NCBI RefSeq assembly: GCF_026626705.1
Contig: NZ_JAPNKC010000001.1
Location: 1,736,001-1,800,000 of the forward strand
DNA length: 64,000 nt
Direction of reading: 5' to 3'
Source of the DNA: Pyxidicoccus sp. MSG2
GTDB taxonomy: Bacteria > Myxococcota > Myxococcia > Myxococcales > Myxococcaceae
Under the pieces are notes generated by a model that was not told the origin of the DNA, ran no database searches, and saw only the letters and a list, made by a program, of their open reading frames with translations. A program made the position numbers and the translations under genes. Below, one piece after another: positions 1 to 64,000 of this stretch (positions within the stretch are counted from its first letter, which is position 1; every line of letters starts with the position of its first letter).

Positions 1-124
1 TTTCCCAGAACCCCAACATCCGAGCAGGCAGCCAGGAACGTGCGCGGAAGCAAACAGGCACGCGCGTTCCCTGAGTGGGAAGGCGTCTTCCCGGCCGTGG
101 GCGCCACCGCATATAAGTTCCGGC

Positions 125-976
125 ATGTCAGCGATTGATGTCTCGGTGGTGATGCCCACCCACAAGAGGGAAAAGGAAGTGGTGGAGGCCATCCGCTCCG
201 TGCTCCGCCAGGAGGGGGTGAGTGTGGAGGTCATCGTCCTGGATGACACGCCCGAGGGCACGGCGCGCGCGACGGTGGAGGGGCTGGGGGACGCGCGGGT
301 GCGCTACCTCGTGAATGACCCGCCCTCCAAGGGCCGCCCGGCGGTGGTGCGCAACCATGGGGCCACACTGGCCCGGGGCCGCTACCTGCACTTCCTCGAC
401 GACGACGACATGCTCGCGGAGGGCTCGCTGCACGCCATGGTGAGCGCGCTGGACGCCCGGCCGGACGCCGGTGTCGCGGTGGGCTGGGTGGTGCCCTTTG
501 GCGACGACGCGGACTGGCTGAAGGACAAGAGCGAGTACTTCGAGTGGGCGGCGAAGGTGGGCGCCAGCACGCCCAACAGCGCGTGGACGGTGGCGCACAT
601 CCTCTTCCGCGGCACGCTGTATGTGAACTCCGCGTGCATGGTGCGCCGCGAGCACTTCGCGCCGCTGGGCGGCTTCGACGCCTCCATCCCCGTCTACGAG
701 GACGTGGACTTCTACCTGCGCGGCATCCGCGCCTACGGCCACGTGTACGTCAACCGCCCCATCCTGCACTACCGCACGGGCCGGCCCTCGCTGATGCACA
801 ACCTGGGCAAGGACGGCACGCTGGTCATGCAGTCCAACGAGATGATTCACGGCAAGTACCGCCAGACGAACGGCATGCTGGAGTACCGCGCCCTGCAGCT
901 GCTGATGCGCGCGCTGCCCTTCGACGTCGCCAAGAAGCTGCCGCTGCGACTGCCCAAGCAGGGGCGGGCCTCGTGA
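125..976 (+). CDS. Family 2 glycosyltransferase
   Basis: A 283-residue cytosolic GT-A fold glycosyltransferase. It opens with the GT2 beta-strand 'SVVMPTHKREKEVVEAI' (about residues 7-23), followed by the nucleotide-sugar Asp in 'VIVLDDTPEG' and the DxD-like metal site 'HFLDDDDML' (about residues 89-97). An 'EDVDFYLR' motif (about residues 190-197) sits where the catalytic base region of GT2 enzymes lies. There is no membrane segment. It would transfer a sugar from an NDP-sugar to an unknown acceptor. The start is the first ATG in frame; no good Shine-Dalgarno is seen. Its stop overlaps the GTG start of the next gene (GTGA), so the two are probably translationally coupled. The family is clear; donor and acceptor are not. 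Confidence 0.88.
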   Translation: MSAIDVSVVMPTHKREKEVVEAIRSVLRQEGVSVEVIVLDDTPEGTARATVEGLGDARVRYLVNDPPSKGRPAVVRNHGATLARGRYLHFLDDDDMLAEGSLHAMVSALDARPDAGVAVGWVVPFGDDADWLKDKSEYFEWAAKVGASTPNSAWTVAHILFRGTLYVNSACMVRREHFAPLGGFDASIPVYEDVDFYLRGIRAYGHVYVNRPILHYRTGRPSLMHNLGKDGTLVMQSNEMIHGKYRQTNGMLEYRALQLLMRALPFDVAKKLPLRLPKQGRAS

Positions 977-2418
977 GCCTCAAGAGCCGCATCCTCGGTA
1001 CCGCGAAGCGCCAGGTGAAGGACACGCTGCGGCCGGTGCTGCAGAAGGCCATGGCGCCCTCGCGCACCGCCATCCCCGCCTCGCACTGGGGGTTGGAGCA
1101 CCGCCCCGGCCAGGGGCTGTGCCTGGAGGGCGTGCCTCTGAAGGAATTGACGGCCCGCTGGGGCTCGCCGCTGCACGTGGTGCACCTGGCCGCGCTCGGC
1201 CGCAACGTGGAGCGATTCCTCGCGGTGCCACCCGGCCGCGCGGGCGGCGCCGAGGTCTACTACTCGTACAAGACGAACCCCATCCCGGGCGTGCTGTCCT
1301 TCATGCACGAGCGGGGCGTGGGCGCGGAGGTCATCTCCGCCTATGAGTTGTGGCTGGCGCTGAAGCTGGGCGTGGCCCCGGAGCGCATCGTCTACAACGG
1401 CCCGGCGAAGTCCGAGGCCTCCGTGCGCGAGGCGATTTCCCGAGGCATCCAGTTGCTCGCCGCCAACCACGCGGAGGAGCTGGCCGTCTTCTCGCGCGTC
1501 GCCGCGGAGGTGGGCCGCCGCCCGCGCGTGGCGGTGCGGGTGAGCACGGACAGCGGCTGGTCCGCGCAGTTCGGCACGCCCATCGCCGGAGGCGCAGCGC
1601 TGCGCGCCTGCCAGCAGGCGCGCGACTCCAAGCACCTGGACCTGGTGGGGCTGCACGCCCACCGCGGCGCCACCATCCGCACCGAGGGCGAGCTCACCGG
1701 CTTCGTGGAGTCGGTGCTCGCCTTCACGGACACGCTGCACCAGGAGCTGGGTCAGGATTTGGAGGTGCTCGACCTGGGCGGCAGCCTGTGCACGCCGACG
1801 ACGGAGCACATCGCCGAGCGCGACTGGCGGCTCAACCTCACCTTCTTCCGCGACGTGCCCGCGCCGGACCCGGCGGCGTCGCTCTCCATCGAGCGCTACG
1901 TGGCGCTGGTGGTGGAGATGGTGGAGTCGCACTACGCGCGCCGGGGCCGCCAGCGCCCGCGCATCTTCCTGGAGCCGGGCCGCGCCATGACGGGCGACAC
2001 GCAGCTGCTCCTGGCCAACGTCCACGCCCTCAAGCAGGGCGAGGACCGCACCTGGGCCGTCATGGACGCCGGCGTCAACCATGCCGAGTGCGTGCGCAAC
2101 GAGTACCACCAGCTCTTCCACGTGGAGCGGCCGGACGCGGAGGCCTCGCGCGTGTACACGGTGGTGGGCCCCATCTGCACGCCGGGCGACACGCTCTACT
2201 ACGCCAAGCGCCTGCCGGAGCTCTCCGTGGGAGACACCCTGGCCATCATGGACGCGGGGGCGTACTTCGTGCCCTTCGCCACGTCCTTCTCCTTCCCGCA
2301 GCCGGCCATCATCGCGCTGGACGGCGGCAGGGAGCGGCTGTTGCGCCGCGCCGAGACGTTCGATGACCTGGTGACGTTCGACGCGCCGCCCGCCGAGCCC
2401 GCCCGCCTCAGCGGTTGA
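973..2418 (+). CDS. PLP-dependent fold type III decarboxylase (DAP/ornithine decarboxylase-like)
   Basis: A 481-residue enzyme of the alanine racemase-like barrel/decarboxylase family. The PLP-lysine motif 'YYSYKTNP' is near residue 95. 'HAHRGATIR', 'LDLGGSL' and the phosphate-binding 'EPGRAMTGD' follow in the usual order, and the C-terminal 'GPICTPGDTLYYAKRLPEL' region carries the Cys/Asp pair expected at the dimer active site. The chosen start is the GTG at 973 overlapping the glycosyltransferase stop; the open frame continues far upstream without a better start. Likely reaction: decarboxylation of an amino acid (diaminopimelate, ornithine or a related carboxylate). Coupling to a GT2 and convergence with an ATP-grasp ligase suggests a specialised pathway rather than lysine synthesis, which is inference. 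The 3' end overlaps the opposite-strand ATP-grasp gene by 11 bp. Confidence 0.82.
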   Translation: MSLKSRILGTAKRQVKDTLRPVLQKAMAPSRTAIPASHWGLEHRPGQGLCLEGVPLKELTARWGSPLHVVHLAALGRNVERFLAVPPGRAGGAEVYYSYKTNPIPGVLSFMHERGVGAEVISAYELWLALKLGVAPERIVYNGPAKSEASVREAISRGIQLLAANHAEELAVFSRVAAEVGRRPRVAVRVSTDSGWSAQFGTPIAGGAALRACQQARDSKHLDLVGLHAHRGATIRTEGELTGFVESVLAFTDTLHQELGQDLEVLDLGGSLCTPTTEHIAERDWRLNLTFFRDVPAPDPAASLSIERYVALVVEMVESHYARRGRQRPRIFLEPGRAMTGDTQLLLANVHALKQGEDRTWAVMDAGVNHAECVRNEYHQLFHVERPDAEASRVYTVVGPICTPGDTLYYAKRLPELSVGDTLAIMDAGAYFVPFATSFSFPQPAIIALDGGRERLLRRAETFDDLVTFDAPPAEPARLSG

Positions 2419-3742
2419 GCACCATGGAGCGCAGGAAGGCGCGGGGGTGGCGCGCGGAGACGTAGAGAATCTGCGCCAGCTCCACCGCGGTGGGCACCAG
2501 GTCATCCGAGTCGATGAGGGGGTCCACCGACACGCCCCGGTGCGACTCCAGCCACTGCCGCCACTGGCGCGCTTCTTCTCCCGGGAGCGCGCCGGACAGC
2601 CGCTGGAGGTTGAGCAGCATCTCCAGCGCAATCCGGTTGCAGAACACCTCGCCCCGCCCCTGCCACTCGCGCGCGGCCTTCACCTCGCGCAGGAGCGAGT
2701 CCCTGTCACCGACCGCCGCGTGGTACGCGAGCAGCGGCAGCGGCAGGCCCCGGGCGATGTCGAAGCCCATCTGCCCGTAGTAGCGGGGGTTGAAGTCGAT
2801 GAGGAGGAAGTCGTCCTTCGTCTGGATGAACTCCACCTCGAAGACGCCGTGGTAGCCCAGACGCTTGCACAGCCGCTTCAGCCCGTCGGCCAGCTCCTCG
2901 CGCACCGGGGCGGACTCGAAGCACACGCCCACGCCCAGGCGGCGGGGGCGCTGGAGCACCTTCATGGCGCCGCGCACCTCGAACAATTCGCCTGTCTCGT
3001 CCACGAAGCCGGACAGGCTGTAGATGCCCTGCGCCGCCTCCGGGTGGAACTCCTGCACCATGGGGCGGGCCACCGCCGGGTCGAACTTCACCAGCATGTC
3101 CGCGTACCCGTCGCGCGAGAAGGCGCGGTACTCCTCCGCCAGCTGCGAGGGCTCCGACACCGGGTGGCCCTTGCGGTGGGTGGAGTAGAGAATCTGGGTG
3201 GTGGGCTTGATGAGGACGGGGAAGCGCGCCTCGCGCGACACCGCGTCCAGGGCCGCCTCGGACTCGGGGAACCAGGTGCGCGGCAGCCGCAGGCCCACCT
3301 CCTGGCCCACCTCGAAGAGCTTGCGCTTGTTGAGCAGGCCGTAGACGGCGTCCACGCCCGGGTCATAGAGGTGGAAGTACTGCGAGAGCGCCTCGCGGTG
3401 GACGGACACCAGCCACGCCAGCTCGTCGCTCGTCGGATAGAGCACGTGCCGCATCGGCTCGCGCCGGCCGAAGTCCAGCAGCCACGCGACGAAGTCCTCT
3501 GCACGCGACTCGGGGGGGCACTGGACGCGGCGCCCGACGTAGCGGGACCAGCTCGCGGGCCCCAGCTTCGCGGGGTCCGCCACCGTGACGTCGATACCGT
3601 TGCGCCCGAAACAGCGCGCGGCCGCGAGCGTGCCGTAGAAGCTCGCGGAGAAGAGCAGCACGGACGGCCGCCCCTCCACACGCGCCTGGGGTGCCTGCTC
3701 CACCATGGCGTCCTCAATCTCCTGCTGTGATTCCGGTGCCAT
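2408..3742 (-). CDS. ATP-grasp carboxylate-amine ligase-like protein
   Basis: An ATP-grasp protein of about 444 residues. The N-terminal Rossmann-like part 'VLLFSASFYGTLAAARCFGRNG' is typical of ATP-grasp ligases acting on amino acids or peptides. It is followed by the ATP-grasp core with 'FPVLIKPTTQ' (ATP-binding Lys) and the metal-binding 'FEVEFIQTKDDFLLIDFNPRYYGQ' (Glu and Asn ligands). It would form an amide or ester via an acyl-phosphate; the substrate is unknown. Start choice: the ATG at 3742 has GGGGAG just upstream. A longer in-frame ATG at 3898 would add 52 residues that look like a signal peptide but have no Shine-Dalgarno and make little sense for a cytosolic ATP enzyme. It converges with, and overlaps by 11 bp, the decarboxylase. 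Confidence 0.82.
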   Translation of the reverse strand: MAPESQQEIEDAMVEQAPQARVEGRPSVLLFSASFYGTLAAARCFGRNGIDVTVADPAKLGPASWSRYVGRRVQCPPESRAEDFVAWLLDFGRREPMRHVLYPTSDELAWLVSVHREALSQYFHLYDPGVDAVYGLLNKRKLFEVGQEVGLRLPRTWFPESEAALDAVSREARFPVLIKPTTQILYSTHRKGHPVSEPSQLAEEYRAFSRDGYADMLVKFDPAVARPMVQEFHPEAAQGIYSLSGFVDETGELFEVRGAMKVLQRPRRLGVGVCFESAPVREELADGLKRLCKRLGYHGVFEVEFIQTKDDFLLIDFNPRYYGQMGFDIARGLPLPLLAYHAAVGDRDSLLREVKAAREWQGRGEVFCNRIALEMLLNLQRLSGALPGEEARQWRQWLESHRGVSVDPLIDSDDLVPTAVELAQILYVSARHPRAFLRSMVLNR

Positions 3743-4077
3743 CGACTCCCCACCCCGCCGCGAGCGCGGCGTCCCCGCGCGGACCGCGGAGGGCACCTGC
3801 GAGGCCAGCCCGGAGGACGTGCCTCGCGGGGGCATGCTGGCGCCAGAGGTGGCCGCGGCGAGCGTCGCGGTGAGGAGGGAGACGAAGTGCCGTTTCATGA
3901 AGGTCTGGGGGTCCTGCCCCCCGGGAAATCGCAGGGGCGCAGAATAGCCGTCCGCGCCGTACTTTGCCCCTCCCCCTTGTCATTCATCTTCTCTCAGCGA
4001 GGAAGAAACGTGTGGCCCGGCTGCCTGCCCGCCGCGAATGACGGGTGTGCGTCGCGTCATCGCTGGGGCTCCACAGT
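3743..4077. other. Intergenic region between the methyltransferase-like and ATP-grasp genes
   Basis: About 335 bp with no convincing gene. It would hold the promoter of the minus-strand ATP-grasp gene (or its extended N-terminus if the 3898 start is used). A short G5/C5 hairpin lies at about 3907-3921, too weak to call a terminator. Short overlapping frames here lack ribosome sites and family features. Confidence 0.5.
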
Positions 4078-4905
4078 TCACGGGCTGACGCCACCCTCGG
4101 CCTTCCAGACGAGGAAGCCCCGCTCGAGAAGCCACGCGTCGGTCTCCACCCCACCGGTGCGGGCGGCGAGTCGCGGGGCCGTCTCGTGAAAGGCGTCAGG
4201 GGGCGCGGCGTGGCCGGCGGCACGGGCCTCGCGCCAGGCGGCGTCCCATTCGGAGAAGAAGGCGTGGATGGGCTCGCCCGGCCGCACGCGGCGGCGCAAA
4301 TCGCGCGGCAGCCAGTCGCGGAACAGCAGGGGCGCGAAGCCGTGGCGGAAGTCCGTGTGGAAGAGGAGGGCCTCGCGGAAGGGCGGCGCCTCGGCGTCGG
4401 GCCCGCGGCGCAGCAGGTGCGCGGTGAGGATGGCCCCCTCCGGGTCCGCGCTGCCCTCGACCAGCAGACCGGATGGCAGCAGATAGCGGGAGAGCGTCCG
4501 GTGGACCTCGGGGACGCGCTCGGGCGGGCCCTGCCGCAGCAGGTTCATGGCGCGCACGAGGCGGGCGGGCTCGTCCTCGCCGAGCGGCAGCTCGAAGCCT
4601 CCCTCGCGGAAGTGCGTGCGGGCGTCCGCGTGGGCCGAGGCGGCGCGGGCGCGCTCCGCGTCCAGCTCCACGCCGATGACGGCCAGCTCCGGCTGGAGGG
4701 CCCGGAAGGCCTCGGCGCTCTCCAGCGTCGTCCACGGGTGCTCGCCGAAGCCCACGTCGACGAAGACGGCGCGCGCCCACGGGCCGTCGCGGCGGGAGAG
4801 CAGCTCGCGCTCGGCGTGGCACAGGTACGCGTCCAGCGCGCGCAGGCGGCCACGCGAAGTCCGTCCGCGCGTCTGGGTGTCCAGCGACGACATGGACCCG
4901 CTCAT
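4078..4905 (-). CDS. SAM-dependent methyltransferase-like protein
   Basis: A 275-residue protein with a class I Rossmann layout. Motif I is 'AVFVDVGFGEHPWTTLESA' (about residues 46-64; a G-x-G variant), then 'LAVIGVELDAERA' with the acidic residue that would bind the SAM ribose, then an 'LVRAMNLLRQ' strand and 'LLPSGLLVEGSAD'. The C-terminal half ('REALLFHTDFRHGFAPLLFRDWLPRDLR') is not recognised. It is probably a cytosolic methyltransferase, but the glycine motif is unusual, so a non-catalytic SAM-fold protein remains possible. It is divergent from the metalloprotease gene at 5075 across about 170 bp that must carry both promoters. Confidence 0.65.
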   Translation of the reverse strand: MSGSMSSLDTQTRGRTSRGRLRALDAYLCHAERELLSRRDGPWARAVFVDVGFGEHPWTTLESAEAFRALQPELAVIGVELDAERARAASAHADARTHFREGGFELPLGEDEPARLVRAMNLLRQGPPERVPEVHRTLSRYLLPSGLLVEGSADPEGAILTAHLLRRGPDAEAPPFREALLFHTDFRHGFAPLLFRDWLPRDLRRRVRPGEPIHAFFSEWDAAWREARAAGHAAPPDAFHETAPRLAARTGGVETDAWLLERGFLVWKAEGGVSP

Positions 4906-5074
4906 GGGGCCAGCGGCGTCCGCCCGTCAAGCGTCGCCGCCCGGCGATGACATGGGCGCGGACAACGTGGGCCCTCTCGGGGACGAGCCGTGCCGTCCGG
5001 GCGAGGCCTCCCGACAGTGGCGGAGCGGCCCGGGTTCCCTCCAGCCGACAGGGGCCGGTAGGCTGACGGGCACC

Positions 5075-6073
5075 GTGGACCCCTCCCCCACCTGTCCCCG
5101 CTGTCAGTCGCCGCGTGCCTCGGGGCCGGAGTGCCCCAGGTGCGGTGTCATCTACGCCAGGGCAGACGCCCGGGCCGCCCGCGAGGCCGCGGCGAAGCAC
5201 GCCGTGCCCCCGCCGGCCGAGGCCATGGCGCTGGTGCCGGAGGAGCCACCCCTCATCGACCCGGCCTGGCTGGTGCGGCCCGGGGAGCTGCGCTCGGACG
5301 TCCTCCCCGAGACGACGCCCGACCTGGACGCCGAGGCCGAGGACGCGGCCTGGGAGCTGAAGCTTCACACCTGGGTCCTCCCGGTGGTGCTGCTGGTGTC
5401 CTACGGAGCCGCCGCGGGGCCGACTGCGTTCATCGTGCGGCTCTTCACCATGCCGCTCCACGAGCTGGGCCATGCCATCACCGGGTGGCTGTGTGGCTAC
5501 GCCTCCATCCCCACGCTGTGGAAGACGCTCAACCTCGGGCGCTCGTACTTCATGGCGGCGCTGGCGGCCGCGGCGCTCGGGTACTGGACCTGGCGCGGGT
5601 GGAAGCAGCGCCGCCAGTGGCAGGTGGCCGCGGGCGGAGGACTCCTCCTCACGCAGCTCGTCGGGACGCTGCTCCTATCGGAGCAGACGACGCTGATGCT
5701 CATCACCTTCAACGGGGACGGGGGGATGATGGTGCTGGGCACCGCGCTGATGGCCACCATGTACGCGCGCGCCGGCAGCTACATCCACGAGCACGGCCTG
5801 CGCTGGGGCTTCGCCGTCATCGGCGGCACCAGCTTCATGGACGGTTTCATCACCTGGTGGCGGGCCCGGACGGACTTCGCCGAAATCCCCTTCGGACAGA
5901 ACGAGGGCGTGGGCCTGAGCGACGCGAGCCGCCTGGTGGACGAGCACGGCTGGGCCGAGGGAGACCTCATCCACCGCTACGTCGCGCTGGGCGTGACGTG
6001 CCTCGTCCTCCTCGCCGTCCTCTACGCCGTGAAGCTCGTCCAGGGCCGGCGGCGCCTCGCCGCGCGGGCGTGA
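5075..6073 (+). CDS. Zinc-ribbon membrane metalloprotease (M50/site-2-protease-like)
   Basis: A 332-residue protein. The first 25 residues form a zinc ribbon with two CxxC pairs ('CPRCQSP...CPRCGV'). A charged linker is followed by several hydrophobic segments, with the gluzincin motif HELGH at about residue 129 ('MPLHELGHAITGW'), the signature of M50-type intramembrane proteases; later segments include 'GTALMATMYARAG' and a C-terminal helix 'VALGVTCLVLLAVLYAVKLV'. A second metal ligand of the LDG type is not obvious, so activity is inferred. The start is a GTG immediately before the zinc ribbon; the frame is open upstream (e.g. ATG at 4952) but that part is low-complexity with no ribosome site. 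Confidence 0.68.
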   Translation: MDPSPTCPRCQSPRASGPECPRCGVIYARADARAAREAAAKHAVPPPAEAMALVPEEPPLIDPAWLVRPGELRSDVLPETTPDLDAEAEDAAWELKLHTWVLPVVLLVSYGAAAGPTAFIVRLFTMPLHELGHAITGWLCGYASIPTLWKTLNLGRSYFMAALAAAALGYWTWRGWKQRRQWQVAAGGGLLLTQLVGTLLLSEQTTLMLITFNGDGGMMVLGTALMATMYARAGSYIHEHGLRWGFAVIGGTSFMDGFITWWRARTDFAEIPFGQNEGVGLSDASRLVDEHGWAEGDLIHRYVALGVTCLVLLAVLYAVKLVQGRRRLAARA

Positions 6074-6151
6074 GCAGACGCGAGTGTCGGCCATGGCTCC
6101 GGCACCGTGGTGAGCACCCAGAACGTGTCCGCCACCCTCCGCCATGACCCC

Positions 6152-6180
6152 GGCCTGGCGGCCTCGCCGGCCTCCAGGCC
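6152..6180. terminator. Hairpin between convergent genes
   Basis: A stem GGCCTGG/CCAGGCC (6152-6158 with 6174-6180) and an inner CGGC/GCCG pair lie between the plus-strand protease gene (stop 6073) and the minus-strand hydrolase (stop 6181). No U-tract follows in either direction. The position fits a bidirectional terminator. Confidence 0.5.
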
Positions 6181-7707
6181 TCAGTAGGGCCAGGTGAAGC
6201 CGGGGTAGCGCATCACCTCCGGCTTGCGCCGTCCCTTCCACGCCAGCGCCTCGCCGGGCCGCAGGAGCAGCGCCTGCGGCCCGTGCCCCACCGCGCGGCG
6301 CACCTCCGCGAGCCGCTCCGGGTACGGGTCCGCGTCCGGATTCTCATCCAGCTGGCTCGCGCCGCTCACCGGCTGTCCCGGGTAGCCCTGGTAGCGGGGC
6401 CCCATGCCCTCGCGCCAGTACCAGGGCGCCCCGCCGTCCGCGCACGGCACCACGTAGCGCGCGCCCAGCAATTCGCCGTAATGCAGCGCCTCCTCCGGCC
6501 CGGCCATGAGCTGCTGCGGCTTCGTCAGCGCCCGGCGCGGCACGTTGACGAGGAAGGCGTCCAGCGTGCTGAAGCCGAAGAAGATGGGCGCCAGCCGGAA
6601 GCCGCGCACGCCGCAGAAGAGCACGTCCACCGGCCCCTCCTCGCGCAGCACCCGCCGGCACACCTCACCCATGTCCCCGCGCACGTCGTGCCCGGAGTCC
6701 GCGAAGAAGGCGGAGGAGAAACCCGGCGCGCGCACCAGCCACGCGTTGCCCTCGTTGAAGAGGTCCGGGTAGGGCCCCGCCTCGTCCGTGGGCTGCTCGC
6801 CGTGGAAGGGCAGCGCGCGCACGGTGACGTCGCCCACCTGCCGGGACTCGCCCCAGCGCAGCGGCTCCACGCGCGTGAAGCCGAGCTGCGAGAGCCGCAG
6901 CGCGCAGTCGGTGGAGAAGAGGCTCTCGCGCTCCACCGCGGGCACGAAGATGCGCGTGTCGCGGGGCAGCGGCAGCAGCGAGCCCAGGTGGAAGTGGTCC
7001 CCGTGCGAGTGGGTGATGACCACCGCGTCCACCCGCCCCACGTCCCTGGGCTGCATGGGCGCGTAGCCTCGCGAGTCCACCAGGCCCGCGGGCCGGAAGT
7101 ACGGGTCCACCAGCACGCGCGCCTCGCGGCCGGACACCAGCACCGTGTTGTGCCCCACGAAGAGGGCGCCGGGCGCGGGCACCTCCACGGGCGCCTCGTG
7201 CCGGACCAGCCAGCCGGCCTGCCCCAGGTCCGCCAGCAAGCCCGCCACCACGGGGACCACGGACAGGGCGCGCAATTCCGCGCGGGTGGCGCCCCGGGCC
7301 AGCGTGGCGAAGAGGTCCGCGACGTGCGGCCACTCGGACGCGCGCACGGGGACGTCCAGGCCCAGTGACTCCTGGCGCAGGTGCAGCACACGCGGGCGGT
7401 GCCGGTGGGCGTCCGGGAAGAGCACCTCGCGCCGCAGCACGCGCCGGCCGCGGCGCCGCCGGCCGTCCTCGCACAGCGCGGCATAGCGGGGCGTCTCCTC
7501 GAGCCAGCGCACCAGCGCATCCGCCTCGCGCAGCGCGCCCTCGCGGCCCAGCATGGCGATGTGGCGCTTGAGCGGCAGGTGGGCCCGGCGCACGGGGCGC
7601 GCGGTGGGGCCCTGGATGCTGCAGCCCAGGTCCTCGTGGTGGTCGGCTTCCGTCCGGGCCGACGCGAGCACGGCCAGGCTGACGCCCCGGTGCAGGGTGA
7701 ATCGCAT
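6181..7707 (-). CDS. Metallo-beta-lactamase-fold hydrolase
   Basis: A 508-residue protein. The first 140 residues are basic and not recognised. The central MBL fold starts around 'PGALFVGHNTVLVSGREARVLVDPYF' and carries the dinuclear metal motif 'THSHGDHFHLGSL' (HxHxDH), with further ligands probably in 'LPFHGEQ' and 'FADSGHDVRGD'. This arrangement resembles the UlaG/NAPE-PLD-like MBL branch with a 'DSGH' Asp. Expected role: a cytosolic metal-dependent hydrolase of a phosphodiester, lactone or lipid; the substrate is unknown. The ATG at 7707 is chosen; the frame continues to 7824 without features and would overlap the divergent transporter start. Confidence 0.78.
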   Translation of the reverse strand: MRFTLHRGVSLAVLASARTEADHHEDLGCSIQGPTARPVRRAHLPLKRHIAMLGREGALREADALVRWLEETPRYAALCEDGRRRRGRRVLRREVLFPDAHRHRPRVLHLRQESLGLDVPVRASEWPHVADLFATLARGATRAELRALSVVPVVAGLLADLGQAGWLVRHEAPVEVPAPGALFVGHNTVLVSGREARVLVDPYFRPAGLVDSRGYAPMQPRDVGRVDAVVITHSHGDHFHLGSLLPLPRDTRIFVPAVERESLFSTDCALRLSQLGFTRVEPLRWGESRQVGDVTVRALPFHGEQPTDEAGPYPDLFNEGNAWLVRAPGFSSAFFADSGHDVRGDMGEVCRRVLREEGPVDVLFCGVRGFRLAPIFFGFSTLDAFLVNVPRRALTKPQQLMAGPEEALHYGELLGARYVVPCADGGAPWYWREGMGPRYQGYPGQPVSGASQLDENPDADPYPERLAEVRRAVGHGPQALLLRPGEALAWKGRRKPEVMRYPGFTWPY

Positions 7708-7815
7708 GGCGGGGATGTTAATGCCGCGCCGCGTGAGTGGGGGCTTCGATGACTCGGGGTGCGCGTGGGCCGAGCCCGCGACAGCCGTGGCGAACGCCGC
7801 TACCCTGCGGCTCGC

Positions 7816-9681
7816 ATGGCACAACCCGCCCCCCAGCGTCCCCTGCCCCCCTCTGCCCCCGACGCATCCTCCTCTTCGGAGCTCGTCCAGCCCCGCTTCG
7901 GCTGGCTACCCGAGGTGGGCACGTGGAAGTACCACGCGCTGCTCAGCGCAGTGGCGCTCCTCGTCCTTGGCCCGCTGGGAGGCATCGCCGCCTCGTACAT
8001 GAACTTCAGCGTGGGCTTCTTCGTGGGCGGCCAGGTGCTGGCGGGAATCCTGGGCAGCGCCGTCACCTACGGCTACGGCGCGGAGGGCAAGCACGGCGCC
8101 AACTACATGCAGACGATGGCCGCGTCGGTGGCCTCGCTGTGCGCCATGTCCGTGCTCATCCAGGCCATGGTGTGGCTGGGCATGGAGATGCCGCCCGCCT
8201 GGCACCTCATCCTCTTCGTCGGCTGCGTGGGCATGTTCGCCGTGGGCGTGGGCATGCTCTACACGCCGCTGCTCGTGGACAAGCTGCAGCTCGACTACCC
8301 GTCGGGCCTGGCCGTCGCGAACATCCTCCGCGCGCTCACCGACAAGCGGCTGCTCAAGGCGTCCATCTCGAAGCTGGGCGGCGGCACGCTGCTGGGCGCG
8401 GTGGCGGCATGGATGACGGAGAAGGTCGCCTTCGTGGCCTCCATCGGCACGAGCGCCGCCACGGTGGGCGCAGGAATGATTGTCGGCAGTCGCATCACCG
8501 TGCCCGCCATCGTCATGGCCGTCATCGGCGCGCTGGTGACGCCCTATCTGCGCGAGATTGGCTGGCTGGCGCCGAGTGATCCGTTCCGCAAGGTGGGCTT
8601 CATGCTGGGGCTGGCCATGATTTGCGGCGCGGCGGCGGTGGACCTGTCGCTGCTCGCGGTGCAGGCCATGGCACGCATCCGCTCGCGTGCCACGGCGGTG
8701 GCGGATGCCGAGGAGGAGTCCTGGAAGAAGGTCAACATGGGCCGGCTGGTGGCCTGGGTGGTGGGTTGGGGCGCGGCGACGTTGCTGGTGGGGACGCAGG
8801 TGTTGGGTCAGCCGCTGGGCTGGCTCCTGCTGGGGCTCGCGCTGGCGCTGCTCTTCGTGCTCATCAACGGCATCTCCTACGGCATCACCGACCAGAACCC
8901 CATTTCCAGCGCGTTCGTCATCTCCGTCATGCTGATGTCGCTGATGGGGCTGAAGAACCCGCTGGTGGGGTTGATGGGCGCCACCATCCTGCTCATCTCC
9001 ACGTCCGTGGGCTGTGACATGCAGCAGGACCGCTCCACCGGCTGGCGCCTGGGCACCAACCGCGTCATCCAGTTCCGCTACCAGGTGCTCGGCGTCATCA
9101 TGGGCGCACTGCTGTGCGTGGGTCTGGCGCGCGTGTTCATGACGGCCTACCCCGCGCTCACCATCAACCAGCTCGACAACCCCAAGGCCGAGGTGGGCCA
9201 GTGGGGCTCCGCCATGACGTACAAGCTGGTGGGCGCCATCCGCGGACTGGGCACGCTGTCGGACGCCACGGTGAAGCTGCTGCTCATCGGCCTGGCCATC
9301 GGCTTCGTCATCCAGGTGGTGCGCAAGGGCGTGCTGAGCCGGCCGGACTACCAGCGCTTCATCAAGGGTTCCCGCCTGGGCTTCGCGGTGGGCTGGGCCA
9401 TGGACTCGCTGCTGCTCTCCAGCCCCTACGCGTCGTCGTTCGGTGCCTTCGTGAACTTCCCGGCGGCGCTGTGGTTCGGCGCGGGCGGCATCTTCACCTC
9501 GCTGTGGAACACGGTGGCGCAGCGCGGCCAGAAGTCGCACGCCGCGGGCAGCCCCGGCGAGGGCGAGGCCCTCCCCGAGGACATGAGCAGCATGTCCCTC
9601 GTCGGCGGCGGGCTCATCGCCGGTGAGTCGCTCTTCTTCCTCATCGCCGGGATGATTGGCCTGGTGTCGCTGCTCGCATGA
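7816..9681 (+). CDS. OPT family oligopeptide/metal-chelate transporter
   Basis: A polytopic inner-membrane protein of 621 residues with about 14-16 hydrophobic segments and family-typical stretches such as 'NFSVGFFVGGQVLAGILGSAVTYG', 'LQLDYPSGLAVANILRAL' and 'NPISSAFVISVMLMSLMGLKN'. OPT proteins are proton-coupled importers of peptides or metal-chelate compounds. The start is the ATG at 7816, just before the Pro-rich cytosolic N-terminus; the 19 residues further upstream have no ribosome site. It is transcribed divergently from the MBL hydrolase with only 108 bp between them. A hairpin follows its stop. Confidence 0.88.
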   Translation: MAQPAPQRPLPPSAPDASSSSELVQPRFGWLPEVGTWKYHALLSAVALLVLGPLGGIAASYMNFSVGFFVGGQVLAGILGSAVTYGYGAEGKHGANYMQTMAASVASLCAMSVLIQAMVWLGMEMPPAWHLILFVGCVGMFAVGVGMLYTPLLVDKLQLDYPSGLAVANILRALTDKRLLKASISKLGGGTLLGAVAAWMTEKVAFVASIGTSAATVGAGMIVGSRITVPAIVMAVIGALVTPYLREIGWLAPSDPFRKVGFMLGLAMICGAAAVDLSLLAVQAMARIRSRATAVADAEEESWKKVNMGRLVAWVVGWGAATLLVGTQVLGQPLGWLLLGLALALLFVLINGISYGITDQNPISSAFVISVMLMSLMGLKNPLVGLMGATILLISTSVGCDMQQDRSTGWRLGTNRVIQFRYQVLGVIMGALLCVGLARVFMTAYPALTINQLDNPKAEVGQWGSAMTYKLVGAIRGLGTLSDATVKLLLIGLAIGFVIQVVRKGVLSRPDYQRFIKGSRLGFAVGWAMDSLLLSSPYASSFGAFVNFPAALWFGAGGIFTSLWNTVAQRGQKSHAAGSPGEGEALPEDMSSMSLVGGGLIAGESLFFLIAGMIGLVSLLA

Positions 9682-9684
9682 GGG

Positions 9685-9703
9685 GGCGGGCCGCGCGCCC
9701 GCC
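9685..9703 (+). terminator. Hairpin after the OPT transporter
   Basis: GGCGGGC (9685-9691) and GCCCGCC (9697-9703) form a 7-bp GC stem with a 5-nt loop three bases after the transporter stop codon. No clear U-tract follows, as is usual in this DNA. Confidence 0.45.
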
Positions 9704-9749
9704 TGTCCCGTCGCACTGCTGCAAGGAAGCCCCTGCCCCGGAGGTCGAC

Positions 9750-9785
9750 TTGACTTTCCGTGCGAGGGCCTGCACCTTATTCAGC
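9750..9785 (+). promoter_or_regulatory. Possible sigma-70-type promoter of the Thr leader transcript
   Basis: TTGACT (9750-9755) matches a -35 box, and 'ACCTTATTC' about 18-20 bases downstream is the only AT-leaning stretch nearby and could serve as a poor -10. Transcription would then start at or next to the leader GTG at 9786, giving a nearly leaderless message. Alternatively, the same TTG with GGAGG just upstream (9740-9744) could be the start codon of a longer leader peptide in the same frame. Confidence 0.35.
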
Positions 9786-9866
9786 GTGAGCTTCGTCAAT
9801 TTCACCACTGCGACCACCACCACGACTCGCTTCGGCGGGCGCGGAACGGTGTGCGTCGCGTGGTGA
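9786..9866 (+). CDS. Threonine-rich leader peptide (attenuator ORF)
   Basis: A 26-codon frame with a GTG start at 9786 and TGA at 9864-9866. Residues 7-14 read T-T-A-T-T-T-T-T (seven Thr codons in eight, at 9804-9827), with one more Thr later. It lies immediately upstream of a threonyl-tRNA synthetase gene, as expected for a leader peptide that senses charged tRNA-Thr. The stop codon falls in the loop of a possible antiterminator hairpin. A longer version starting at TTG 9750 (GGAGG upstream) is in the same frame and would not change the logic. It is too short to have a protein function of its own. Confidence 0.72.
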   Translation: MSFVNFTTATTTTTRFGGRGTVCVAW

Positions 9867-9920
9867 GCTGACGAACGCACGGTTCCCTGCCCCGCCTTCT
9901 CCGGCCGGGGCAACCGTGCG
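9843..9920 (+). promoter_or_regulatory. Attenuator: mutually exclusive antiterminator and terminator hairpins
   Basis: Structure 1 (antiterminator): GGAAC 9843-9847 pairs with GTTCC 9882-9886 and GTGCGT 9851-9856 with ACGCAC 9875-9880. Structure 2 (terminator): CGCACGGTT 9876-9884 pairs with AACCGTGCG 9912-9920, and GCCCCG 9889-9894 with CGGGGC 9906-9911, 15 bp in all. The two share 9876-9886 and cannot coexist. A ribosome stalled on the Thr codons ending at 9827 would cover to about 9840 and leave structure 1 free; one reaching the stop at 9866 would cover its arms and allow structure 2. Weak point: no U-tract after 9920. Confidence 0.7.
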
Positions 9921-9977
9921 CTCACTTCAGCGCTCCGTCCGGATGGGCCTTTCACCACTTCCGAAACGGAGTTGCAC

Positions 9978-11180
9978 ATGCTTGACGAACACGACCACCG
10001 CTCGCTGGGCCAGCGCCTGGACCTCTTCCACCTGCAGGAGGAGGCCCCGGGCATGGTGTTCTGGCACCCGCGCGGGTTGATGCTGTACCGGCTGCTGGAG
10101 GACCACGTCCGCCGGCGCATGCAGGCGGAGGGCTACAGCGAAGTCCGTACGCCGCAGGTCTACGCGCAGCCCTTGTGGGAGCGCAGCGGCCACTGGGAGA
10201 ACTTCCGCGAGAACATGTTCCTGGTGGAGGACGGCGAGCGGCACCTCGCCATGAAGCCGGTGAGCTGCCCGGGCCACATCGAGCTCGTGCAGCGCATGGC
10301 CCCCAGCTACCGGGATTTGCCCCTGCGGCTGGGGGAGTTCGGCCTCGTCCACCGCAGCGAGCCGGGCGGCGCGTTGCACGGCCTGTTCCGCCTGCGCCAG
10401 TTCACGCAGGATGACGGCCACATCTTCTGCGCCGAAGAACAGGTGCAGCAGGAGGTGGTCCGCTTCGCGCGCTCGCTGAAGGACTTCTACGCGGGCCTCG
10501 GCTTCGACGAGGTGCAGGTGGCCTTCTCCAGCCGTCCGGCCCAACGCGCCGGCAGCGACGAGAGCTGGGACAAGGCCGAGGCCTGGCTGTTGTCCGCGGC
10601 GAAGGAGGCCGGGCTGGAGTGCCTCATGCAGCCGGGCCAGGGCGCCTTCTACGGACCGAAGCTGGAGTTCGTGCTGAAGGACAGGCTGGGGCGCGCGTGG
10701 CAGTGCGGGACGATCCAGCTCGACCGGGTGCTGCCCGAGCGCTTCGACCTGCGCTACGTGGACGCCTCGGGGGCGCGAGTCAGGCCGGTGATGCTTCACC
10801 GCGCGCTGCTCGGCAGCCTGGAGCGCTTCATCGGCGTGCTGCTGGAGCACCACGGGGGCGCGCTGCCGGCGTGGCTCGCTCCGGAGCAGGTGGTGGTGGC
10901 CTCCGTGGGTGAGGCGGCCCGTGACTACGCGGAGCGCTTCGCCGCCCGGCTGCGCGAGTCGGGCTGTCGCGCCCGCGCGGACGTCCGGGGTGAGTCGCTG
11001 TCGAGGAAGATTGTCGACGCGCACGGAGCCGGCGCGCCGTGGCTGGTGGTGGTGGGCGCTCGCGAGGTGGAGGCCGGCGGCGTACGCCTGCGCCAGCGCG
11101 ACGGCGCCCAGAAGGACCTGCGGTGGGACGACGCTGTCGCGGAGTTGGTGGCCGCGTGCCGTCCGGCGGCGGACGCCTGA
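9978..11180 (+). CDS. thrS: Compact threonyl-tRNA synthetase (no TGS or editing domain)
   Basis: A 400-residue class II aminoacyl-tRNA synthetase that charges tRNA-Thr in the cytosol. The catalytic core matches ThrRS: 'MKPVSCPGH', motif 2 'LVHRSEPGGALHGLFRLRQFTQDDGH' and motif 3 'VMLHRALLGSLERF'. The three zinc ligands that select threonine are present as Cys97, His148 and His274 (same spacing as E. coli Cys334/His385/His511). The last 100 residues are the anticodon-binding domain. The N-terminal TGS and Ser-tRNA editing (N2) domains of standard 640-residue bacterial ThrRS are absent. The start is ATG 9978 with GGAG 6 nt upstream; a TTG two codons earlier is the alternative. It is preceded by a Thr-rich leader and hairpins, so expression probably rises on threonine or charged-tRNA shortage. 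It may be a second, inducible ThrRS; that a full-length one exists elsewhere is inferred. Confidence 0.9.
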   Translation: MLDEHDHRSLGQRLDLFHLQEEAPGMVFWHPRGLMLYRLLEDHVRRRMQAEGYSEVRTPQVYAQPLWERSGHWENFRENMFLVEDGERHLAMKPVSCPGHIELVQRMAPSYRDLPLRLGEFGLVHRSEPGGALHGLFRLRQFTQDDGHIFCAEEQVQQEVVRFARSLKDFYAGLGFDEVQVAFSSRPAQRAGSDESWDKAEAWLLSAAKEAGLECLMQPGQGAFYGPKLEFVLKDRLGRAWQCGTIQLDRVLPERFDLRYVDASGARVRPVMLHRALLGSLERFIGVLLEHHGGALPAWLAPEQVVVASVGEAARDYAERFAARLRESGCRARADVRGESLSRKIVDAHGAGAPWLVVVGAREVEAGGVRLRQRDGAQKDLRWDDAVAELVAACRPAADA

Positions 11181-11185
11181 GTCGG

Positions 11186-11224
11186 GGACGGCCCGCCCTT
11201 CCAGCGAGGAGGGGCGGGCTGTCC
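11186..11224. terminator. Strong bidirectional hairpin
   Basis: A 13-bp stem (11186-11198 with 11212-11224, one G-U pair) lies exactly between the convergent ends of the threonyl-tRNA synthetase gene (11180) and the small secreted-protein gene (11230). It is well placed to end both transcripts, although no U-tract is visible. Confidence 0.65.
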
Positions 11225-11229
11225 GGGTG

Positions 11230-11559
11230 TCAGCCCTCTTCGGACGAAGAGGCCGACTGCGCGGACTCGCGGCAGTCCCACTCCGACTCATCCGAGAAGT
11301 CCTGGCCGGGCCCCACGGAGGCAGCCTCTTCGTCGAGCGCGGGGCTGAGGCTCGGAGTGCAGCTGCCCCCGAAGATTTCCCCGTAGTCCTCCACCCACTC
11401 ACCGCAGGTGATGATCTCGACGGACCACGGCTTCGCGCAGATGCCGGAGCACGAGGCAGTCCCGGTGCACTTCACGTCACAGTCGGGCGGCAGGGCCAGC
11501 GCGGACAGCGGCGCAAGGGTGAGGACGGCAGCGAGCAGGGACTTCGAGAAGAGCTTCAT
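11230..11559 (-). CDS. Small secreted cysteine-rich protein
   Basis: A 109-residue protein with a clear Sec signal peptide (K, then hydrophobic 'SLLAAVLTLAPLSALA', cleavage after about residue 22). The mature part has eight cysteines, the first seven clustered in 'CDVKCTGTASCSGICAK...TCGEW...SCTPS', suggesting disulfides in the periplasm or outside the cell, then an acidic Ser/Glu-rich tail. The start ATG has GAGG six bases upstream. I do not recognise a family. It is convergent with the synthetase gene and downstream of the collagen-like lipoprotein on the same strand, with about 120 bp between. Confidence 0.72.
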   Translation of the reverse strand: MKLFSKSLLAAVLTLAPLSALALPPDCDVKCTGTASCSGICAKPWSVEIITCGEWVEDYGEIFGGSCTPSLSPALDEEAASVGPGQDFSDESEWDCRESAQSASSSEEG

Positions 11560-11680
11560 GGATGCCTCGCAGGTGTGGGGGACTGCGAGTGCCACGGTAG
11601 GACCGTGGCCGCGTCGCCGTGAATACGGGCCATCCACGATGGACAGCCCTTCTCCACCGCATCCACGAGGCGCGCTCTGC

Positions 11681-13258
11681 TCAGTAGAACAGCAGCTCCG
11701 GCTGGGCCGCCTGGACTTTGATGAAGTCTCCCGAGCCACCCACCTCGGAGGCGCCAGCGGCCACCGAGGAGCTCGTGCCATCTCCGCCATCGCCCGCACA
11801 GGCGCCGCCGCCGCCGCCGGCCTGCGCCAGGGCGCTGGCCGTACCCGCGACGGCCGAAGAACCCGCCGTGCCACCGCTCACCTGGATGTTGGCGGGAGTC
11901 ACGATGACGGGCGTGTTCGCGCTGAGGAACTGGATGATGCCTCCGCCGCCTCCGCCGCCTCCGCCGTACATCTGCCCCGCCACCGGGCTGGAGCCATTCC
12001 ATCCAACAGCCCCGTTGCCTCCATTCGCGAGGATCTTGCCGTTGCCCTCCACGGTGATGGTGCCGCGGGAGATGAGGCTGACGACCCCGCCACCACCACC
12101 GCCGCCACCCGCCACGGGTGTCGGCGAGCCAGCGGGCCGGTTGATGGTGGGAATGCTGTTGTTGATGCCCTGACGGCCGTTCGCATCAATCTGTCCGCGG
12201 ATGATGATGTTGCCCTTGGCGGCGAGGATGAGCCGTCCGCCACCGTCGCCGCCGAGGATGTCGGGGTTCGTCGTCGAGCGGTAGCCGCTGCCGCCCCCCA
12301 GCAGGTCGGCGCGGGAGACCAGTGACGTGCGCCCCAGGTCCAGCCCCTTTCCACCCAGGTACGTGTGGGAGGCGGACATGGCGATACCCCTCTGCGACGG
12401 GTTGAGGGACTGAATCTGGAAGTCGGGACTGACGATGATGAGGCCGCTCTGACCGATGATGATGTCGCCCGTGGCGCGAATCATCGTCCCGCTCGACACG
12501 ATGAGCGTGCCGTCGATGGTCACGTTGTGGAACATCAGGTTGGCGCCACCGGGGGGAAAGTTCCCGGCCTGGAAGTAGCGTGGATTTGAGAAGGAGGAGA
12601 GGGTGAAGTCCCCCGCGGAGCCATCGCCGTAGGCGAACGCGAGCGCCCCGGACTCACCCTGGGAGCCCTGCGAGCCCGTGTCGCCGGTGTCGCCCTTGGG
12701 ACCCTGCGGGCCCGCCGGCCCCGTGTCGCCGGTGTCGCCCTTGGGGCCCAGGGGCCCCACCGCACCCACCGCGCCGGTGTCCCCCTTGGGACCCTGCGCC
12801 CCCATCGGTCCCACCTCGCCCGTGTCACCCTTGAGCCCCTGCGGGCCCACCGCGCCCGTCTCGCCCCTGAGCCCCTGCGCGCCGTTGCAGAGGTACTTCG
12901 TGGCCGACGCGTTCACCTCGCCTTCTTCATCCAGATCGCCGTCGCCGTTCCGGTCGATGCCGGTCTCCATCTTGATGCCGCCGAAACCGCAGTTGGCGCC
13001 CACGGGCTCGGGCGTGGTGAGCAGCAGGGCGCTCAGTCCCTGTGGACCTTGCGGTCCTCCCGCGGGGCCCGCGGGCCCCTGAGCACCCTGCGGACCTTGA
13101 GGGCCCTGGGCACCTTGCGAACCCTGGGGTCCAGCCGGGCCCTGAGAGCCATCGGCCCCCACCGAGCCCTTGCAGGCGGCGACGCCGAGAAGCCCCGTCA
13201 TGAGCGCCACACGCAGCACCTGCGTACGGCCAATCACCATCGAAAGAGGGACGCGCAT
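11681..13258 (-). CDS. Collagen-like repeat lipoprotein
   Basis: A 525-residue predicted lipoprotein. The signal peptide ends in a lipobox 'GVAAC' (Cys at about residue 30). Residues ~36-70 and ~120-210 consist of Gly-X-Y triplets ('GPQGPQGAQGPAG', 'GPKGDTGDTGPAG') like those of bacterial collagen-like proteins that form triple helices. Between them lies a conserved 'NCGFGGIKMETGIDRNGDGDLDEEGEV' module seen in many myxobacterial collagen-like lipoproteins, with a Ca-binding-like DRNGDGDLD. The C-terminal 300 residues are a beta-helix-like region with poly-Gly runs ('GGGGGGGGV', 'GGGGGGGGG'). It is probably a trimeric surface stalk. The ATG 13258 start is just before the signal peptide. Confidence 0.8.
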   Translation of the reverse strand: MRVPLSMVIGRTQVLRVALMTGLLGVAACKGSVGADGSQGPAGPQGSQGAQGPQGPQGAQGPAGPAGGPQGPQGLSALLLTTPEPVGANCGFGGIKMETGIDRNGDGDLDEEGEVNASATKYLCNGAQGLRGETGAVGPQGLKGDTGEVGPMGAQGPKGDTGAVGAVGPLGPKGDTGDTGPAGPQGPKGDTGDTGSQGSQGESGALAFAYGDGSAGDFTLSSFSNPRYFQAGNFPPGGANLMFHNVTIDGTLIVSSGTMIRATGDIIIGQSGLIIVSPDFQIQSLNPSQRGIAMSASHTYLGGKGLDLGRTSLVSRADLLGGGSGYRSTTNPDILGGDGGGRLILAAKGNIIIRGQIDANGRQGINNSIPTINRPAGSPTPVAGGGGGGGGVVSLISRGTITVEGNGKILANGGNGAVGWNGSSPVAGQMYGGGGGGGGGIIQFLSANTPVIVTPANIQVSGGTAGSSAVAGTASALAQAGGGGGACAGDGGDGTSSSVAAGASEVGGSGDFIKVQAAQPELLFY

Positions 13259-13554
13259 GTGAACCCCCAACCTGGAAGACGCACGGGTCCGGGAGCAGCC
13301 CCGGACTGCGAATGCAGGGGTGCGGGGCCGCGCACACCGGAGAACGACAGGGGGGCATTCTGACCCCACCCGCGCGCCGCGCGCCAGCGTTCTCCGGTCC
13401 TTCATGTGGACATGTCGCCCCAGGTGCGCGGACGGCCCGGGACCGGAGCCGTCCTGACGCAAGGCACTACACCGTGCGCGCCCCGCTGCCCGGTTGGAGC
13501 TGCCGCGCCCGCCCGCCCGCCCGCGCGCGAACGGCGGACGGGCGGAAGTGGGCG
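13259..13554. other. Intergenic region upstream of the collagen-like gene
   Basis: About 296 bp holding the promoter of the collagen-like gene and the 3' end of the CBS gene, both minus strand. It has a perfect 11-bp inverted repeat (separate entry) and a GC hairpin CCGCCCG/CGGGCGG at about 13513-13545 just past the CBS stop that may act as its terminator. No gene is supported here. Confidence 0.5.
13336..13398. repeat. Perfect 11-bp inverted repeat, 41-bp spacer
   Basis: ACCGGAGAACG (13336-13346) and its exact complement CGTTCTCCGGT (13388-13398) flank a spacer that itself contains G6/C4 and GCGCG pairing. It lies about 80 bp upstream of the collagen-like gene start and 157 bp past the CBS gene stop. 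It could be a terminator for the CBS transcript or a looping/operator site for the collagen-like gene; the sequence alone does not decide. Confidence 0.55.
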
Positions 13555-13971
13555 TCAGGCCTGGTGGAGCCGCTCCAGCACCTCACCGGCGTGCAGCACC
13601 TCCTCGGGGACGGTGGCCAGGTCATCCAGGCTGAGGATTCCCACCGGCGTCCGCTCCTCGTCCACCACGACGAGGCGGCGCACCATCTTCTCCTCCATCA
13701 ACTGCTCCGCCACCTCGAGCGTCTCGCGCGCCTCGCAGGTGATGACGACGGTCGTCATCACCTCGCGCACGAGCGTCTTGTTCGGGTCCTGGCCGAGCGC
13801 GGCGCAGCGCACGGTGATGTCCCGGTCCGTCAGCATGCCCACCAGCTGCCCGCCCTCCACGACGGGGAGGGAGCCGATGTTGCAGGTGCGCATCCTCAGG
13901 GCCGCGACGCGCACGGGCTCGCCCGCCTCGATGGTCTCCAGGTTCTTGGTCATCAACTCGCCAATCCGCAT
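13555..13971 (-). CDS. CBS domain-pair protein
   Basis: A 138-residue protein made of two CBS motifs (Bateman module). The first is '[53 protein letters not shown]' in sense (about residues 3-55, with the typical G-x-LPVV and GMLTDRDI). The second begins '[21 protein letters not shown]' and ends '[10 protein letters not shown]'. Such stand-alone pairs bind adenine nucleotides and act as energy or stress sensors in the cytosol. The start is ATG 13971; the upstream open frame is non-coding. It is divergent from msrB with about 200 bp between. Confidence 0.88.
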
Positions 13972-14179
13972 CGCTGGTGCCTCCTTCGCGAGAAGTCCCT
14001 CGTCCCTACCCTGGGTGCCCCCGGGAATCCCCGCTGGCCGGCGGCCGGGGCATGGACGCGGAGCGGGCCAGTGGACAACGCGCCGCACTCTCGGCTGCCC
14101 TCCAGGCGCGACGGCGGGGCAGGATGCGCATCTGAGTATTTCCCGGTCCTTCCCCGGGACCCGAAAGGAGCATGACGGC

Positions 14180-14602
14180 ATGGCGGACAAGCTCATCCTC
14201 AGCGACGACGAGTGGCGCAAGCGCCTCAACCCGGAGGAGTACGACGTCCTGCGCAGGCATGGGACGGAGCGCCCCGGCTCGGGCTGCTTCCTGGGGACGA
14301 AGACGCCTGGCACGTACGTGTGCGCCGGCTGCGGCAACCCGCTGTTCAAGGCGGGCACCAAGTTCGAGTCCGGCACCGGGTGGCCGTCCTTCACCCAGCC
14401 GCTGACCGCGGACTCGGTGACGGAGGTGCATGACCGCTCGTACGGCATGGTGCGCACCGAGGTCCGCTGCGCGCGGTGCGACGGCCACCTGGGCCACGTC
14501 TTCCCGGACGGCCCGCCGCCCACGGGCCTGCGCTACTGCATGAACTCCGTGGCCATGAAGCACGTGCCGGAAGGCCAGCCGCTGGAGCTCGTGAAGGCTT
14601 GA
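14180..14602 (+). CDS. msrB: Peptide-methionine (R)-S-oxide reductase
   Basis: A 140-residue MsrB. The two zinc-binding CxxC pairs are 'CAGC' and 'CARC'. The substrate-binding 'ESGTGWPSF' and '[23 protein letters not shown]' with the catalytic Cys are intact. It reduces methionine-R-sulfoxide in proteins using thioredoxin. A resolving Cys is present upstream ('GSGCFLG' region). The start at 14180 has AAAGGAG 9 bases upstream; the earlier ATG at 14172 is out of frame. A hairpin follows the stop. Confidence 0.95.
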
Positions 14603-14612
14603 GCCGCACCAG

Positions 14613-14654
14613 ACGCGAGCCCGCTCCCGCATCCACTCCGCGGCGGGCTCGCGT
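14613..14654 (+). terminator. Perfect 12-bp hairpin after msrB
   Basis: ACGCGAGCCCGC (14613-14624) pairs perfectly with GCGGGCTCGCGT (14643-14654) around an 18-nt loop, 10 bases after the msrB stop and 12 bases before the ribosome site of the next gene. It probably terminates or attenuates msrB transcription before the orphan gene. Confidence 0.62.
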
Positions 14655-14676
14655 AGCCGTTCATGAGGAGGAAGTC

Positions 14677-15036
14677 ATGAACGGACAAGACACCCATTAC
14701 GAGAGCAACACTCCCATGCGCGACCTGCGGCCGGAGCGGCTGGCGGACGGCGAGCATGCCGTATGGACCTCACCGGAGTCGGTGCGGATCTCCATCGAGG
14801 TGCGCGGGGGCAAGGTGGTCCGCTGGCACGCCAGGGACCGGGACGGCAGGCCGGTGAAGCTGAGCTTCCGGCAGGAGGACGGGCACGAAGAAGCGCTGCT
14901 CGCCCCGGGAGAAGACGTGCCCATGCTGCCCCCGCAGCAGCCGCCCATCGTCGTCAGGCGCTGCTACGCGTGCTACCCCAACCCGCTGCCCACCGGGCCC
15001 CGCATCCTCTGCTACCAGGTGCCCTGCTACGACTGA
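14677..15036 (+). CDS. Small hypothetical protein with C-terminal Cys cluster
   Basis: A 119-residue soluble protein without a signal peptide. The N-terminal half is charged and predicted beta ('SVRISIEVRGGKVVRWHARDRDG'). A Pro-rich 'PMLPPQQPP' linker leads to a tail with four Cys ('RRCYACYPNP...CYQVPCYD'), which could bind a metal or form disulfides. The start has an excellent ribosome site (GAGGAGGAAG, 14666-14674). I do not recognise a family. It follows msrB after a strong hairpin and converges with purL. Confidence 0.68.
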   Translation: MNGQDTHYESNTPMRDLRPERLADGEHAVWTSPESVRISIEVRGGKVVRWHARDRDGRPVKLSFRQEDGHEEALLAPGEDVPMLPPQQPPIVVRRCYACYPNPLPTGPRILCYQVPCYD

Positions 15037-15060
15037 GGCAGGGCTCCCCGTGGGCGAGGC

Positions 15061-18000
15061 TCAGCCCAGCCAGGCGCGGGCGTTGCGGAACATGCGCATC
15101 CACGGCCCGTCATCGCCCCATTCGCGTGGACGCCACGAGTGCTGCACGGAGCGGTGCACGCGCTCGGGGTGCGGCATGGTGATGGAGAAGCGCCCGTCGC
15201 GAGTGGTCAGCCCGGCGATTCCGTGGGGCGAGCCGTTGGGGTTCGCCGGGTACGTCGCCGTCACCTTGCCGTGGTTGTCCACGTAGCGCGTGGTGACGAA
15301 GCCCAGCCCGTCGACGCGCGCGGCCTCCGCGTCGCTGGGGAACTCCGCGCGGCCCTCGCCGTGCGAGGACACGATGAGCATCCGGCTGCCGACCATGCCC
15401 CGGTAGAAGAGGGACGGCGTGTCCGCCACCTCCACCGTCACCAGGCGCGCCTCGAACTGCTCCGAGGCGTTGCGCACGAAGCGGGGGAAGTGCTCGGCGC
15501 CCGGAATCATGTCCTTGAGCTGCGCCATCATCTGGCAGCCGTTGCACGCGCCCAGGCCGAAGCTGTCCGGCCGCGCGAAGAACTCAGCGAACGCGTCGCG
15601 AGCGCGCGGGTTGAACAGGATGGACTTGGCCCACCCGCCGCCCGCCCCCATGACGTCTCCGTAGGAGAAGCCGCCGCAGGCCATGATGCCCTGGAAGTCC
15701 TTCAGCGACACCCGCCCGGCGAGGATGTCACTCATGTGGACGTCCACCGCCGCGAAGCCGGCGCGGGTGAAGGCCGCCGCCATCTCCTGCTGGCTGTTGA
15801 CGCCCTGCTCGCGCAGCACCGCCACGCGAGGCTTCGCGCCCTTCGCGATGAACGGCGCCGCCACGTCCTGCGCCGGGTCGAAGCTGAGCTTCGGCGAGAG
15901 GCCCGGGTCCGCCGGGTCGCACTTCGCGGCGTACTCCTGCTCGGCGCAGACGGGGTTGTCGCGCAGCAACTGCATCTCGTAGCTGACGCGAGACCACGTG
16001 CGGCGCAGGGCCATGGTGCCCTCCGCCAGTCGCGCGTCGCCGTGGCGCACCCGCACCTCCAGCGCCGCCGTGGGCCGGCCCACCTCATGGCAGTGCGTCG
16101 CCAGGCCGTGCTGCCCCAGCACCTCGCGCACGCGCGCCACGTCGGCGGCGCGCACCTGCACCACCGCGCCCAGCTCCTCGTTGAAGAGGGCCGCCACCGC
16201 GTCACCGCCCAGCGCGGACACGTCCACGTCCAGGCCGCAGTGGCCCGCGAAGGCCATCTCGCACAGCGTGGCCCACAGGCCGCCGTCGGAGCGGTCGTGG
16301 TAGGCCAGCAGCCTGCCTTCCTCGTTGAGTGACTGCACCGCCGAGAAGAAGCCCTTCAGCAGCGCCGCGTCCTCCACGTCGGGGCACTCGGGGCCCACCT
16401 GCCCGTAGACGTGCGCGGCCACCGAACCACCCAGCCGCTGCTTGCCGCGCGCCAGGTCCAGGAACAACAGCCGCGTGTCCCCGCCCACGTCCACCAGCTG
16501 CGGCGTGAGCGACTGGCGCACGTCCAGCACCGGAGCGAAGGCGGAGATGATGAGCGACACCGGCGCCGTCACCGCCTTGCGTGCGCCGCCCTCCTCCCAG
16601 ACGGTGCGCATGGACATGGAGTCCTTGCCCACGGGGATGGTGAGCCCCAGGGCCGGGCACAGCTCCATGCCCACGGCCTGCACGGCGGCGAAGAGGTTGG
16701 CGTCCTCGCCGGGGCTGCCCGCCGCCGCCATCCAGTTGGCGGAGAGCTTCACGTCGGACAGCTTGCCGATGCGCGCGGCGGCGATGTTGGTGATGGCCTC
16801 ACCCACGGCCATGCGCGCGGAGGCGGCCGCGTTGATGATGGCGAGCGGCGTGCGCTCGCCCATGGACATGGCCTCGCCCGTGGTGCTCGTCACGGTGGAC
16901 AGCGTCACGGCACAGTCCGCCACCGGCACCTGCCACGGGCCCACCATCTGGTCCCGGTTGACGTGGCCGGACACCGTGCGGTCGCCAATGGTGATGAGGA
17001 AGGTCTTGTCCGCCACCGTCGGGTGGCCCAGCACGCGCTCGGCCAGGTCACGCAGCGACACGTCCAGCTTCAGCGGCGGCAGGGCCAGCGGGCGGGACGT
17101 GACGTCGCGGTGCATGCGCGGCGGCTTGCCGAACAGCACGTCCATGGGCAGGTCGATGGGCGTGACGCCCAGCTGCGTGTCCCCCAGCTTCAGCACCTGC
17201 TCACCGGTGGCGTCACCCAGCACGGCGAAGGGGGCGCGCTCGCGCTCGCACAGGGCGGCGAAGCGCGACAGGTCCTCCGGGGCCACGCCGAGCACGTAGC
17301 GCTCCTGCGCCTCGTTGCACCAGATCTCCACCGGGGCCATGCCGGGCTCGGCGTTGGGGACGTTGCGCAGCTCCAGTCGGCCGCCCAGGTCGTTGTCGTG
17401 GGCCAATTCCGGCACCGCGTTGGACAGGCCGCCCGCGCCCACGTCGTGGATGGAGCGGATGGGGTTGGTGTCGCCCATGGCCCAGCAGCGGTCGATGACC
17501 TCCTGGCAGCGCCGCTCCATCTCCGCGTTGTCACGCTGCACGGAGGCGAAGTCGAGGTCCGCCGCGCTCGCGCCCTGCGCCATGGAGGACGCCGCGCCAC
17601 CGCCCAGGCCGATGAGCATGGCCGGCCCACCGAGGACGATGAGCTTGTCCCCCGGCTGGAGGCGGCCCTTCTGCACGTGCGGCGCGCGGATGTTGCCCAG
17701 GCCGCCGGCAATCATGATGGGCTTGTGGTAGCCGCGCACCTCCACGCCCTGGGGCGTGGGCACCTGCGCCTCGAAGCTGCGGAAGTAGCCGGCGAGGTTG
17801 GGACGGCCGAACTCGTTGTTGAAGGCGGCGCCGCCGAGCGGACCGTCAATCATGATGTCCAGCGCGGAGACGATGCGGTCCGGCTTGCCGTAGGGCTGCT
17901 CCCACGGACGCTCGAAGCCGGGGATGCGCAGGTGGCTGACGGTGAAGCCGGTGAGGCCCGCCTTCGGCTTGGCGCCGCGGCCGGTGGCGCCCTCGTCGCG

Positions 18001-18966
18001 AATCTCTCCGCCCGCGCCGGTGGCGGCGCCGGGGTACGGAGAAATCGCCGTCGGGTGGTTGTGCGTCTCCACCTTGATCATGATGTGGGCCGGCTCGCGC
18101 ACGGCGCCCCACTCCCCCGTCTCCGGATGGGGGAAGAAGCGGTCCACCTCGAAGCCCTCGATGACGGCCGCGTTGTCCTTGTACGCGGAGAGCACGCCCG
18201 CCTTGTTCTGGGCGTAGGTGTTCTTGATGGCCTGGAAGAGCGAGCGCTCCTGCGGCTTGCCGTCGATGGTCCACGACGCGTTGAAGATTTTGTGCCGGCA
18301 GTGCTCGCTGTTGGCCTGCGCGAACATCATCAGCTCGACGTCGGTGGGGTTGCGCTTCAGCTCGGTGAAGCGCTCCACCAGGTAGTCGATTTCGTCATCG
18401 GCCAGCGCGAGGCCCAGCTCCCGGTTGGCATTCGCCAGCGCCGCGCGCCCGCCGCCGAGTACATCCACGGTGGTGAGAGGGCGCGGCGTGTGCGCCTCGA
18501 AGAGGACGGCGGCGTCTTCCAGGCGGCCCATCACCGCCTGCGTCATCCGGTCATGCAGCACCGGCGACAGGCGCGCCAGTTCGTCGGACTGCAGTGCGCG
18601 CCCGTCGGGGCCGGCGACGTAGTAGGCGACACCGCGCTCCATGCGACGGACCTTGTCGCCCAGGCCGCAGTTGTGCGCGATGTCGGTGGCCTTGGAGGAC
18701 CAGGGGGAGATGGTGCCCGGGCGGGGCACCACCAGCAGCAGGCTGCCCTTGCGCTCGCCGGCAGCCACGCGGGGGCCGTACTCGAGGAGGCGGCCGAGGG
18801 TGGCCTGCTCTGCCTCGGAGAAGGCGGCCGAGGCGTCGATGAAGTGCACGAACTCCGCGTAGACGGACGACACGGAGGGCACCTGCTCGCGGCACCGGGC
18901 AAGGAGCTTGGCGAGCCGGAATTCAGAGAGGGCCGGAGCCCCACGCAGGATGTGCATGCTGGACAT
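15061..18966 (-). CDS. purL: Phosphoribosylformylglycinamidine synthase (single-chain)
   Basis: A 1301-residue large-type PurL, close to the 1295 residues of E. coli PurL. It converts FGAR, glutamine and ATP to FGAM in purine synthesis in the cytosol. The N-terminus '[18 protein letters not shown]' matches the family, as do '[18 protein letters not shown]', '[34 protein letters not shown]' and the C-terminal glutaminase nucleophile '[10 protein letters not shown]' with His/Glu near 'HGEGRAEF'. The ATG at 18966 is used; another in-frame ATG three codons later (18957) is equally good, and neither has a clear ribosome site. No neighbouring purine genes are present. Confidence 0.96.
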
Positions 18967-19288
18967 GGGAATGGGAGTGGCTCTGGGTAACAGCCGGGGC
19001 GTCCTTATCACTGCGCGTCGGGGCGGTGAGGGAAGAGTTGCCCCCGGGTTGCCCGCTGCACGGACGGACAGGCGTCACGGTGGGAGCCGCCCGCACGTCA
19101 GAGCCTGCGAAGCGCTCGCGATAGCCGGGGAAACACCGCGCGCTCAGTACCCGCCCGGGCCAGGCCCGGCTGCCCGGGCTGGGGCCGCGTGGCGGGGACG
19201 CGCACCCCGGCCAGTGGGTCGCGGTCCCCGACGGCGGCGGTTGTAAAGAACACTGGTGTCGACACCACCGCGGAGCTAATCCCGTCGC
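18967..19288. other. Divergent promoter region between purL and a lipoprotein gene
   Basis: 322 bp with no gene supported. It must carry the purL promoter (minus strand) and that of the lipoprotein at 19289. The notable element is a 14-bp palindrome 22 bases before the lipoprotein start (separate entry). I see no recognisable purine riboswitch or PurR-type box. Confidence 0.5.
19254..19267. promoter_or_regulatory. 14-bp palindrome, candidate operator
   Basis: TGGTGTCGACACCA is a perfect palindrome ending 21 bases before the ATG of the small lipoprotein gene, and follows an AT-leaning 'TTGTAAAGAACAC'. The position fits a dimeric repressor site overlapping the transcription start; the regulator is unknown. 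Confidence 0.45.
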
Positions 19289-19693
19289 ATGACTCGTCAC
19301 GCCTGGCTGGGATTGATGCTCTTGACCGCCTGCGCTCCGAACGACATCGCGCGGACGTCCTGTCAGAGCGTGATGATGGCCACGCACGACCCGTGGGAGT
19401 GCACGCTCAGCGGTGAGCGAATCGGACGCGCGTCGTCGATCGAGTTCGACACGGAGTCGAGGAACCACGTCGCCCAGGTGAAGTTCACCATGAAAGTCAC
19501 CAAGGGGACGCTGCGGGTCAGTTACGTCGATCTCGACGGCAACAAGCAGCTCACCGTGACTCCGGCGTCGCCGGCATCGATCGAGATGCAGACGCGCATG
19601 CACCGCGAGCGCCGCTCGTTCACGCTGTATTTCGAGCCCCTCGACGGGCACGTCGAGGGACTGACGGGGACGGTCGACTACTCCACGCCGTGA
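19289..19693 (+). CDS. Small predicted lipoprotein
   Basis: A 134-residue protein with a short signal peptide and lipobox 'LLTAC' (Cys at residue 15). The mature part is a small, mostly beta protein of about 118 residues with two further Cys ('TSCQSV...WECTLSG') that could form a disulfide. No family is recognised. The ATG start is just before the signal sequence; a palindrome lies upstream. It converges with the FN3 lipoprotein, with 28 bp between them. Confidence 0.68.
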   Translation: MTRHAWLGLMLLTACAPNDIARTSCQSVMMATHDPWECTLSGERIGRASSIEFDTESRNHVAQVKFTMKVTKGTLRVSYVDLDGNKQLTVTPASPASIEMQTRMHRERRSFTLYFEPLDGHVEGLTGTVDYSTP

Positions 19694-19721
19694 GGAAGAG
19701 CCGACGCCGGGGGCCATCCCC

Positions 19722-21809
19722 CTACCGGTAGTCCACGTGCAGGGCCGGGGCGTAGTCGATGGAGCCGCCCGTCTGCTCGAGGCTGCAGTAGCTCGTGACC
19801 TGGTTCTGGTTGTCCCAGGTCTGCCCGCCCCAGGTCGGCACGCGATCCGTGATCGGGGACTGCCCCACGTAGAGGCCGTTCGAGGCCCAGGTCCCGCTCG
19901 CCCAGTTCTTCACGAGGGTCGTCACGTCCCAGGCCTGCGCGCCGCCGGCCGTCGGCGCCGGCAGCCACCACGAGCCTGCCGTGTAGACCTGCGGCAGCGT
20001 GTTGAAGGTCACCGTGGACGGGTTCCAGGGCCCGGCGAGTGCCCGGACCAGGTAGCGCGCGTCGGACACAGGGTGTGGGGCGAGGGAGCAGGGGTACATC
20101 ACGAGCGCCGCCACGAGCACGTTCCTCCCCGAGAGCGCCGCCGTGTCGAACCGGAGCGCCGAGCCACCACAGTTGTGGAAGAGGGCCTGCCCGCTCGGGC
20201 CGATGGTCCAGGTGAAGAAGCAGCCCACCTCATTCGGTCCGGAGGGGAGGGTCACGTTCTGGTTGGAGCTCAGCGCGGTGCTCTCCATCACGCTGGCGTC
20301 ACCGGTCGTGCGCAGCACGGCACGGGTCGCGGAGGTGAACGAGACCACGTTGGAGGGCGCGGAGCTCGTCGTCCCCTTCACCGCGCGCACGCGCATCCAA
20401 TAGGCCGTCGCGGGCGTGAGGCCGCTCACGCTCGTCCCGGTCATGTTGGCGCCGAGGCGGAAGGCCTCGGTGAAGGGCCCCGCCGCCGCGGTGGCGTACT
20501 CCACGGAGTACCCCGTCTCATCCTGGGCCACGTCGATCCAGGCGAGGCTCACGCTCGTAGCGGAGGTGACCGTCGCGGTGAGCCCGGTGGGCGTGGCGAT
20601 GACGACAGGCGGCACCGTCGTCGCCGAGACTGGCGCCGTGTAGCCCGAGGGCGACCACGGCGGCCCGGAGGGCGTGGGGGCGTAGAGGGGGAGCGTGCGG
20701 AACCGGTAGTGGTAGAGGGTGCCCGGCGCGAGGCCCGTGTCATCCCACGTACCGTTGGGCGGCCCGCCGAAGACGAAGTTGCCCAGGCGGGCCACCTCGG
20801 CCCAGGGGCCGGTGGCGGACGGCGCGCGCTCGATTGCGACGCCGCCGCAGATGTTCCAGGTCCAGCCGAGCCGGAGCGAGGTCTGCGACAGCGCGGAAGC
20901 CGACGTGCCCTCCGTGGCCGGGCACAACGTGGCGACGACGATGGGGCCGATGTAGACGGCGACCTGCACCCAGGCGGAGGCGCCCGCGCCACTCACGGCC
21001 CGCACGCGGTAGTTGTTGCTGCCGAAGACCGGGCTCTCGTGCACCCAGCCGGTCGAGCCCGCGGGGAGCGTGACTGTCGAACCCCAGGAGACGAACTCGG
21101 TGGAGTGCTGTACCTCGTAGGCGGTCTCGTCGGTCGCGGCGTCGGTCCAGGAGAGCCGCGCCACGCTGGCGGAGGCAACCACCTCCTGCACGCCGGTGAG
21201 ACCGGTCGGCGCGTTGGGCGGCGCCGCCGCGGCCGTGCTCACACTCACGACGGAGGTGAACGCCGACGCGCCGGCGCCATTCACCGCGCGAACCCGGTAG
21301 AAGTAGGTGCTCCCGGTGGCGAGGCCCATATCGCCGTAGCCCAGGGCCGAGGCAGGTGGGCTCGCGATGAGCGCGAAGGGCCCGCCGCTCGCAACGGAAC
21401 GCTCGACCTCGAAGCCGGTGAAGGTTCCGGACGGCGGCATCCAGGTGAGCTCCACGCCCTGGGAGCTCGTGGCCCGCGCGACGAGGTTCGTGGGTGCGGA
21501 TGGCACTGCCACGCCGCCGTCGTCTCCTCCGCCGCCGTCGTCTCCTCCGCCGCCGTCGTCTCCTCCGCCGCCGTCGTCTCCTCCGCCGCCGTCGTCTCCT
21601 CCGCCGCCGTCGTCTCCGCCGCCGCCGTCTCCTCCACCCCCATCGCGGCCGCCTGCTCCACCACCGTCACCTCCGTCCCCGGCGGCGCCTCGGCCGCCGT
21701 CTGCTTCTCCATCGCCTGCCCCGTCGGTGGGCCCGCCGCCGCACGCGGCAAGCGCCACGAGCGCGACCAGGAGGAGTGCATGGGGGGTGCGGGGCGAGGC
21801 ACGAAGCAT
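19722..21809 (-). CDS. Large lipoprotein with FN3 domains and a DNRLRE-like C-terminus
   Basis: A 695-residue predicted surface lipoprotein. It has a signal peptide with lipobox 'LVALAAC', then a Gly/Asp linker of six-residue repeats (GGGGDD, about residues 35-105). About four fibronectin type III-like domains follow ('PSAPTNLVARATSSQGVELTW', 'PNAPTGLTGVQEVVASASVARLSW', 'IATPTGLTATVTSATSVSLAW' mark three of them). The last 190 residues resemble a DNRLRE domain ('GDASVMESTALSSNQ', 'NPSTVTFNTLP', 'WDVTTLVKNWASG'). It probably acts in adhesion or polysaccharide binding outside the cell. The ATG 21809 start has GGAG five bases upstream; the longer start at 21833 has none. Confidence 0.8.
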   Translation of the reverse strand: MLRASPRTPHALLLVALVALAACGGGPTDGAGDGEADGGRGAAGDGGDGGGAGGRDGGGGDGGGGDDGGGGDDGGGGDDGGGGDDGGGGDDGGGGDDGGVAVPSAPTNLVARATSSQGVELTWMPPSGTFTGFEVERSVASGGPFALIASPPASALGYGDMGLATGSTYFYRVRAVNGAGASAFTSVVSVSTAAAAPPNAPTGLTGVQEVVASASVARLSWTDAATDETAYEVQHSTEFVSWGSTVTLPAGSTGWVHESPVFGSNNYRVRAVSGAGASAWVQVAVYIGPIVVATLCPATEGTSASALSQTSLRLGWTWNICGGVAIERAPSATGPWAEVARLGNFVFGGPPNGTWDDTGLAPGTLYHYRFRTLPLYAPTPSGPPWSPSGYTAPVSATTVPPVVIATPTGLTATVTSATSVSLAWIDVAQDETGYSVEYATAAAGPFTEAFRLGANMTGTSVSGLTPATAYWMRVRAVKGTTSSAPSNVVSFTSATRAVLRTTGDASVMESTALSSNQNVTLPSGPNEVGCFFTWTIGPSGQALFHNCGGSALRFDTAALSGRNVLVAALVMYPCSLAPHPVSDARYLVRALAGPWNPSTVTFNTLPQVYTAGSWWLPAPTAGGAQAWDVTTLVKNWASGTWASNGLYVGQSPITDRVPTWGGQTWDNQNQVTSYCSLEQTGGSIDYAPALHVDYR
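21513..21632. repeat. Tandem 18-bp repeat in the lipoprotein linker
   Basis: Five near-perfect copies and one variant of an 18-bp unit (containing GTCGTCTCCTCC on the plus strand) encode the Gly4-Asp2 linker of the FN3 lipoprotein. Copy number changes would lengthen or shorten the linker in frame by six residues. Confidence 0.85.
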
Positions 21810-21998
21810 GGAGACTCCGGTTGAGAGGAACATCGAGGCCGACTATTCCCCTGGCCCGCGGCACGGGGGAGGTGCACTGGCGACAAGTCGGCTGGGCCAC
21901 CCCTGATTGGGGGGTAGGAGGCTGGCTCACCCTCACTGCGAGCGACGCGGCCGCCCGCGACGTATCCTGTGGCCACGCCGCCAGCGACCGGAGCAGCC

Positions 21999-23474
21999 AT
22001 GCCCCCCGGCATCCCCACCATCACCCTCGACCCGCGCTCCAACCGCCCGGTCTACCTGCAGATTGCGCATGCGCTCATGTCCGAGATTCACCGTGGCCGG
22101 TTCCGGCCCGGCGACGCGCTCCCGGGCTACCGCACGCTCGCGCAGGGGCTGGGCGTGTCCCGCAACACGGTGATGGCCGCCTACCGCGAGCTCGCCGACG
22201 AGGGATGGCTGGTGGCGGCGCCGGGCGAGGGGAGCACCGTCGCACCCACGCCGCCGCGGCGCCTTCCGGGCGCCTCGGAGACTCCGCCCGGGCCCGCGGC
22301 GGAGCTCACGGGCGCCGGCATGGGCTTCGACCTCCGCCGGCCCCCCGACCCCGCGGTGCCCGACGCCGCCCGCAATCTGCTCCGCGTCGCCACCGGCAAC
22401 CCCGACCCGCGCCTCCTGCCTGGCGCCGCGCTCGCGCGGGCCTACCGCCGCGCGCTCACCGTGAACCCGCGCGGCACGCTCGCGGTGGACGACCCGCAGG
22501 GCCACCCCACCCTGCGCGAGGCGCTCGCGCGCTCGCTGCGCGCGGCCCGCGGCGTCGCCGCCGCGCCTGAGCGACTGGTGGTCACCCGCGGCGGGCAGCT
22601 GCCGCTGGCCCTCGTGGCCCACGCCCTGCTCGGGCCAGGCGACGCGGTGGCGGTCGAGGCGCTCGGCGCACGAGACGCGTGGGAGGCGTGCGCCCGCGCC
22701 GGCGCGCGCTGCCTGCCGGTGCCGGTGGACGCGCAGGGGCTCGACGTGGACGCCCTCGAGCGGCTCCTCTCGACGGAGCGGCTGCGCGCGGTGCTCACCA
22801 CCCCGGTGCGCCAGTACCCCTCGGTGGTCGCGCTCTCGCCGGAGCGCCGGGCGCGGCTGCTCGCCCTCGCGGCGCGCCACCGGTTCGCCGTGCTGGAGTC
22901 CGAGCACGACGCCGAGTTCCAGTTCGAAGGAGCGTTGCCCCTGCCGCTAGCCGCGGAGGACCGCGCGGGCGTGGTGGTGCTGGTGGGCTCCCTCTCGAAA
23001 ATCTTCAGCCCCGGGCTCCGCCTCGGCTTCGTCCACGCGCCCGCGCCGCTCGTGGCGCAGCTGCGCTCCGCCCGCGACGCCCTCGACCGCCACGGTGACC
23101 CCGCGCTCGAGCGGGCGATGGCGGAGCTGCTCGAGGACGGCGAGATTGAGCGCCACCTCAACCGCATGCACCCCGTCTACCGCCACCGTCGCGACGTGCT
23201 CGCGAACGCGCTCTCGGAGCACGTCGGCGCCGCGCTCACCTTCGACCCGCCCACGGGCGGCCTCGCCCTGTGGGCCCGCACGCGAGAGGGGCTCGACGTG
23301 GACGCCTGGGCGCGGCGCGGCCTCGAGCGCGGGGTCGCCTTCCAGGCCGGCCGGCAGTTCGCCTTCGACGGCGGCGCTGTCCCGGGGCTGCGCATCGGTT
23401 TCTCCAACTACGGCGACGCAGAGCTGGTCGAGGTCGCGCGACGTATGGGCGAGGCCCTCCCGGAGGGGCGATGA
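21999..23474 (+). CDS. MocR-type transcription regulator (GntR wHTH + aminotransferase domain)
   Basis: A 491-residue MocR/PdxR-family regulator. Residues ~10-75 are a GntR winged helix ('PVYLQIAHALMSEIHRGRFRPGDALPGYRTLAQGL' in part, 'VSRNTVMAAYREL'). The rest is a type I aminotransferase fold with 'VTRGGQLPLALVAHALLGPGD', the 'ESEHDAEFQFEG' segment and the PLP-binding Lys in 'GSLSKIFSPGLRLGF'. It would bind DNA and sense PLP or an amino compound. The start has GGAG seven bases upstream. The stop overlaps the kinase start (ATGA), so the pair is an operon; it is divergent from the FN3 lipoprotein gene. This gene uses many CTC leucine codons, unlike most of the window. Confidence 0.9.
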   Translation: MPPGIPTITLDPRSNRPVYLQIAHALMSEIHRGRFRPGDALPGYRTLAQGLGVSRNTVMAAYRELADEGWLVAAPGEGSTVAPTPPRRLPGASETPPGPAAELTGAGMGFDLRRPPDPAVPDAARNLLRVATGNPDPRLLPGAALARAYRRALTVNPRGTLAVDDPQGHPTLREALARSLRAARGVAAAPERLVVTRGGQLPLALVAHALLGPGDAVAVEALGARDAWEACARAGARCLPVPVDAQGLDVDALERLLSTERLRAVLTTPVRQYPSVVALSPERRARLLALAARHRFAVLESEHDAEFQFEGALPLPLAAEDRAGVVVLVGSLSKIFSPGLRLGFVHAPAPLVAQLRSARDALDRHGDPALERAMAELLEDGEIERHLNRMHPVYRHRRDVLANALSEHVGAALTFDPPTGGLALWARTREGLDVDAWARRGLERGVAFQAGRQFAFDGGAVPGLRIGFSNYGDAELVEVARRMGEALPEGR

Positions 23475-26400
23475 CGATGGAGCTGCAGCTGCTGGACGGG
23501 CGCGTCGTGCTCAAGGGGCTGCTCGGGGAGGGCGGGATGGGCCACGTCCACCGCGCCTTCGACTCCACGCTCGAGCGCGCGGTGGCGGTGAAGTTCCTGC
23601 GCGGCGACGACCCGCGCGAGACCGAGCGGCTCGTCCTCGAGGCGCGGCTGCAGGCGCGAGTGGAGCATGAGAACGTGGTCCGCGTGCACGCGGTCGGCTC
23701 GCTGGAGGGCCGCGCGTGCCTCGTGCTCCAGCTCGTCGAGGGGAAGACGCTCGCGGACCTCGCCACGGGCCTCACGCTCGCCACCCGGGTCGAGCTGGTG
23801 CGCCAGGCGGCCCTCGGGCTCGACGCCGCCCACCGTCAGGGGCTCGTGCACCGCGACGTGAAGCCCGACAACGTGCTGGTGGAGGAGGGGCCGGGCGTGC
23901 CGCTGGCGAGGCTCGGTGACTTCGGCCTCGCCCGCGGCGAGGAGGGCGGGCTCACCCACTCCGGCTTCCCAGCGGGCACGCTCGAGTACATGGCCCCCGA
24001 GCAACTCGCCGGCCGAGGCCCGGTGGACTTCCGCGCCGACGTCTATGCGCTCGGCGCCACCCTCTACGCGGTGCTCGCCGGGCACCCGCCGTTCCGCGGG
24101 CTCGCCGAGGCGACGGGGCGCTCCGAGCCAGCGAGCCTGCTCCGCCGCATCCTCGCCGATGAGCCGCCGGCCCTCGGCGCCGCGGTCCCCCGCGAGCTGG
24201 CGCTCGTGGCCGCGTGCGCGATGGAGCGGGAACCGGCCGCGCGCTACCCCTCGGCGCTCGCGTTCGCAGAGGACCTCGGCCGCTTCCAGCGCAACGAGCC
24301 GGTGCTGGCGCGGCCGCCGACGCTCGCGTACCGCGCCACGAAGTGGGCGCGGCGCAACCCGGTGGCGGCGCGCGCCGCCGCCGTGGCGGCGGCGGCGGTG
24401 GTGCTCGGCGTGGCGTGGGCCGCGTTCGCCGAGCGGCGGGCGGGCCTGGACGCGCTCGAGGCCGCGCGGCTGGGCGCCGAGGCGCAGCGAATGGAGAGCG
24501 CGATGCGCATCGCGCACCTGTCGCCCGCGCACGACCTCTCGCCGGTGTACGCGGCCATCCGCTCCACCGTGGACGAGCTGCGGCGCGCGGACGGCAGCGC
24601 CGGAGCAGCCGCGCGGGCCTTCGCCATCGGGCGCGGCCTCCAGCTCCTCCATGACGCCGACCCGGCCCGCGAGGCGCTCGAGCGGGCGTGGACGCTCGGG
24701 TTCCATCCCCCCGAGGCGGCGCTCGCGCTCGGCCTGCTGGACGGCGAGCGCTACGCGCGCGAGCGCGCACAGCTCCCGCGCATCGACGACCCGAAGCGGA
24801 AGGAAGGCCGGATCGCCGCGCTCCGGGCGCGCTTCCGCGAGCCCGCCGTGGCGCGCCTGCGGCTCGTCCCCACCGCGACCGACGCCGACCGAAACCTCCT
24901 CGAGGCCCGCATCGCGTTCGTGGAGGAGCGTCATGCCGACGCCGCCGCGCTCGCCCGGAGGGCGCGCGAGGCCGGGGCCGACCCGCTCGAGGCGAGCACA
25001 CTCGAGGGCGAGGCCTGGCTGCACCGCTCCCTCGCGGTCTACGAGACGCGCGACCTTGACGGGACGCTCACGCCCCTGGCCGAGGCCCTCCCGGCGCTCC
25101 GGCGCGCGGCCGAGATTGGACGCAGCGCCCCCCGCCCCCGCCTCCTGCTCGCCCGGGCGCTCATGCACGAGGGCGTGGTCCGCCAGCAGCGCGAGCCGGT
25201 CCGCGCCGACCGCTTCGAACCGGCGCTCGCGGTCCTCGCCGAGGGGCTCGCCCTGGACCCGAAGGACCCGGACCTGCTGGTCGTGCGCTCCGAGATTTTC
25301 GCGGAGAAGGGGCGAATCGCACGCATGCTCGGCACCGACCCGGGCCCGAGCCTCCTCGCCGCGGTCACCTCCGCCGATGCCGCGACGCGGGCCGCGCCGG
25401 CGAACCGCTCCGCATGGGAGCGGCTCGCCTGGGCTTGCCTCAATTACGCTCGCGAGCTGCGCGATGCCCATTACGAGGTGGGCTGGGCCTGGGAGAAGGG
25501 CATCGCGGCGGCGACGCGCGCGGGCGAGCTCTCTCCCGAGTCGAGCACACCGCCTTCGCTGCTCTCGCAGATGTACACGGACCGCGCCGAGACGACCGGC
25601 ATCCGCGGCGGCGACTCGACCCAGGACATCGAGGCGGCGCTCGTCGCGGCTCGCCGGGTGGCGGAGATTGGAGACCGCCCCATCGTGTCGCGCATCATGC
25701 TCTCCCAGGCAATACGCGAGGACGCCACCCGGCGCTGGTCGGCCGGCGAGGCGGCCGACGCGCGCTTCGCGGAGGCGGCCCGCATCATCGGCGAGGCCTT
25801 CTCGAGGGGCGAGGCCCAGTCGGCGCTCGCCGGCTTCGGCGTGCAGATTGCAGTCATCTGGGCCGAGTCCGTGCTCCTCGAGGGACGGGGGCCAGACGCC
25901 GCGCTGGCCGCGGTGGCTCCCTGGGCCGAGATGCTGCGGACGCGCCTCGACACCGACATCATCGCCGCCGCCCAGCTCGCCGAGCTCGCGGTGCTCGAGG
26001 TACAGGCCGCGGTGCTGGCGGGACGGGAGCCCGGGCCTGAGCTCGCCCGGGCCGGGCCGCTGCTCGAGAAGGTGGTGAAGGCCGGGGTCTACCCAGCGAT
26101 GCGGGGCCGGATGGCGGAGGTCGAGCTGCACCGCGCGGCGTGGCTGGCCGGCCGCGGCCTCGACCCCCTCCCGGCCCTCACCGCCGCCGACCGGTACGCG
26201 CAGCTCATGAAGGCGGAGGATGCGAGCAGCCCCGACGGCTGGCGCCTCGAGACGGAGGTCGTGCTCGCGCGGCCCTCGCCGCTGGCCGCCGACCTCGCCC
26301 GGGCGCGCGCCGCCATCGACAAGGCCCTGACCTTCATGCCGAAAGACGCGCGCCTCCTCGCCCTCCGCGGCCACGTGCTCGCCGCGTCGGGGGACCTCGC

Positions 26401-26485
26401 GGGCGCACGCGCCACACTCGAGCAGGCCCGGAAGCGGAACGGCCGCCTGGCGTGGGTCAAGTCGCTGCAGGCCAGGTTGCATTAG
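23471..26485 (+). CDS. Eukaryote-like Ser/Thr protein kinase with C-terminal helical repeats
   Basis: A 1004-residue kinase. The kinase domain spans residues ~12-285: Gly loop 'LLGEGGMGHVHRAF', VAVK lysine, catalytic 'HRDVKPDNVL', 'DFGLARG' and 'GTLEYMAPEQL'. One hydrophobic segment ('AAAVAAAAVVLGVAWAAFA', about residues 300-320) may span the inner membrane. The remaining 680 residues are Ala/Glu/Leu-rich helices, probably degenerate TPR-like repeats for partner binding. It overlaps the MocR gene by 4 bp, so it is co-translated and may share its signal. An ATG six bases later (23477) is an alternative start. Substrates are unknown. Confidence 0.9.
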   Translation: MTMELQLLDGRVVLKGLLGEGGMGHVHRAFDSTLERAVAVKFLRGDDPRETERLVLEARLQARVEHENVVRVHAVGSLEGRACLVLQLVEGKTLADLATGLTLATRVELVRQAALGLDAAHRQGLVHRDVKPDNVLVEEGPGVPLARLGDFGLARGEEGGLTHSGFPAGTLEYMAPEQLAGRGPVDFRADVYALGATLYAVLAGHPPFRGLAEATGRSEPASLLRRILADEPPALGAAVPRELALVAACAMEREPAARYPSALAFAEDLGRFQRNEPVLARPPTLAYRATKWARRNPVAARAAAVAAAAVVLGVAWAAFAERRAGLDALEAARLGAEAQRMESAMRIAHLSPAHDLSPVYAAIRSTVDELRRADGSAGAAARAFAIGRGLQLLHDADPAREALERAWTLGFHPPEAALALGLLDGERYARERAQLPRIDDPKRKEGRIAALRARFREPAVARLRLVPTATDADRNLLEARIAFVEERHADAAALARRAREAGADPLEASTLEGEAWLHRSLAVYETRDLDGTLTPLAEALPALRRAAEIGRSAPRPRLLLARALMHEGVVRQQREPVRADRFEPALAVLAEGLALDPKDPDLLVVRSEIFAEKGRIARMLGTDPGPSLLAAVTSADAATRAAPANRSAWERLAWACLNYARELRDAHYEVGWAWEKGIAAATRAGELSPESSTPPSLLSQMYTDRAETTGIRGGDSTQDIEAALVAARRVAEIGDRPIVSRIMLSQAIREDATRRWSAGEAADARFAEAARIIGEAFSRGEAQSALAGFGVQIAVIWAESVLLEGRGPDAALAAVAPWAEMLRTRLDTDIIAAAQLAELAVLEVQAAVLAGREPGPELARAGPLLEKVVKAGVYPAMRGRMAEVELHRAAWLAGRGLDPLPALTAADRYAQLMKAEDASSPDGWRLETEVVLARPSPLAADLARARAAIDKALTFMPKDARLLALRGHVLAASGDLAGARATLEQARKRNGRLAWVKSLQARLH

Positions 26486-26530
26486 CGCATCTCGGGGGGT
26501 GTCCCCGCGCGCCCGGCCACGCCAGGCAGG

Positions 26531-26551
26531 GGCCTCGATGACTGAGGCCCG
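26531..26551. terminator. Hairpin between kinase and epimerase genes
   Basis: GGGCCTC (26531-26537) and GAGGCCC (26545-26551) form a 7-bp stem with a 7-nt loop between the convergent kinase (ends 26485) and epimerase (ends 26577) genes. Probably a shared terminator. Confidence 0.5.
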
Positions 26552-26576
26552 GCCGTCCGTCGCGACGAAACCTCCC

Positions 26577-27785
26577 CTACCCGCCCTTGCCGGAAGCCGC
26601 CGGAGCCACCGGCGTGGCGGGAGTGGCCGGAGCCGCCTTACCGTCCTTCGCCTTCGCCCACAGCGCGAGCAATTCCGCCTCGCGCTCCGGAGGCAGCCCC
26701 GCGCGCATCTTGCCGCGGCGCTCCTCGGGGAGGCCCTTGAAGTACGCCAGCGTGTCGCGGACGGTGACGTCCACCGGCCGGAACTTGAGCCCCGTCTTCA
26801 CGGCCTTCGCGTTGCTGCGCAGGTGCGTGCCCGCGGAGTTGCCCGCCGGCGGCATGTAGATGGGGAGGCGCATGTCGCCCGTCTCGCCCTGCTTCTCCAG
26901 CCAGTCCGCGGGAATCCACGTCAACTTCGTGTCCTTGCCGGACACCTGACGGCACGTATCGAGCATGGCGCCCATCGTCCACGCCTGGCCCGGCCCCACG
27001 GCGTTGAAGACGCCGTTCGTGTTGCCCTCGATGAGCAGCACCAGCCACTCTGCGAGGTCCCTCACGTCGATGATTTGCAGCGGGTCATCGGGCGTGCCCG
27101 GCGCGAGCATCTCCCCGCCCTTGTCGAAGCGCACCGGCCAGTACGTGAAGCGGTCCGAGCGGTCCTCGGGGCCGACGATGTAGCCCGGACGGACGTTGGC
27201 GACGCGGCCCGGCAGCGCGGCCTCTGCGGCCTCCTCGCACAGCCGCTTGAGGGCACCGTAGAACTCGTACTCCTTGCCCATCGTCTCCAGCGTGGGGTCG
27301 GCCATCGTCGCGGTGGGGCCGCTCTCGTCCTCGTGGGGCGTCTTGTCGCTGGCGTACGCGGAGACGCTGGAGATGAAGAGGTACTGCTTCACGTTGGGCG
27401 CGAGCAGCTCGGCGGAGGCCTTGACGATGCGCGGGTAGTAGCCGGACGTGTCCACCACCGCGTCGAACTTGCGGCCCTTGAGCGCCTTGAGCCCTTCGTC
27501 CTTGTTCGGGTCTCGGTCCCCGCGCAGCTTCTCCACGTTGGGGAACAACTCCGGGCGCGTCTTGCCGCGGTTGAACAGCGTCAGCGTGTGCCCGCGCGCC
27601 TGCGCCGCCTGCACCACGGCGGGGCCCAGGAAGCCGGTGCCCCCGAGGATGAGGATCTTCTTCTTCGGCCCCTTCTTCGGGGCAGCCCCCTTGTTGCCGG
27701 ACGCGGCGAGGGCTTCGGGACCGAGCGCGAGCAGGGACGCGCCCGCGAGGGAGTACTGCAGGAACTTCCTGCGAGACGAGGACAT
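26577..27785 (-). CDS. Tat-exported NAD-dependent epimerase/dehydratase-like protein
   Basis: A 402-residue protein. The N-terminus is a twin-arginine signal ('SSRRKFLQYSLAGASLLALG'). The mature part is an extended SDR of the NAD-epimerase type with the glycine motif 'ILILGGTGFLGPAVVQAA' (about residues 45-62), 'VDTSGYYP', 'FISSVSAYA' and 'YGALKRLCEEAA' containing the Tyr-x3-Lys pair. Export through Tat agrees with a protein folding around NAD(P) before secretion. The substrate may be a nucleotide- or lipid-linked sugar or another carbonyl compound in the periplasm. The last 25 residues are Ala/Pro-rich. The ATG 27785 start has GGAG nine bases upstream. Confidence 0.85.
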   Translation of the reverse strand: MSSSRRKFLQYSLAGASLLALGPEALAASGNKGAAPKKGPKKKILILGGTGFLGPAVVQAAQARGHTLTLFNRGKTRPELFPNVEKLRGDRDPNKDEGLKALKGRKFDAVVDTSGYYPRIVKASAELLAPNVKQYLFISSVSAYASDKTPHEDESGPTATMADPTLETMGKEYEFYGALKRLCEEAAEAALPGRVANVRPGYIVGPEDRSDRFTYWPVRFDKGGEMLAPGTPDDPLQIIDVRDLAEWLVLLIEGNTNGVFNAVGPGQAWTMGAMLDTCRQVSGKDTKLTWIPADWLEKQGETGDMRLPIYMPPAGNSAGTHLRSNAKAVKTGLKFRPVDVTVRDTLAYFKGLPEERRGKMRAGLPPEREAELLALWAKAKDGKAAPATPATPVAPAASGKGG

Positions 27786-27839
27786 GTGTGGCGGCTCCAG
27801 GGGGACTTGGAAGCGCTCGGGGGGAGCAGGCGAGGAACC

Positions 27840-27873
27840 GTGCGCCGGAAATTCCATTCCCGGCGCCGCGCAC
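27840..27873 (-). terminator. Imperfect hairpin downstream of the PLC-like gene
   Basis: GTGCGCCGG (27840-27848) pairs with CCGGCG...GCGCAC (27859-27873) with a small bulge, eight bases past the stop of the minus-strand gene at 27881. A possible terminator separating it from the epimerase gene. Confidence 0.38.
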
Positions 27874-27880
27874 GCTCTCC

Positions 27881-29188
27881 CTACCTGTCCCCCAGGGCCA
27901 TCCCGAAGCCCACCGTCCAGGTGACGCCATGCCCCCAGGCCGCGCCGGGTGGACGCAGGCCCTGGTACAGCACCTCGGTGCTGGCGACGAAGGGCCCGCC
28001 GAGTGACACATGGGCCCGCAGCCCCACCGGCACGCCGAGGCGTGAGCCGCCCTCCCAGGACATCAGCCCCACGCCCAAGGTGGCCCGCAGGTCCACCCCG
28101 AGCGAGTACCCCGGCCGCCACGCAACCAGCGGAGGCGACTGCACCGCCAGCGCCCAGCCGCCAGAGGGGTGCGGCCGCACTCCCCCCTCCAGCCCGCGCA
28201 TCCAGTCCACCGACAGCGTCAAGGCATGGGGCAGCGGGAGCGAGGCGCGAAGTCCCGCCACGGGCGCCGTGCCACGCGAGTCCCGGGAGACGCCCCCGAG
28301 CGCCTGCAGCGACAGCTCGGGCGAGGGCCGGAAGCCGAGCAACGACAGGCCCGGCGCGTCCGGGGCGGACACCTCCTCGAACCGCGCCGCCGCCCACTCG
28401 AGGAAGGCCCGCGCGTATGCCACCGCGGCGGCGGCCCGAGCGTCCACGAAGGCCTCGGTGCTGGCGACATCCACCTGGCGCACGCGGCCCCGCCAGCGGA
28501 CCTCCGTGCGGCCGAAGGCATTGCCCACCGCGCCATAGACGCCGAACGTCCCCGGGCGCAGCGGGTCCGGCTCGGACCAGAAGGCGCTCCACGGAATCAC
28601 CGTGCCGTCGCGAGCCGTCAGGGACTGCGAGCGCACCGCCTCCAGCGTCTCGCGCGCGAGAGCGACCTGCGCCTCGACACCGGAGAGCGGAGCCACCTCG
28701 CGGGGGGCCATCCGCGACAGCGCCGCGCCGAGGCCATGGTCCTCGAAGCCGTCCCCGAGCCCATGCATCACCGGCACCACGTGCGGCGGCGAGGCCATGT
28801 CCTCGATGTGGTGCGCCAGGTGTCCCGCCCTGTCCCAGGCGCGAGCCAGGTCGCCGTGGCGCGCGGCCTCCAGCGCCTCGTCCCACAGGGCCCGCACGCG
28901 CGCATCCGAGCCCTCACGCAGCGCCGAGTACAGGTGCCCGTCCGGCCGGTAGAAGTGGTGCCAGCCCGTCCACTTCACGTGGAGGTTGAGGTCCTCCGCG
29001 GTGGCCCCGTGCAGCACCGCGCTCCGGTGCTCCGCGAGCCCCGCCCTGCTGCCCTTCGCGACGGCCGCATCGAGCGCGGCCCCGGTGAGCGCGCGGTGGT
29101 CCTCCACGGAGAAGGCCTCCGCGCGAGGCGCGAGGCCCACGGCCAGGAACAACACGGAGGCAAGGAGGGCCCGAGTCACACAGCGCAT
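27881..29188 (-). CDS. Secreted zinc-dependent phospholipase C/S1-P1 nuclease-like protein
   Basis: A 435-residue protein with a Sec signal peptide ending in 'APRAEA'. The mature N-terminus 'FSVEDHRALTGAAL' and the His/Asp-rich 'WDRAGHLAHHIEDMASPPHV' (about residues 112-131) resemble the metal-binding helices of zinc-dependent PLC and S1/P1 nuclease folds. The C-terminal 180 residues are rich in alternating hydrophobic residues and Gly, possibly beta-strands of an outer-membrane or accessory domain. The activity is inferred from the metal motif only. The ATG 29188 start is before the signal sequence; the longer frame adds nothing recognisable. Confidence 0.55.
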   Translation of the reverse strand: MRCVTRALLASVLFLAVGLAPRAEAFSVEDHRALTGAALDAAVAKGSRAGLAEHRSAVLHGATAEDLNLHVKWTGWHHFYRPDGHLYSALREGSDARVRALWDEALEAARHGDLARAWDRAGHLAHHIEDMASPPHVVPVMHGLGDGFEDHGLGAALSRMAPREVAPLSGVEAQVALARETLEAVRSQSLTARDGTVIPWSAFWSEPDPLRPGTFGVYGAVGNAFGRTEVRWRGRVRQVDVASTEAFVDARAAAAVAYARAFLEWAAARFEEVSAPDAPGLSLLGFRPSPELSLQALGGVSRDSRGTAPVAGLRASLPLPHALTLSVDWMRGLEGGVRPHPSGGWALAVQSPPLVAWRPGYSLGVDLRATLGVGLMSWEGGSRLGVPVGLRAHVSLGGPFVASTEVLYQGLRPPGAAWGHGVTWTVGFGMALGDR

Positions 29189-29265
29189 CGTAGAGCACCC
29201 CAACCCGCGCCAGCGTCCCGACGTTCCCCCGGTGCCTGCTCGCACGCCGTCCCTGCCGCCGGGCC

Positions 29266-30105
29266 CTACGCGGCTTCCGCCCCGGGCTCATCGAAGCGCG
29301 CCAGGTACGCCCGCGCGAGGTGCAGGTTGTCGTTCTGCAGCGGATGGAAGGACGGGCGCAGGTACTGCTTCAGCCCCTTCCACAGCACGCGCACGAGCAC
29401 CGGGTCCTTCTTGTGTCCCCGCCACAGCTCGCGCAGCACTCCGCCCCAGCCCAGCCCGGGCTCCTGCCGCAGCAGCGTCACCGACGCGGCGAGCCACAGC
29501 CCGAACAGCGACAGCGTGCCCATGAACAGGCCCGCCACGCGCAGCGCGTAGCCCGGGGCCACCTTCCGCAGCACGTCGAAGGCCACGGACTTGTGCTCGA
29601 TTTCCTCCGCCGCGTGCCACTCGATGAGCCGCTGCATCGCCGGGTGGCCGTCCGCGAACACGCCCAGCGTCAGCGTCTGCTCGCTCATCACCGCGGTGTA
29701 GTGCTCCAGCGCGGCCGTCATCGCCAGGCGCAGCGCGGGCGGGAAGTACGGGTCGAGGAAGCCCCAGACGATGCGCTGGTACGCCGCCATGTAGCCGGAG
29801 AGCCTGTAGCCCTGTGACTCCAGCAACTCGATGTACGCCTGGTGCTCGCGGGCGTGTTTGCCTTCCTGGGTGAAGAACGCCTTCACCTGGGCGCGCAGCT
29901 CCGGCGCGTCTTCCAGGCGGTCCAGGTAGTGGTTGACGCTGCGGACGAAGAAGCGCTCGCCCTGGGGGAAGAGCATGTTGAGCCCGTTCCACAGGTGCGT
30001 GGAGCCCAGGCCATGGTGGTGCCACTGCCGGGGGAAGCTCGCGTCGAAGGGGAACTTGAGATGCGTGCGCGGGCGGATGCGTCCGGGGTCATACGGGGGG
30101 ACCAT
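29266..30105 (-). CDS. PF10118-type predicted metal-dependent hydrolase
   Basis: A protein of about 279 residues matching the COG3687/PF10118 family. Ferritin-like metal motifs are in helices: 'FTQEGKHAREHQAY', 'AALEHYTAVMSEQ' and 'EWHAAEEIEHKSVAFDV'. A hydrophobic stretch ('VAGLFMGTLSLFGLWLAASVTLL') may insert in the membrane. The function is unknown; the di-metal site may oxidise or hydrolyse lipid-like compounds. Start: ATG 30105 is used; an upstream TTG at 30144 forms a TTGA overlap with the stop of the acyltransferase gene and would add 13 residues, which would imply translational coupling. Neither has a clear ribosome site. Confidence 0.8.
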   Translation of the reverse strand: MVPPYDPGRIRPRTHLKFPFDASFPRQWHHHGLGSTHLWNGLNMLFPQGERFFVRSVNHYLDRLEDAPELRAQVKAFFTQEGKHAREHQAYIELLESQGYRLSGYMAAYQRIVWGFLDPYFPPALRLAMTAALEHYTAVMSEQTLTLGVFADGHPAMQRLIEWHAAEEIEHKSVAFDVLRKVAPGYALRVAGLFMGTLSLFGLWLAASVTLLRQEPGLGWGGVLRELWRGHKKDPVLVRVLWKGLKQYLRPSFHPLQNDNLHLARAYLARFDEPGAEAA

Positions 30106-30140
30106 GGAGGGCTCGGGCGTCGGAAGACCAGGAGGAGGAT

Positions 30141-31661
30141 TCAAGGAAGGGCCGGCGCCACGGGTCGTGCCCGACGGGCCGCCTCCGGAGCGAGCGCGGC
30201 CCGGAAAGCGGTGAGCCGCTCACGTGAGTTGAAGACGCCGCTGCCCGCGAGCGTGGCGAAGAAGCGCTTGCGCACGCCCGAAGGCGTCGCGCACAGCACC
30301 TCCGTCACGCAGAGGGCCACGCCGCCCCCCACCGCGGGGAGCGGCCGCATGGTGTTGAAGTAGACCGGCGGGTGCCGCGCCAGCGCCGCCTCGTCGTCCA
30401 CCACGAGCGTCAGCTTGGACACGAGCGCGTTGCCGCACATCGCCGTGGCGACCTGGCGGAGCGCGGGGGTGTACGCGAAGCCATGCGTGGTGAGCGACGG
30501 CATCCACCAGGGCAGCGACGGCGAGTAGAGCGTGGAGAAGACGTCCTCCAGCACGCCTCCCTCGTTCCGGGTCCGGGCCAGCAGTGAGGCCACCTGCTCC
30601 GGCGTCACCGGCCCCTCGCGCGTGCGCGCCGGCACCACGGCGATGCGGATGCGCCGCCACTCCCGCTCCACGGAGGCCGGCGCGTCCGGCAGCACGGGCA
30701 CCAGCAGCGTGGGGTTGTCTCCGGACAGCAGCCCCGCTCCGGCGTGCACCAGCGCCTCCAGCGTGGCGCAGCAGAGGTTGCGGAAGTCGAGCCGCTCCGG
30801 CAGCTCCACGCGCAGCAGCGGCGAGGGCTCGTCGGGGCCAGTGAGCCAGTCGCCCGAGCCCGCGTCCGCGCCCGCCCCCCGCAGGGGCAGCGCCGACGCG
30901 ATGGCGCGGGACACGTCGAACATGGACGTGCCGTCCATCACCAGGTGGTCGAAGCTCAGCTCCAGCGAGCCCGTCGTCCCCTCCACCCGAGCCCCCAGCC
31001 ACGCGCCCGAGGCCAGCAGGTGCGACGTCCAGGCACTGCCGCCGCGCGAAGCACGGTCCACCAACACCTGGGGGCGCAGGCCCTCACGCCGCGCCTCCGC
31101 CAACGTGCACACCGGGGCCCGTGCCAGCCGCGCGGCCACCGCCTCCGGCGTCAGCTCCGCGTCGTCCAGGGGCAGCCGCACCATCTGGAAGCCGCCTCCC
31201 TCGTGGGTGACGGCGGCGGTGAGCGTGCCCGGATCTGAAGCCGGCTGGCGCGCGTCGAAGCCCTCGCGGCCGAGCTCCGCCACCCAGACGTGCGTGGGCT
31301 GGTTGTGCCCCCGGCCCCGACTGTCCCGGTGCCAGCGCGCCACCCGGGCCAGCAGCGCCACGGCCCAGGCGCCTCCGGCGGTGTCCACCCCCAGCGGCTG
31401 CAGCGTCACCATGACGCGGCGCGAGCGCGGCTCGGTGGACAGGAATCGCTCCCACGTCGTCAGCGCCGGCACCACGTCGGACTCTCGCCGGGCAGGGAAG
31501 AGCCGCTGCCAGCCGTCGCACAGCCGCACCAGCGCGGAGAGCGCCTCGCGAGCCACCGGGTGGAAGTGCGGGAACTTGTACGCCATGGCCGCGTGCACCC
31601 GTGCGGTGACGTCCACGTCACGAGGCACGGCCAGGGGGGTATCGGTGCCGGAACCGTCCAT
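30141..31661 (-). CDS. Putative CoA-dependent (CAT/condensation superfamily) acyltransferase
   Basis: A 506-residue protein. The stretch 'LSFDHLVMDGTSMFDVSRAI' (about residues 252-271) carries the H-x3-D-G motif of the chloramphenicol acetyltransferase/condensation-domain/BAHD superfamily, and the length fits such a two-subdomain enzyme. The rest is not recognised. It would transfer an acyl group to an alcohol or amine in the cytosol; it may work with the neighbouring PF10118 hydrolase on lipids, which is inference. ATG 31661 is used; a TTG at 31748 is an alternative. It lies in a minus-strand run with membrane protein genes upstream. Confidence 0.6.
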   Translation of the reverse strand: MDGSGTDTPLAVPRDVDVTARVHAAMAYKFPHFHPVAREALSALVRLCDGWQRLFPARRESDVVPALTTWERFLSTEPRSRRVMVTLQPLGVDTAGGAWAVALLARVARWHRDSRGRGHNQPTHVWVAELGREGFDARQPASDPGTLTAAVTHEGGGFQMVRLPLDDAELTPEAVAARLARAPVCTLAEARREGLRPQVLVDRASRGGSAWTSHLLASGAWLGARVEGTTGSLELSFDHLVMDGTSMFDVSRAIASALPLRGAGADAGSGDWLTGPDEPSPLLRVELPERLDFRNLCCATLEALVHAGAGLLSGDNPTLLVPVLPDAPASVEREWRRIRIAVVPARTREGPVTPEQVASLLARTRNEGGVLEDVFSTLYSPSLPWWMPSLTTHGFAYTPALRQVATAMCGNALVSKLTLVVDDEAALARHPPVYFNTMRPLPAVGGGVALCVTEVLCATPSGVRKRFFATLAGSGVFNSRERLTAFRAALAPEAARRARPVAPALP

Positions 31662-31763
31662 GTCGCACGTCCGCGGGGTCAGCGGGGGATGACCCAATGC
31701 ATCGGTTCCGTACTCTACTCGGACAGGAGACCTGTCCGGTCGCGTCAATTCACGATTTCTCTG

Positions 31764-33203
31764 TCAGGGCATGTCGGTGAAGCGGCCCCGCGCGAGGAAG
31801 ACGTGGCCGTCGTCGATGACGATTTCGGCACCCTCCGTGGCACGCCACCGGGCGATGAGCGCCGCGATGTGCTCGGGAGTCATGGGCTGGATGTTGCCCA
31901 GCGGGGGCACCTCCACCAGCACCCAGTCGTAGACGGGCCTGCCCTCCGGCTGGGGGCTGCCCACGGCGTACACCTCGTCGCGCGAGGCCAGCGGCGTGAC
32001 GAGGTTGCCCCCCAGGAGCGCCCTGCCCTCACGGTGCGTGGAGAGGAACTGCACTGCGCGCTCCACGCTGGCCAGCCGGGCCTCGTTGCCCGGGCACATG
32101 GACGGGTACGTGGAGGGCGACGCCAGCGTGCGGACCAGTTGCTTGAGGTTGGACTCGTTGGTGGTGATGAGCAGCACGCTCGTCAGCACCAGCACCCACG
32201 CGGGCGGGCGGCGTGCGAGCAGCAGCGGCACCATCGCCACCACCAGCGCGGCGATGACGGGCGCGCCGTACTGGTGGCGCCACGCCATGCCCAGGAAGCG
32301 GATGCCGAGCATGGGCAGCAGCACCAGCAACCACTTCCAGTCCGGCTTCAGGCGCTCGCGCCAGGCCCAGATGCCGAAGGGGAGGAACAGCAGCAGCAGC
32401 GTGCCCACGCGAGAGAGCTGGCGCGGCGCGAAGCGCTCGGCGAGGAACGGACCGAGCCCCTCCTGCAGGCCGCGCTTGAGCCGCTCGCCGTAGTCCACCA
32501 CGGGGCCGAAGCGGGGCCGCACGCCGATGACGAAGGCGAGCCACGCCACCGCCAGCAGCGCGACGCCCATGGCCAATCGCCGGTCCCCGCGCAGCCACAG
32601 CGCCACCGCGAGCATGATGCCCACGTAGGGGAACTCCTCCTTGCACGCGAACAGCAGCACCAGCGACGCCACCAGCAGCGCGTGCTTCCGGAAGTGGAAG
32701 GCGAGGCCCAGCAGGATGAACGGCAGCATGGACCACGTGGTGGGGTGGACGGGGAACATCACCGCGTCCACCGTGCTGGGGCTCAAGAGCAGCAGCATGC
32801 ACAGCAGGGCCGTGGACACGCGGTCCAGCCGGCCGCGCACGTGGAGCCACAGGAGCGGCGCCGTGGAGAGCAGCACCAGGAAGGCCTCCGCCACGAGCGC
32901 GGCCCACATGGGCGACATCACCTCGACCAGCGGCCGGGCCAGCCACAGCACGGGGTCGAAGTGGTCGTTGAAGATGCGAATCTGCCGCGCGCTGAGCCAG
33001 GGGTTCGGGTCGTCCAGCGACAGCCGCGCCAGCGCCTGGGTGTAGATGCCCAGGTCGTAGTGGGAGAAGCAGCCGTGTGCGGACTGGAGCCAGATGGGCG
33101 CCACGACGAGCACGCCCCACACGATGAAGGGAAGGGCCAGCCCGAGCGCACCGGCGACGCGACGCGCGCGCCCGGCTCCGGGTTCAGCTTCTGTCGGGGT
33201 CAT
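31764..33203 (-). CDS. DUF2079-type polytopic membrane protein
   Basis: A 479-residue inner-membrane protein with about 9-10 hydrophobic segments ('LGLALPFIVWGVLVVAPIWL' is the first). Features typical of DUF2079 proteins include 'HYDLGIYTQALARLS' in the first loop, 'HFDPVLWLARPL' and 'FPVHPTTWSMLPFILLGLAF'. The family is GT-C-like in topology, so transfer of a sugar from a polyprenyl carrier is possible but unproven. A soluble C-terminal domain of about 110 residues follows ('GNEARLASVERAVQFLSTH'). The start ATG is 9 residues before the basic N-terminal stretch. Confidence 0.75.
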   Translation of the reverse strand: MTPTEAEPGAGRARRVAGALGLALPFIVWGVLVVAPIWLQSAHGCFSHYDLGIYTQALARLSLDDPNPWLSARQIRIFNDHFDPVLWLARPLVEVMSPMWAALVAEAFLVLLSTAPLLWLHVRGRLDRVSTALLCMLLLLSPSTVDAVMFPVHPTTWSMLPFILLGLAFHFRKHALLVASLVLLFACKEEFPYVGIMLAVALWLRGDRRLAMGVALLAVAWLAFVIGVRPRFGPVVDYGERLKRGLQEGLGPFLAERFAPRQLSRVGTLLLLFLPFGIWAWRERLKPDWKWLLVLLPMLGIRFLGMAWRHQYGAPVIAALVVAMVPLLLARRPPAWVLVLTSVLLITTNESNLKQLVRTLASPSTYPSMCPGNEARLASVERAVQFLSTHREGRALLGGNLVTPLASRDEVYAVGSPQPEGRPVYDWVLVEVPPLGNIQPMTPEHIAALIARWRATEGAEIVIDDGHVFLARGRFTDMP

Positions 33204-33282
33204 GATTCCACGTTCGGCGGGAGAGACGAGCAGGGCCGCTCCTACCATGCGCGGGCACACCGCGCAGCCCCGGGAGCGTCCG

Positions 33283-33855
33283 TCAGCCCGTCGCGCGGCG
33301 CGCGGCCAGTGCGCCCTGGACGCCCAGGCCCAGCAACTTGGAGTAGCGGGACAGGCGCGCCTGGAAGCGGCGCTCGCTGCGGCCCCAGTACAGGAGGACG
33401 GAGCGAGAGGCGTCCTCGGCGTGGCACAGGTGGATGCCGAACTCGTCCTTGGCGCCAATCCAGTCCGGGTGGTGACGGCGCTCGACGCGCAGGGCGGTGT
33501 AGTGCGCCAGGGGCTCGTTCCACGTCTTGTCGCGCAGGGCCCCGCCGCCGGACTGGCGGACCTGCGACGACGTCACCTCGACCTCCAGCCGCGTGAGGAT
33601 GCAGCTCAGGGTGCCGGCCACGCTGAACAGCCCGCCGAGGAAGAACACGATGGAGAACCACCAGTTCTCCAGGACGGCGGTGAAGGACAGTCCCTGGTCC
33701 AGCACGTACGCGGCCGGAATGACGCAGAACCAGGTGCCGATGAGGACCGCGTAGACGACGTCCCCGAGCAGCGGCCGCCAGATGAAACGCAGTGGCAGGT
33801 GGCCGCCCATGTCGACGCTCGGAGGGGCCTGGGTGTTCACCTCGAAGAATCGCAT
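33283..33855 (-). CDS. Two-TM hypothetical membrane protein
   Basis: A 190-residue protein with two hydrophobic segments ('VVYAVLIGTWFCVIPAAYVL' and 'WWFSIVFFLGGLFSVAGTL', about residues 33-85) and a cytosolic C-terminal half with an 'LEVEVTSSQVRQSGG' strand that resembles PH-like or DUF3592-type membrane proteins. No clear family. It is 79 bp upstream of the DUF2079 gene on the same strand, probably the first gene of the minus-strand run. Confidence 0.65.
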   Translation of the reverse strand: MRFFEVNTQAPPSVDMGGHLPLRFIWRPLLGDVVYAVLIGTWFCVIPAAYVLDQGLSFTAVLENWWFSIVFFLGGLFSVAGTLSCILTRLEVEVTSSQVRQSGGGALRDKTWNEPLAHYTALRVERRHHPDWIGAKDEFGIHLCHAEDASRSVLLYWGRSERRFQARLSRYSKLLGLGVQGALAARRATG

Positions 33856-34045
33856 GGGGCGGCGCCTCCTCGGGGCTTCGGGGGGTGAAGGGTCGGCCTC
33901 ACTCGAAAGGGGAGCATGCGCGCGGGGGCGGTGTCCAGTCGGGGCAATCCGCTACAGGCCGCGTGAGTCCACCCCTCAACCAGATGACATGGCACGTGCG
34001 CCGGAACTGGCCTCGGGAGGTGGGCTCTGGGAAGAATGCGCGCCC

Positions 34046-34606
34046 ATGAGCAACGAGCGCGTCATCTTCGGCAACACGGTGGACAGTCTCTACCGCAGGA
34101 CGCTCGACGCGGACCTGCCGCCGGAGCTGCGCGCGCGGCTGAAGGCGCTGGGCATGGACCTGGACGCGCCGCTGCTCGCGGCCTATCCCCACCCCGTCTG
34201 GGTGCGCTGCCTCGACGAGGTGGGCCGCACCCTCCACCCGGACGTGCCGCTCGACGAGGCCCGCCGTCGGCTCGCCCGTCGCATGATTGAGGGCTACGCC
34301 CAGACGCTCATGGGCGCCGCCGTGCTCGCCATGGCGCGGGTGCTCGGGCCCATGCGCTCGCTGTCGCGGATGACGCACAACTTCCGCAGCGGCAACAACT
34401 TCACCGAGACGCGCCTCACCACCGTCGGCCCCACCGCCGCCGACCTCTGGTTCAACGAGCCCGAAGTCACCGAGGGCTTCGTCGAGGGCGTCCTCGAGGA
34501 GGGCCTCCACCGCATCGGCGTGCAGGGCCTCACCCTCGCCCGGGACCGCCACGGCCCCGAGTCCTGCACCTACCGCGTCCAGTGGGACGACCCGTCCGCA
34601 CGCTGA
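34046..34606 (+). CDS. DUF2378 (TIGR02265) family protein
   Basis: A 186-residue protein matching the Myxococcus paralogous family TIGR02265/DUF2378: 'FGNTVDSLYRRTL' near the N-terminus, then 'YPHPVWVRCLDEVGRTLHPD' and a conserved central helix 'ARRRLARRMIEGYAQTLMG'. The function of the family is unknown; it is expanded in myxobacteria, which supports the source assignment. The start is ATG 34046. It is 27 bp upstream of the Cys-cluster protein gene, forming a small operon, and divergent from the membrane protein at 33855. Confidence 0.85.
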   Translation: MSNERVIFGNTVDSLYRRTLDADLPPELRARLKALGMDLDAPLLAAYPHPVWVRCLDEVGRTLHPDVPLDEARRRLARRMIEGYAQTLMGAAVLAMARVLGPMRSLSRMTHNFRSGNNFTETRLTTVGPTAADLWFNEPEVTEGFVEGVLEEGLHRIGVQGLTLARDRHGPESCTYRVQWDDPSAR

Positions 34607-34633
34607 CGTCCCCCTCCCGGAAAAGCCCTCACC

Positions 34634-35728
34634 ATGCCCCGCCTCCTCGACACCCTCCCCGTGCTCTACCGGGAACTCCTCCCCGCCTTCTTCCACCAGG
34701 ACGTCCCCGACGAGACGAAGGCCACCTGCTCGAACTGCGCCATGTGCAAGGAGAACGCGCCGGGCGCCGTCGACGCCGTGGACGGGGTGAGCCGCTTCTT
34801 CCGGCCGGACACCAAGTGCTGCACCTACTCGCCGCGCCTGCCCAACTACCTCGTGGGCGCGCTGCTCTCCGACGAGCGCCCGGAGCTGGCCGAGGGCCGT
34901 CGCCGCATGGAGGAGAAGCTCGCCAGCCGCAGCGGCGTGACGCCGCAGTGGGTGCGGCCGCCGGCGAAGTTCCAATTCCTCTACAAGAACGGGCACCAGT
35001 TCTTCGGCCGGGCCGCGTCGCTGCGCTGCCCCTACTTCGCCGTGGACACCGGCGGCTGCACCATCTGGCCCTACCGCGAGGCCGTCTGCTCCACCTTCTT
35101 CTGCAAGTACGTGGCGGGCGCCGACGGCCGCAAGTTCTACATGTCCATGAAGACGTACCTCACGCTGGCGGAAATCCAGCTCTCCCGCTGGGCGGCGTTC
35201 CAGCTGCTGCCGGACTACGTCCTCTCCGGAAAGGACCGCGCGGAGACGCAGGCCGTCCCGCTGAGCGTGGAGGACCTGGACGACACCGCGCCGCCCGCGA
35301 AGGCGTACGCGGAGCTGTGGAAGGGGTACGTCGGACTCGAGGCGGACTACTACCGCGAATGCTACCGCCTGGTGCGCGAGCTGCCCGCGGACGGACTGGA
35401 GCGGCTGCTCGGCCTGGACGGCACGATTGAGCTGAAGACGCTGGAGAAGCTCCACGACACCGCCGTGTCGCCGAAGCTGCCGCGCACCCTCAAGTTCAAC
35501 CCCGACGCCACCGTGCAGTGGATGCAGGACGGCAGCGTCGCCCTGGGCGCGTACAGCGACTTCGACGCCCTGGCCCTGCCCGGCGAGGCGTACGGCCTGC
35601 TGGTGGAGTTCACCGGCCGCGAGCCCGTGGACGCCGTGCGCCACCACCTGCGCGAGCACAAGCAGGCGGACCTCTCCGAGGACGTGCTGCTGGAGCTGTA
35701 CCGCCACCGCATCCTCGTGGAGGCGTGA
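34634..35728 (+). CDS. Cysteine-cluster protein (YkgJ-like metal-binding)
   Basis: A 364-residue soluble protein with an N-terminal Cys array: 'CSNCAMC' (about residues 33-39), 'KCCTYSPRLPNY' (about 62-73) and 'LRCPYF...CTIWPYREAVCSTFFCKY' (about 134-160). The spacing and 'CPYF...CTIWPYRE' resemble YkgJ/UPF0153-type zinc or Fe-S binding proteins. The C-terminal 90 residues look like a winged-helix-like domain ('GRYEFTG'-type strand, then 'DLSEDVLLELYRHRILV'). The role is unknown. It directly follows the DUF2378 gene, so the two may work together. Confidence 0.72.
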   Translation: MPRLLDTLPVLYRELLPAFFHQDVPDETKATCSNCAMCKENAPGAVDAVDGVSRFFRPDTKCCTYSPRLPNYLVGALLSDERPELAEGRRRMEEKLASRSGVTPQWVRPPAKFQFLYKNGHQFFGRAASLRCPYFAVDTGGCTIWPYREAVCSTFFCKYVAGADGRKFYMSMKTYLTLAEIQLSRWAAFQLLPDYVLSGKDRAETQAVPLSVEDLDDTAPPAKAYAELWKGYVGLEADYYRECYRLVRELPADGLERLLGLDGTIELKTLEKLHDTAVSPKLPRTLKFNPDATVQWMQDGSVALGAYSDFDALALPGEAYGLLVEFTGREPVDAVRHHLREHKQADLSEDVLLELYRHRILVEA

Positions 35729-35743
35729 GCGGGCCGCGCGCGA

Positions 35744-36577
35744 CTACGGCTGTCCGGACAGCGCGCCCAGCTCGCGCAGCAGCCGGACGGCCGCGTGCGT
35801 CTGGCGCCAGGGGAAGACGGTGCCGGCGAGGTGCTCGGCCAGCCACGCGCAGAAGCCCGGGTCGCCCGCGCCCAGCCACGCGGCCCACTCGGACAGCTCG
35901 GCCTCGGTGGACTCCCAGGCGCGGCGGTAGGCGCTGGCCGCGGCCATGACCTCCGACACCGCGTGGGTGAAGGCGTCCAGCATGGCCCGCAGCTCCAGCG
36001 GCGCGCCCGGCTCGCTGCCGCGCGACTCGCGCAGCCGGCCCACGTGGACCAGCAGGCCCTGCTCCAGCGCGGCGGCGGTGCCCAACCGGGCCTGCGCGCC
36101 GCGCAGCAACAACTGGAGGTCCTCGCCCAGCTCGCGCAGCAGCTCCTCGCTGGAGCGGGCCACGGGACGGCCCAGCCGCGTGCAGACGGCCTGCCACAGG
36201 TTGCTGTAGCCCAGCAGCTCCGCCACGCTCCGCCCCACGTGAGGCGGGACGCGGTCGAGGAAGTCGAGCGCACACGTGCGGGCCGCACCCACCAGGGTCC
36301 CCACCTCGGGGCCACCCTTCGTCAACTGGAGGAGCCGCCAGGCCCACTGGAGCGCCTGCTCGGTGGAGCGGAACAGCGCCTCGCAGCCCACGCCGAGCGC
36401 ACCCGCGTGGCTCGTGTCCACGAAGGGAGAGGCGACCACGGCGGGAGCGGGGGCGACGGGCGACGGCTCGGCCCGGGGTGCCTCACCGGGAGTCACGGTC
36501 TCGGTGCCGCGGTCGTCCGTGCGCCGGTCCGGCCCGGAGCCCGAATCGCGTCCCGACGAACCGCTGTCCAGCCACAT
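35744..36577 (-). CDS. Hypothetical soluble helical protein
   Basis: A 277-residue protein. The first 55 residues are low complexity (Ser/Gly/Pro-rich). The rest is predominantly helical with a repeating Leu pattern and no signal peptide. I recognise no family. The ATG 36577 start has a strong ribosome site (GGAGG, 4 bases upstream), which is why the 57-nt longer frame is rejected. It converges with the Cys-cluster gene 16 bp away. Confidence 0.65.
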   Translation of the reverse strand: MWLDSGSSGRDSGSGPDRRTDDRGTETVTPGEAPRAEPSPVAPAPAVVASPFVDTSHAGALGVGCEALFRSTEQALQWAWRLLQLTKGGPEVGTLVGAARTCALDFLDRVPPHVGRSVAELLGYSNLWQAVCTRLGRPVARSSEELLRELGEDLQLLLRGAQARLGTAAALEQGLLVHVGRLRESRGSEPGAPLELRAMLDAFTHAVSEVMAAASAYRRAWESTEAELSEWAAWLGAGDPGFCAWLAEHLAGTVFPWRQTHAAVRLLRELGALSGQP

Positions 36578-36775
36578 GCCGCGCCTCCTGAAGCTCAAAT
36601 GGCGGACTCCTGGTATCGCATGCCGCACCCACAACCTCCAGACCCCCTCCCCGCACGGACATGCCCGGACGAGAGGGGCCCGAAGGCCGGAACGGGGGTG
36701 TACGGGCTCCTGACGCCGCGCGGCCCGGCGGATTCACGGGGCCCCCCCGGGCTCCGGAGGGAGGCGAAGCGACAG

Positions 36776-36803
36776 CGCCCCCCGGTGCGGGGGCACCGGA
36801 GGG
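36776..36803 (-). terminator. Hairpin after the DUF2383 gene
   Basis: CCGGTGC (36782-36788) and GCACCGG (36793-36799) pair around a GGGG loop, extended by CCC/GGG with one bulge, 33 bases past the stop of the minus-strand gene at 36836. A likely terminator. Confidence 0.5.
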
Positions 36804-36835
36804 CCATGGACCCGACGCGTCAGGTCGTCCCCGCG

Positions 36836-37273
36836 TCAGTGAAGGGTGCGCTTCAGGCGGCTGAGCCGCTCGTGGGTCCGCTTCTGGGCGGGTAGCAGCT
36901 CCATCCGCACGAAGCGCCGGGCCTCGCCGTGCACCTGGTCCAGTCCACCCTGGTAGTCGTTGAGGCCGTGATCCTCACCTTCCTCCAGGGCCTGGATGGC
37001 CGCCTTCTCCCCGAGCACGTCCGCGCCCCCCTGGACGAGCTTCGCGAAGCCGCCCCACACGCCCGAGCCCTCCGCGGGCTCGCCGCCCATCTTCCGGATG
37101 CGGTCCTTCAGCTCGTCCACCCGGTGCTCGTGGTCGTGCTGGCAGTCCTCCAGCGCGTCCCGGAGCCGGTCGTCCGACACATGCCCCAGTGCCTGACGGT
37201 ACGACTCCACCGCGGAGATTTCCCCTCGAAGGAAGGTGTTGAGCGCGTCGACATCCTTGCCGATGTTCGCCAT
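36836..37273 (-). CDS. DUF2383/PA2169-type four-helix-bundle protein
   Basis: A 145-residue ferritin-like helical protein: 'DVDALNTFLRGEISAVESYRQAL' begins the first helix, 'CQHDHEHRVDELKDRI' is a His/Glu-rich second helix, and 'ALEEGEDHGLNDYQ' a third. The Glu and ExxH-like positions could bind metal. Family members are stress-related or of unknown role. The start has GGAGG six bases upstream. It is divergent from the assembly-line operon. Confidence 0.8.
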   Translation of the reverse strand: MANIGKDVDALNTFLRGEISAVESYRQALGHVSDDRLRDALEDCQHDHEHRVDELKDRIRKMGGEPAEGSGVWGGFAKLVQGGADVLGEKAAIQALEEGEDHGLNDYQGGLDQVHGEARRFVRMELLPAQKRTHERLSRLKRTLH

Positions 37274-37762
37274 GGACGGCCTCCTGCTTGAGCGTGGTAC
37301 CGCGCGAAGGTGGTGCCGTCCCCGGACGGAGGCGAGGCCCGCTCCCTCGCACGCCCAACCCCCTGGGGCGGGTGGCGCCCACGGCCGGCTGCCCTATTTG
37401 CAAGAATGCGCTCGGACTGTGAATATGCCGCGCACGCGACGTCACGCGCGACCCACACCCCGGCCATGATTCGACAGCCTGAACCACCCCCCTGTGCGGC
37501 CCGGTGCCGTGCGTCCCCTCCCCCACTCCGCGTCGCAGCCCCATCCCAGGGGCCTCGTACCCGCGCTGGGATGGAGTGCTGTCAGGGGTGACATGCAGGC
37601 TTCACCCGTCGTTACTCCCCTTGAGCCTGTTTCATCTGTTCTAAACGCCCTGTCTCAATTATCGGGCCCTCACGGGAAGGCCCTTCACCAGGGCTTCTCG
37701 AACAGCCCGTGTCTCCCCGGGAAACACGGCGCTGCTACCGCGATACATTTCTAGGAGGCGTC
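37274..37762. promoter_or_regulatory. Upstream region of the FAAL-NRPS-PKS operon
   Basis: 489 bp without a supported gene, between the DUF2383 gene and the first assembly-line gene. Its last 150 bases (about 37610-37760) are clearly more AT-rich than the surroundings ('CATCTGTTCTAAAC', 'CTCAATTATC', 'GATACATTTCTAGGAGG'), as expected for the promoter and 5' leader of the operon. A 6-bp hairpin CCGTGT/ACACGG lies at 37707-37729. I could not assign -35/-10 boxes with the right spacing. The ribosome site AGGAGG is at 37753-37758. Confidence 0.55.
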
Positions 37763-40700
37763 GTGCCCACCGGTCTTCCTTCGGACCTGGATTCCCGCTG
37801 TGACACGCTCGTGGAGCTGCTGCGCTTCCGCGCGGAGCGGCAGCCCAACCAGCGTGCCTTCACCTTCCTCGTCGACGGCGACGAGGAGGAAGCGCACCTC
37901 ACGTACGCGGAGCTGGACCGGAAGGCGCGCGCCATCGCCGCGGCCCTGCAGGCCCGGGGCGCGCAGGGCCAGCGGGCCCTGCTGCTGTACCCGCCGGGGC
38001 TGGACTACATCGCCGGCTTCTTCGGCTGCCTCTACGCGGGCGTCATCGCCGTCCCCATCTACCCGCCGGACCCGATGCGCCTGGGCCGCACCCTGCCCCG
38101 CCTGCTGGCCATCAGCCAGGACGCGCAGGCCACCGTCGCCCTCACCACCGACTTCATCCTCGGCATGGGGGAGATGCTCTTCGAGCAGGCGCCGGAGCTG
38201 CGCGAGCTGCACTGGCTGGCCACGGACACGCTGGACGAGTCCACCGGCGAGGCGTGGAAGCACCCGGGCGCCACCGCCGCCACCACCGTCTTCCTCCAGT
38301 ACACCTCCGGCTCCACGTCGTCGCCCAAGGGCGTGGTGCTCAGCCACGCCAACCTGATGCACAACCTGGGGCTGATCCACGGGTGCTTCGGGCACTCGAA
38401 GAGCAGCCAGGGCGTCATCTGGCTGCCGCCGTACCACGACATGGGCCTCATCGGCGGCATCCTCCAGCCGCTCTACGGTGGCTTCCCGGTGGTGCTGATG
38501 TCGCCGGTGGACTTCCTCAAGCGCCCGCTGCGCTGGCTGAAGGCGGTGTCGCGCTACGGGGCCACCACCAGCGGAGGGCCCAACTTCGCCTACGACTTGT
38601 GCATCCGGAAGGTGACGCCGGAGGAGCGCGCCGCGCTCGACTTGAGCAAGTGGGACCTGGCCTTCAACGGCGCCGAGCCGCTCCAGCCGGAGACGCTGCG
38701 CCGCTTCGCGGAAGTGTTCGGTCCGTGCGGCTTCAAGATGGAGGCCTTCTACCCCTGCTACGGCCTGGCGGAGGGCACCCTCATCGCGTCGGGCGGCCTC
38801 AAGGTGGAGGCGCCGGTGCTGCGCACCGTGGACGCCGCCGCGCTGAAGAGCCACCGCGTCCAGCAGTCCCAGCCGGAGCTCCCGGGCGCGCAGACGCTGG
38901 TGGGCTCGGGGCGCAACCTGGACGGACAGAAGCTCCTCATCGCCCACCCGGAGACGGGGGCGCCGCTCGCGCCGGGGCAGGTGGGTGAGGTCTGGGTGTC
39001 CGGCCCCAGCGTGGCGCAGGGCTACTGGAACCGCCCGGAGCAGACGGCGGCGGCCTTCGGCGCGAAGGCGCCCGGGGACGACGCGCGCTACCTGCGCACG
39101 GGCGACCTGGGCTTCCTGGACGGCGGCGAGCTGTACGTCACCGGCCGCCTGAAGGACCTCATCATCATCCGCGGCCGCAACCACTACCCGCACGACATCG
39201 AGCGCACGGTGGAGCCGGTGCACCCCGCGCTGCGGCCGGGCTGTGGCGCCACCTTCTCCGTCGACAAGGATGGCGAGGAGCGGCTCGTGGTGGTCCAGGA
39301 GGTGGACCGCCGCGCCGTGGAGTCGGGCAGTGTGGACCTGGAGGCCGTCTCCACCTCCATCCGCCAGGCCGTCGCGGAAGCGCACGAGCTGCAGGTCTAC
39401 GCGGTGGTGCTCATCCAGGGCGGAAGCCTGCCCAAGACGTCCAGCGGCAAGATTCAGCGCTTCGCCACCCGCGCGGACTTCCTGGCCGGCAGCCTGGAGG
39501 TGCTGCACCAGAGCGTGCTCGACACCCCGGCCGCGGCCCCTGTCGCGCCGGCCCGCACGGAGCAGGCCGCGCCCGCCCACGAGGCCCCCGCCGCCCCCGC
39601 GCGCGAGCCCAGCTTCATCCAGAAGGCGTTGACGGCCGTGACGGACCCGGGGGCGCGCCGCGCGCTCCTGTCGGTGTTCCTCCAGGAACAGGCCGCCGCG
39701 GTGCTGCGCCTGCCCGCGTCGCAGGTGGACGCGAAGAGCCCGCTCCACGTGTACGGCGTGGACTCGCTGATGGCCATCGACTTCAAGAGCGCGCTCGACG
39801 CGGGCCTTGGCATCGACGTCCCGCTGGGCGGCATCCTCCAGGGCGACTCGCTGGAGAAGCTGGCGGACACCGTGCTGGCGCTGCTCGCCGCGCCGAAGAC
39901 GCAGGCCTCGGGCCCGGCCGTCGCGGCGCACGAGAGCACCGGTGACGCCCCGCTGTCCGGCGGCCAGCAGGCGCTCTGGTTCCTGCACCAGCTCGCGCCC
40001 GGCAGCGCCGCGTACCACGTGCCCGTCGCGGTGCGCGTGAAGGCCGCGCTGGACGTGGACTCCCTGCGCCGCGCCTTCGACACGCTCGTCACCCGGCACC
40101 CGGCGCTGCGCACCACCTTCGCCATGACGGCGTCCGGTCCGGTGCAGCGCATCCACGCCGAGCTGCCGCTGGACTTCGAGACGGTGGACGCCAAGGGCTG
40201 GGACGACGCCGCCCTGCGCGAGCGCCTGTCCGAAGAGGCCCGCCGCCCGTTCGACCTGGAGGCCGGTCCACTGCTGCGCGTGCGCCTGTACTCGCGCGCG
40301 GCGGATGACCACGCGCTGCTCCTGGCGATGCACCACATCGTCACCGACTTCGGCTCGCTGGCCGTCATCGCGGAGGAGCTGGAGACGCTCTACCCCGCCC
40401 TGCGCGCGGGGAAGAACCTGGCGCTGCCGAAGCCCTCGCGCACCTACGCGGACTTCGCGCGCTGGCAGGCGGAGCTGCTGGCCAGCCCTCGCGGCGCGGC
40501 GCTGGAGCGCTACTGGCGCGAGCAGCTCGCCGGCCCGCCGCCGGTGCTCGATCTGCCCACGGACCACCCGCGTCCGCCCGTGCAGACGTACGCCGGCCGC
40601 GTCCACACCGAGCGCCTGGACACGCAGCTCACCGCGTCCCTCAAGGCGCTGGCACGCGAGCAGGGCGCCACGCTGAACATGCTGCTGCAGGCGGCCTTCC

Positions 40701-43225
40701 AGGTGCTGCTGCACCGCTACACCGGGCAGGACGACTTCACGGTGGGCGTGGTGAGCGCGGGCCGGCATCGTTCGGAGCTGGCCTCCGTGGCGGGCTACTT
40801 CGTCAACCCGCTGGTGGTGCGCACGCGGCCGTCCGCCGCGCTGCCCTTCACGGACTACCTGGCCAGCACGCGGCGCACGGTGCTGGAGGCGCTGGAGCAC
40901 CAGGACCAGCCCTTCAACGTGCTGGTGGACAAGCTCCAGCCGGTGAGGGACCACAGCCGCTCGCCGCTCTTCCAGGTCATGTTCGTGTACCAGCGCGCCG
41001 CGCGCCTGGACGAGCGTGGCCTGACGGCCTTCGCGCTGGATTTGCCGGGCTCGCGCGCCGAGCTGGCCGGCCTTCCGCTGGAGTCGCTGCCGCTGGACCA
41101 TGGCGGCGCGCAGTTCGACCTCACGCTCACCATGGGTGAGGCCGCCAACGCGCTGGTGGCGTCCTTCGAGTACAACACCGACCTCTTCGAGGCGGGCACC
41201 ATCGCCCGCATGGCCGGGCACCTGCGCACGCTGCTCGCCGGCCTCGTGGCGGACCCGCGCCGCGCGCTGTCGGACCTGCCGCTGATGCCGGAGGCGGAAG
41301 CCCAGCAGCTCCTCCAGATGCAGGCCGGTCCTCGCGTGTCGCTGGACGGCTCGCTGCTCCCCGCCCTCTTCGCCTCGCAGGCGGCGCGCACGCCGGACGC
41401 AGCGGCGGTGATGTTCCGCGAAGAGCAGCTCAGCTACCGCGAGCTGCGCCAGCGCGCGGGCTTCCTCTCCGCGTGGCTGCGCGAGCAGGGCGTGGGCCCG
41501 GGCTCCATCGTGGGCCTGTGCCTGGAGCGCTCGGTGGAGATGGTGGCCGCGGTGCTGGGCGTGCTGTCCACGGGCGCGGCCTACGTGCCCATCGACCCGG
41601 CGTACCCGGTGGAGCGGCTGGCCTTCATCCTCTCCGACGCGGGCACCCCGCTGCTGCTCACCCAGTCCACGCTGCACGGCCAGCTCGCGTCGCACGCGGG
41701 CAGCGGCGCGGTGCGGGTGGTGAGCCTGGACACCGAGCTGGACTGGAGCGCCGCGGCATCCGCGACGGTGCCGGAGCCGGTGGCGGTGCGGGCCGAGGAC
41801 CTGGCGTGCCTCGTGTACACGTCCGGCTCCACCGGCCAGCCCAAGGGCGTGATGCTGGAGCACGGCGGCCTCGCCAACCTCGTGCGCTCCTTCGTGGAGT
41901 CCTACGCGCCGGGCGAGAAGGACCGGATGCTGCCGCTCACCTCGGTGGCGTCCGCCAGCTTCGTGGGCGAGGTGCTGCCGCCGCTGTGCACGGGCGCGGC
42001 GCTGGTGCTGCCCACCGAGGAGGAGGTGCTGGACGCGGAGCTGCTCTTGGGCCTCATCGCCCGGCACCACATCAGCATCGTCAGCACGGTGCCCGCGGTC
42101 ATCGCCGGCCTCAACGCGCGCAAGGACACGCTGCCGCCGGTGCGGCTGGTGCTCAGCGGCGGCGAGGCGCTGGTGGCCCGCGACGTGGAGGCGCTGCTGG
42201 ACACCACCACGGTGGTCAACGGCTACGGCCTCACCGAGACGACGGTCTGCACCACGTACCACCACCTGCGTCCGGAGGACCTCGAGGGCCGCGCGTGGAT
42301 GCCCATCGGCAAGCCCATCATCAACACGGACGTGTACGTGCTGGACGCGCGGCGCAAGCCCGTGCCCGTGGGCTGCGCGGGTGAGCTGTACGTGGGCGGC
42401 CTGGGCGTGGCGCGCGGCTACTGGCGCCGCCCGGAGCTGACGGCGGAGCGCTTCGTCGCCAACCCCTTCCGTCCCGGTGAGCGCATGTACCGCACCGGCG
42501 ACGTGGCCCGGTGGCTGCCGGACGGCGTGCTGGAGTACCTGCACCGCGCCGACGACCAGGTGAAGATTCGCGGCTTCCGCATCGAGCTGGGTGAGGTGGA
42601 GGCCGCCGTGCGCCGCCACCCCGCCGTGCGCGACGCCTTCGTCATGGCGCGCGAGGACGCTCCGGGAGACCGGCGCCTCGTGGCCTACGTGGTGCTCACC
42701 GAGCCCGCGCCCACCAGCAGCGACCTCCACGGCTTCCTCTCGGAGTCGCTGCCGCCGTACATGGTGCCGTCGGCCTTCCTGGTGCTGCCGTCGCTGCCGC
42801 TGACGCCCAACGGCAAGGTGGACACGCGCGCCCTGCCGGTGCCGGAGGGCGAGCGCCCCGCGCTGGCCGCCGCCTACGCCCCGCCCACCAGCGAGCTGGA
42901 GCGGCGCATCGCCACCATCTGGGCGCAGGTGCTCAAGGTGACCGACGTGGGCCTGCACGACAACTTCTTCGAGCTGGGCGGCAACTCCATGCTCATCGCC
43001 CAGGCGCACCGCCGCCTGCGCGAGGAGCTGGGTGCGAACCTGGCACTCGTGGACCTCTTCAAGCTCACCACCGTGAACGCGCTGGCCCGCCACCTCGGCA
43101 ATGCCGAGGCGGGCACCGGGGACGCGAAGGAGCAGGCCCAGTCCATCAAGGACGAGGCCGAGCGGCGCAGGGCCGCCATGGGCCGCCGGCAGCAGGCCGC
43201 GCGCGGCCGTGGGACCCGTAAGTAA
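37763..43225 (+). CDS. FAAL-ACP-C-A-PCP lipo-initiation NRPS
   Basis: A 1820-residue multienzyme that probably starts the chain. Domains: fatty acyl-AMP ligase ~15-575 ('[11 protein letters not shown]' at 180, '[10 protein letters not shown]', 'KTSSGKIQR'); ACP ~625-710 (phosphopantetheine Ser668 in 'GVDSL'); condensation ~720-1170 ('HHIVTDFGS' at 857, with Phe in place of the usual Gly after the Asp); adenylation ~1200-1690 ('[13 protein letters not shown]', 'YRTGD'); PCP ~1700-1780 (Ser1742 in 'GGNSM'); charged tail. The adenylation domain has Ala1398 where the Asp235 that holds the alpha-amino group is expected, and 'GLTETT' for the usual GPTE, so the substrate is probably not a standard alpha-amino acid. 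The GTG 37763 start has AGGAGG four bases upstream. First gene of the operon. Confidence 0.9.
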
Positions 43226-43245
43226 GGATTCAGGAACTGACTTCC

Positions 43246-46200
43246 ATGCCGCGTGACGCGGCCAGCAGGGACGATTTCATGAGCACCGAGAACGAGACAG
43301 AGGGCGGGGGCTTGGAGGGCATTGCCGTCATCGGCATGGGGGCCCGGCTTCCAGGCGCGAAGACGGTGGCCGAGTTCTGGAAGAACCTCAGCGGCGGCGT
43401 GGAGGGCATCTCCTTCTTCACGGAGGAGGAGCTCATCGCGGAGGGCATCGACCCGGCCATCGTGAAGGCGCCCAACTACGTGAAGGCGGGCGGCGTACTC
43501 GGTGACGCGGAGATGTTCGACGCGGCCTTCTTCGGGCTCAACCCGCGCGAGGCCGCGCTGATGGACCCGCAGCACCGCGTCTTCCTGGAGTGCGCATGGG
43601 AGGCCATGGAGGGCGCGGGCTACAGCCCGGAGCGCCAGCCCGGCCGCGTGGGCGTGTTCGGCGGCATGAGCATGAACACGTACCTGCTCAACAACATCTA
43701 CGCGCACCTGGCCCACGTCGCGTCGCTGGAGAGCCTCCAGGCGTCCATCGGCAACGACAAGGACAGCCTCACCACCGAAGTGGCGTACCGGCTCAACCTC
43801 AAGGGCCCGGCCGTCACGGTGCAGTCGTCCTCGTCCACGTCCCTCACCTGCATCCACTTCGCCTGCCAGAGCCTGCTCTCATACGAGTGTGACGCGGCGC
43901 TGGCTGGCGGCGTGTCCATCCACTTCCCGGAGAAGGCGGGCTACCTCTACTACGAGGGCGGCACCACGGCGCCGGACGGGCACTGCCACACCTTCGACGC
44001 CAAGGCCCAGGGCTTCGTCGCGGGCCACGGCGCGGCCGTCCTCATGCTCAAGCGCCTGGAAGACGCGGTGCGCGACGGCGACACCATCTACGCGGTGGTG
44101 AAGGGCTCGGCCTGCAACAACGACGGCTCCCACAAGGTCAGCTACATGGCCCCCAGCGTGGACGGCCATGCGGAGGCGATTGCCCTCGCGCAGGCGGTGG
44201 CGGGCGTGACGCCGGACACCATCAGCTACGTGGAGGCGCACGGCACCGCCACGCAGGTGGGAGACCCGATTGAAGTCGCGGCGCTGACGCAGGCCTTCCG
44301 CCAGGGCACGGACGCGAAGCAGTTCTGCGCGCTGGGCTCGGCGAAGACGAACGTCGGCCACCTGGACTCGGCGGCGGGCGCGGTGGGCTTCATGAAGGTG
44401 GCGCTGTCGCTGCACCACAAGAAGCTGGTGCCCCACCTCAACTACGACACGCCCAACCCGGCCATCGACTTCGCCAACAGCCCCTTCTTCGTGAACACGC
44501 AGCTGCGCGACTGGCCGGAGGGCGCCACGCCCCGCCGCGCGGGCGTCAGCTCACTGGGCATGGGCGGAACCAACGCCCACGCCATCCTGGAAGAGGCCCC
44601 GCCGCTGCCGGCCACCGACGCCCCGCGCCGCCCCGCGCAACTGCTGCTGCTGTCGGCCCGCACGGACACCGCGCTGGAGGCCACCACGGACCGGCTGGTG
44701 TCCCATCTGAAGAACAACCCCGACGTGTCCCTGGCGGACGTGGCCTTCACGCTCCAGGTGGGCCGCAAGCGCTTCGGCAAGCGCCGCGCGCTGGTGTGCC
44801 GCACGGTGGCGGACGCGGTGGAGGCGCTGGGCTCCAGAGACCCTCAGCGCGTGCTCTCCGGCGTGCAGGACTCCGCGGGCCGGCCGGTGATGTTCCTCTT
44901 CTCCGGCCAGGGCGCGCAGTACGTGGACATGGGCCGGCAGCTCTACGAGACGGAAGCCGGCTTCCGCGCGGACGTGGACGCGTGCGCGGAGAAGCTCAAG
45001 CCGCACCTCGGCCTCGACTTGCGCACGGTGCTCTACCCGCCCGCGGGCCAGGCGGAGGCCGCGGCCGAGCGCCTGAAGCAGACGGCGCTCACCCAGCCGG
45101 CCCTCTTCGTCATCGAGTACGCGCTGGCGCGCCGGTGGATGGCGTGGGGCGTGAAGCCGCGCGCCATGCTGGGGCACAGCATCGGTGAGTACGTGGCCGC
45201 CTGCCTCGCGGGCGTCTTCTCGCTGGACGACGCGCTGTCGCTGGTGGCCGCTCGCGGCCGGCTGATGCAGGGCATGCCGGCGGGCACCATGCTGGCCGTG
45301 TCGCTGCCGGAGTCCGAGGTGACGGGCCTGCTGCCCGCGACGCTGTCGGTGGCGGCGGTGAACAGCCCCGGCACCTGCGTGGTGGCGGGACCGGTGGACG
45401 CGGTGGAGGCCTTCGCCGCGCAGCTCGCGTCCCGGAGCGTGGCCACCTCGCGGCTGCACACCTCGCACGCGTTCCACTCGTCCATGATGGACCCCATCCT
45501 GGACGCCTTCCGCGAGGCCGTGCGCAAGGTGAAGCGCAACGCGCCCCAGGTGCCCTACCTGTCCAACGTGACGGGCAAGTGGATCACCACCGAGGAGGCG
45601 ACGAGCCCCGACTACTGGGCGAAGCACCTGCGCGGTGCGGTGCGCTTCGCGGACGGCGTGGGCGAACTGCTGAAGGACGCGGACGCCATCCTCCTCGAGG
45701 TGGGGCCCGGCAACACGCTGGCCACGCTGTCCCGCCAGCACCCGGCGAAGGGCGCGCAGCACGCCTTCGTCACCTCGCTGCGCCACCCGAAGGAGACTCA
45801 CGCGGACGCGGAGTTCCTCCTCAACGCCCTGGGCCGGCTGTGGCTGGCGGGCGTGGACGCGGACTGGGACGCGTTCCTCGACGGCGAGCGCCGCCGCCGC
45901 ATCCCCCTGCCCACCGCGCCCTTCGAGCGCCAGAAGTTCTGGGTGGAGCCGAAGAAGGTCTCCCACGCCAAGGCGGCCCAGGTGGACGACACCTCGGGCG
46001 CGGACCAGAAGCAGGACGTGTCTCGCTGGTTCTACCTGCCCACGTGGAAGCGCACGCTGCCGCTCGCCTCCGGTGAGTGGGCGAAGACGAAGGCCTGCTG
46101 GTGGCTCTTCACCCCGGGCCCGGACGGCCTGGGCGGACAGGTGGCGAAGCGGCTGGCCGACGTGGGCCAGGACGTCATCACCCTCACCCCGGGCCCGCGC

Positions 46201-47979
46201 ACCGCGCAGGTGGCCGCGCGCCAGTGGACGGTGGACCCGAAGGACGCCGCGGGCTACGCGTCGCTGCTGGAGGCCCTCACCGCGGACGGCTTCGCGCCGG
46301 ACCGCATCCTCCACCTGTGGAGCGCGGAGCCGGAGCAGTCCGCCGGTGAGGCCGCGCTCGACACGGCACTGGAGCGGGGCTTCTCCAGCCTGCTCTTCCT
46401 GGCGCAGGCCCTGGGCCGTCAGGGCGGCGCGAAGCCGGTGTCGGTGGTGGCCGTCACGCACCGCATGCAGGCGCTCGCGGACGAGCAGCCCCGGCCGGAG
46501 TGGGCCACGGTGCTCGGCCCCTGCCGCGTGATTCCGCAGGAGTACCCGCACCTTTCCTGCCGCTCGGTGGACGTCGTCGTCCCGCTAGCGGGGAGCTGGC
46601 AGGAAGCCGCGCTGGCGGACGTGCTCCTCGCCGAGTGCGCTGCGGCCTCCCGCGCGGAGGCCGCCGTCGCGTACCGCGGCGGTCAGCGTCACGTGCAGGC
46701 CTTCGAGTCCGTGCCCCAGGGCGCCTCGAAGCCGGAGTCCCTGCCGCTGCGCGAGGGCGGCGTGTACCTGCTGCTCGGCGGCTTCGGCACGCTGGGCACC
46801 GCGCACGCGAAGGCCATTGCCCGCAAGGTGAAGGCGAAGCTGGTGCTGGCCAGCCGCACCGCGCTCCCCGAGCGCTCCGGCTGGGACGCATGGCTCGCGT
46901 CGCACGGCGAGGCCGACGCGGTCAGCCGCCGCATCCAGAAGGTGCGGGCGCTGGAGGCGCAGGGCTCCGAGGTGCACGTGGTGGCCGCGGACGTGGCCGA
47001 CCGGGCGCAGCTCAAGGCGGCCGTGGATGCGACGGTGTCGCGCTTCGGCACCCTGAACGGCGTGGTGTACGCGGCGGGCGACGTGGACCCGGCGCTCTTC
47101 CGCGCCATTCCCGACACGCGCCCGGAGGACGTGCGCAACCACTTCCGCAGCCGCATCCAGGGCCTGTACGCGCTGGAGGAGGCGCTGGCGGGCCGGACGC
47201 TGGACTTCTGCCACCTGGCCTCGTCGCTGGCGGCGGTGCTGGGCGGCCTGGGGCTGGCCTCGTACACGGCGGCCACGGGCTTCATGGATGCGTTCGCCGC
47301 GAAGCACACGCAGCAGTCCCCGGTGCCCTGGACGAGCGTGGGCTGGGACGCGTGGCGCTTCGAGGAGGGCTCGGCCTCGCCGCTGGCCACGGCCACGCCG
47401 TTCGGCGCGCTGGCCATCTCCGCGGACGAGGGCGCGCTGGCCTTCGAGCACCTGCTCTCGCTGGGCCCGGTGGGCCACGTGGCGGTGTCCACCAGCTCCC
47501 TGTCCGCCCGCGCCGCGCGCTGGACGCGGCCGGAGCAGAAGGAAGAGAAGACGCAGGGCGCGCTGGTGCAGCAGGACGCCGGGGCCGAGGACCGCACCCC
47601 GCGCCCCACGCTGCAGAACCCGTACGTGGCGCCCCGCGACGAGCTGGAGGAGTCGATTGCGCGCCTGTGGGAGTCCACGCTGGGCATCGCGCAGGTGGGC
47701 GTCCACGACAGCTTCTTCGAGCTGGGCGGCAACTCGCTGGTGGGCGTGAAGCTCATCGCCCGCGTGCGCGAGCAGTTCAAGGTCTCCATCCCCGCCGTCA
47801 GCCTCTACGAGGGCCCGACGGTGCACGCGCTGGCGAAGCTCATCAAGGCGGCCACCCTGCCGCCCGACGTGGCCGCGGCCGAGGAAGACGAGTCCAGCAT
47901 GGACCGGGGCGCGCGCCGCCGCGCCCGCCGCGCCCGCCGGGGTGAGTCCTCCGAGGATGCATCCGAAGACGAGACCTGA
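43246..47979 (+). CDS. Type I PKS, KS-AT-KR-ACP, with Ser in place of the KS cysteine
   Basis: A 1577-residue PKS module 21 bp after the initiation NRPS. KS ~22-445: the active-site motif reads 'VQSSSSTSL' where the other two KS domains of the operon have 'QTACSTSL' or 'SSACSTSL', so the nucleophile Cys is Ser196; 'HGTAT' replaces HGTGT. AT ~545-830: Ser645 in 'GHSIGEYVAAC' and 'HAFH', the malonyl-CoA type. KR ~900-1440: NADPH motif 'GGFGTLG' good, Tyr1340 present, but the catalytic Lys is Arg1303 and the Asn after Tyr is Thr1344. ACP ~1460-1535: Ser1497 in 'GGNSL'. No DH or ER. The module may be unable to condense or may decarboxylate only. ATG 43246 is used; ATG 43279 is an alternative. Confidence 0.9.
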   Translation: MPRDAASRDDFMSTENETEGGGLEGIAVIGMGARLPGAKTVAEFWKNLSGGVEGISFFTEEELIAEGIDPAIVKAPNYVKAGGVLGDAEMFDAAFFGLNPREAALMDPQHRVFLECAWEAMEGAGYSPERQPGRVGVFGGMSMNTYLLNNIYAHLAHVASLESLQASIGNDKDSLTTEVAYRLNLKGPAVTVQSSSSTSLTCIHFACQSLLSYECDAALAGGVSIHFPEKAGYLYYEGGTTAPDGHCHTFDAKAQGFVAGHGAAVLMLKRLEDAVRDGDTIYAVVKGSACNNDGSHKVSYMAPSVDGHAEAIALAQAVAGVTPDTISYVEAHGTATQVGDPIEVAALTQAFRQGTDAKQFCALGSAKTNVGHLDSAAGAVGFMKVALSLHHKKLVPHLNYDTPNPAIDFANSPFFVNTQLRDWPEGATPRRAGVSSLGMGGTNAHAILEEAPPLPATDAPRRPAQLLLLSARTDTALEATTDRLVSHLKNNPDVSLADVAFTLQVGRKRFGKRRALVCRTVADAVEALGSRDPQRVLSGVQDSAGRPVMFLFSGQGAQYVDMGRQLYETEAGFRADVDACAEKLKPHLGLDLRTVLYPPAGQAEAAAERLKQTALTQPALFVIEYALARRWMAWGVKPRAMLGHSIGEYVAACLAGVFSLDDALSLVAARGRLMQGMPAGTMLAVSLPESEVTGLLPATLSVAAVNSPGTCVVAGPVDAVEAFAAQLASRSVATSRLHTSHAFHSSMMDPILDAFREAVRKVKRNAPQVPYLSNVTGKWITTEEATSPDYWAKHLRGAVRFADGVGELLKDADAILLEVGPGNTLATLSRQHPAKGAQHAFVTSLRHPKETHADAEFLLNALGRLWLAGVDADWDAFLDGERRRRIPLPTAPFERQKFWVEPKKVSHAKAAQVDDTSGADQKQDVSRWFYLPTWKRTLPLASGEWAKTKACWWLFTPGPDGLGGQVAKRLADVGQDVITLTPGPRTAQVAARQWTVDPKDAAGYASLLEALTADGFAPDRILHLWSAEPEQSAGEAALDTALERGFSSLLFLAQALGRQGGAKPVSVVAVTHRMQALADEQPRPEWATVLGPCRVIPQEYPHLSCRSVDVVVPLAGSWQEAALADVLLAECAAASRAEAAVAYRGGQRHVQAFESVPQGASKPESLPLREGGVYLLLGGFGTLGTAHAKAIARKVKAKLVLASRTALPERSGWDAWLASHGEADAVSRRIQKVRALEAQGSEVHVVAADVADRAQLKAAVDATVSRFGTLNGVVYAAGDVDPALFRAIPDTRPEDVRNHFRSRIQGLYALEEALAGRTLDFCHLASSLAAVLGGLGLASYTAATGFMDAFAAKHTQQSPVPWTSVGWDAWRFEEGSASPLATATPFGALAISADEGALAFEHLLSLGPVGHVAVSTSSLSARAARWTRPEQKEEKTQGALVQQDAGAEDRTPRPTLQNPYVAPRDELEESIARLWESTLGIAQVGVHDSFFELGGNSLVGVKLIARVREQFKVSIPAVSLYEGPTVHALAKLIKAATLPPDVAAAEEDESSMDRGARRRARRARRGESSEDASEDET

Positions 47980-48023
47980 GCCGTAGAAACCCGACGGACC
48001 CCACACCCGAAAAGTCAGTGCCC

Positions 48024-51000
48024 ATGCCCAACGACATCGCCGCCGACGAGCAGGACATCGCCATCATCGGCATGACCGGGCGCTTCCCTGGAGCGCCCGA
48101 CCTCGACGCCTTCTGGCGCAACCTGCGCGAGGGCGTGGAGTCCATCCATCCCGTGCAGGACGCGGAGCTGGAAGCGCTGGGCGTGGACGCGTCCCTGCGC
48201 AAGGACGCGTCGTGGGTGAAGGCGTCCGCGGCGCTGGAGGGCATGGAGCTCTTCGACGCGGGCTTCTTCGGCTACACGCCCCGCGAGGCGGAGCTGATGG
48301 ACCCGCAGCACCGCGTCTTCCTGGAGAGCTGCTGGGAGGCGCTGGAGCGCGCGGGCTACGCGCCCGAGGGCTTCAAGGGCGCCATCGGCGTCTTCGGCGG
48401 CGCGCCGACGAATACGTACCTGCTGCACAACCTGGTGCCCAACGCGGACCAGCTCAGTATGCTGGACCAGGTGCAGATTGACGTCGCCAACGGCGGCGAC
48501 TTCCTGGGCACCCGCGTCGCGTACAAGCTCAACCTGCGCGGGCCCAGCTACTCCATCTCCAGTGCGTGCTCCACGTCGCTGGTGGCCACGCACGTCGCCG
48601 TCCAGAGCCTCCTCAACGAGGAGTGTGACATCGCCCTGGCCGGCGGCGTGTCCGTGCACGTGAAGCACCCGGAGGGCTACCGCTACCTGCCCGGCGGCAT
48701 CGTCTCGCCGGACGGACACTGCCGCGCCTTCGACGCGAAGGCGGACGGCACGGTGTTCGGCAGCGGCGCGGGCGTGGTGGTGCTCAAGCGCCTGAAGGAC
48801 GCACTGGAGGACGGCGACTTCATCCACGCCGTCATCAAGGGCTCCGCCATCAACAACGACGGCTCGGCGAAGGTGGGCTACACCGCGCCGAGCGTGGAGG
48901 GCCAGGCCGCCGTCATCGCCGAGGCCCTGGGCGCCGCGGGCGTGGAGCCGGAGAGCATCGGCTACGTGGAGGCGCACGGCACGGGCACGAAGATGGGCGA
49001 CCCCATCGAGGTGCGCGCGCTCACCAAGGCGTTCCGTCCGCGCAAGGCCAGCGCCGCCCCGGCGGCCACTGCCGCCACCGCGCGCAAGATTCCCATCGGC
49101 TCGGTGAAGACGAACATCGGCCACCTGGCGAACGCGGCCGGCGTGTCCAGCCTCATCAAGGCCGTGCTGTCGCTGCAGCACCGCGAGCTGGTGCCCAGCC
49201 TCCACTTCGAGCAGCCCAGCCCGGAGATTGATTTCGAGGCGAGCCCCTTCTACGTCAACGCGAAGCTGGAGCCCTGGCCGGCGCACCCGAAGCATCCGCG
49301 CCGCGCGGGCGTCAGCTCCTTCGGCGTGGGCGGCACCAACGCGCACATCGTCCTCCAGGAGGCCCCTGCCCTGCCCCCGTCCGGCCCGGCCCGGAAGGCG
49401 CAGATGCTGGTGCTGTCGGCCCGTTCCGCCACCGCGCTGGACGCCGCCACGCAGCGGCTGACGAAGCACCTGAAGGCGCACCCCGAGCAGTCGCTCGCGG
49501 ACGTGGCGTACACGCTCCAGGTGGGGCGCCAGCCCATGTCGCACCGCCGCGTGCTGGTGTGCACGGACCGGGACGACGCGCTCGCGGCGCTCGAAGCCGA
49601 GGGCATGCCGCGCTGCCTGACAGACGCGCCCCAGGTGCAGGACCGGCCGGTGGCCTTCCTCTTCCCGGGCCAGGGCTCGCAGTACGTGGGCATGGCGCGC
49701 GGGCTGTACGACGCCGAGCCCGTCTTCCGCGAGCACCTGGACGCCTGCGCCACGCACCTGCTCCCGCACCTGGGGCTGGACCTGCGCACGGTGCTGTACC
49801 CGGACGCCGCGGGCGTGGAGGAGGCAGCGAAGAAGCTGGGCCAGACGGCCCTGACGCAGCCGGCCCTCTTCGCGGTGGAGTACGCGCTGGCGCGGCTGTG
49901 GATGTCCTGGGGCGTGAAGCCGCAGGCCATGCTGGGGCACAGCGTGGGCGAGTACGTCGCCGCGTGCCTCGCGGGCGTCTTCGACTTGAAGGACGCGCTC
50001 GCGCTGGTGGCGAAGCGCGGGCAGCTCATGCAGTCGCTCCCCGCCGGCTCCATGCTGAGCGTGCAGCTTCCCGAGGACGCGCTGCGGCCGCACCTCACGC
50101 CGGAGCTGTCCCTGGCCGCCGTCAACGGGCCGCGCCTCACGGTGGTGGCCGGGCCGACGGAGGCCATTGCGGCGCTCCAGGCGAAGCTGGAGGCCCAGGC
50201 CGTGGGCGTGGCGAAGCTGCACACGTCGCACGCGTTCCACTCGGCGATGATGGACCCCATCCTCCCGGCCTTCATGGACGCGGTGCGCGCGGTGAAGCGC
50301 AACGCGCCGAAGCTCCAGTTCCTCTCCAACGTGACGGGCACGTGGATTGACGCCGCGCAGGCCGTGGACCCGGCGTACTGGGCGCAGCACCTGCGCCAGG
50401 CGGTGCGCTTCGACGCGGGCCTGCGCACGCTGGCGCAGAAGCCGCAGCTCGCGCTGCTGGAGGTGGGTCCGGGCACGACGCTCGCCTCGCTCGCACGGCA
50501 GCAGCCCGGCGCCGAGACGCGCGTGGCCGTCTCCTGCACACGGCACCCGCGCGAGACGACCGCCGACGACGTGACGGTGCTCGTGACGGCGCTGGGGAAG
50601 CTGTGGCTCAACGGCGTCCACCCGGACTGGGCGGGCTTCACGAAGAAGGAGCAGCGGCGCCGGCTGCCGCTTCCCTCCTACCCCTTCGAGCGGCAGCGCT
50701 ACTGGATTGATGCGCGTCCCGGCACCGGCCTGGGCATGACGCGTCCCGCGGCGGCCACCACCTCCGCATCGCCGGAGAAGAACAGCAACCCGGCGGACTG
50801 GTTCTACGTGCCGTCATGGAAGCGCGCGCCGCTGCCTCGCACGGCCGTGGCCACCGGGCCCGCGGCGGGCGTGCGGAGCTGGCTGGTGTTCGCGGACGCC
50901 GTGGGCGTGGCGGATGCGCTCGCCGCGAAGCTGGTGGCGGCGGGCCATGCCGTGGCGCGCGTCGTCCCCGGCACGGGCTTCAGCGCGTTGAGCGACGGCA

Positions 51001-52676
51001 GCTTCACGGTGGACCCGAAGCGGCGCGAGGACTACGCCGCGCTGCTGGACGCGCTCCAGCAGCAGGGCCACGCCGTCGGCGGCGTCGTGCACCTGTGGGG
51101 CGTGACGGCGGGCAACGTGCTGCGCGAGCTGGCGCTGGACACGGGCCTGCACAGCCTCCTGTCGCTCGCGCAGGCGCTGGGCGCGAAGGGCCAGACGGAG
51201 AAACAGCCCTGGTTCGTGGCCACCCGCGGAGCCGCGAAGGTGGAGCGCGCGGACGCCCTGGTGCCCGAGCTGGCGGCGCTGCTGGGGCCCTGCCGCGTGA
51301 TTCCCCAGGAGTACCCGCACGTCACCTGCCGGCTGGTGGACGTGGCCCCCGAGGGCCGGAGCGAGGACGCCCCCGCCCTGGCGGAGCACCTGCTGTCCGA
51401 GCTCTTCACGGGCGCGGCGGAGCCGGTGGTTGCCTGGCGTGGACGCCAGCGCTGGGTGCAGACCTTCGAGCCGCTGCAACTGGAGCAGGATGCCGCGTCC
51501 AGCCGTCCGCTGCGTGAGCAGGGCGTGTACCTCGTCACCGACGGCCTGGAAGGCCCGGGCTACGTACTGGCCGCGGACCTGGCGAAGACGCTCCAGGCGC
51601 GCCTCGCGCTGGTGGAGGCCCCGGGCTTCCCGGACCGCGAGCAGTGGGCGCAGGTGGTGGCCACCCACGAGCCGACGGACGCCACGCGCCGCAAGGTGGA
51701 GGCCGCACAGGCGCTGGAAGCGGCCGGAGCCGAGGTGCTGGTGCTCGGCGTGGACGCGACGGACGAGGCGCAGCTCCAGGGCGCGGTGACGCGCACGCGG
51801 GAGCGCTTCGGCCGCCTCGACGGCGTCATCCACGCAGCCAGCGGGCTGCGAGGCGCCATGCTGGGAGCCATCCAGGACCTCGGCCCCGAGCAGCGCGCCG
51901 CGTGCTTCGACCCCGCCGTGAATGGCCTGCGGGCCCTGGCCGCCGCGCTGCCCGCGGAGGGCCTGGACTTCGTGCTGCTCATGTCGTCGCTGTCCTCGGT
52001 GCTGGGCGGCCTGGGACAGGTGGCGCACGCGGCCTCCAGCGCGTACCTGGACGCCTTCGCGGAGGTGCGCTCCGACGCGGGCACCGTGCCCTGGCACAGC
52101 GTGGGCTGGGACGCGTGGAAGCTGGACGACACCGCCGCGCTGGGGGCGCTCGCGAAGTTCGCGCTGAGCCCCGCCGAGGGCGTGGACGCCACGCGCCGCA
52201 TCCTCTCGGGCGCCTCGGGCGGTCCCATCGCCGTGTGTACGGCGGACCTCGCGTCGCGGCGGCGGCAGTCGGCGCGCTCCGCGTCGCAGGCCCAGGCGGG
52301 CACCACGACCGGGGGCCGCAAGAGCCACCCGCGCCCCGCGCTCGCCACGGCCTACGTGGCGCCGCGCAATGACCTGGAGCGCACGCTCGCCACGGTGCTG
52401 CAGGGGGTGCTGGGCATCGACCCGCTGGGCATCGACGACAACTTCTTCGAGCTGGGCGCGGACTCGCTCCTCGCCGTCCAGGCGTCCGCACAGCTCAGGC
52501 AGGCCCTCCAGGTGGAGGTGCCGGCCGCCACCCTGTACCAGCGCCCCACGGCGCGCTCGCTCGCGGAGTTGCTGGGCGAGGGCGATGCCGCGGCCCGCGA
52601 GCGCGCGGAGAAGCTGGCGAAGCGCAAGGAAGAACTGAGCCGCCGCAACCAGTGGCTCCACCGCAAGCAGCGGTAG
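48024..52676 (+). CDS. Type I PKS, KS-AT-KR(inactive)-ACP
   Basis: A 1550-residue PKS module in the same operon. KS ~11-430 with Cys182 ('SSACSTSL') and the His motifs 'VEAHGTGT' and 'TNIGHL'. AT ~540-830 with Ser640 ('GHSVGEYVAAC') and 'HAFH', malonyl type. The KR region is degenerate: the nucleotide loop reads 'TDGLEGPG' instead of TGGxGxLG, the catalytic Lys is Ala1298 and the catalytic Tyr is His1335, so the keto group from this extension should remain. ACP ~1445-1520 with Ser1481 ('GADSL'). The start could also be the GTG two codons upstream. It lies 44 bp after the first PKS. Confidence 0.9.
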   Translation: MPNDIAADEQDIAIIGMTGRFPGAPDLDAFWRNLREGVESIHPVQDAELEALGVDASLRKDASWVKASAALEGMELFDAGFFGYTPREAELMDPQHRVFLESCWEALERAGYAPEGFKGAIGVFGGAPTNTYLLHNLVPNADQLSMLDQVQIDVANGGDFLGTRVAYKLNLRGPSYSISSACSTSLVATHVAVQSLLNEECDIALAGGVSVHVKHPEGYRYLPGGIVSPDGHCRAFDAKADGTVFGSGAGVVVLKRLKDALEDGDFIHAVIKGSAINNDGSAKVGYTAPSVEGQAAVIAEALGAAGVEPESIGYVEAHGTGTKMGDPIEVRALTKAFRPRKASAAPAATAATARKIPIGSVKTNIGHLANAAGVSSLIKAVLSLQHRELVPSLHFEQPSPEIDFEASPFYVNAKLEPWPAHPKHPRRAGVSSFGVGGTNAHIVLQEAPALPPSGPARKAQMLVLSARSATALDAATQRLTKHLKAHPEQSLADVAYTLQVGRQPMSHRRVLVCTDRDDALAALEAEGMPRCLTDAPQVQDRPVAFLFPGQGSQYVGMARGLYDAEPVFREHLDACATHLLPHLGLDLRTVLYPDAAGVEEAAKKLGQTALTQPALFAVEYALARLWMSWGVKPQAMLGHSVGEYVAACLAGVFDLKDALALVAKRGQLMQSLPAGSMLSVQLPEDALRPHLTPELSLAAVNGPRLTVVAGPTEAIAALQAKLEAQAVGVAKLHTSHAFHSAMMDPILPAFMDAVRAVKRNAPKLQFLSNVTGTWIDAAQAVDPAYWAQHLRQAVRFDAGLRTLAQKPQLALLEVGPGTTLASLARQQPGAETRVAVSCTRHPRETTADDVTVLVTALGKLWLNGVHPDWAGFTKKEQRRRLPLPSYPFERQRYWIDARPGTGLGMTRPAAATTSASPEKNSNPADWFYVPSWKRAPLPRTAVATGPAAGVRSWLVFADAVGVADALAAKLVAAGHAVARVVPGTGFSALSDGSFTVDPKRREDYAALLDALQQQGHAVGGVVHLWGVTAGNVLRELALDTGLHSLLSLAQALGAKGQTEKQPWFVATRGAAKVERADALVPELAALLGPCRVIPQEYPHVTCRLVDVAPEGRSEDAPALAEHLLSELFTGAAEPVVAWRGRQRWVQTFEPLQLEQDAASSRPLREQGVYLVTDGLEGPGYVLAADLAKTLQARLALVEAPGFPDREQWAQVVATHEPTDATRRKVEAAQALEAAGAEVLVLGVDATDEAQLQGAVTRTRERFGRLDGVIHAASGLRGAMLGAIQDLGPEQRAACFDPAVNGLRALAAALPAEGLDFVLLMSSLSSVLGGLGQVAHAASSAYLDAFAEVRSDAGTVPWHSVGWDAWKLDDTAALGALAKFALSPAEGVDATRRILSGASGGPIAVCTADLASRRRQSARSASQAQAGTTTGGRKSHPRPALATAYVAPRNDLERTLATVLQGVLGIDPLGIDDNFFELGADSLLAVQASAQLRQALQVEVPAATLYQRPTARSLAELLGEGDAAARERAEKLAKRKEELSRRNQWLHRKQR

Positions 52677-52721
52677 CAGCGCGAACGCGCGCACCGCCCA
52701 CATCCCCACGAGAAATACGCC

Positions 52722-55700
52722 ATGGCAGACATCAACGAGACCGACGAGTCCTCCTACGAGGGACTGGCCATTGCCGTCATCGGCATGGCCGGACGCTTCC
52801 CCGGCGCGAAGGACGTGGAGCAGTTCTGGAAGAACCTGTGCGCGGGCGTGGAGTCCATCGTCCCCCTCACCGACGACGAGCTTCGCGCCGCGGGTGTGCC
52901 CGCCGACGAGCTGGGCTCCGGCCGCTACGTGAAGGCGGCGCCGGTGCTGGACGGCGTGGAGAACTTCGACGCGGGCCTCTTCGGCTACACGCCGCTGGAG
53001 GCGCGCGTCATGGACCCGCAGCAGCGCCTGCTGCTGGAGTGCGCGTGGGAGGCGCTGGAGCACGCGGGCTATGACCCGGACAAGCACCCGGGCGAGCGCG
53101 TCTCCGTCTTCGCCGGCACCCGCACCAGCACGTACCTCTTCCACGTGCTGGCCAACCGCGCCGCGCTCCAGCCGCAGGACCGCCTGCTGGTGGAGCTGGG
53201 CAACGACATGTCGTCGCTGGCCACGCGCGTCTCGTACAAGCTCAACCTCACCGGCCCCAGCACCATGGTGCAGACGGCGTGCTCCACGTCGCTCGTCGCC
53301 ATCCACCTGGCCTGCCAGAGCCTGCTGATGGGCGAGTGCCGCATGGCCCTGGCCGCGGCCACCGCCGTCAACGTGCCGCACCGCGCGGGCTACACCTACG
53401 AGCCGGGCAGCATGCTGTCCCCGGACGGGCACGTGCGCCCCTTCGACGCGAAGGCCGAGGGCACCGTCTTCGGCAGCGGCGCGGGCGTGGTGGTGCTCAA
53501 GCGCCTGCAGGACGCGATTGCCGACGGCGACAACGTCCTGGCCGTCGTCCGCGGCTCGGCGGTGAACAACGACGGCTCGCACAAGGCGTCCTTCACCGCG
53601 CCCAGCGTGGAAGGCCAGACGGAAGTGCTGCTGGAGTCGCTGGCGTGCGCCGGACTGGACGCGGACGCCATCAGCTACCTGGAGGCCCACGGCACCGGCA
53701 CGTCGCTGGGAGACCCGATTGAAATCCTCGCGCTCAACAACGCCTGGCGCGCGAGCACGGACAAGAAGGGCTTCTGCAAGCTGGGTACGGCGAAGGGCAA
53801 CGTGGGCCACCTGGACGTGGCCGCGGGCATGGCGGGCTTCATCAAGACGGTGATGCAGCTCCAGCACCGCAAGCTGCCGCCCATGCTGAACTTCACGGCG
53901 CCCAACCCTCAAATCGACTTCGGCAACAGCCCCTTCACCGTCAACACGAAGCTGACGGACTGGACGGGCACCGGCCCGCTGCGCGCGGGTGTCAGCTCGT
54001 TCGGCTTCGGCGGCACCAACGCCCACGTCATCCTCGAGGAGGCTCCGAAGGCCGAGGCCTCCGGCCCGTCCCGTCCCGCGCAGCTCCTGCTGGTGTCGGC
54101 CCGGAGCGAGGCCGCGCTGGACACGGCCACCGACAACCTGGCGGCGTGGCTGAAGGAGCACCCGGGCGCGTCGCTGGCGGACGTGGCCTTCACGCTCCAG
54201 GTGGGCCGCAAGGACTTCGACCACCGCCGCGTGCTGGTGGCCCGCACCGCGCAGGATGCCGCGGAGGCGCTGGCCTCCCGCGCGCCCGCGCGCGTCCTCA
54301 CGGGCCTGCGCGAGGTGGGCGACCGGCCGGTGGTCTTCATGTTCCCCGGCCAGGGCGCGCAGCACGTGAACATGGCGCGCGAGCTGTATGACAGCGAGCC
54401 CGCCTTCCGCGCCGAGGTGGACACCTGCGCGGAGAAGCTCAAGCCGCACCTGGGCCTGGACCTGCGCACCGTCCTCTACCCCGCCCCCTCCGGCGAGGCC
54501 GAGGCCACGAAGAAGCTGGAGGGCACCGCCCTCACCCAGCCGGCGCTGTTCGTCATCGAATACGCGCTGGCGAAGCTGTGGATGGCCTGGGGCGTGAAGC
54601 CACGCGCCATGGTGGGCCACAGCATCGGCGAGTACGTGGCCGCCTGCCTCGCGGGCGTCTTCTCGCTGGACGACGCGCTGGCGCTGGTGGCCACGCGCGG
54701 CCGGCTGATGCAGTCGCTGCCCGCGGGCTCCATGCTCGCCGTGCCGCTGCCCGAGGCCGAAGTCACGCCGCTGCTGGAGGGGAAGCTGGACCTCGCGGCC
54801 GTCAACGGCCCGGCGATGTGCGTGGTGGCCGGCCCCACGGAGGCCGTGGACGCGCTGGAGGCGAAGCTCTCCGCGCGCGGTGTCCAGGCGCGGCGGCTGC
54901 ACACGTCGCACGCCTTCCACTCCGCGATGATGGACTCCATCCTCGCGCCCTTCACGGACGCGGTCCGCCGCGTGCGCCTCCAGGCGCCGAAGCTGCCGTA
55001 CGTGTCCAACGTGACGGGCACGTGGATTGACGCCGCGCAGGCCACGGACCCGGCGTACTGGGCCCGCCACCTGCGCTCGCCGGTGCGCTTCGCCCAGGGG
55101 CTGCGCGAGCTGCTGAAGGACGCCTCCGACGTGCTGCTGGAGGTGGGCCCCGGCCAGACGCTGGGCAGCCTCGCCAAGGCGCAGCCGGAGGCCGCCGGGC
55201 GCACGGTGCTCTCGTCGTCCCGCCACCCGCAGAAGCCCGAGTCCGACGCCGCGAAGCTGATGGGCGTGGTCGGCGAGCTGTGGCTGGCCGGTGTGCCGAT
55301 GGACTGGAAGGGCCTCTACACCGCGCAGAAGCGCCACCGCGTGCCGCTGCCGGGCTACCCCTTCGAGCGCGAGCGCTACTGGGTGGACGCCGTGGAGGGC
55401 GCGGCCGCGCAGACGCAGACGCGCGCGCCCACGGGCAAGCACGCGGACGTGGCGGACTGGTTCCACGTCCCCGCGTGGAAGCCCGCGGCCCCGCCCGCGC
55501 TGGACGCCGAGGCGCTGGCGAAGTCGCGCTGCTGGGTGCTGCTGGAGGACGGGCTCGGGGTGGGCGAGGCGCTGGCCCGCCGCCTGAAGGCGGAAGGGCG
55601 TGACGTCGTCACCGTGAAGGCGGGCAAGGCGTACGCCCGCGAGGACGCGCGTCGCTACACCGCCGCGCCGGACAGCAAGACGGACCTGCAGGCGGTGTTC

Positions 55701-58652
55701 GAGGACCTGGAGAAGCAGGGCCTGCCCGCCGACGTCGTCGTCCACCTGTGGAGCCTCACCGCGCCGGACGTGACGGGCTCCGGCCCGGAGCTGTTCCGCA
55801 AGGTGCAGGACGGCGGCTACTACAGCCTGCTCGCGCTGGGCCAGTCGCTCGCGAAGGGCACCCGGCCGGTGCGCGTGGAGGTGGTCTCCAACCGCCTCCA
55901 CGACCTGGAGGGCGAGCACCAGGCGCTGGCGGAGAAGTCCCCGCTGCTCACCGCCTGCAAGGTGATTCCGCAGGAGCTCCAGCACGTCACCGCCCGCTGC
56001 GTGGAGGTGGAGCTGCCGGTGCCGTCCAGCCCCCGCGCGGAGCGGCTGGCCGGGATGCTGGTGGCGGAGTTCAGCGCCCGTGGCTCGGAGCTGCTGGTGG
56101 TGCTGCGCGGCACCCGCCGCTACGTCCAGGCCTACACCCCCGTGCGGCTGGAGGCGAAGGGCGCGCCCCTGGCGCCGATGCGCGAGGGCGGCGTGTACCT
56201 CATCACCGGCGGCATGGGCGCGGTGGGCCTCATGCTGGCGGACCACCTGGCGGAGACCTTCAAGGCGAAGCTGGCGCTGCTCGGCCGCACTCCGCTGCCG
56301 GAGCGGAGCTCCTGGGACGCGTGGCTTTCGGGCCATGCCGAGGACGACACGACGAGCCGCCGCATCCGCCGTGTGAAGGAGCTGGAGGCGAAGGGCGCCG
56401 AGGTGCTGGTGCTCGACGCCGACGTGGCGGACGCCGCGAAGCTCAAGGCGGCGGTGGCCAGGGCGGTGGCCCACTTCGGCGCGCTGCACGGCGTGCTGCA
56501 CACGGCGGGCGTCACCCGCGGTGACTCGCCGTACATGGCGCTGACGGACGTGCGCCGCGACGCGGCCGAGACGCAGTTCGGTCCCAAGGTGTACGGCACC
56601 TACGCGCTGGAGGAGGCGCTGCGCGGGCACGCGGTGGACTTCGTGCTGCTCTTCTCGTCCAGCTCGTCGGTGCTGGGCGGCCTCGCGCACTTCACCTACG
56701 CGGCGGGCAACCAGTTCCTGGACGCCTTCGCGGAGAGTCGGCGCGGCCTGGAGTCGCCGCGCTGGGTGAGCGCCTCGTGGGACCCGTGGCCCGAGGAGAC
56801 GAAGCACACCTCGCTGCGCACGGCGATGGACCAGTACACCATGTCGATTCCGGAGGGCACCCAGGCACTGCGCCGCGTGGTGCAGGCCGGGCTCGACGGC
56901 CAGGTGGTGGTCATCACCGGCGACCTGCAACAGCGCGTGCGCCTGTGGGTCGACCGCGAGGTGAAGGCGCCGGGCGCGCCGCAGAAGAAGGCCGCCAACC
57001 GCGTGCGCCGGGGCAAGACGGCCTTCGTCGCCCCGGGCACCGATTTGGAGAAGGCGGTGGCCGCGCTGTGGAGCGAGCTGCTCGGCGTGGCCGAAGTGGG
57101 CCTGCACGACGACTTCTTCGACCTGGGCGGACACTCGCTGCTGGCCACGCAGCTGCGCAACCAGCTCCAGGCCACCTTCAAGGTGGAGCCGCCGCTGCGC
57201 AGCCTCTTCGAGAACCCCACCGTGGCCGGCCTCTCCGGCCTCATCGCGAAGGAGCTGGCGGCGCGCGAGGCCGTCCCGTCCAAGCCCCTGGCCGAGGCCC
57301 TGCGCACGGCCTTCCCCACCGAGCGCCCGTCGCTCCTGGAGGACTGGCTGCGCCGCAAGGTGGCGAAGGTGACCAACCGCGCCGTGAAGGACCTGCCCGC
57401 CAACGGCAGCCTCACGGGGCTCGATCTGGACGCCATCGGCTCCGAGCTGGAGTTCGACCTGAAGAAGGAGCTCAAGTTCCAGCTCTACCCGCATGAGCTG
57501 CGCGAGCACGCCACGCTGCCCGAGCTGTCGCGCTACCTGCTGGCGGAAATGGAGCGCCAGTCGGACCCGGGCCGCTTCGCCACGGACCTGCCGCTGTCGG
57601 CCTTGTCGCTGCGCCCCTACCGCCGGCAGGCGTCCGGCCCCAAGGTGCGGGCGGCGAAGAAGAACCCGAGCATGGTGTTCGTGCACTCCACGCCGCGCGC
57701 GGGCTCCACGCTCTTCCGCGTGATGCTCGCCGGGCACCCGCGCCTGTTCTGCCCGCCCGAGCTGAACCTCCTCTTCTTCGAGACGATGAAGGAGTGGAAG
57801 CAGAACGTGGGCTTCGGCCACGAGATGGAGTGGACCGAGCGCGGCCTGCTGTGGGCCTTCATGGAGATGCTCAAGGTGGACTCCACCGCGGGCCAGGCGT
57901 TCCTCGACAAGCTGGTGGCGGACGACGTCTCCTCGCAGGCCGTCTACGGACGGCTGCAGGAGCTGTCCGGCCCGCGCCTCCTGGTGGACAAGACGCCGCC
58001 GTACGCCATGGACCCGGAGACGCTGCAGCGGGGCGAGGAGCTGTTCGACAAGCCGAAGTACCTCTTCCTCATCCGCCACCCGCTGCCCGTCATGGAGTCG
58101 CTGGTGCGCATGCGCTTCGACCGGCTCTTCGGCCCCAGCCTCTTCGGCTCGGCGGACGTGGACCCCTACGCCGTCGCGGAGACGGTGTGGGCCATGCCCA
58201 ACCAGAACCTGCTCGACTTCTACGCGCGCATCGGCTCCGAGCGCGTGCACTGGGTCCGCTACGAGGAACTGGTGAGCGAGCCGGAGCGGGTGATGAAGGG
58301 CGTCAGCGACTTCCTCGAGCTGCCCTACGACGCCGGCATGGTGCAGCCGTACGACGGCAAGCGCGAGCGCATGCTCGGCGGTCTGGGTGACCCGAACATC
58401 CTCCAGCACACGCGCATCGAGGGTGAGCGCAGCGACTCCTGGAAGCGCATCCAGTGGCCCCGTGCGCTGGACGCGTCCACGCGCTCGCTGGCCACCCGCC
58501 TGGGCTACGAGCTGCCGGAGGCCGCGCCCGTGCCGAAGAAGGCCGCCGCCGGCGGGGCCGAGCAGTTGCTGGAGAACCTGGACAACCTCTCCGACGAGCA
58601 GGTCGCCGCACTGCTGGCGGAGATGGAGGGCGACGCGGACAAGGTAGCCTGA
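52722..58652 (+). CDS. Type I PKS, KS-AT-KR-ACP-(ACP-like)-sulfotransferase
   Basis: A 1976-residue PKS. KS ~17-440 with Cys187; AT ~540-825 with Ser634 and 'HAFH' (malonyl); KR ~900-1415 with intact 'GGMGAVG', Lys1289, Tyr1326 and Asn, so it should give a beta-hydroxy chain; ACP ~1435-1510 with Ser1472 ('GGHSLLATQ'). Then an ACP-like domain ~1520-1605 whose Ser position reads 'GLDLDAIG'. Then a PAPS-dependent sulfotransferase ~1640-1900: 5'-phosphosulfate loop 'TPRAGSTLFR' (from Thr1657) and 3'-phosphate site 'IRHPLPVMESLVRMR'. A C-terminal 'LDNLSDEQVAALLAEM' looks like a docking element for the next NRPS. Similar KR-ACP-ST modules in curacin and olefin synthases end in a TE; here none follows. 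Confidence 0.9.
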   Translation: MADINETDESSYEGLAIAVIGMAGRFPGAKDVEQFWKNLCAGVESIVPLTDDELRAAGVPADELGSGRYVKAAPVLDGVENFDAGLFGYTPLEARVMDPQQRLLLECAWEALEHAGYDPDKHPGERVSVFAGTRTSTYLFHVLANRAALQPQDRLLVELGNDMSSLATRVSYKLNLTGPSTMVQTACSTSLVAIHLACQSLLMGECRMALAAATAVNVPHRAGYTYEPGSMLSPDGHVRPFDAKAEGTVFGSGAGVVVLKRLQDAIADGDNVLAVVRGSAVNNDGSHKASFTAPSVEGQTEVLLESLACAGLDADAISYLEAHGTGTSLGDPIEILALNNAWRASTDKKGFCKLGTAKGNVGHLDVAAGMAGFIKTVMQLQHRKLPPMLNFTAPNPQIDFGNSPFTVNTKLTDWTGTGPLRAGVSSFGFGGTNAHVILEEAPKAEASGPSRPAQLLLVSARSEAALDTATDNLAAWLKEHPGASLADVAFTLQVGRKDFDHRRVLVARTAQDAAEALASRAPARVLTGLREVGDRPVVFMFPGQGAQHVNMARELYDSEPAFRAEVDTCAEKLKPHLGLDLRTVLYPAPSGEAEATKKLEGTALTQPALFVIEYALAKLWMAWGVKPRAMVGHSIGEYVAACLAGVFSLDDALALVATRGRLMQSLPAGSMLAVPLPEAEVTPLLEGKLDLAAVNGPAMCVVAGPTEAVDALEAKLSARGVQARRLHTSHAFHSAMMDSILAPFTDAVRRVRLQAPKLPYVSNVTGTWIDAAQATDPAYWARHLRSPVRFAQGLRELLKDASDVLLEVGPGQTLGSLAKAQPEAAGRTVLSSSRHPQKPESDAAKLMGVVGELWLAGVPMDWKGLYTAQKRHRVPLPGYPFERERYWVDAVEGAAAQTQTRAPTGKHADVADWFHVPAWKPAAPPALDAEALAKSRCWVLLEDGLGVGEALARRLKAEGRDVVTVKAGKAYAREDARRYTAAPDSKTDLQAVFEDLEKQGLPADVVVHLWSLTAPDVTGSGPELFRKVQDGGYYSLLALGQSLAKGTRPVRVEVVSNRLHDLEGEHQALAEKSPLLTACKVIPQELQHVTARCVEVELPVPSSPRAERLAGMLVAEFSARGSELLVVLRGTRRYVQAYTPVRLEAKGAPLAPMREGGVYLITGGMGAVGLMLADHLAETFKAKLALLGRTPLPERSSWDAWLSGHAEDDTTSRRIRRVKELEAKGAEVLVLDADVADAAKLKAAVARAVAHFGALHGVLHTAGVTRGDSPYMALTDVRRDAAETQFGPKVYGTYALEEALRGHAVDFVLLFSSSSSVLGGLAHFTYAAGNQFLDAFAESRRGLESPRWVSASWDPWPEETKHTSLRTAMDQYTMSIPEGTQALRRVVQAGLDGQVVVITGDLQQRVRLWVDREVKAPGAPQKKAANRVRRGKTAFVAPGTDLEKAVAALWSELLGVAEVGLHDDFFDLGGHSLLATQLRNQLQATFKVEPPLRSLFENPTVAGLSGLIAKELAAREAVPSKPLAEALRTAFPTERPSLLEDWLRRKVAKVTNRAVKDLPANGSLTGLDLDAIGSELEFDLKKELKFQLYPHELREHATLPELSRYLLAEMERQSDPGRFATDLPLSALSLRPYRRQASGPKVRAAKKNPSMVFVHSTPRAGSTLFRVMLAGHPRLFCPPELNLLFFETMKEWKQNVGFGHEMEWTERGLLWAFMEMLKVDSTAGQAFLDKLVADDVSSQAVYGRLQELSGPRLLVDKTPPYAMDPETLQRGEELFDKPKYLFLIRHPLPVMESLVRMRFDRLFGPSLFGSADVDPYAVAETVWAMPNQNLLDFYARIGSERVHWVRYEELVSEPERVMKGVSDFLELPYDAGMVQPYDGKRERMLGGLGDPNILQHTRIEGERSDSWKRIQWPRALDASTRSLATRLGYELPEAAPVPKKAAAGGAEQLLENLDNLSDEQVAALLAEMEGDADKVA

Positions 58653-58654
58653 CC

Positions 58655-61600
58655 ATGGCGCTCACGCCCGAGCAGAAGCGCGCGCGGCTCGCCGGGCTTC
58701 TGCGCGAGCGTTCACGTGCTCGCCGCGAGCCCGTGTCGTTCGCGCAGGAGGGCTTCTGGCTCCAGGAGCGACTCAACGCCGGGGGGACGGTCTTCAACAT
58801 CCCCACGGCCGTACGCCTCTCGGGCACGCTGGACGCGGACGTCCTGCGCAGGGCGCTCGACGAGGTGATTCGCCGGCACGAGGCGCTGCGGACCACCTTC
58901 GTCGAGCAGGACGGCCAGCCGCGCCAGCTCATCTCCCCCACCGCGGAGGCCGCCCTCCCGGTGGTGGAGTTGGGGGAGGTCCCCGAGGACGTCGTGTGGC
59001 GCGCGCTGCACGACGAGGCGCGCCGCCCCTTCGACGTGGAGCAGGGGCCGCTGCTGCGGGCGGTGCTCTACCGGATGAGCGCCACCGAGCACCTGCTGCT
59101 GCTCAACGTGCACCACCTCGTCTCGGACGCATGGTCTCTGGGAGTGCTGGTGCGGGAGCTGGGCGCGCTCTACCCGGCGCTCGCCGAGGGCCGTGCGTCG
59201 CCCCTGCCTCCGCTGCCCATGCAGTACGCGGACTACGCGACGTGGCAGCGCGGCTGGCTCCAGGGAGAGGTGCTGGAATCGCGGCTCGCCTGGTGGAGCA
59301 AGCGGCTGGACGCGGATGCGGTGCTGGAGCTGCCCACGGACCGGCCCCGGACCCCGGCGGCCTCCACGCGTGGCGCACGGCAGACGGTGGTGCTGCCCCT
59401 GGCATTGCTCGACTCGCTCCGGACGCTGGCCCGCCGCGAGGGCTGCACCCTCTTCTCTCTCCTGATGGCCGCGTACGGCGTGCTGCTGTCCCGCTACAGC
59501 GGACAACCGGACGTCGTCGTGGGCACACCGGTGGCCGGGCGCTCCCGCGCGGAGCTGGAGGGGCTGGTCGGGCTGTTCGTCAACGCCCTGCCCCTGCCAC
59601 TGGACCTGTCCGGGGACCCGTCCTTCCTGGCGCTGCTCGGCCGCGTGCACGAGGGCGTGCTCGGGGCCATGGCCCACCAGGACGTGCCCTTCGAGACGCT
59701 GGTGGAAGCGCTCCGGCCCGAGCGACGGCCGGGCATCACGCCCCTGTTCCAGGTGTCGCTCACGCTTCAGAACGCGCCCCTGCCCCCGCTGGAGCTGCCG
59801 GGGCTGCGCATGGAGGCGCAGCCTGTCGACAGCGGCGCCAGCCAGCAGGACGTGTCCCTGCTGTTCACCGAGCTGGAGCAGGGGCTGCGCACCGCGGTGG
59901 TGTACCGCACCGACCTCTTCGAGTCCGAGCGCATCTCCCGCATGCTGGGGCACCTGCACACGCTGCTGGAGGGCATCGTCGCCGCTCCCGGCAGACGCCT
60001 GAGCGAGCTGCCCCTGCTGTCCGCCGGGGAGCAGCGGCAGGTGCTCGTGGACTGGAGCGGCCGGACCGAGCCCTTCCCGGACGGCGCCTGCATCCACGAG
60101 TTGTTCGAGGCGCAGGCACGGCGCACGCCCGACGCGGAGGCGGTGCGCTTCGAAGCCACCGTGCTCACGTACGCGCAGCTCGACGCTCGCGCCAACGCGC
60201 TGGCGCACCTGCTGAGTGCCTATGGTGTGAGCGCGGAGATTCGCGTGGCGCTGTGCCTGCCGCGCTCTCCCGAGTGGGTGGTGGCGGTGCTCGCCGTCCT
60301 CAAGGCCGGTGGCGCCTTCGTCCCCATGGACCCCGCCTATCCCTCGGAGCGGCTGGAGTTCATGCTGGAGGACTGCGGCGCGCCGCTGCTGCTGACGCAC
60401 GCGTCGCTCGATGTGCCGACGCCGCCTGGCGTGTTGGCGTTGGCCATGGACGCGCTGGAGACGCGCCTGGCCGGCCAGGCGACGACTCCGCTTGCATCGA
60501 AGGCCCCGGCCGATGGGCTCGCGTACGTCATCTACACCTCCGGCAGCACCGGCCAGCCCAAGGGCGTCATGGTGCCCCACCGGGGCGTGCTCAACCTGGT
60601 GCGAAGCCAGGTGCAGCCGCAGGGGCTGGGGCCCGGCACGCGCGTGCTCCAGTTCGCCTCGCCCGGCTTCGACGCCTTCGTCTGGGAAACCCTTCCCACG
60701 CTGCTCTCCGGCGCCACGTTGTGCCTGGCCTCTGACGAAGCCGTGCAGCCGGGCCCGGCCCTGGCCCGCCTGCTCCAGCAGCACGACGTCCACGTCCTCT
60801 CCCTGACGCCCTCCGCCCTCACCGCCCTGCCAGCCGACGGACTTCCCTCGCTGCGCACCGTCGTCTCCGCGGGTGAGGCCTGCTCCCCCGAGCTGGTGGC
60901 CAGGTGGGCCCCCGGCCGCACCTTCTTCAACGCCTACGGCCCCACCGAAGCCACCGTCTGCGCCTCCATGGCCACGTGCGTGCCCGACGGCCAGAAGCCC
61001 TCCATCGGCGAGCCCCTGGCCAACGTGCGCGTCTTCGTCCTCGACGCCCACCTGCAGCCCGTCCCCGTCGGCATCCCCGGCGAGCTCTTCATCGGCGGCG
61101 TCGGCGTGGCGCGCGGCTACCTGCACCGGCCTTCTCTCACCGCCGAGCGCTTCGTCCCCGACGCCTTCAGCGCCACTCCCGGCGCACGCCTCTACCGCAC
61201 AGGAGACCGCGTGTGCTGGAGGACGGACGGCCAACTCGAGTACCTCGGCCGCACCGACTTCCAGGTGAAGCTGCGCGGCTTCCGCATCGAGCTGGGTGAA
61301 GTCGAAGCCGTCCTGCGCTCCCATCCAGACGTCTCCGAGGCCGTGGCCCTGGTGCGCGACGATGGCCCCACCGGCCCCAGGCTCGTCGCCTATGTCGTGC
61401 CCTCCGCCACGGCTTCCGCCCTGGACTCGCAGACGCTGCGCGACTTCGCCTCCACGCTCCTTCCGGAGCACATGCTGCCCTCGGCGCTGGTGTCGCTGCC
61501 GTCGCTGCCGCTGACAGCCAACGGCAAGGTGGACCGGAGAGCCCTACCCGCTCCGGACATGGGCGGCGCCGACGCGGCCTCCGCCGGCTACGCGCCTCCG

Positions 61601-64000
61601 AGCACGCCCACCGAGGAGCTGCTCGCGGACATCTGGGCCCAGGTGCTCGGTGTCTCGCGCGTGGGCACGGGCGACAACTTCTTCGAGCTCGGCGGTCACT
61701 CGCTGCTGGCCACGCAGGTCGTCTCCCGCATCCGCGCCATCTTCGGCACGGAGCTTCCCGTGCGGGAGCTCTTCTCCGCGCCGACGCTGGGCGCGCTGGC
61801 CCGGCAGGTGGACGCGGCTCGCGGGGCCACGGGAAGACTCACGCTTCCGCCGCTCGCCCCCGTGCCGCGCACGGGCGAGCTGCCGCTGTCCTTCGCGCAG
61901 CAGCGGCTGTGGTTCATCGACCAGCTCGAACCCGGCAACTCGACGTACAACATGCCCGCCGCCCTCCGCCTGGAGGGCACCCTGGACGCCGGTGCACTGG
62001 AGGCCGCGCTGGTCGAGGTGGTGCGCCGCCACGAGGCCCTGCGCACCACCTTCGTCTCGCGCGAGGGCCAGCCCGCGCAGTGCATCCAGCCGGACCCGGT
62101 GTTCCACCTGCCCCAGGTGGACCTGACGTCATGCTCCGACTCCGGGCAGGAGGCCCGGCGCCTCGCGCGTGAAGAAGCCCTGCGCCCCTTCGACCTCGCC
62201 GCGGGCCCCCTGCTGCGCGCCGTCCTGCTGCGCCTCGGTGACACCGAGCACGTGCTGCTGCTCACGCTGCACCACATCGTCTTCGACGGCTGGTCCCTGG
62301 GCGTGCTGGTGCGCGAAGTCGCCGCCCTCTACGCCGCCTTCCTGCGGGGCCAGCCTTCGCCGCTCCCGCCCCTCCCGGTCCAGTACGCGGACTACTCCGT
62401 CTGGCAGCGCGGCTGGCTCGAAGGCGAGGTGCTGGACGGGCAGCTCTCCTGGTGGAGACAGCAGCTCGACGGCGTGCCGCACTCGCTGGAGCTGCCCACC
62501 GACAAGCCGCGTCCCGCCGTGCCGTCCTCGCGTGGCGCCTTCGTGCCCGTGCGAATCCCCACGGACCTTTCCGAGCACCTCAAGGCTCTCTCGCGGCGGC
62601 AGGGCGCGACGCCGTTCATGACGCTGCTGGCGGCCTTCCAGGTGCTGCTGCACCGCTATTCCGGACAGGACGACCTCGTCGTCGGCTCGCCCATCGCCGG
62701 CAGGAACGACGCGGGGACCGAAGGGCTCATCGGCTTCTTCGTCAACAACCTGGCCCTGCGCGCGCGCATCGCCCCGCGGGCTTCGTTCCTCGCGCTGCTG
62801 GAGCAGGTGCGGGAGACCACGCTCGCCGCCTACGAGCACCAGGACGTGCCCTTCGCGAAGCTCGTCGAGGAGCTCCGACCACAGCGAAGCCTCAATCAGG
62901 CGCCGCTGTACCAGACGAGCTTCAGCCTGCTGAATACGCCCATGCCGGCGCTGGAGCTTCCCGGACTGCGGCTGCTCCCGCTGCTTCCGGACACCGTGCC
63001 GGCGAGGTTCGACCTGAACCTCGCGCTGGAGGAGACGACGGAGGGCTTCAGCGGCAGCCTCCACTACGCCACCGACCTGTTCGACGCCTCCACTCTCGAG
63101 CGCATGGCGGGGCATCTCCGGACCCTGCTCGCGGCCATCTGCCAGGACGCCACCCGGCCGGTGGCGATGCTGCCGCTGCTGTCCCCCGAGGAGCAGCGGC
63201 AGGTGCTCGTGGACTGGAGTGGCAGGGACGAGCCCTTCCCGGACGGCGCCTGCATCCACGAGTTGTTCGAGGCGCAGGCACGGCGCACGCCCGACGTGGA
63301 GGCGGTGCGCTTCGGCGAGGAGGTCCTCACCTACGCACAGCTCGACACGCGCGCCAACGCGCTGGCCCACGTGCTGCGTGCCCATGGTGTGCGCGCGGAA
63401 ACGCGTGTCGCCTTGTGCCTGCCGCGCTCGCCCGATTGGGTGGTGGCGGTGCTCGCCGTCCTCAAGGCCGGTGGCGCCTTCGTCCCCATGGACCCCGCCT
63501 ATCCCTCGGGACGGCTGGCCTTCATGCTGGAGGACTGTGCCGCGCCGCTGCTGCTGACGCACGCGTCGCTCGATGTGCCAGCGCCGCACGGCGTGCTCGT
63601 GCTGGAGGTGGATGCACTCACGCAGCAGCTCTCCGGTCAGCCCTCCACGCCGCCTGCTCCGCTGGCCAGCGTGGACGGGCTCGCGTACGTCATCTACACC
63701 TCCGGAAGCACCGGCCAGCCCAAGGGCGTCATGGTGCCCCACCGGGGCGTGCCCAACCTGGCGCGAAGCCAGGTGCGGCCACAGGGGCTGGGGCCCGGCA
63801 CGCGCGTGCTCCAGTTCGCCTCGCCCGGCTTCGACGCCTTCGTCTGGGAAACCCTTCCCACGCTGCTCTCCGGCGCCACGTTGTGCCTGGCCTCTGATGA
63901 GGCCCTACAGCCCGGTCCCGCGCTGGCGCGCCTGCTCCAGCGGCACGACGTCCACGTCCTCTCCCTGACGCCCTCCGCCCTCACCGCCCTGCCAGCCGAC
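58655..64000 (+). CDS. NRPS, C-A-PCP-C-A..., cut by the window end
   Basis: An open frame from ATG 58655 (two bases after the previous stop) to the last base, at least 1782 residues. The N-terminus 'ALTPEQKRARLAGLLRER' is a likely docking helix. C1 ~25-440 with 'HHLVSDAWS' at 153; A1 ~460-970 with 'FDAFVWE' (Asp673 equals Asp235), '[11 protein letters not shown]' and 'NAYGPTE'; PCP1 ~985-1055 with Ser1016; C2 ~1070-1500 with 'HHIVFDGWS' at 1206; A2 from ~1510, cut. The A1 specificity residues read approximately D-A-W-S-V-A-A-V-C-K, close to the Phe/aromatic codes; the visible part of A2 matches A1. No epimerisation domain lies between the modules. C1 should accept the polyketide chain. More modules and a TE are expected to the right. 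Confidence 0.92.
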   Translation, partial: MALTPEQKRARLAGLLRERSRARREPVSFAQEGFWLQERLNAGGTVFNIPTAVRLSGTLDADVLRRALDEVIRRHEALRTTFVEQDGQPRQLISPTAEAALPVVELGEVPEDVVWRALHDEARRPFDVEQGPLLRAVLYRMSATEHLLLLNVHHLVSDAWSLGVLVRELGALYPALAEGRASPLPPLPMQYADYATWQRGWLQGEVLESRLAWWSKRLDADAVLELPTDRPRTPAASTRGARQTVVLPLALLDSLRTLARREGCTLFSLLMAAYGVLLSRYSGQPDVVVGTPVAGRSRAELEGLVGLFVNALPLPLDLSGDPSFLALLGRVHEGVLGAMAHQDVPFETLVEALRPERRPGITPLFQVSLTLQNAPLPPLELPGLRMEAQPVDSGASQQDVSLLFTELEQGLRTAVVYRTDLFESERISRMLGHLHTLLEGIVAAPGRRLSELPLLSAGEQRQVLVDWSGRTEPFPDGACIHELFEAQARRTPDAEAVRFEATVLTYAQLDARANALAHLLSAYGVSAEIRVALCLPRSPEWVVAVLAVLKAGGAFVPMDPAYPSERLEFMLEDCGAPLLLTHASLDVPTPPGVLALAMDALETRLAGQATTPLASKAPADGLAYVIYTSGSTGQPKGVMVPHRGVLNLVRSQVQPQGLGPGTRVLQFASPGFDAFVWETLPTLLSGATLCLASDEAVQPGPALARLLQQHDVHVLSLTPSALTALPADGLPSLRTVVSAGEACSPELVARWAPGRTFFNAYGPTEATVCASMATCVPDGQKPSIGEPLANVRVFVLDAHLQPVPVGIPGELFIGGVGVARGYLHRPSLTAERFVPDAFSATPGARLYRTGDRVCWRTDGQLEYLGRTDFQVKLRGFRIELGEVEAVLRSHPDVSEAVALVRDDGPTGPRLVAYVVPSATASALDSQTLRDFASTLLPEHMLPSALVSLPSLPLTANGKVDRRALPAPDMGGADAASAGYAPPSTPTEELLADIWAQVLGVSRVGTGDNFFELGGHSLLATQVVSRIRAIFGTELPVRELFSAPTLGALARQVDAARGATGRLTLPPLAPVPRTGELPLSFAQQRLWFIDQLEPGNSTYNMPAALRLEGTLDAGALEAALVEVVRRHEALRTTFVSREGQPAQCIQPDPVFHLPQVDLTSCSDSGQEARRLAREEALRPFDLAAGPLLRAVLLRLGDTEHVLLLTLHHIVFDGWSLGVLVREVAALYAAFLRGQPSPLPPLPVQYADYSVWQRGWLEGEVLDGQLSWWRQQLDGVPHSLELPTDKPRPAVPSSRGAFVPVRIPTDLSEHLKALSRRQGATPFMTLLAAFQVLLHRYSGQDDLVVGSPIAGRNDAGTEGLIGFFVNNLALRARIAPRASFLALLEQVRETTLAAYEHQDVPFAKLVEELRPQRSLNQAPLYQTSFSLLNTPMPALELPGLRLLPLLPDTVPARFDLNLALEETTEGFSGSLHYATDLFDASTLERMAGHLRTLLAAICQDATRPVAMLPLLSPEEQRQVLVDWSGRDEPFPDGACIHELFEAQARRTPDVEAVRFGEEVLTYAQLDTRANALAHVLRAHGVRAETRVALCLPRSPDWVVAVLAVLKAGGAFVPMDPAYPSGRLAFMLEDCAAPLLLTHASLDVPAPHGVLVLEVDALTQQLSGQPSTPPAPLASVDGLAYVIYTSGSTGQPKGVMVPHRGVPNLARSQVRPQGLGPGTRVLQFASPGFDAFVWETLPTLLSGATLCLASDEALQPGPALARLLQRHDVHVLSLTPSALTALPAD
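60011..60838 (+). repeat. Adenylation-domain repeat, copy 1
   Basis: This segment of the last NRPS gene recurs at 63173-64000, shifted by exactly 3162 bp (1054 codons, one C-A-PCP module) with no gaps at any of the anchors I checked. Long stretches, e.g. about 60640-60720, are identical. The copy probably continues past the window. Confidence 0.88.
63173..64000 (+). repeat. Adenylation-domain repeat, copy 2
   Basis: Second copy of the 60011-60838 segment, in the A2 domain. The flanking C domains differ clearly, so the similarity is confined to the adenylation part. This points to recent duplication or gene conversion of A domains rather than of whole modules. Confidence 0.88.

Follow-up and report, generated by a model that had tools for sequence, protein, structure and literature searches.

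The sulfotransferase (ST) domain at the end of the PKS gene g4 appears, on balance, to sulfate the beta-hydroxyacyl chain of its own module, with the sulfate kept when the chain is handed over to the NRPS that follows, a reading drawn from domain order and motifs. According to this scheme, the KR of g4 would make a beta-hydroxyl on the ACP-bound chain, the ST would move sulfate from PAPS onto that hydroxyl, the KR product being the putative acceptor, and the sulfated chain would be passed to the first C domain of g5 without loss of the sulfate. The product would be a sulfated lipopeptide in which the sulfate survives. The window (the whole stretch of 64,000 nucleotides from Pyxidicoccus sp. 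MSG2 that we analyzed) and the sequence directly beyond its right border contain the following features.

37709..43225, + strand: g1, FAAL-ACP-C-A-PCP (Pfam and NCBIfam FAAL models)
43246..47979, + strand: g2, KS-AT-KR-ACP; KS with QSSSSTS, Ser standing for the active-site Cys; KR without the usual Asn and Lys
48018..52676, + strand: g3, KS-AT-KR-ACP; KS retains its Cys; dead KR (His in place of Tyr, Asn missing)
52722..58652, + strand: g4, the module in question, KS-AT-KR-ACP-psiACP-ST (1976 aa, Pfam)
56190..56789, + strand: KR of g4; GGxGxxG, Lys, Ser, Tyr and Asn all present
57045..57245, + strand: working ACP of g4; GGHSL, which includes the phosphopantetheine Ser
57276..57587, + strand: psi-ACP of g4; carrier fold, Ser site DLDAIG instead of GMDSLM
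57660..58526 (about), + strand: ST of g4, CurM-type; PAPS motifs PRAGSTL and RHPxxxxxS, Glu of PPEL, His of DPNxxxH
58560..58649, + strand: helix-like C-terminal tail of g4, EQLLENLDNLSDEQVAALLAEMEG (from the sequence)
58655..64000, continuing to 73846, + strand: g5, NRPS, the gene ending in C-PCP-TE
58787-60058, + strand: first C domain of g5; HHLVSDA
60104-61123, + strand: first A domain of g5; code DAWSVAAVCK
73070-73807 (window numbering continued past 64000), + strand: TE at the end of g5 (domain calls)

We take the KS, KR and ST motif residues to have their usual roles in assembly-line enzymes. In agreement with the original prediction, Pfam placed the ST of g4 behind KR-ACP and, with an NRPS as the next gene, in the middle of a PKS/NRPS line; the region 57540-58652 given for it comprises the end of a linker and the ST, whose proper extent is about 57660-58526. 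A sequence search matched this domain to the STs of CurM (PDB 4gbm, E 2e-80) and OLS (PDB 4gox, E 4e-65), and its model on 4gbm gave a TM score of 0.92 (target length normalisation), which together exclude a chance match. The KR motifs of g4 are complete, as for beta-hydroxyl formation, and the domain is predicted to be active. Upstream, g1 is predicted to be the lipid-loading start of the line. Downstream, g5 begins 2 bases past the g4 stop codon and opens with C-A, in agreement with the proposed handover from PKS to NRPS; a C domain thus lies downstream of the ST, though on a separate polypeptide. The tail EQLLENLDNLSDEQVAALLAEMEG, of which Archangium has a similar version, is probably a docking segment. 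Pfam detected no TE in g4, and following the line past the right border of the window, as had been suggested, revealed none after the ST, the TE lying only at the end of g5, about 15 kb on. Genome-wide, 2 APS kinase and 11 sulfatase matches were found, all elsewhere than in the cluster, and were uninformative on what becomes of the sulfate. The presence of APS kinase in the genome is consistent with sulfation.

The ST of g4 belongs to a conserved lineage of its own. The midline ST rows formed one clade in a tree of 116 rows (SH-aLRT 95), and in a tree of 52 chosen rows this clade (support 98/91) stood apart from CurM and OLS, so that in the phylogenetic comparison proposed earlier the g4 ST groups with neither. 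NRPS-module STs formed a separate clade (support 100, 116-row tree). None of the 53 homologues listed for the ST clade (54 rows) had a TE or hydrolase Pfam match. Core motifs (loop R.G-S/T-T, PPE, DK, RHP...S and DxN...H) were present in the window and in 54/54 clade rows, ruling out a decayed ST; mutation of the ST loop in orthologues, a point raised by the original prediction, was not seen, as the Arg and G-S/T-T occurred in all 54 rows. The Pro preceding the loop Arg was found in 51 of the 54 rows, and the Arg preceding the YE motif, although present in the window, in only 38.

Between the ACP and the ST lies a second, carrier-like domain without a phosphopantetheine Ser, the psi-ACP. Its model (pLDDT 89.7) had carrier proteins as top Foldseek matches and its profile matched PDB ACPs in a profile search, suggesting that the four-helix carrier fold is present. 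The phosphopantetheine Ser was missing in 48/54 ST-clade rows, the window included, and stood at or beside the site in the other 6, a count that covers the site and the adjacent position because the alignment leaves the side of the gap undefined. It was kept in the ACPs of 16/16 aligned ST-TE proteins and in 6/6 aligned PKS-ST-C ACPs. Loci L035-L037 retain GLDSI; given these and the 6 rows with Ser, some psi-ACP-type domains may still be carriers. Among the NRPS rows of the 117 homologues, no psi-ACP match was found save P0048. We infer for the psi-ACP a role as structural adaptor, the domain being a remnant of an older ACP-ST unit.

The original prediction held that the decarboxylative route is unavailable, and the loci bear this out: no TE is fused to the ST, and at orthologous loci too the chain passes to an NRPS, so these loci do not encode decarboxylative release by ST-TE. 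At L014-L027, all 14 of them Myxococcaceae or Archangium loci, the next gene opens with C-A; in the Archangium line, the ST is succeeded by C-A-PCP, KS-AT-KR-PCP, eight C-A-PCP and TE. A single chain with a KS or KR part, the ST of this PKS module and then C occurs in 13/117 homologues; no NRPS was found within the 10-kb flank downstream of the ST at L062 and L072. In Chloroflexota, a 4-kb gene separates ST and NRPS; its L032 copy encodes a fusion of MFS and penicillin amidase. The 2-kb gene at L035 and L037 encodes a radical SAM protein, and neither gene was retained as a sulfate gene. The C domain after the ST (HHLVSDA in the window and L014, HHI[VI]SDG in L015-L027) gave no signal as a cause of elimination.

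In-line STs also occur in NRPS modules, where the ST belongs to the same superfamily as that of g4 but to its own clade and is attached to amino-acid modules. The set comprised 1234 proteins, 120 of them among the matches listed, and several names in the C-A-PCP-ST set among these were Thermoanaerobaculia, Acidobacteriota or Chloroflexi. Among the matches listed, C-A-PCP-ST-C accounted for 83/179 ST neighbourhoods counted, and 153 pre-ST NRPS modules were followed by TE in 45 cases and by C in 91. A codes that we take to denote Ser, Thr or Tyr were read in 105 of 151 readable ST-bearing modules versus 21 of the 133 remaining modules in these proteins (among the matches listed), raw counts that ignore relatedness and come from the NRPS branch rather than the window's own clade. 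This enrichment favors a kept sulfate.

The closest characterized counterparts are the CurM and OLS modules, with STs homologous to that of g4 in sequence and fold. These KR-ACP-ST-TE modules share the order KR-ACP-ST with g4 and follow a logic of sulfation and then elimination (PMC3903477). As the best-known relatives, they use the sulfate to release the chain as an alkene. In contrast, g4 has no TE after its ST, which falls in a different clade, and has an extra psi-ACP, a non-terminal position and an NRPS next. HlaB of the haliamide line (Haliangium ochraceum) resembles g4 in being a CurM-homologous ST in a myxobacterial PKS-NRPS line but, according to PMC6274090, ends in ST-TE with a proposed terminal alkene and a last module without KR. 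The cyanobacterial NRPSs DysB (dysinosin; PMC6520454), AerB (varlaxin; PMC10143770) and oci (cyanopeptolin; PMC2533009) have an ST inside the line as in that of g4, and the DysB and AerB STs are tied to sulfated glycerate. The likeness is one of description: these three STs act on a glycerate starter (FkbH-type or GA domains), whereas that of g4 would act on a PKS extension unit, and its line starts with g1, FAAL-ACP-C-A-PCP, rather than with an FkbH or GA domain that loads glycerate. No myxobacterial sulfated lipopeptide or PKS-internal ST appeared among the literature matches listed, a weak negative since few subscription papers were covered.

Retention of the sulfate, one of the two fates that the original prediction allowed, has to be weighed against transient sulfation, in which the beta-hydroxyl is activated as a leaving group and the sulfate lost on the line, so that g4 would stand in for a DH and deliver an alpha,beta-unsaturated chain to the NRPS. 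We regard this as unlikely, though worth serious consideration. By Pfam, no DH domain is present in g2-g4, as this alternative would predict, and the fold matches of the g4 ST model include, by title, retinol dehydratase and LGS1, which we take to be sulfotransferase-fold enzymes with sulfate as a leaving group. Conversely, neither a base nor a lyase domain lies downstream of the g4 ST, and related in-line STs sit on modules with Tyr-type codes in 24/151 cases (among the matches listed), where elimination is impossible for a Tyr sulfate. Sulfation followed by elimination has the CurM/OLS precedent (PMC3903477), but the in-line STs described in PMC6520454 and PMC10143770 are linked with sulfated units, so that analogy favors a sulfate kept rather than eliminated.

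The ST might instead act on a different hydroxyl of the ACP-bound chain, one that stems from an earlier unit, or, in a beta-keto chain, on the enol, its own KR being irrelevant; this seems improbable for g4. An intact ST accompanies a dead KR at 11/11 Corallococcus, Citreicoccus, Archangium and Myxococcaceae-MAG loci (L017-L027), that is, at 11 of the 14 myxobacterial loci overall, and in the KR of five Chloroflexota loci (L029-L033) Phe replaces Tyr; at these loci the acceptor is therefore not a beta-hydroxyl from that KR, which counts against the main reading. Nor was any KR seen in the homologues P0019, P0024, P0036, P0050, P0086, P0091-P0095, P0097 and P0100. In an identity profile, the first 300 residues of the Archangium ST module were 77-89% identical to g3 of the window versus 52-65% to g4, while its ST was shared with g4, not g3; the ST unit thus keeps its place where PKS meets NRPS, irrespective of the KS-AT-KR in front of it, which also suits another acceptor. 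Against this, the KR is complete in the window, in its three nearest relatives (L014-L016) and in clade members such as P0015, P0018 and P0044. It is very improbable that g4 is a terminal olefin module, with ST and TE acting in trans and g5 making another product. Such an arrangement would fit with g5 opening with its own C domain and with the further TE-ended NRPS genes downstream of g5, but no TE lies beside the ST, the ST clade is distinct from the ST-TE rows, and the NRPS handover recurs across the 14 loci, with the Archangium line running on to its TE.

Our confidence is evenly divided on a broader proposal, that in-line STs are a widespread, positionally programmed tailoring domain comparable to epimerase or methyltransferase domains, acting on beta-hydroxyls via ACP-psiACP-ST and on Ser, Thr or Tyr in NRPSs. 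The CurM/OLS olefin would then be a specialized use, and the psi-ACP a carrier that is dead in most lines and kept as an ST adaptor. Genome mining that equates PKS-ST with "terminal alkene" would mispredict such clusters. If the sulfate is lost, the ST would be a DH replacement within assembly lines, which is equally unusual. If it stays on the chain, whole groups of lipopeptides from myxobacterial, chloroflexotal and acidobacterial sources would be sulfate esters of anionic character, with the ester position legible from the cluster. This would offer targets for MS (loss of 80 Da) and a handle for engineering solubility and charge in non-ribosomal products, and would set the alkene-forming ST-TE pair against a plausible broader background.

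The window covers bases 1736001–1800000 of contig C1 in a 13.3-Mb genome of two contigs. Its segment 52722–58652 (g4) has a stop-free translation of 1976 residues with Pfam domains in the order KS, AT, KR, PP-binding and Sulfotransfer_3, and a Pfam scan of all 1976 residues found no domain C-terminal to the sulfotransferase (ST).

Features of the ST-containing line (g1–g3 from Pfam, with FAAL models for g1; g5 from a domain scan)
g1, upstream of g4, same (+) strand: FAAL-ACP-C-A-PCP
g2, upstream of g4, same strand: KS-AT-KR-ACP
g3, upstream of g4, same strand: KS-AT-KR-ACP
g4, 52722–58652, + strand: KS-AT-KR-ACP-psiACP-ST
psi-ACP of g4, 57276–57587, + strand: carrier-like domain without the phosphopantetheine Ser
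ST of g4, 57660–58526, + strand
g5, from 58655 (2 bases past the g4 stop codon), + strand: four C-A-PCP modules, then C-PCP-TE

The original prediction that the ST sits in a PKS module handing over to an NRPS was borne out by g5, and the search for a TE past the right border found none directly after the ST; the sole TE of this line lies at the end of g5, about 15 kb from the ST. Since an NRPS follows directly, the ST leads into a peptide line. The terminal module of g5 (71453–73807 in continued numbering) lacks an A domain, and several TE-ended NRPS groups follow g5 in succession. Frame changes occur within C or A domains of these later NRPS genes (near 80555, 94512, 98510 and 110027, continued numbering; L009–L012), which are either frameshifts or assembly errors. 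In the KS of g2 (43321–44445), the active-site Cys is replaced by Ser (QSSSSTS) in all 12 visible orthologues (window and L017–L027). The A-domain code of g1 (41369–42421), ASGSLGGVCK, has Ala where the Asp for the alpha-amino group is usual, as it does in Archangium, hinting at a substrate other than an ordinary alpha-amino acid.

A locus scan with one genome per species yielded 75 loci, among which Pyxidicoccus caerfyrddinensis was the nearest named one (97% over the ST segment). In all 14 loci from Myxococcaceae and Archangium (L014–L027), KS-AT-KR-ACP and KS-AT-KR-ACP-psiACP-ST were followed by a gene starting with C-A-PCP. In L017–L027, another PKS module came after this C-A-PCP, and the Archangium line continued with eight C-A-PCP modules and a TE, indicating that the ST unit is internal. 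The same ST module, with a C domain further on, was present in five Chloroflexota loci (L029–L033). Between ST and NRPS, L032 (11018–14863) encodes a fusion of an MFS transporter with a penicillin-amidase-type acylase in one gene, suggesting export coupled to acyl-tail removal; L029, L030, L031 and L033 have a similarly sized gap. A radical SAM gene occupies this position in L035 and L037, and the Anaerolineae locus L034 carries three STs in one line (KS-AT-DH-KR-ACP-ST, C-A-PCP-ST, C-A-PCP-ST). No NRPS was found after the ST within the flanks of L062 and L072; the L028 locus ends close to the ST. The cluster is patchy, matching 10 of 59 family genomes with its own counted, two of these matches (G003, G046) being distant or weak.

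The closest solved structures to the g4 ST by sequence search were the STs of CurM (E 2e-80) and OLS (E 4e-65). An AlphaFold model of psi-ACP and ST (pLDDT 86.3) matched them with TM 0.92 (4gbm, CurM) and 0.95 (4gox, OLS) by target length. A homologue search with g4 residues 1510–1976 returned 117 proteins. In a tree of 116 ST domains, which excluded P0114 and four low-scoring matches, the window ST fell into a midline clade of 54 rows (53 database proteins; SH-aLRT 95). With 52 chosen rows, this clade received support of 98/91, and 98% of 200 bootstrap trees gave it a single origin. The proposed comparison with CurM and OLS placed their STs outside the clade. NRPS-borne STs formed a separate clade except P0048, which lay within the midline clade in the 116-domain tree. 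None of the 53 midline database proteins had a TE or hydrolase Pfam domain listed. A mutated ST loop in orthologues, named beforehand as counter-evidence, was not encountered: the loop Arg and G-S/T-T, along with PPE, DK, RHP...S, DxN...H and Trp, were intact in 54/54 clade rows, and the window also has the loop Pro (51/54) and the Arg before YE (38/54). In 13 of the 117 homologues (P0060, P0063, P0067, P0068, P0070, P0075, P0078, P0083, P0089, P0098, P0101, P0106, P0111), one polypeptide carries a KS or KR portion followed by the ST and then a C domain. KR-less KS-AT-ACP-ST proteins and STs alongside reductase-type Pfam domains occurred among P0091–P0095, P0097, P0100, P0081 and P0113.

When used as a query, the approximately 130 residues between ACP and ST hit the lone ACP found in ST-TE modules, aligning LDLDAIGSELE...YPHE in the window with GMDSLMxMEL...YPRE. 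The Ser was kept in 16/16 aligned ST-TE ACPs and 6/6 PKS-ST-C ACPs, whereas the psi-ACP site was one residue shorter in 52/54 midline rows and, counted gap-free, had no Ser in 48/54, including the window. Ser at or adjoining the site was found in P0030, P0044, P0045, P0050, P0052 and P0080, and GLDSI is retained in L035–L037. The Ser site is thus eroded across most of the midline clade, not all of it; the Ser-bearing rows weaken psi-ACP as a universal hallmark and leave the window and the odds of the main reading unaffected. A 22-row psi-ACP profile matched acyl carrier proteins in the PDB (mupirocin didomain ACP, E 3.6e-5; CurA ACP, 5e-4). Of the best 50 Foldseek matches to the predicted fold of psi-ACP alone (pLDDT 89.7), nearly all were carrier proteins or chains bearing a carrier domain, with a top probability of 1.00, yet an E of only 2.5e-3 over 104 residues. 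The preceding ACP of g4 reads GGHSL, and we infer that an old ACP-ST unit may have been joined after another ACP, its own ACP then losing the Ser. In the Chloroflexota ACP-psiACP-ST protein at L062:9386, the first ACP likewise lacks Ser (GGDAL).

The KR of the ST module retains all motif residues in the window and L014–L016 and is dead in 11/11 of L017–L027 (Tyr replaced by Gln or His, and no Asn), where the ST is intact. The first three 100-residue steps of the Archangium ST module were 79, 77 and 89% identical to g3 versus 52, 55 and 65% to g4, which partly accounts for its dead KR. Its ST is 64–67% identical to that of g4, g3 having none; over 25 residues, the ACP step separates the two less sharply (72% for g4 versus 60% for g3). 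These identities would be explained more simply by a deletion fusing the g3 KR to ACP-psiACP-ST of a lost g4 than by a module inserted before the ST unit; under both histories, this unit stays at the PKS–NRPS junction. The acceptor hydroxyl in the dead-KR lines would have to come from elsewhere than this KR.

Whether the sulfate is kept was approached through NRPS-borne STs, using the best 120 of 1234 proteins from a search with the P0051 ST. A-domain codes were read in 119 new proteins among the matches listed and 18 earlier ones, and labelled Ser-, Thr- or Tyr-type. In these listed and earlier proteins, the 153 modules right before an ST (2 unreadable) comprised 44 Thr-type, 37 Ser-type, 24 Tyr-type and 46 others; the 155 remaining modules of these proteins (22 unreadable) comprised 11, 9, 1 and 112, respectively. 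Ser/Thr/Tyr codes therefore made up 105/151 versus 21/133 in this set (Fisher p 1e-20, kinship ignored), suggesting that in-line STs of the superfamily mostly lie where a hydroxyl is loaded. The domain after the ST was C in 91 and TE in 45 of these 153 pre-ST modules. Tyr modules, from which elimination is impossible, also carry in-line STs. Sulfate may instead be lost by elimination, as it is the leaving group in retinol dehydratase. As a leaving group it is also the rule for CurM and OLS, according to excerpts of PMC3903477. Excerpts of other reports link the DysB ST to the sulfated glycerate of dysinosin (PMC6520454), describe OMT, FkbH, PCP and ST in varlaxin AerB (PMC10143770), and give an ST with a glyceric-acid domain in the oci cluster, the sulfate being unnamed there (PMC2533009). 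DysB and AerB, as described in these excerpts, agree with hydroxyl-sited in-line STs at the level of description.

The g4 ST is a real, conserved, non-terminal domain of the CurM type in a clade of its own, located in the window after a Ser-less carrier-like domain. The CurM and OLS modules share a homologous ST and differ by their fused TE; g4, having no TE and belonging to a separate clade, falls outside the group of ST-TE olefin modules. From its sequence, the g4 ST is predicted to work like an in-line tailoring domain, with retention of the sulfate being, in our estimate, the somewhat likelier outcome.
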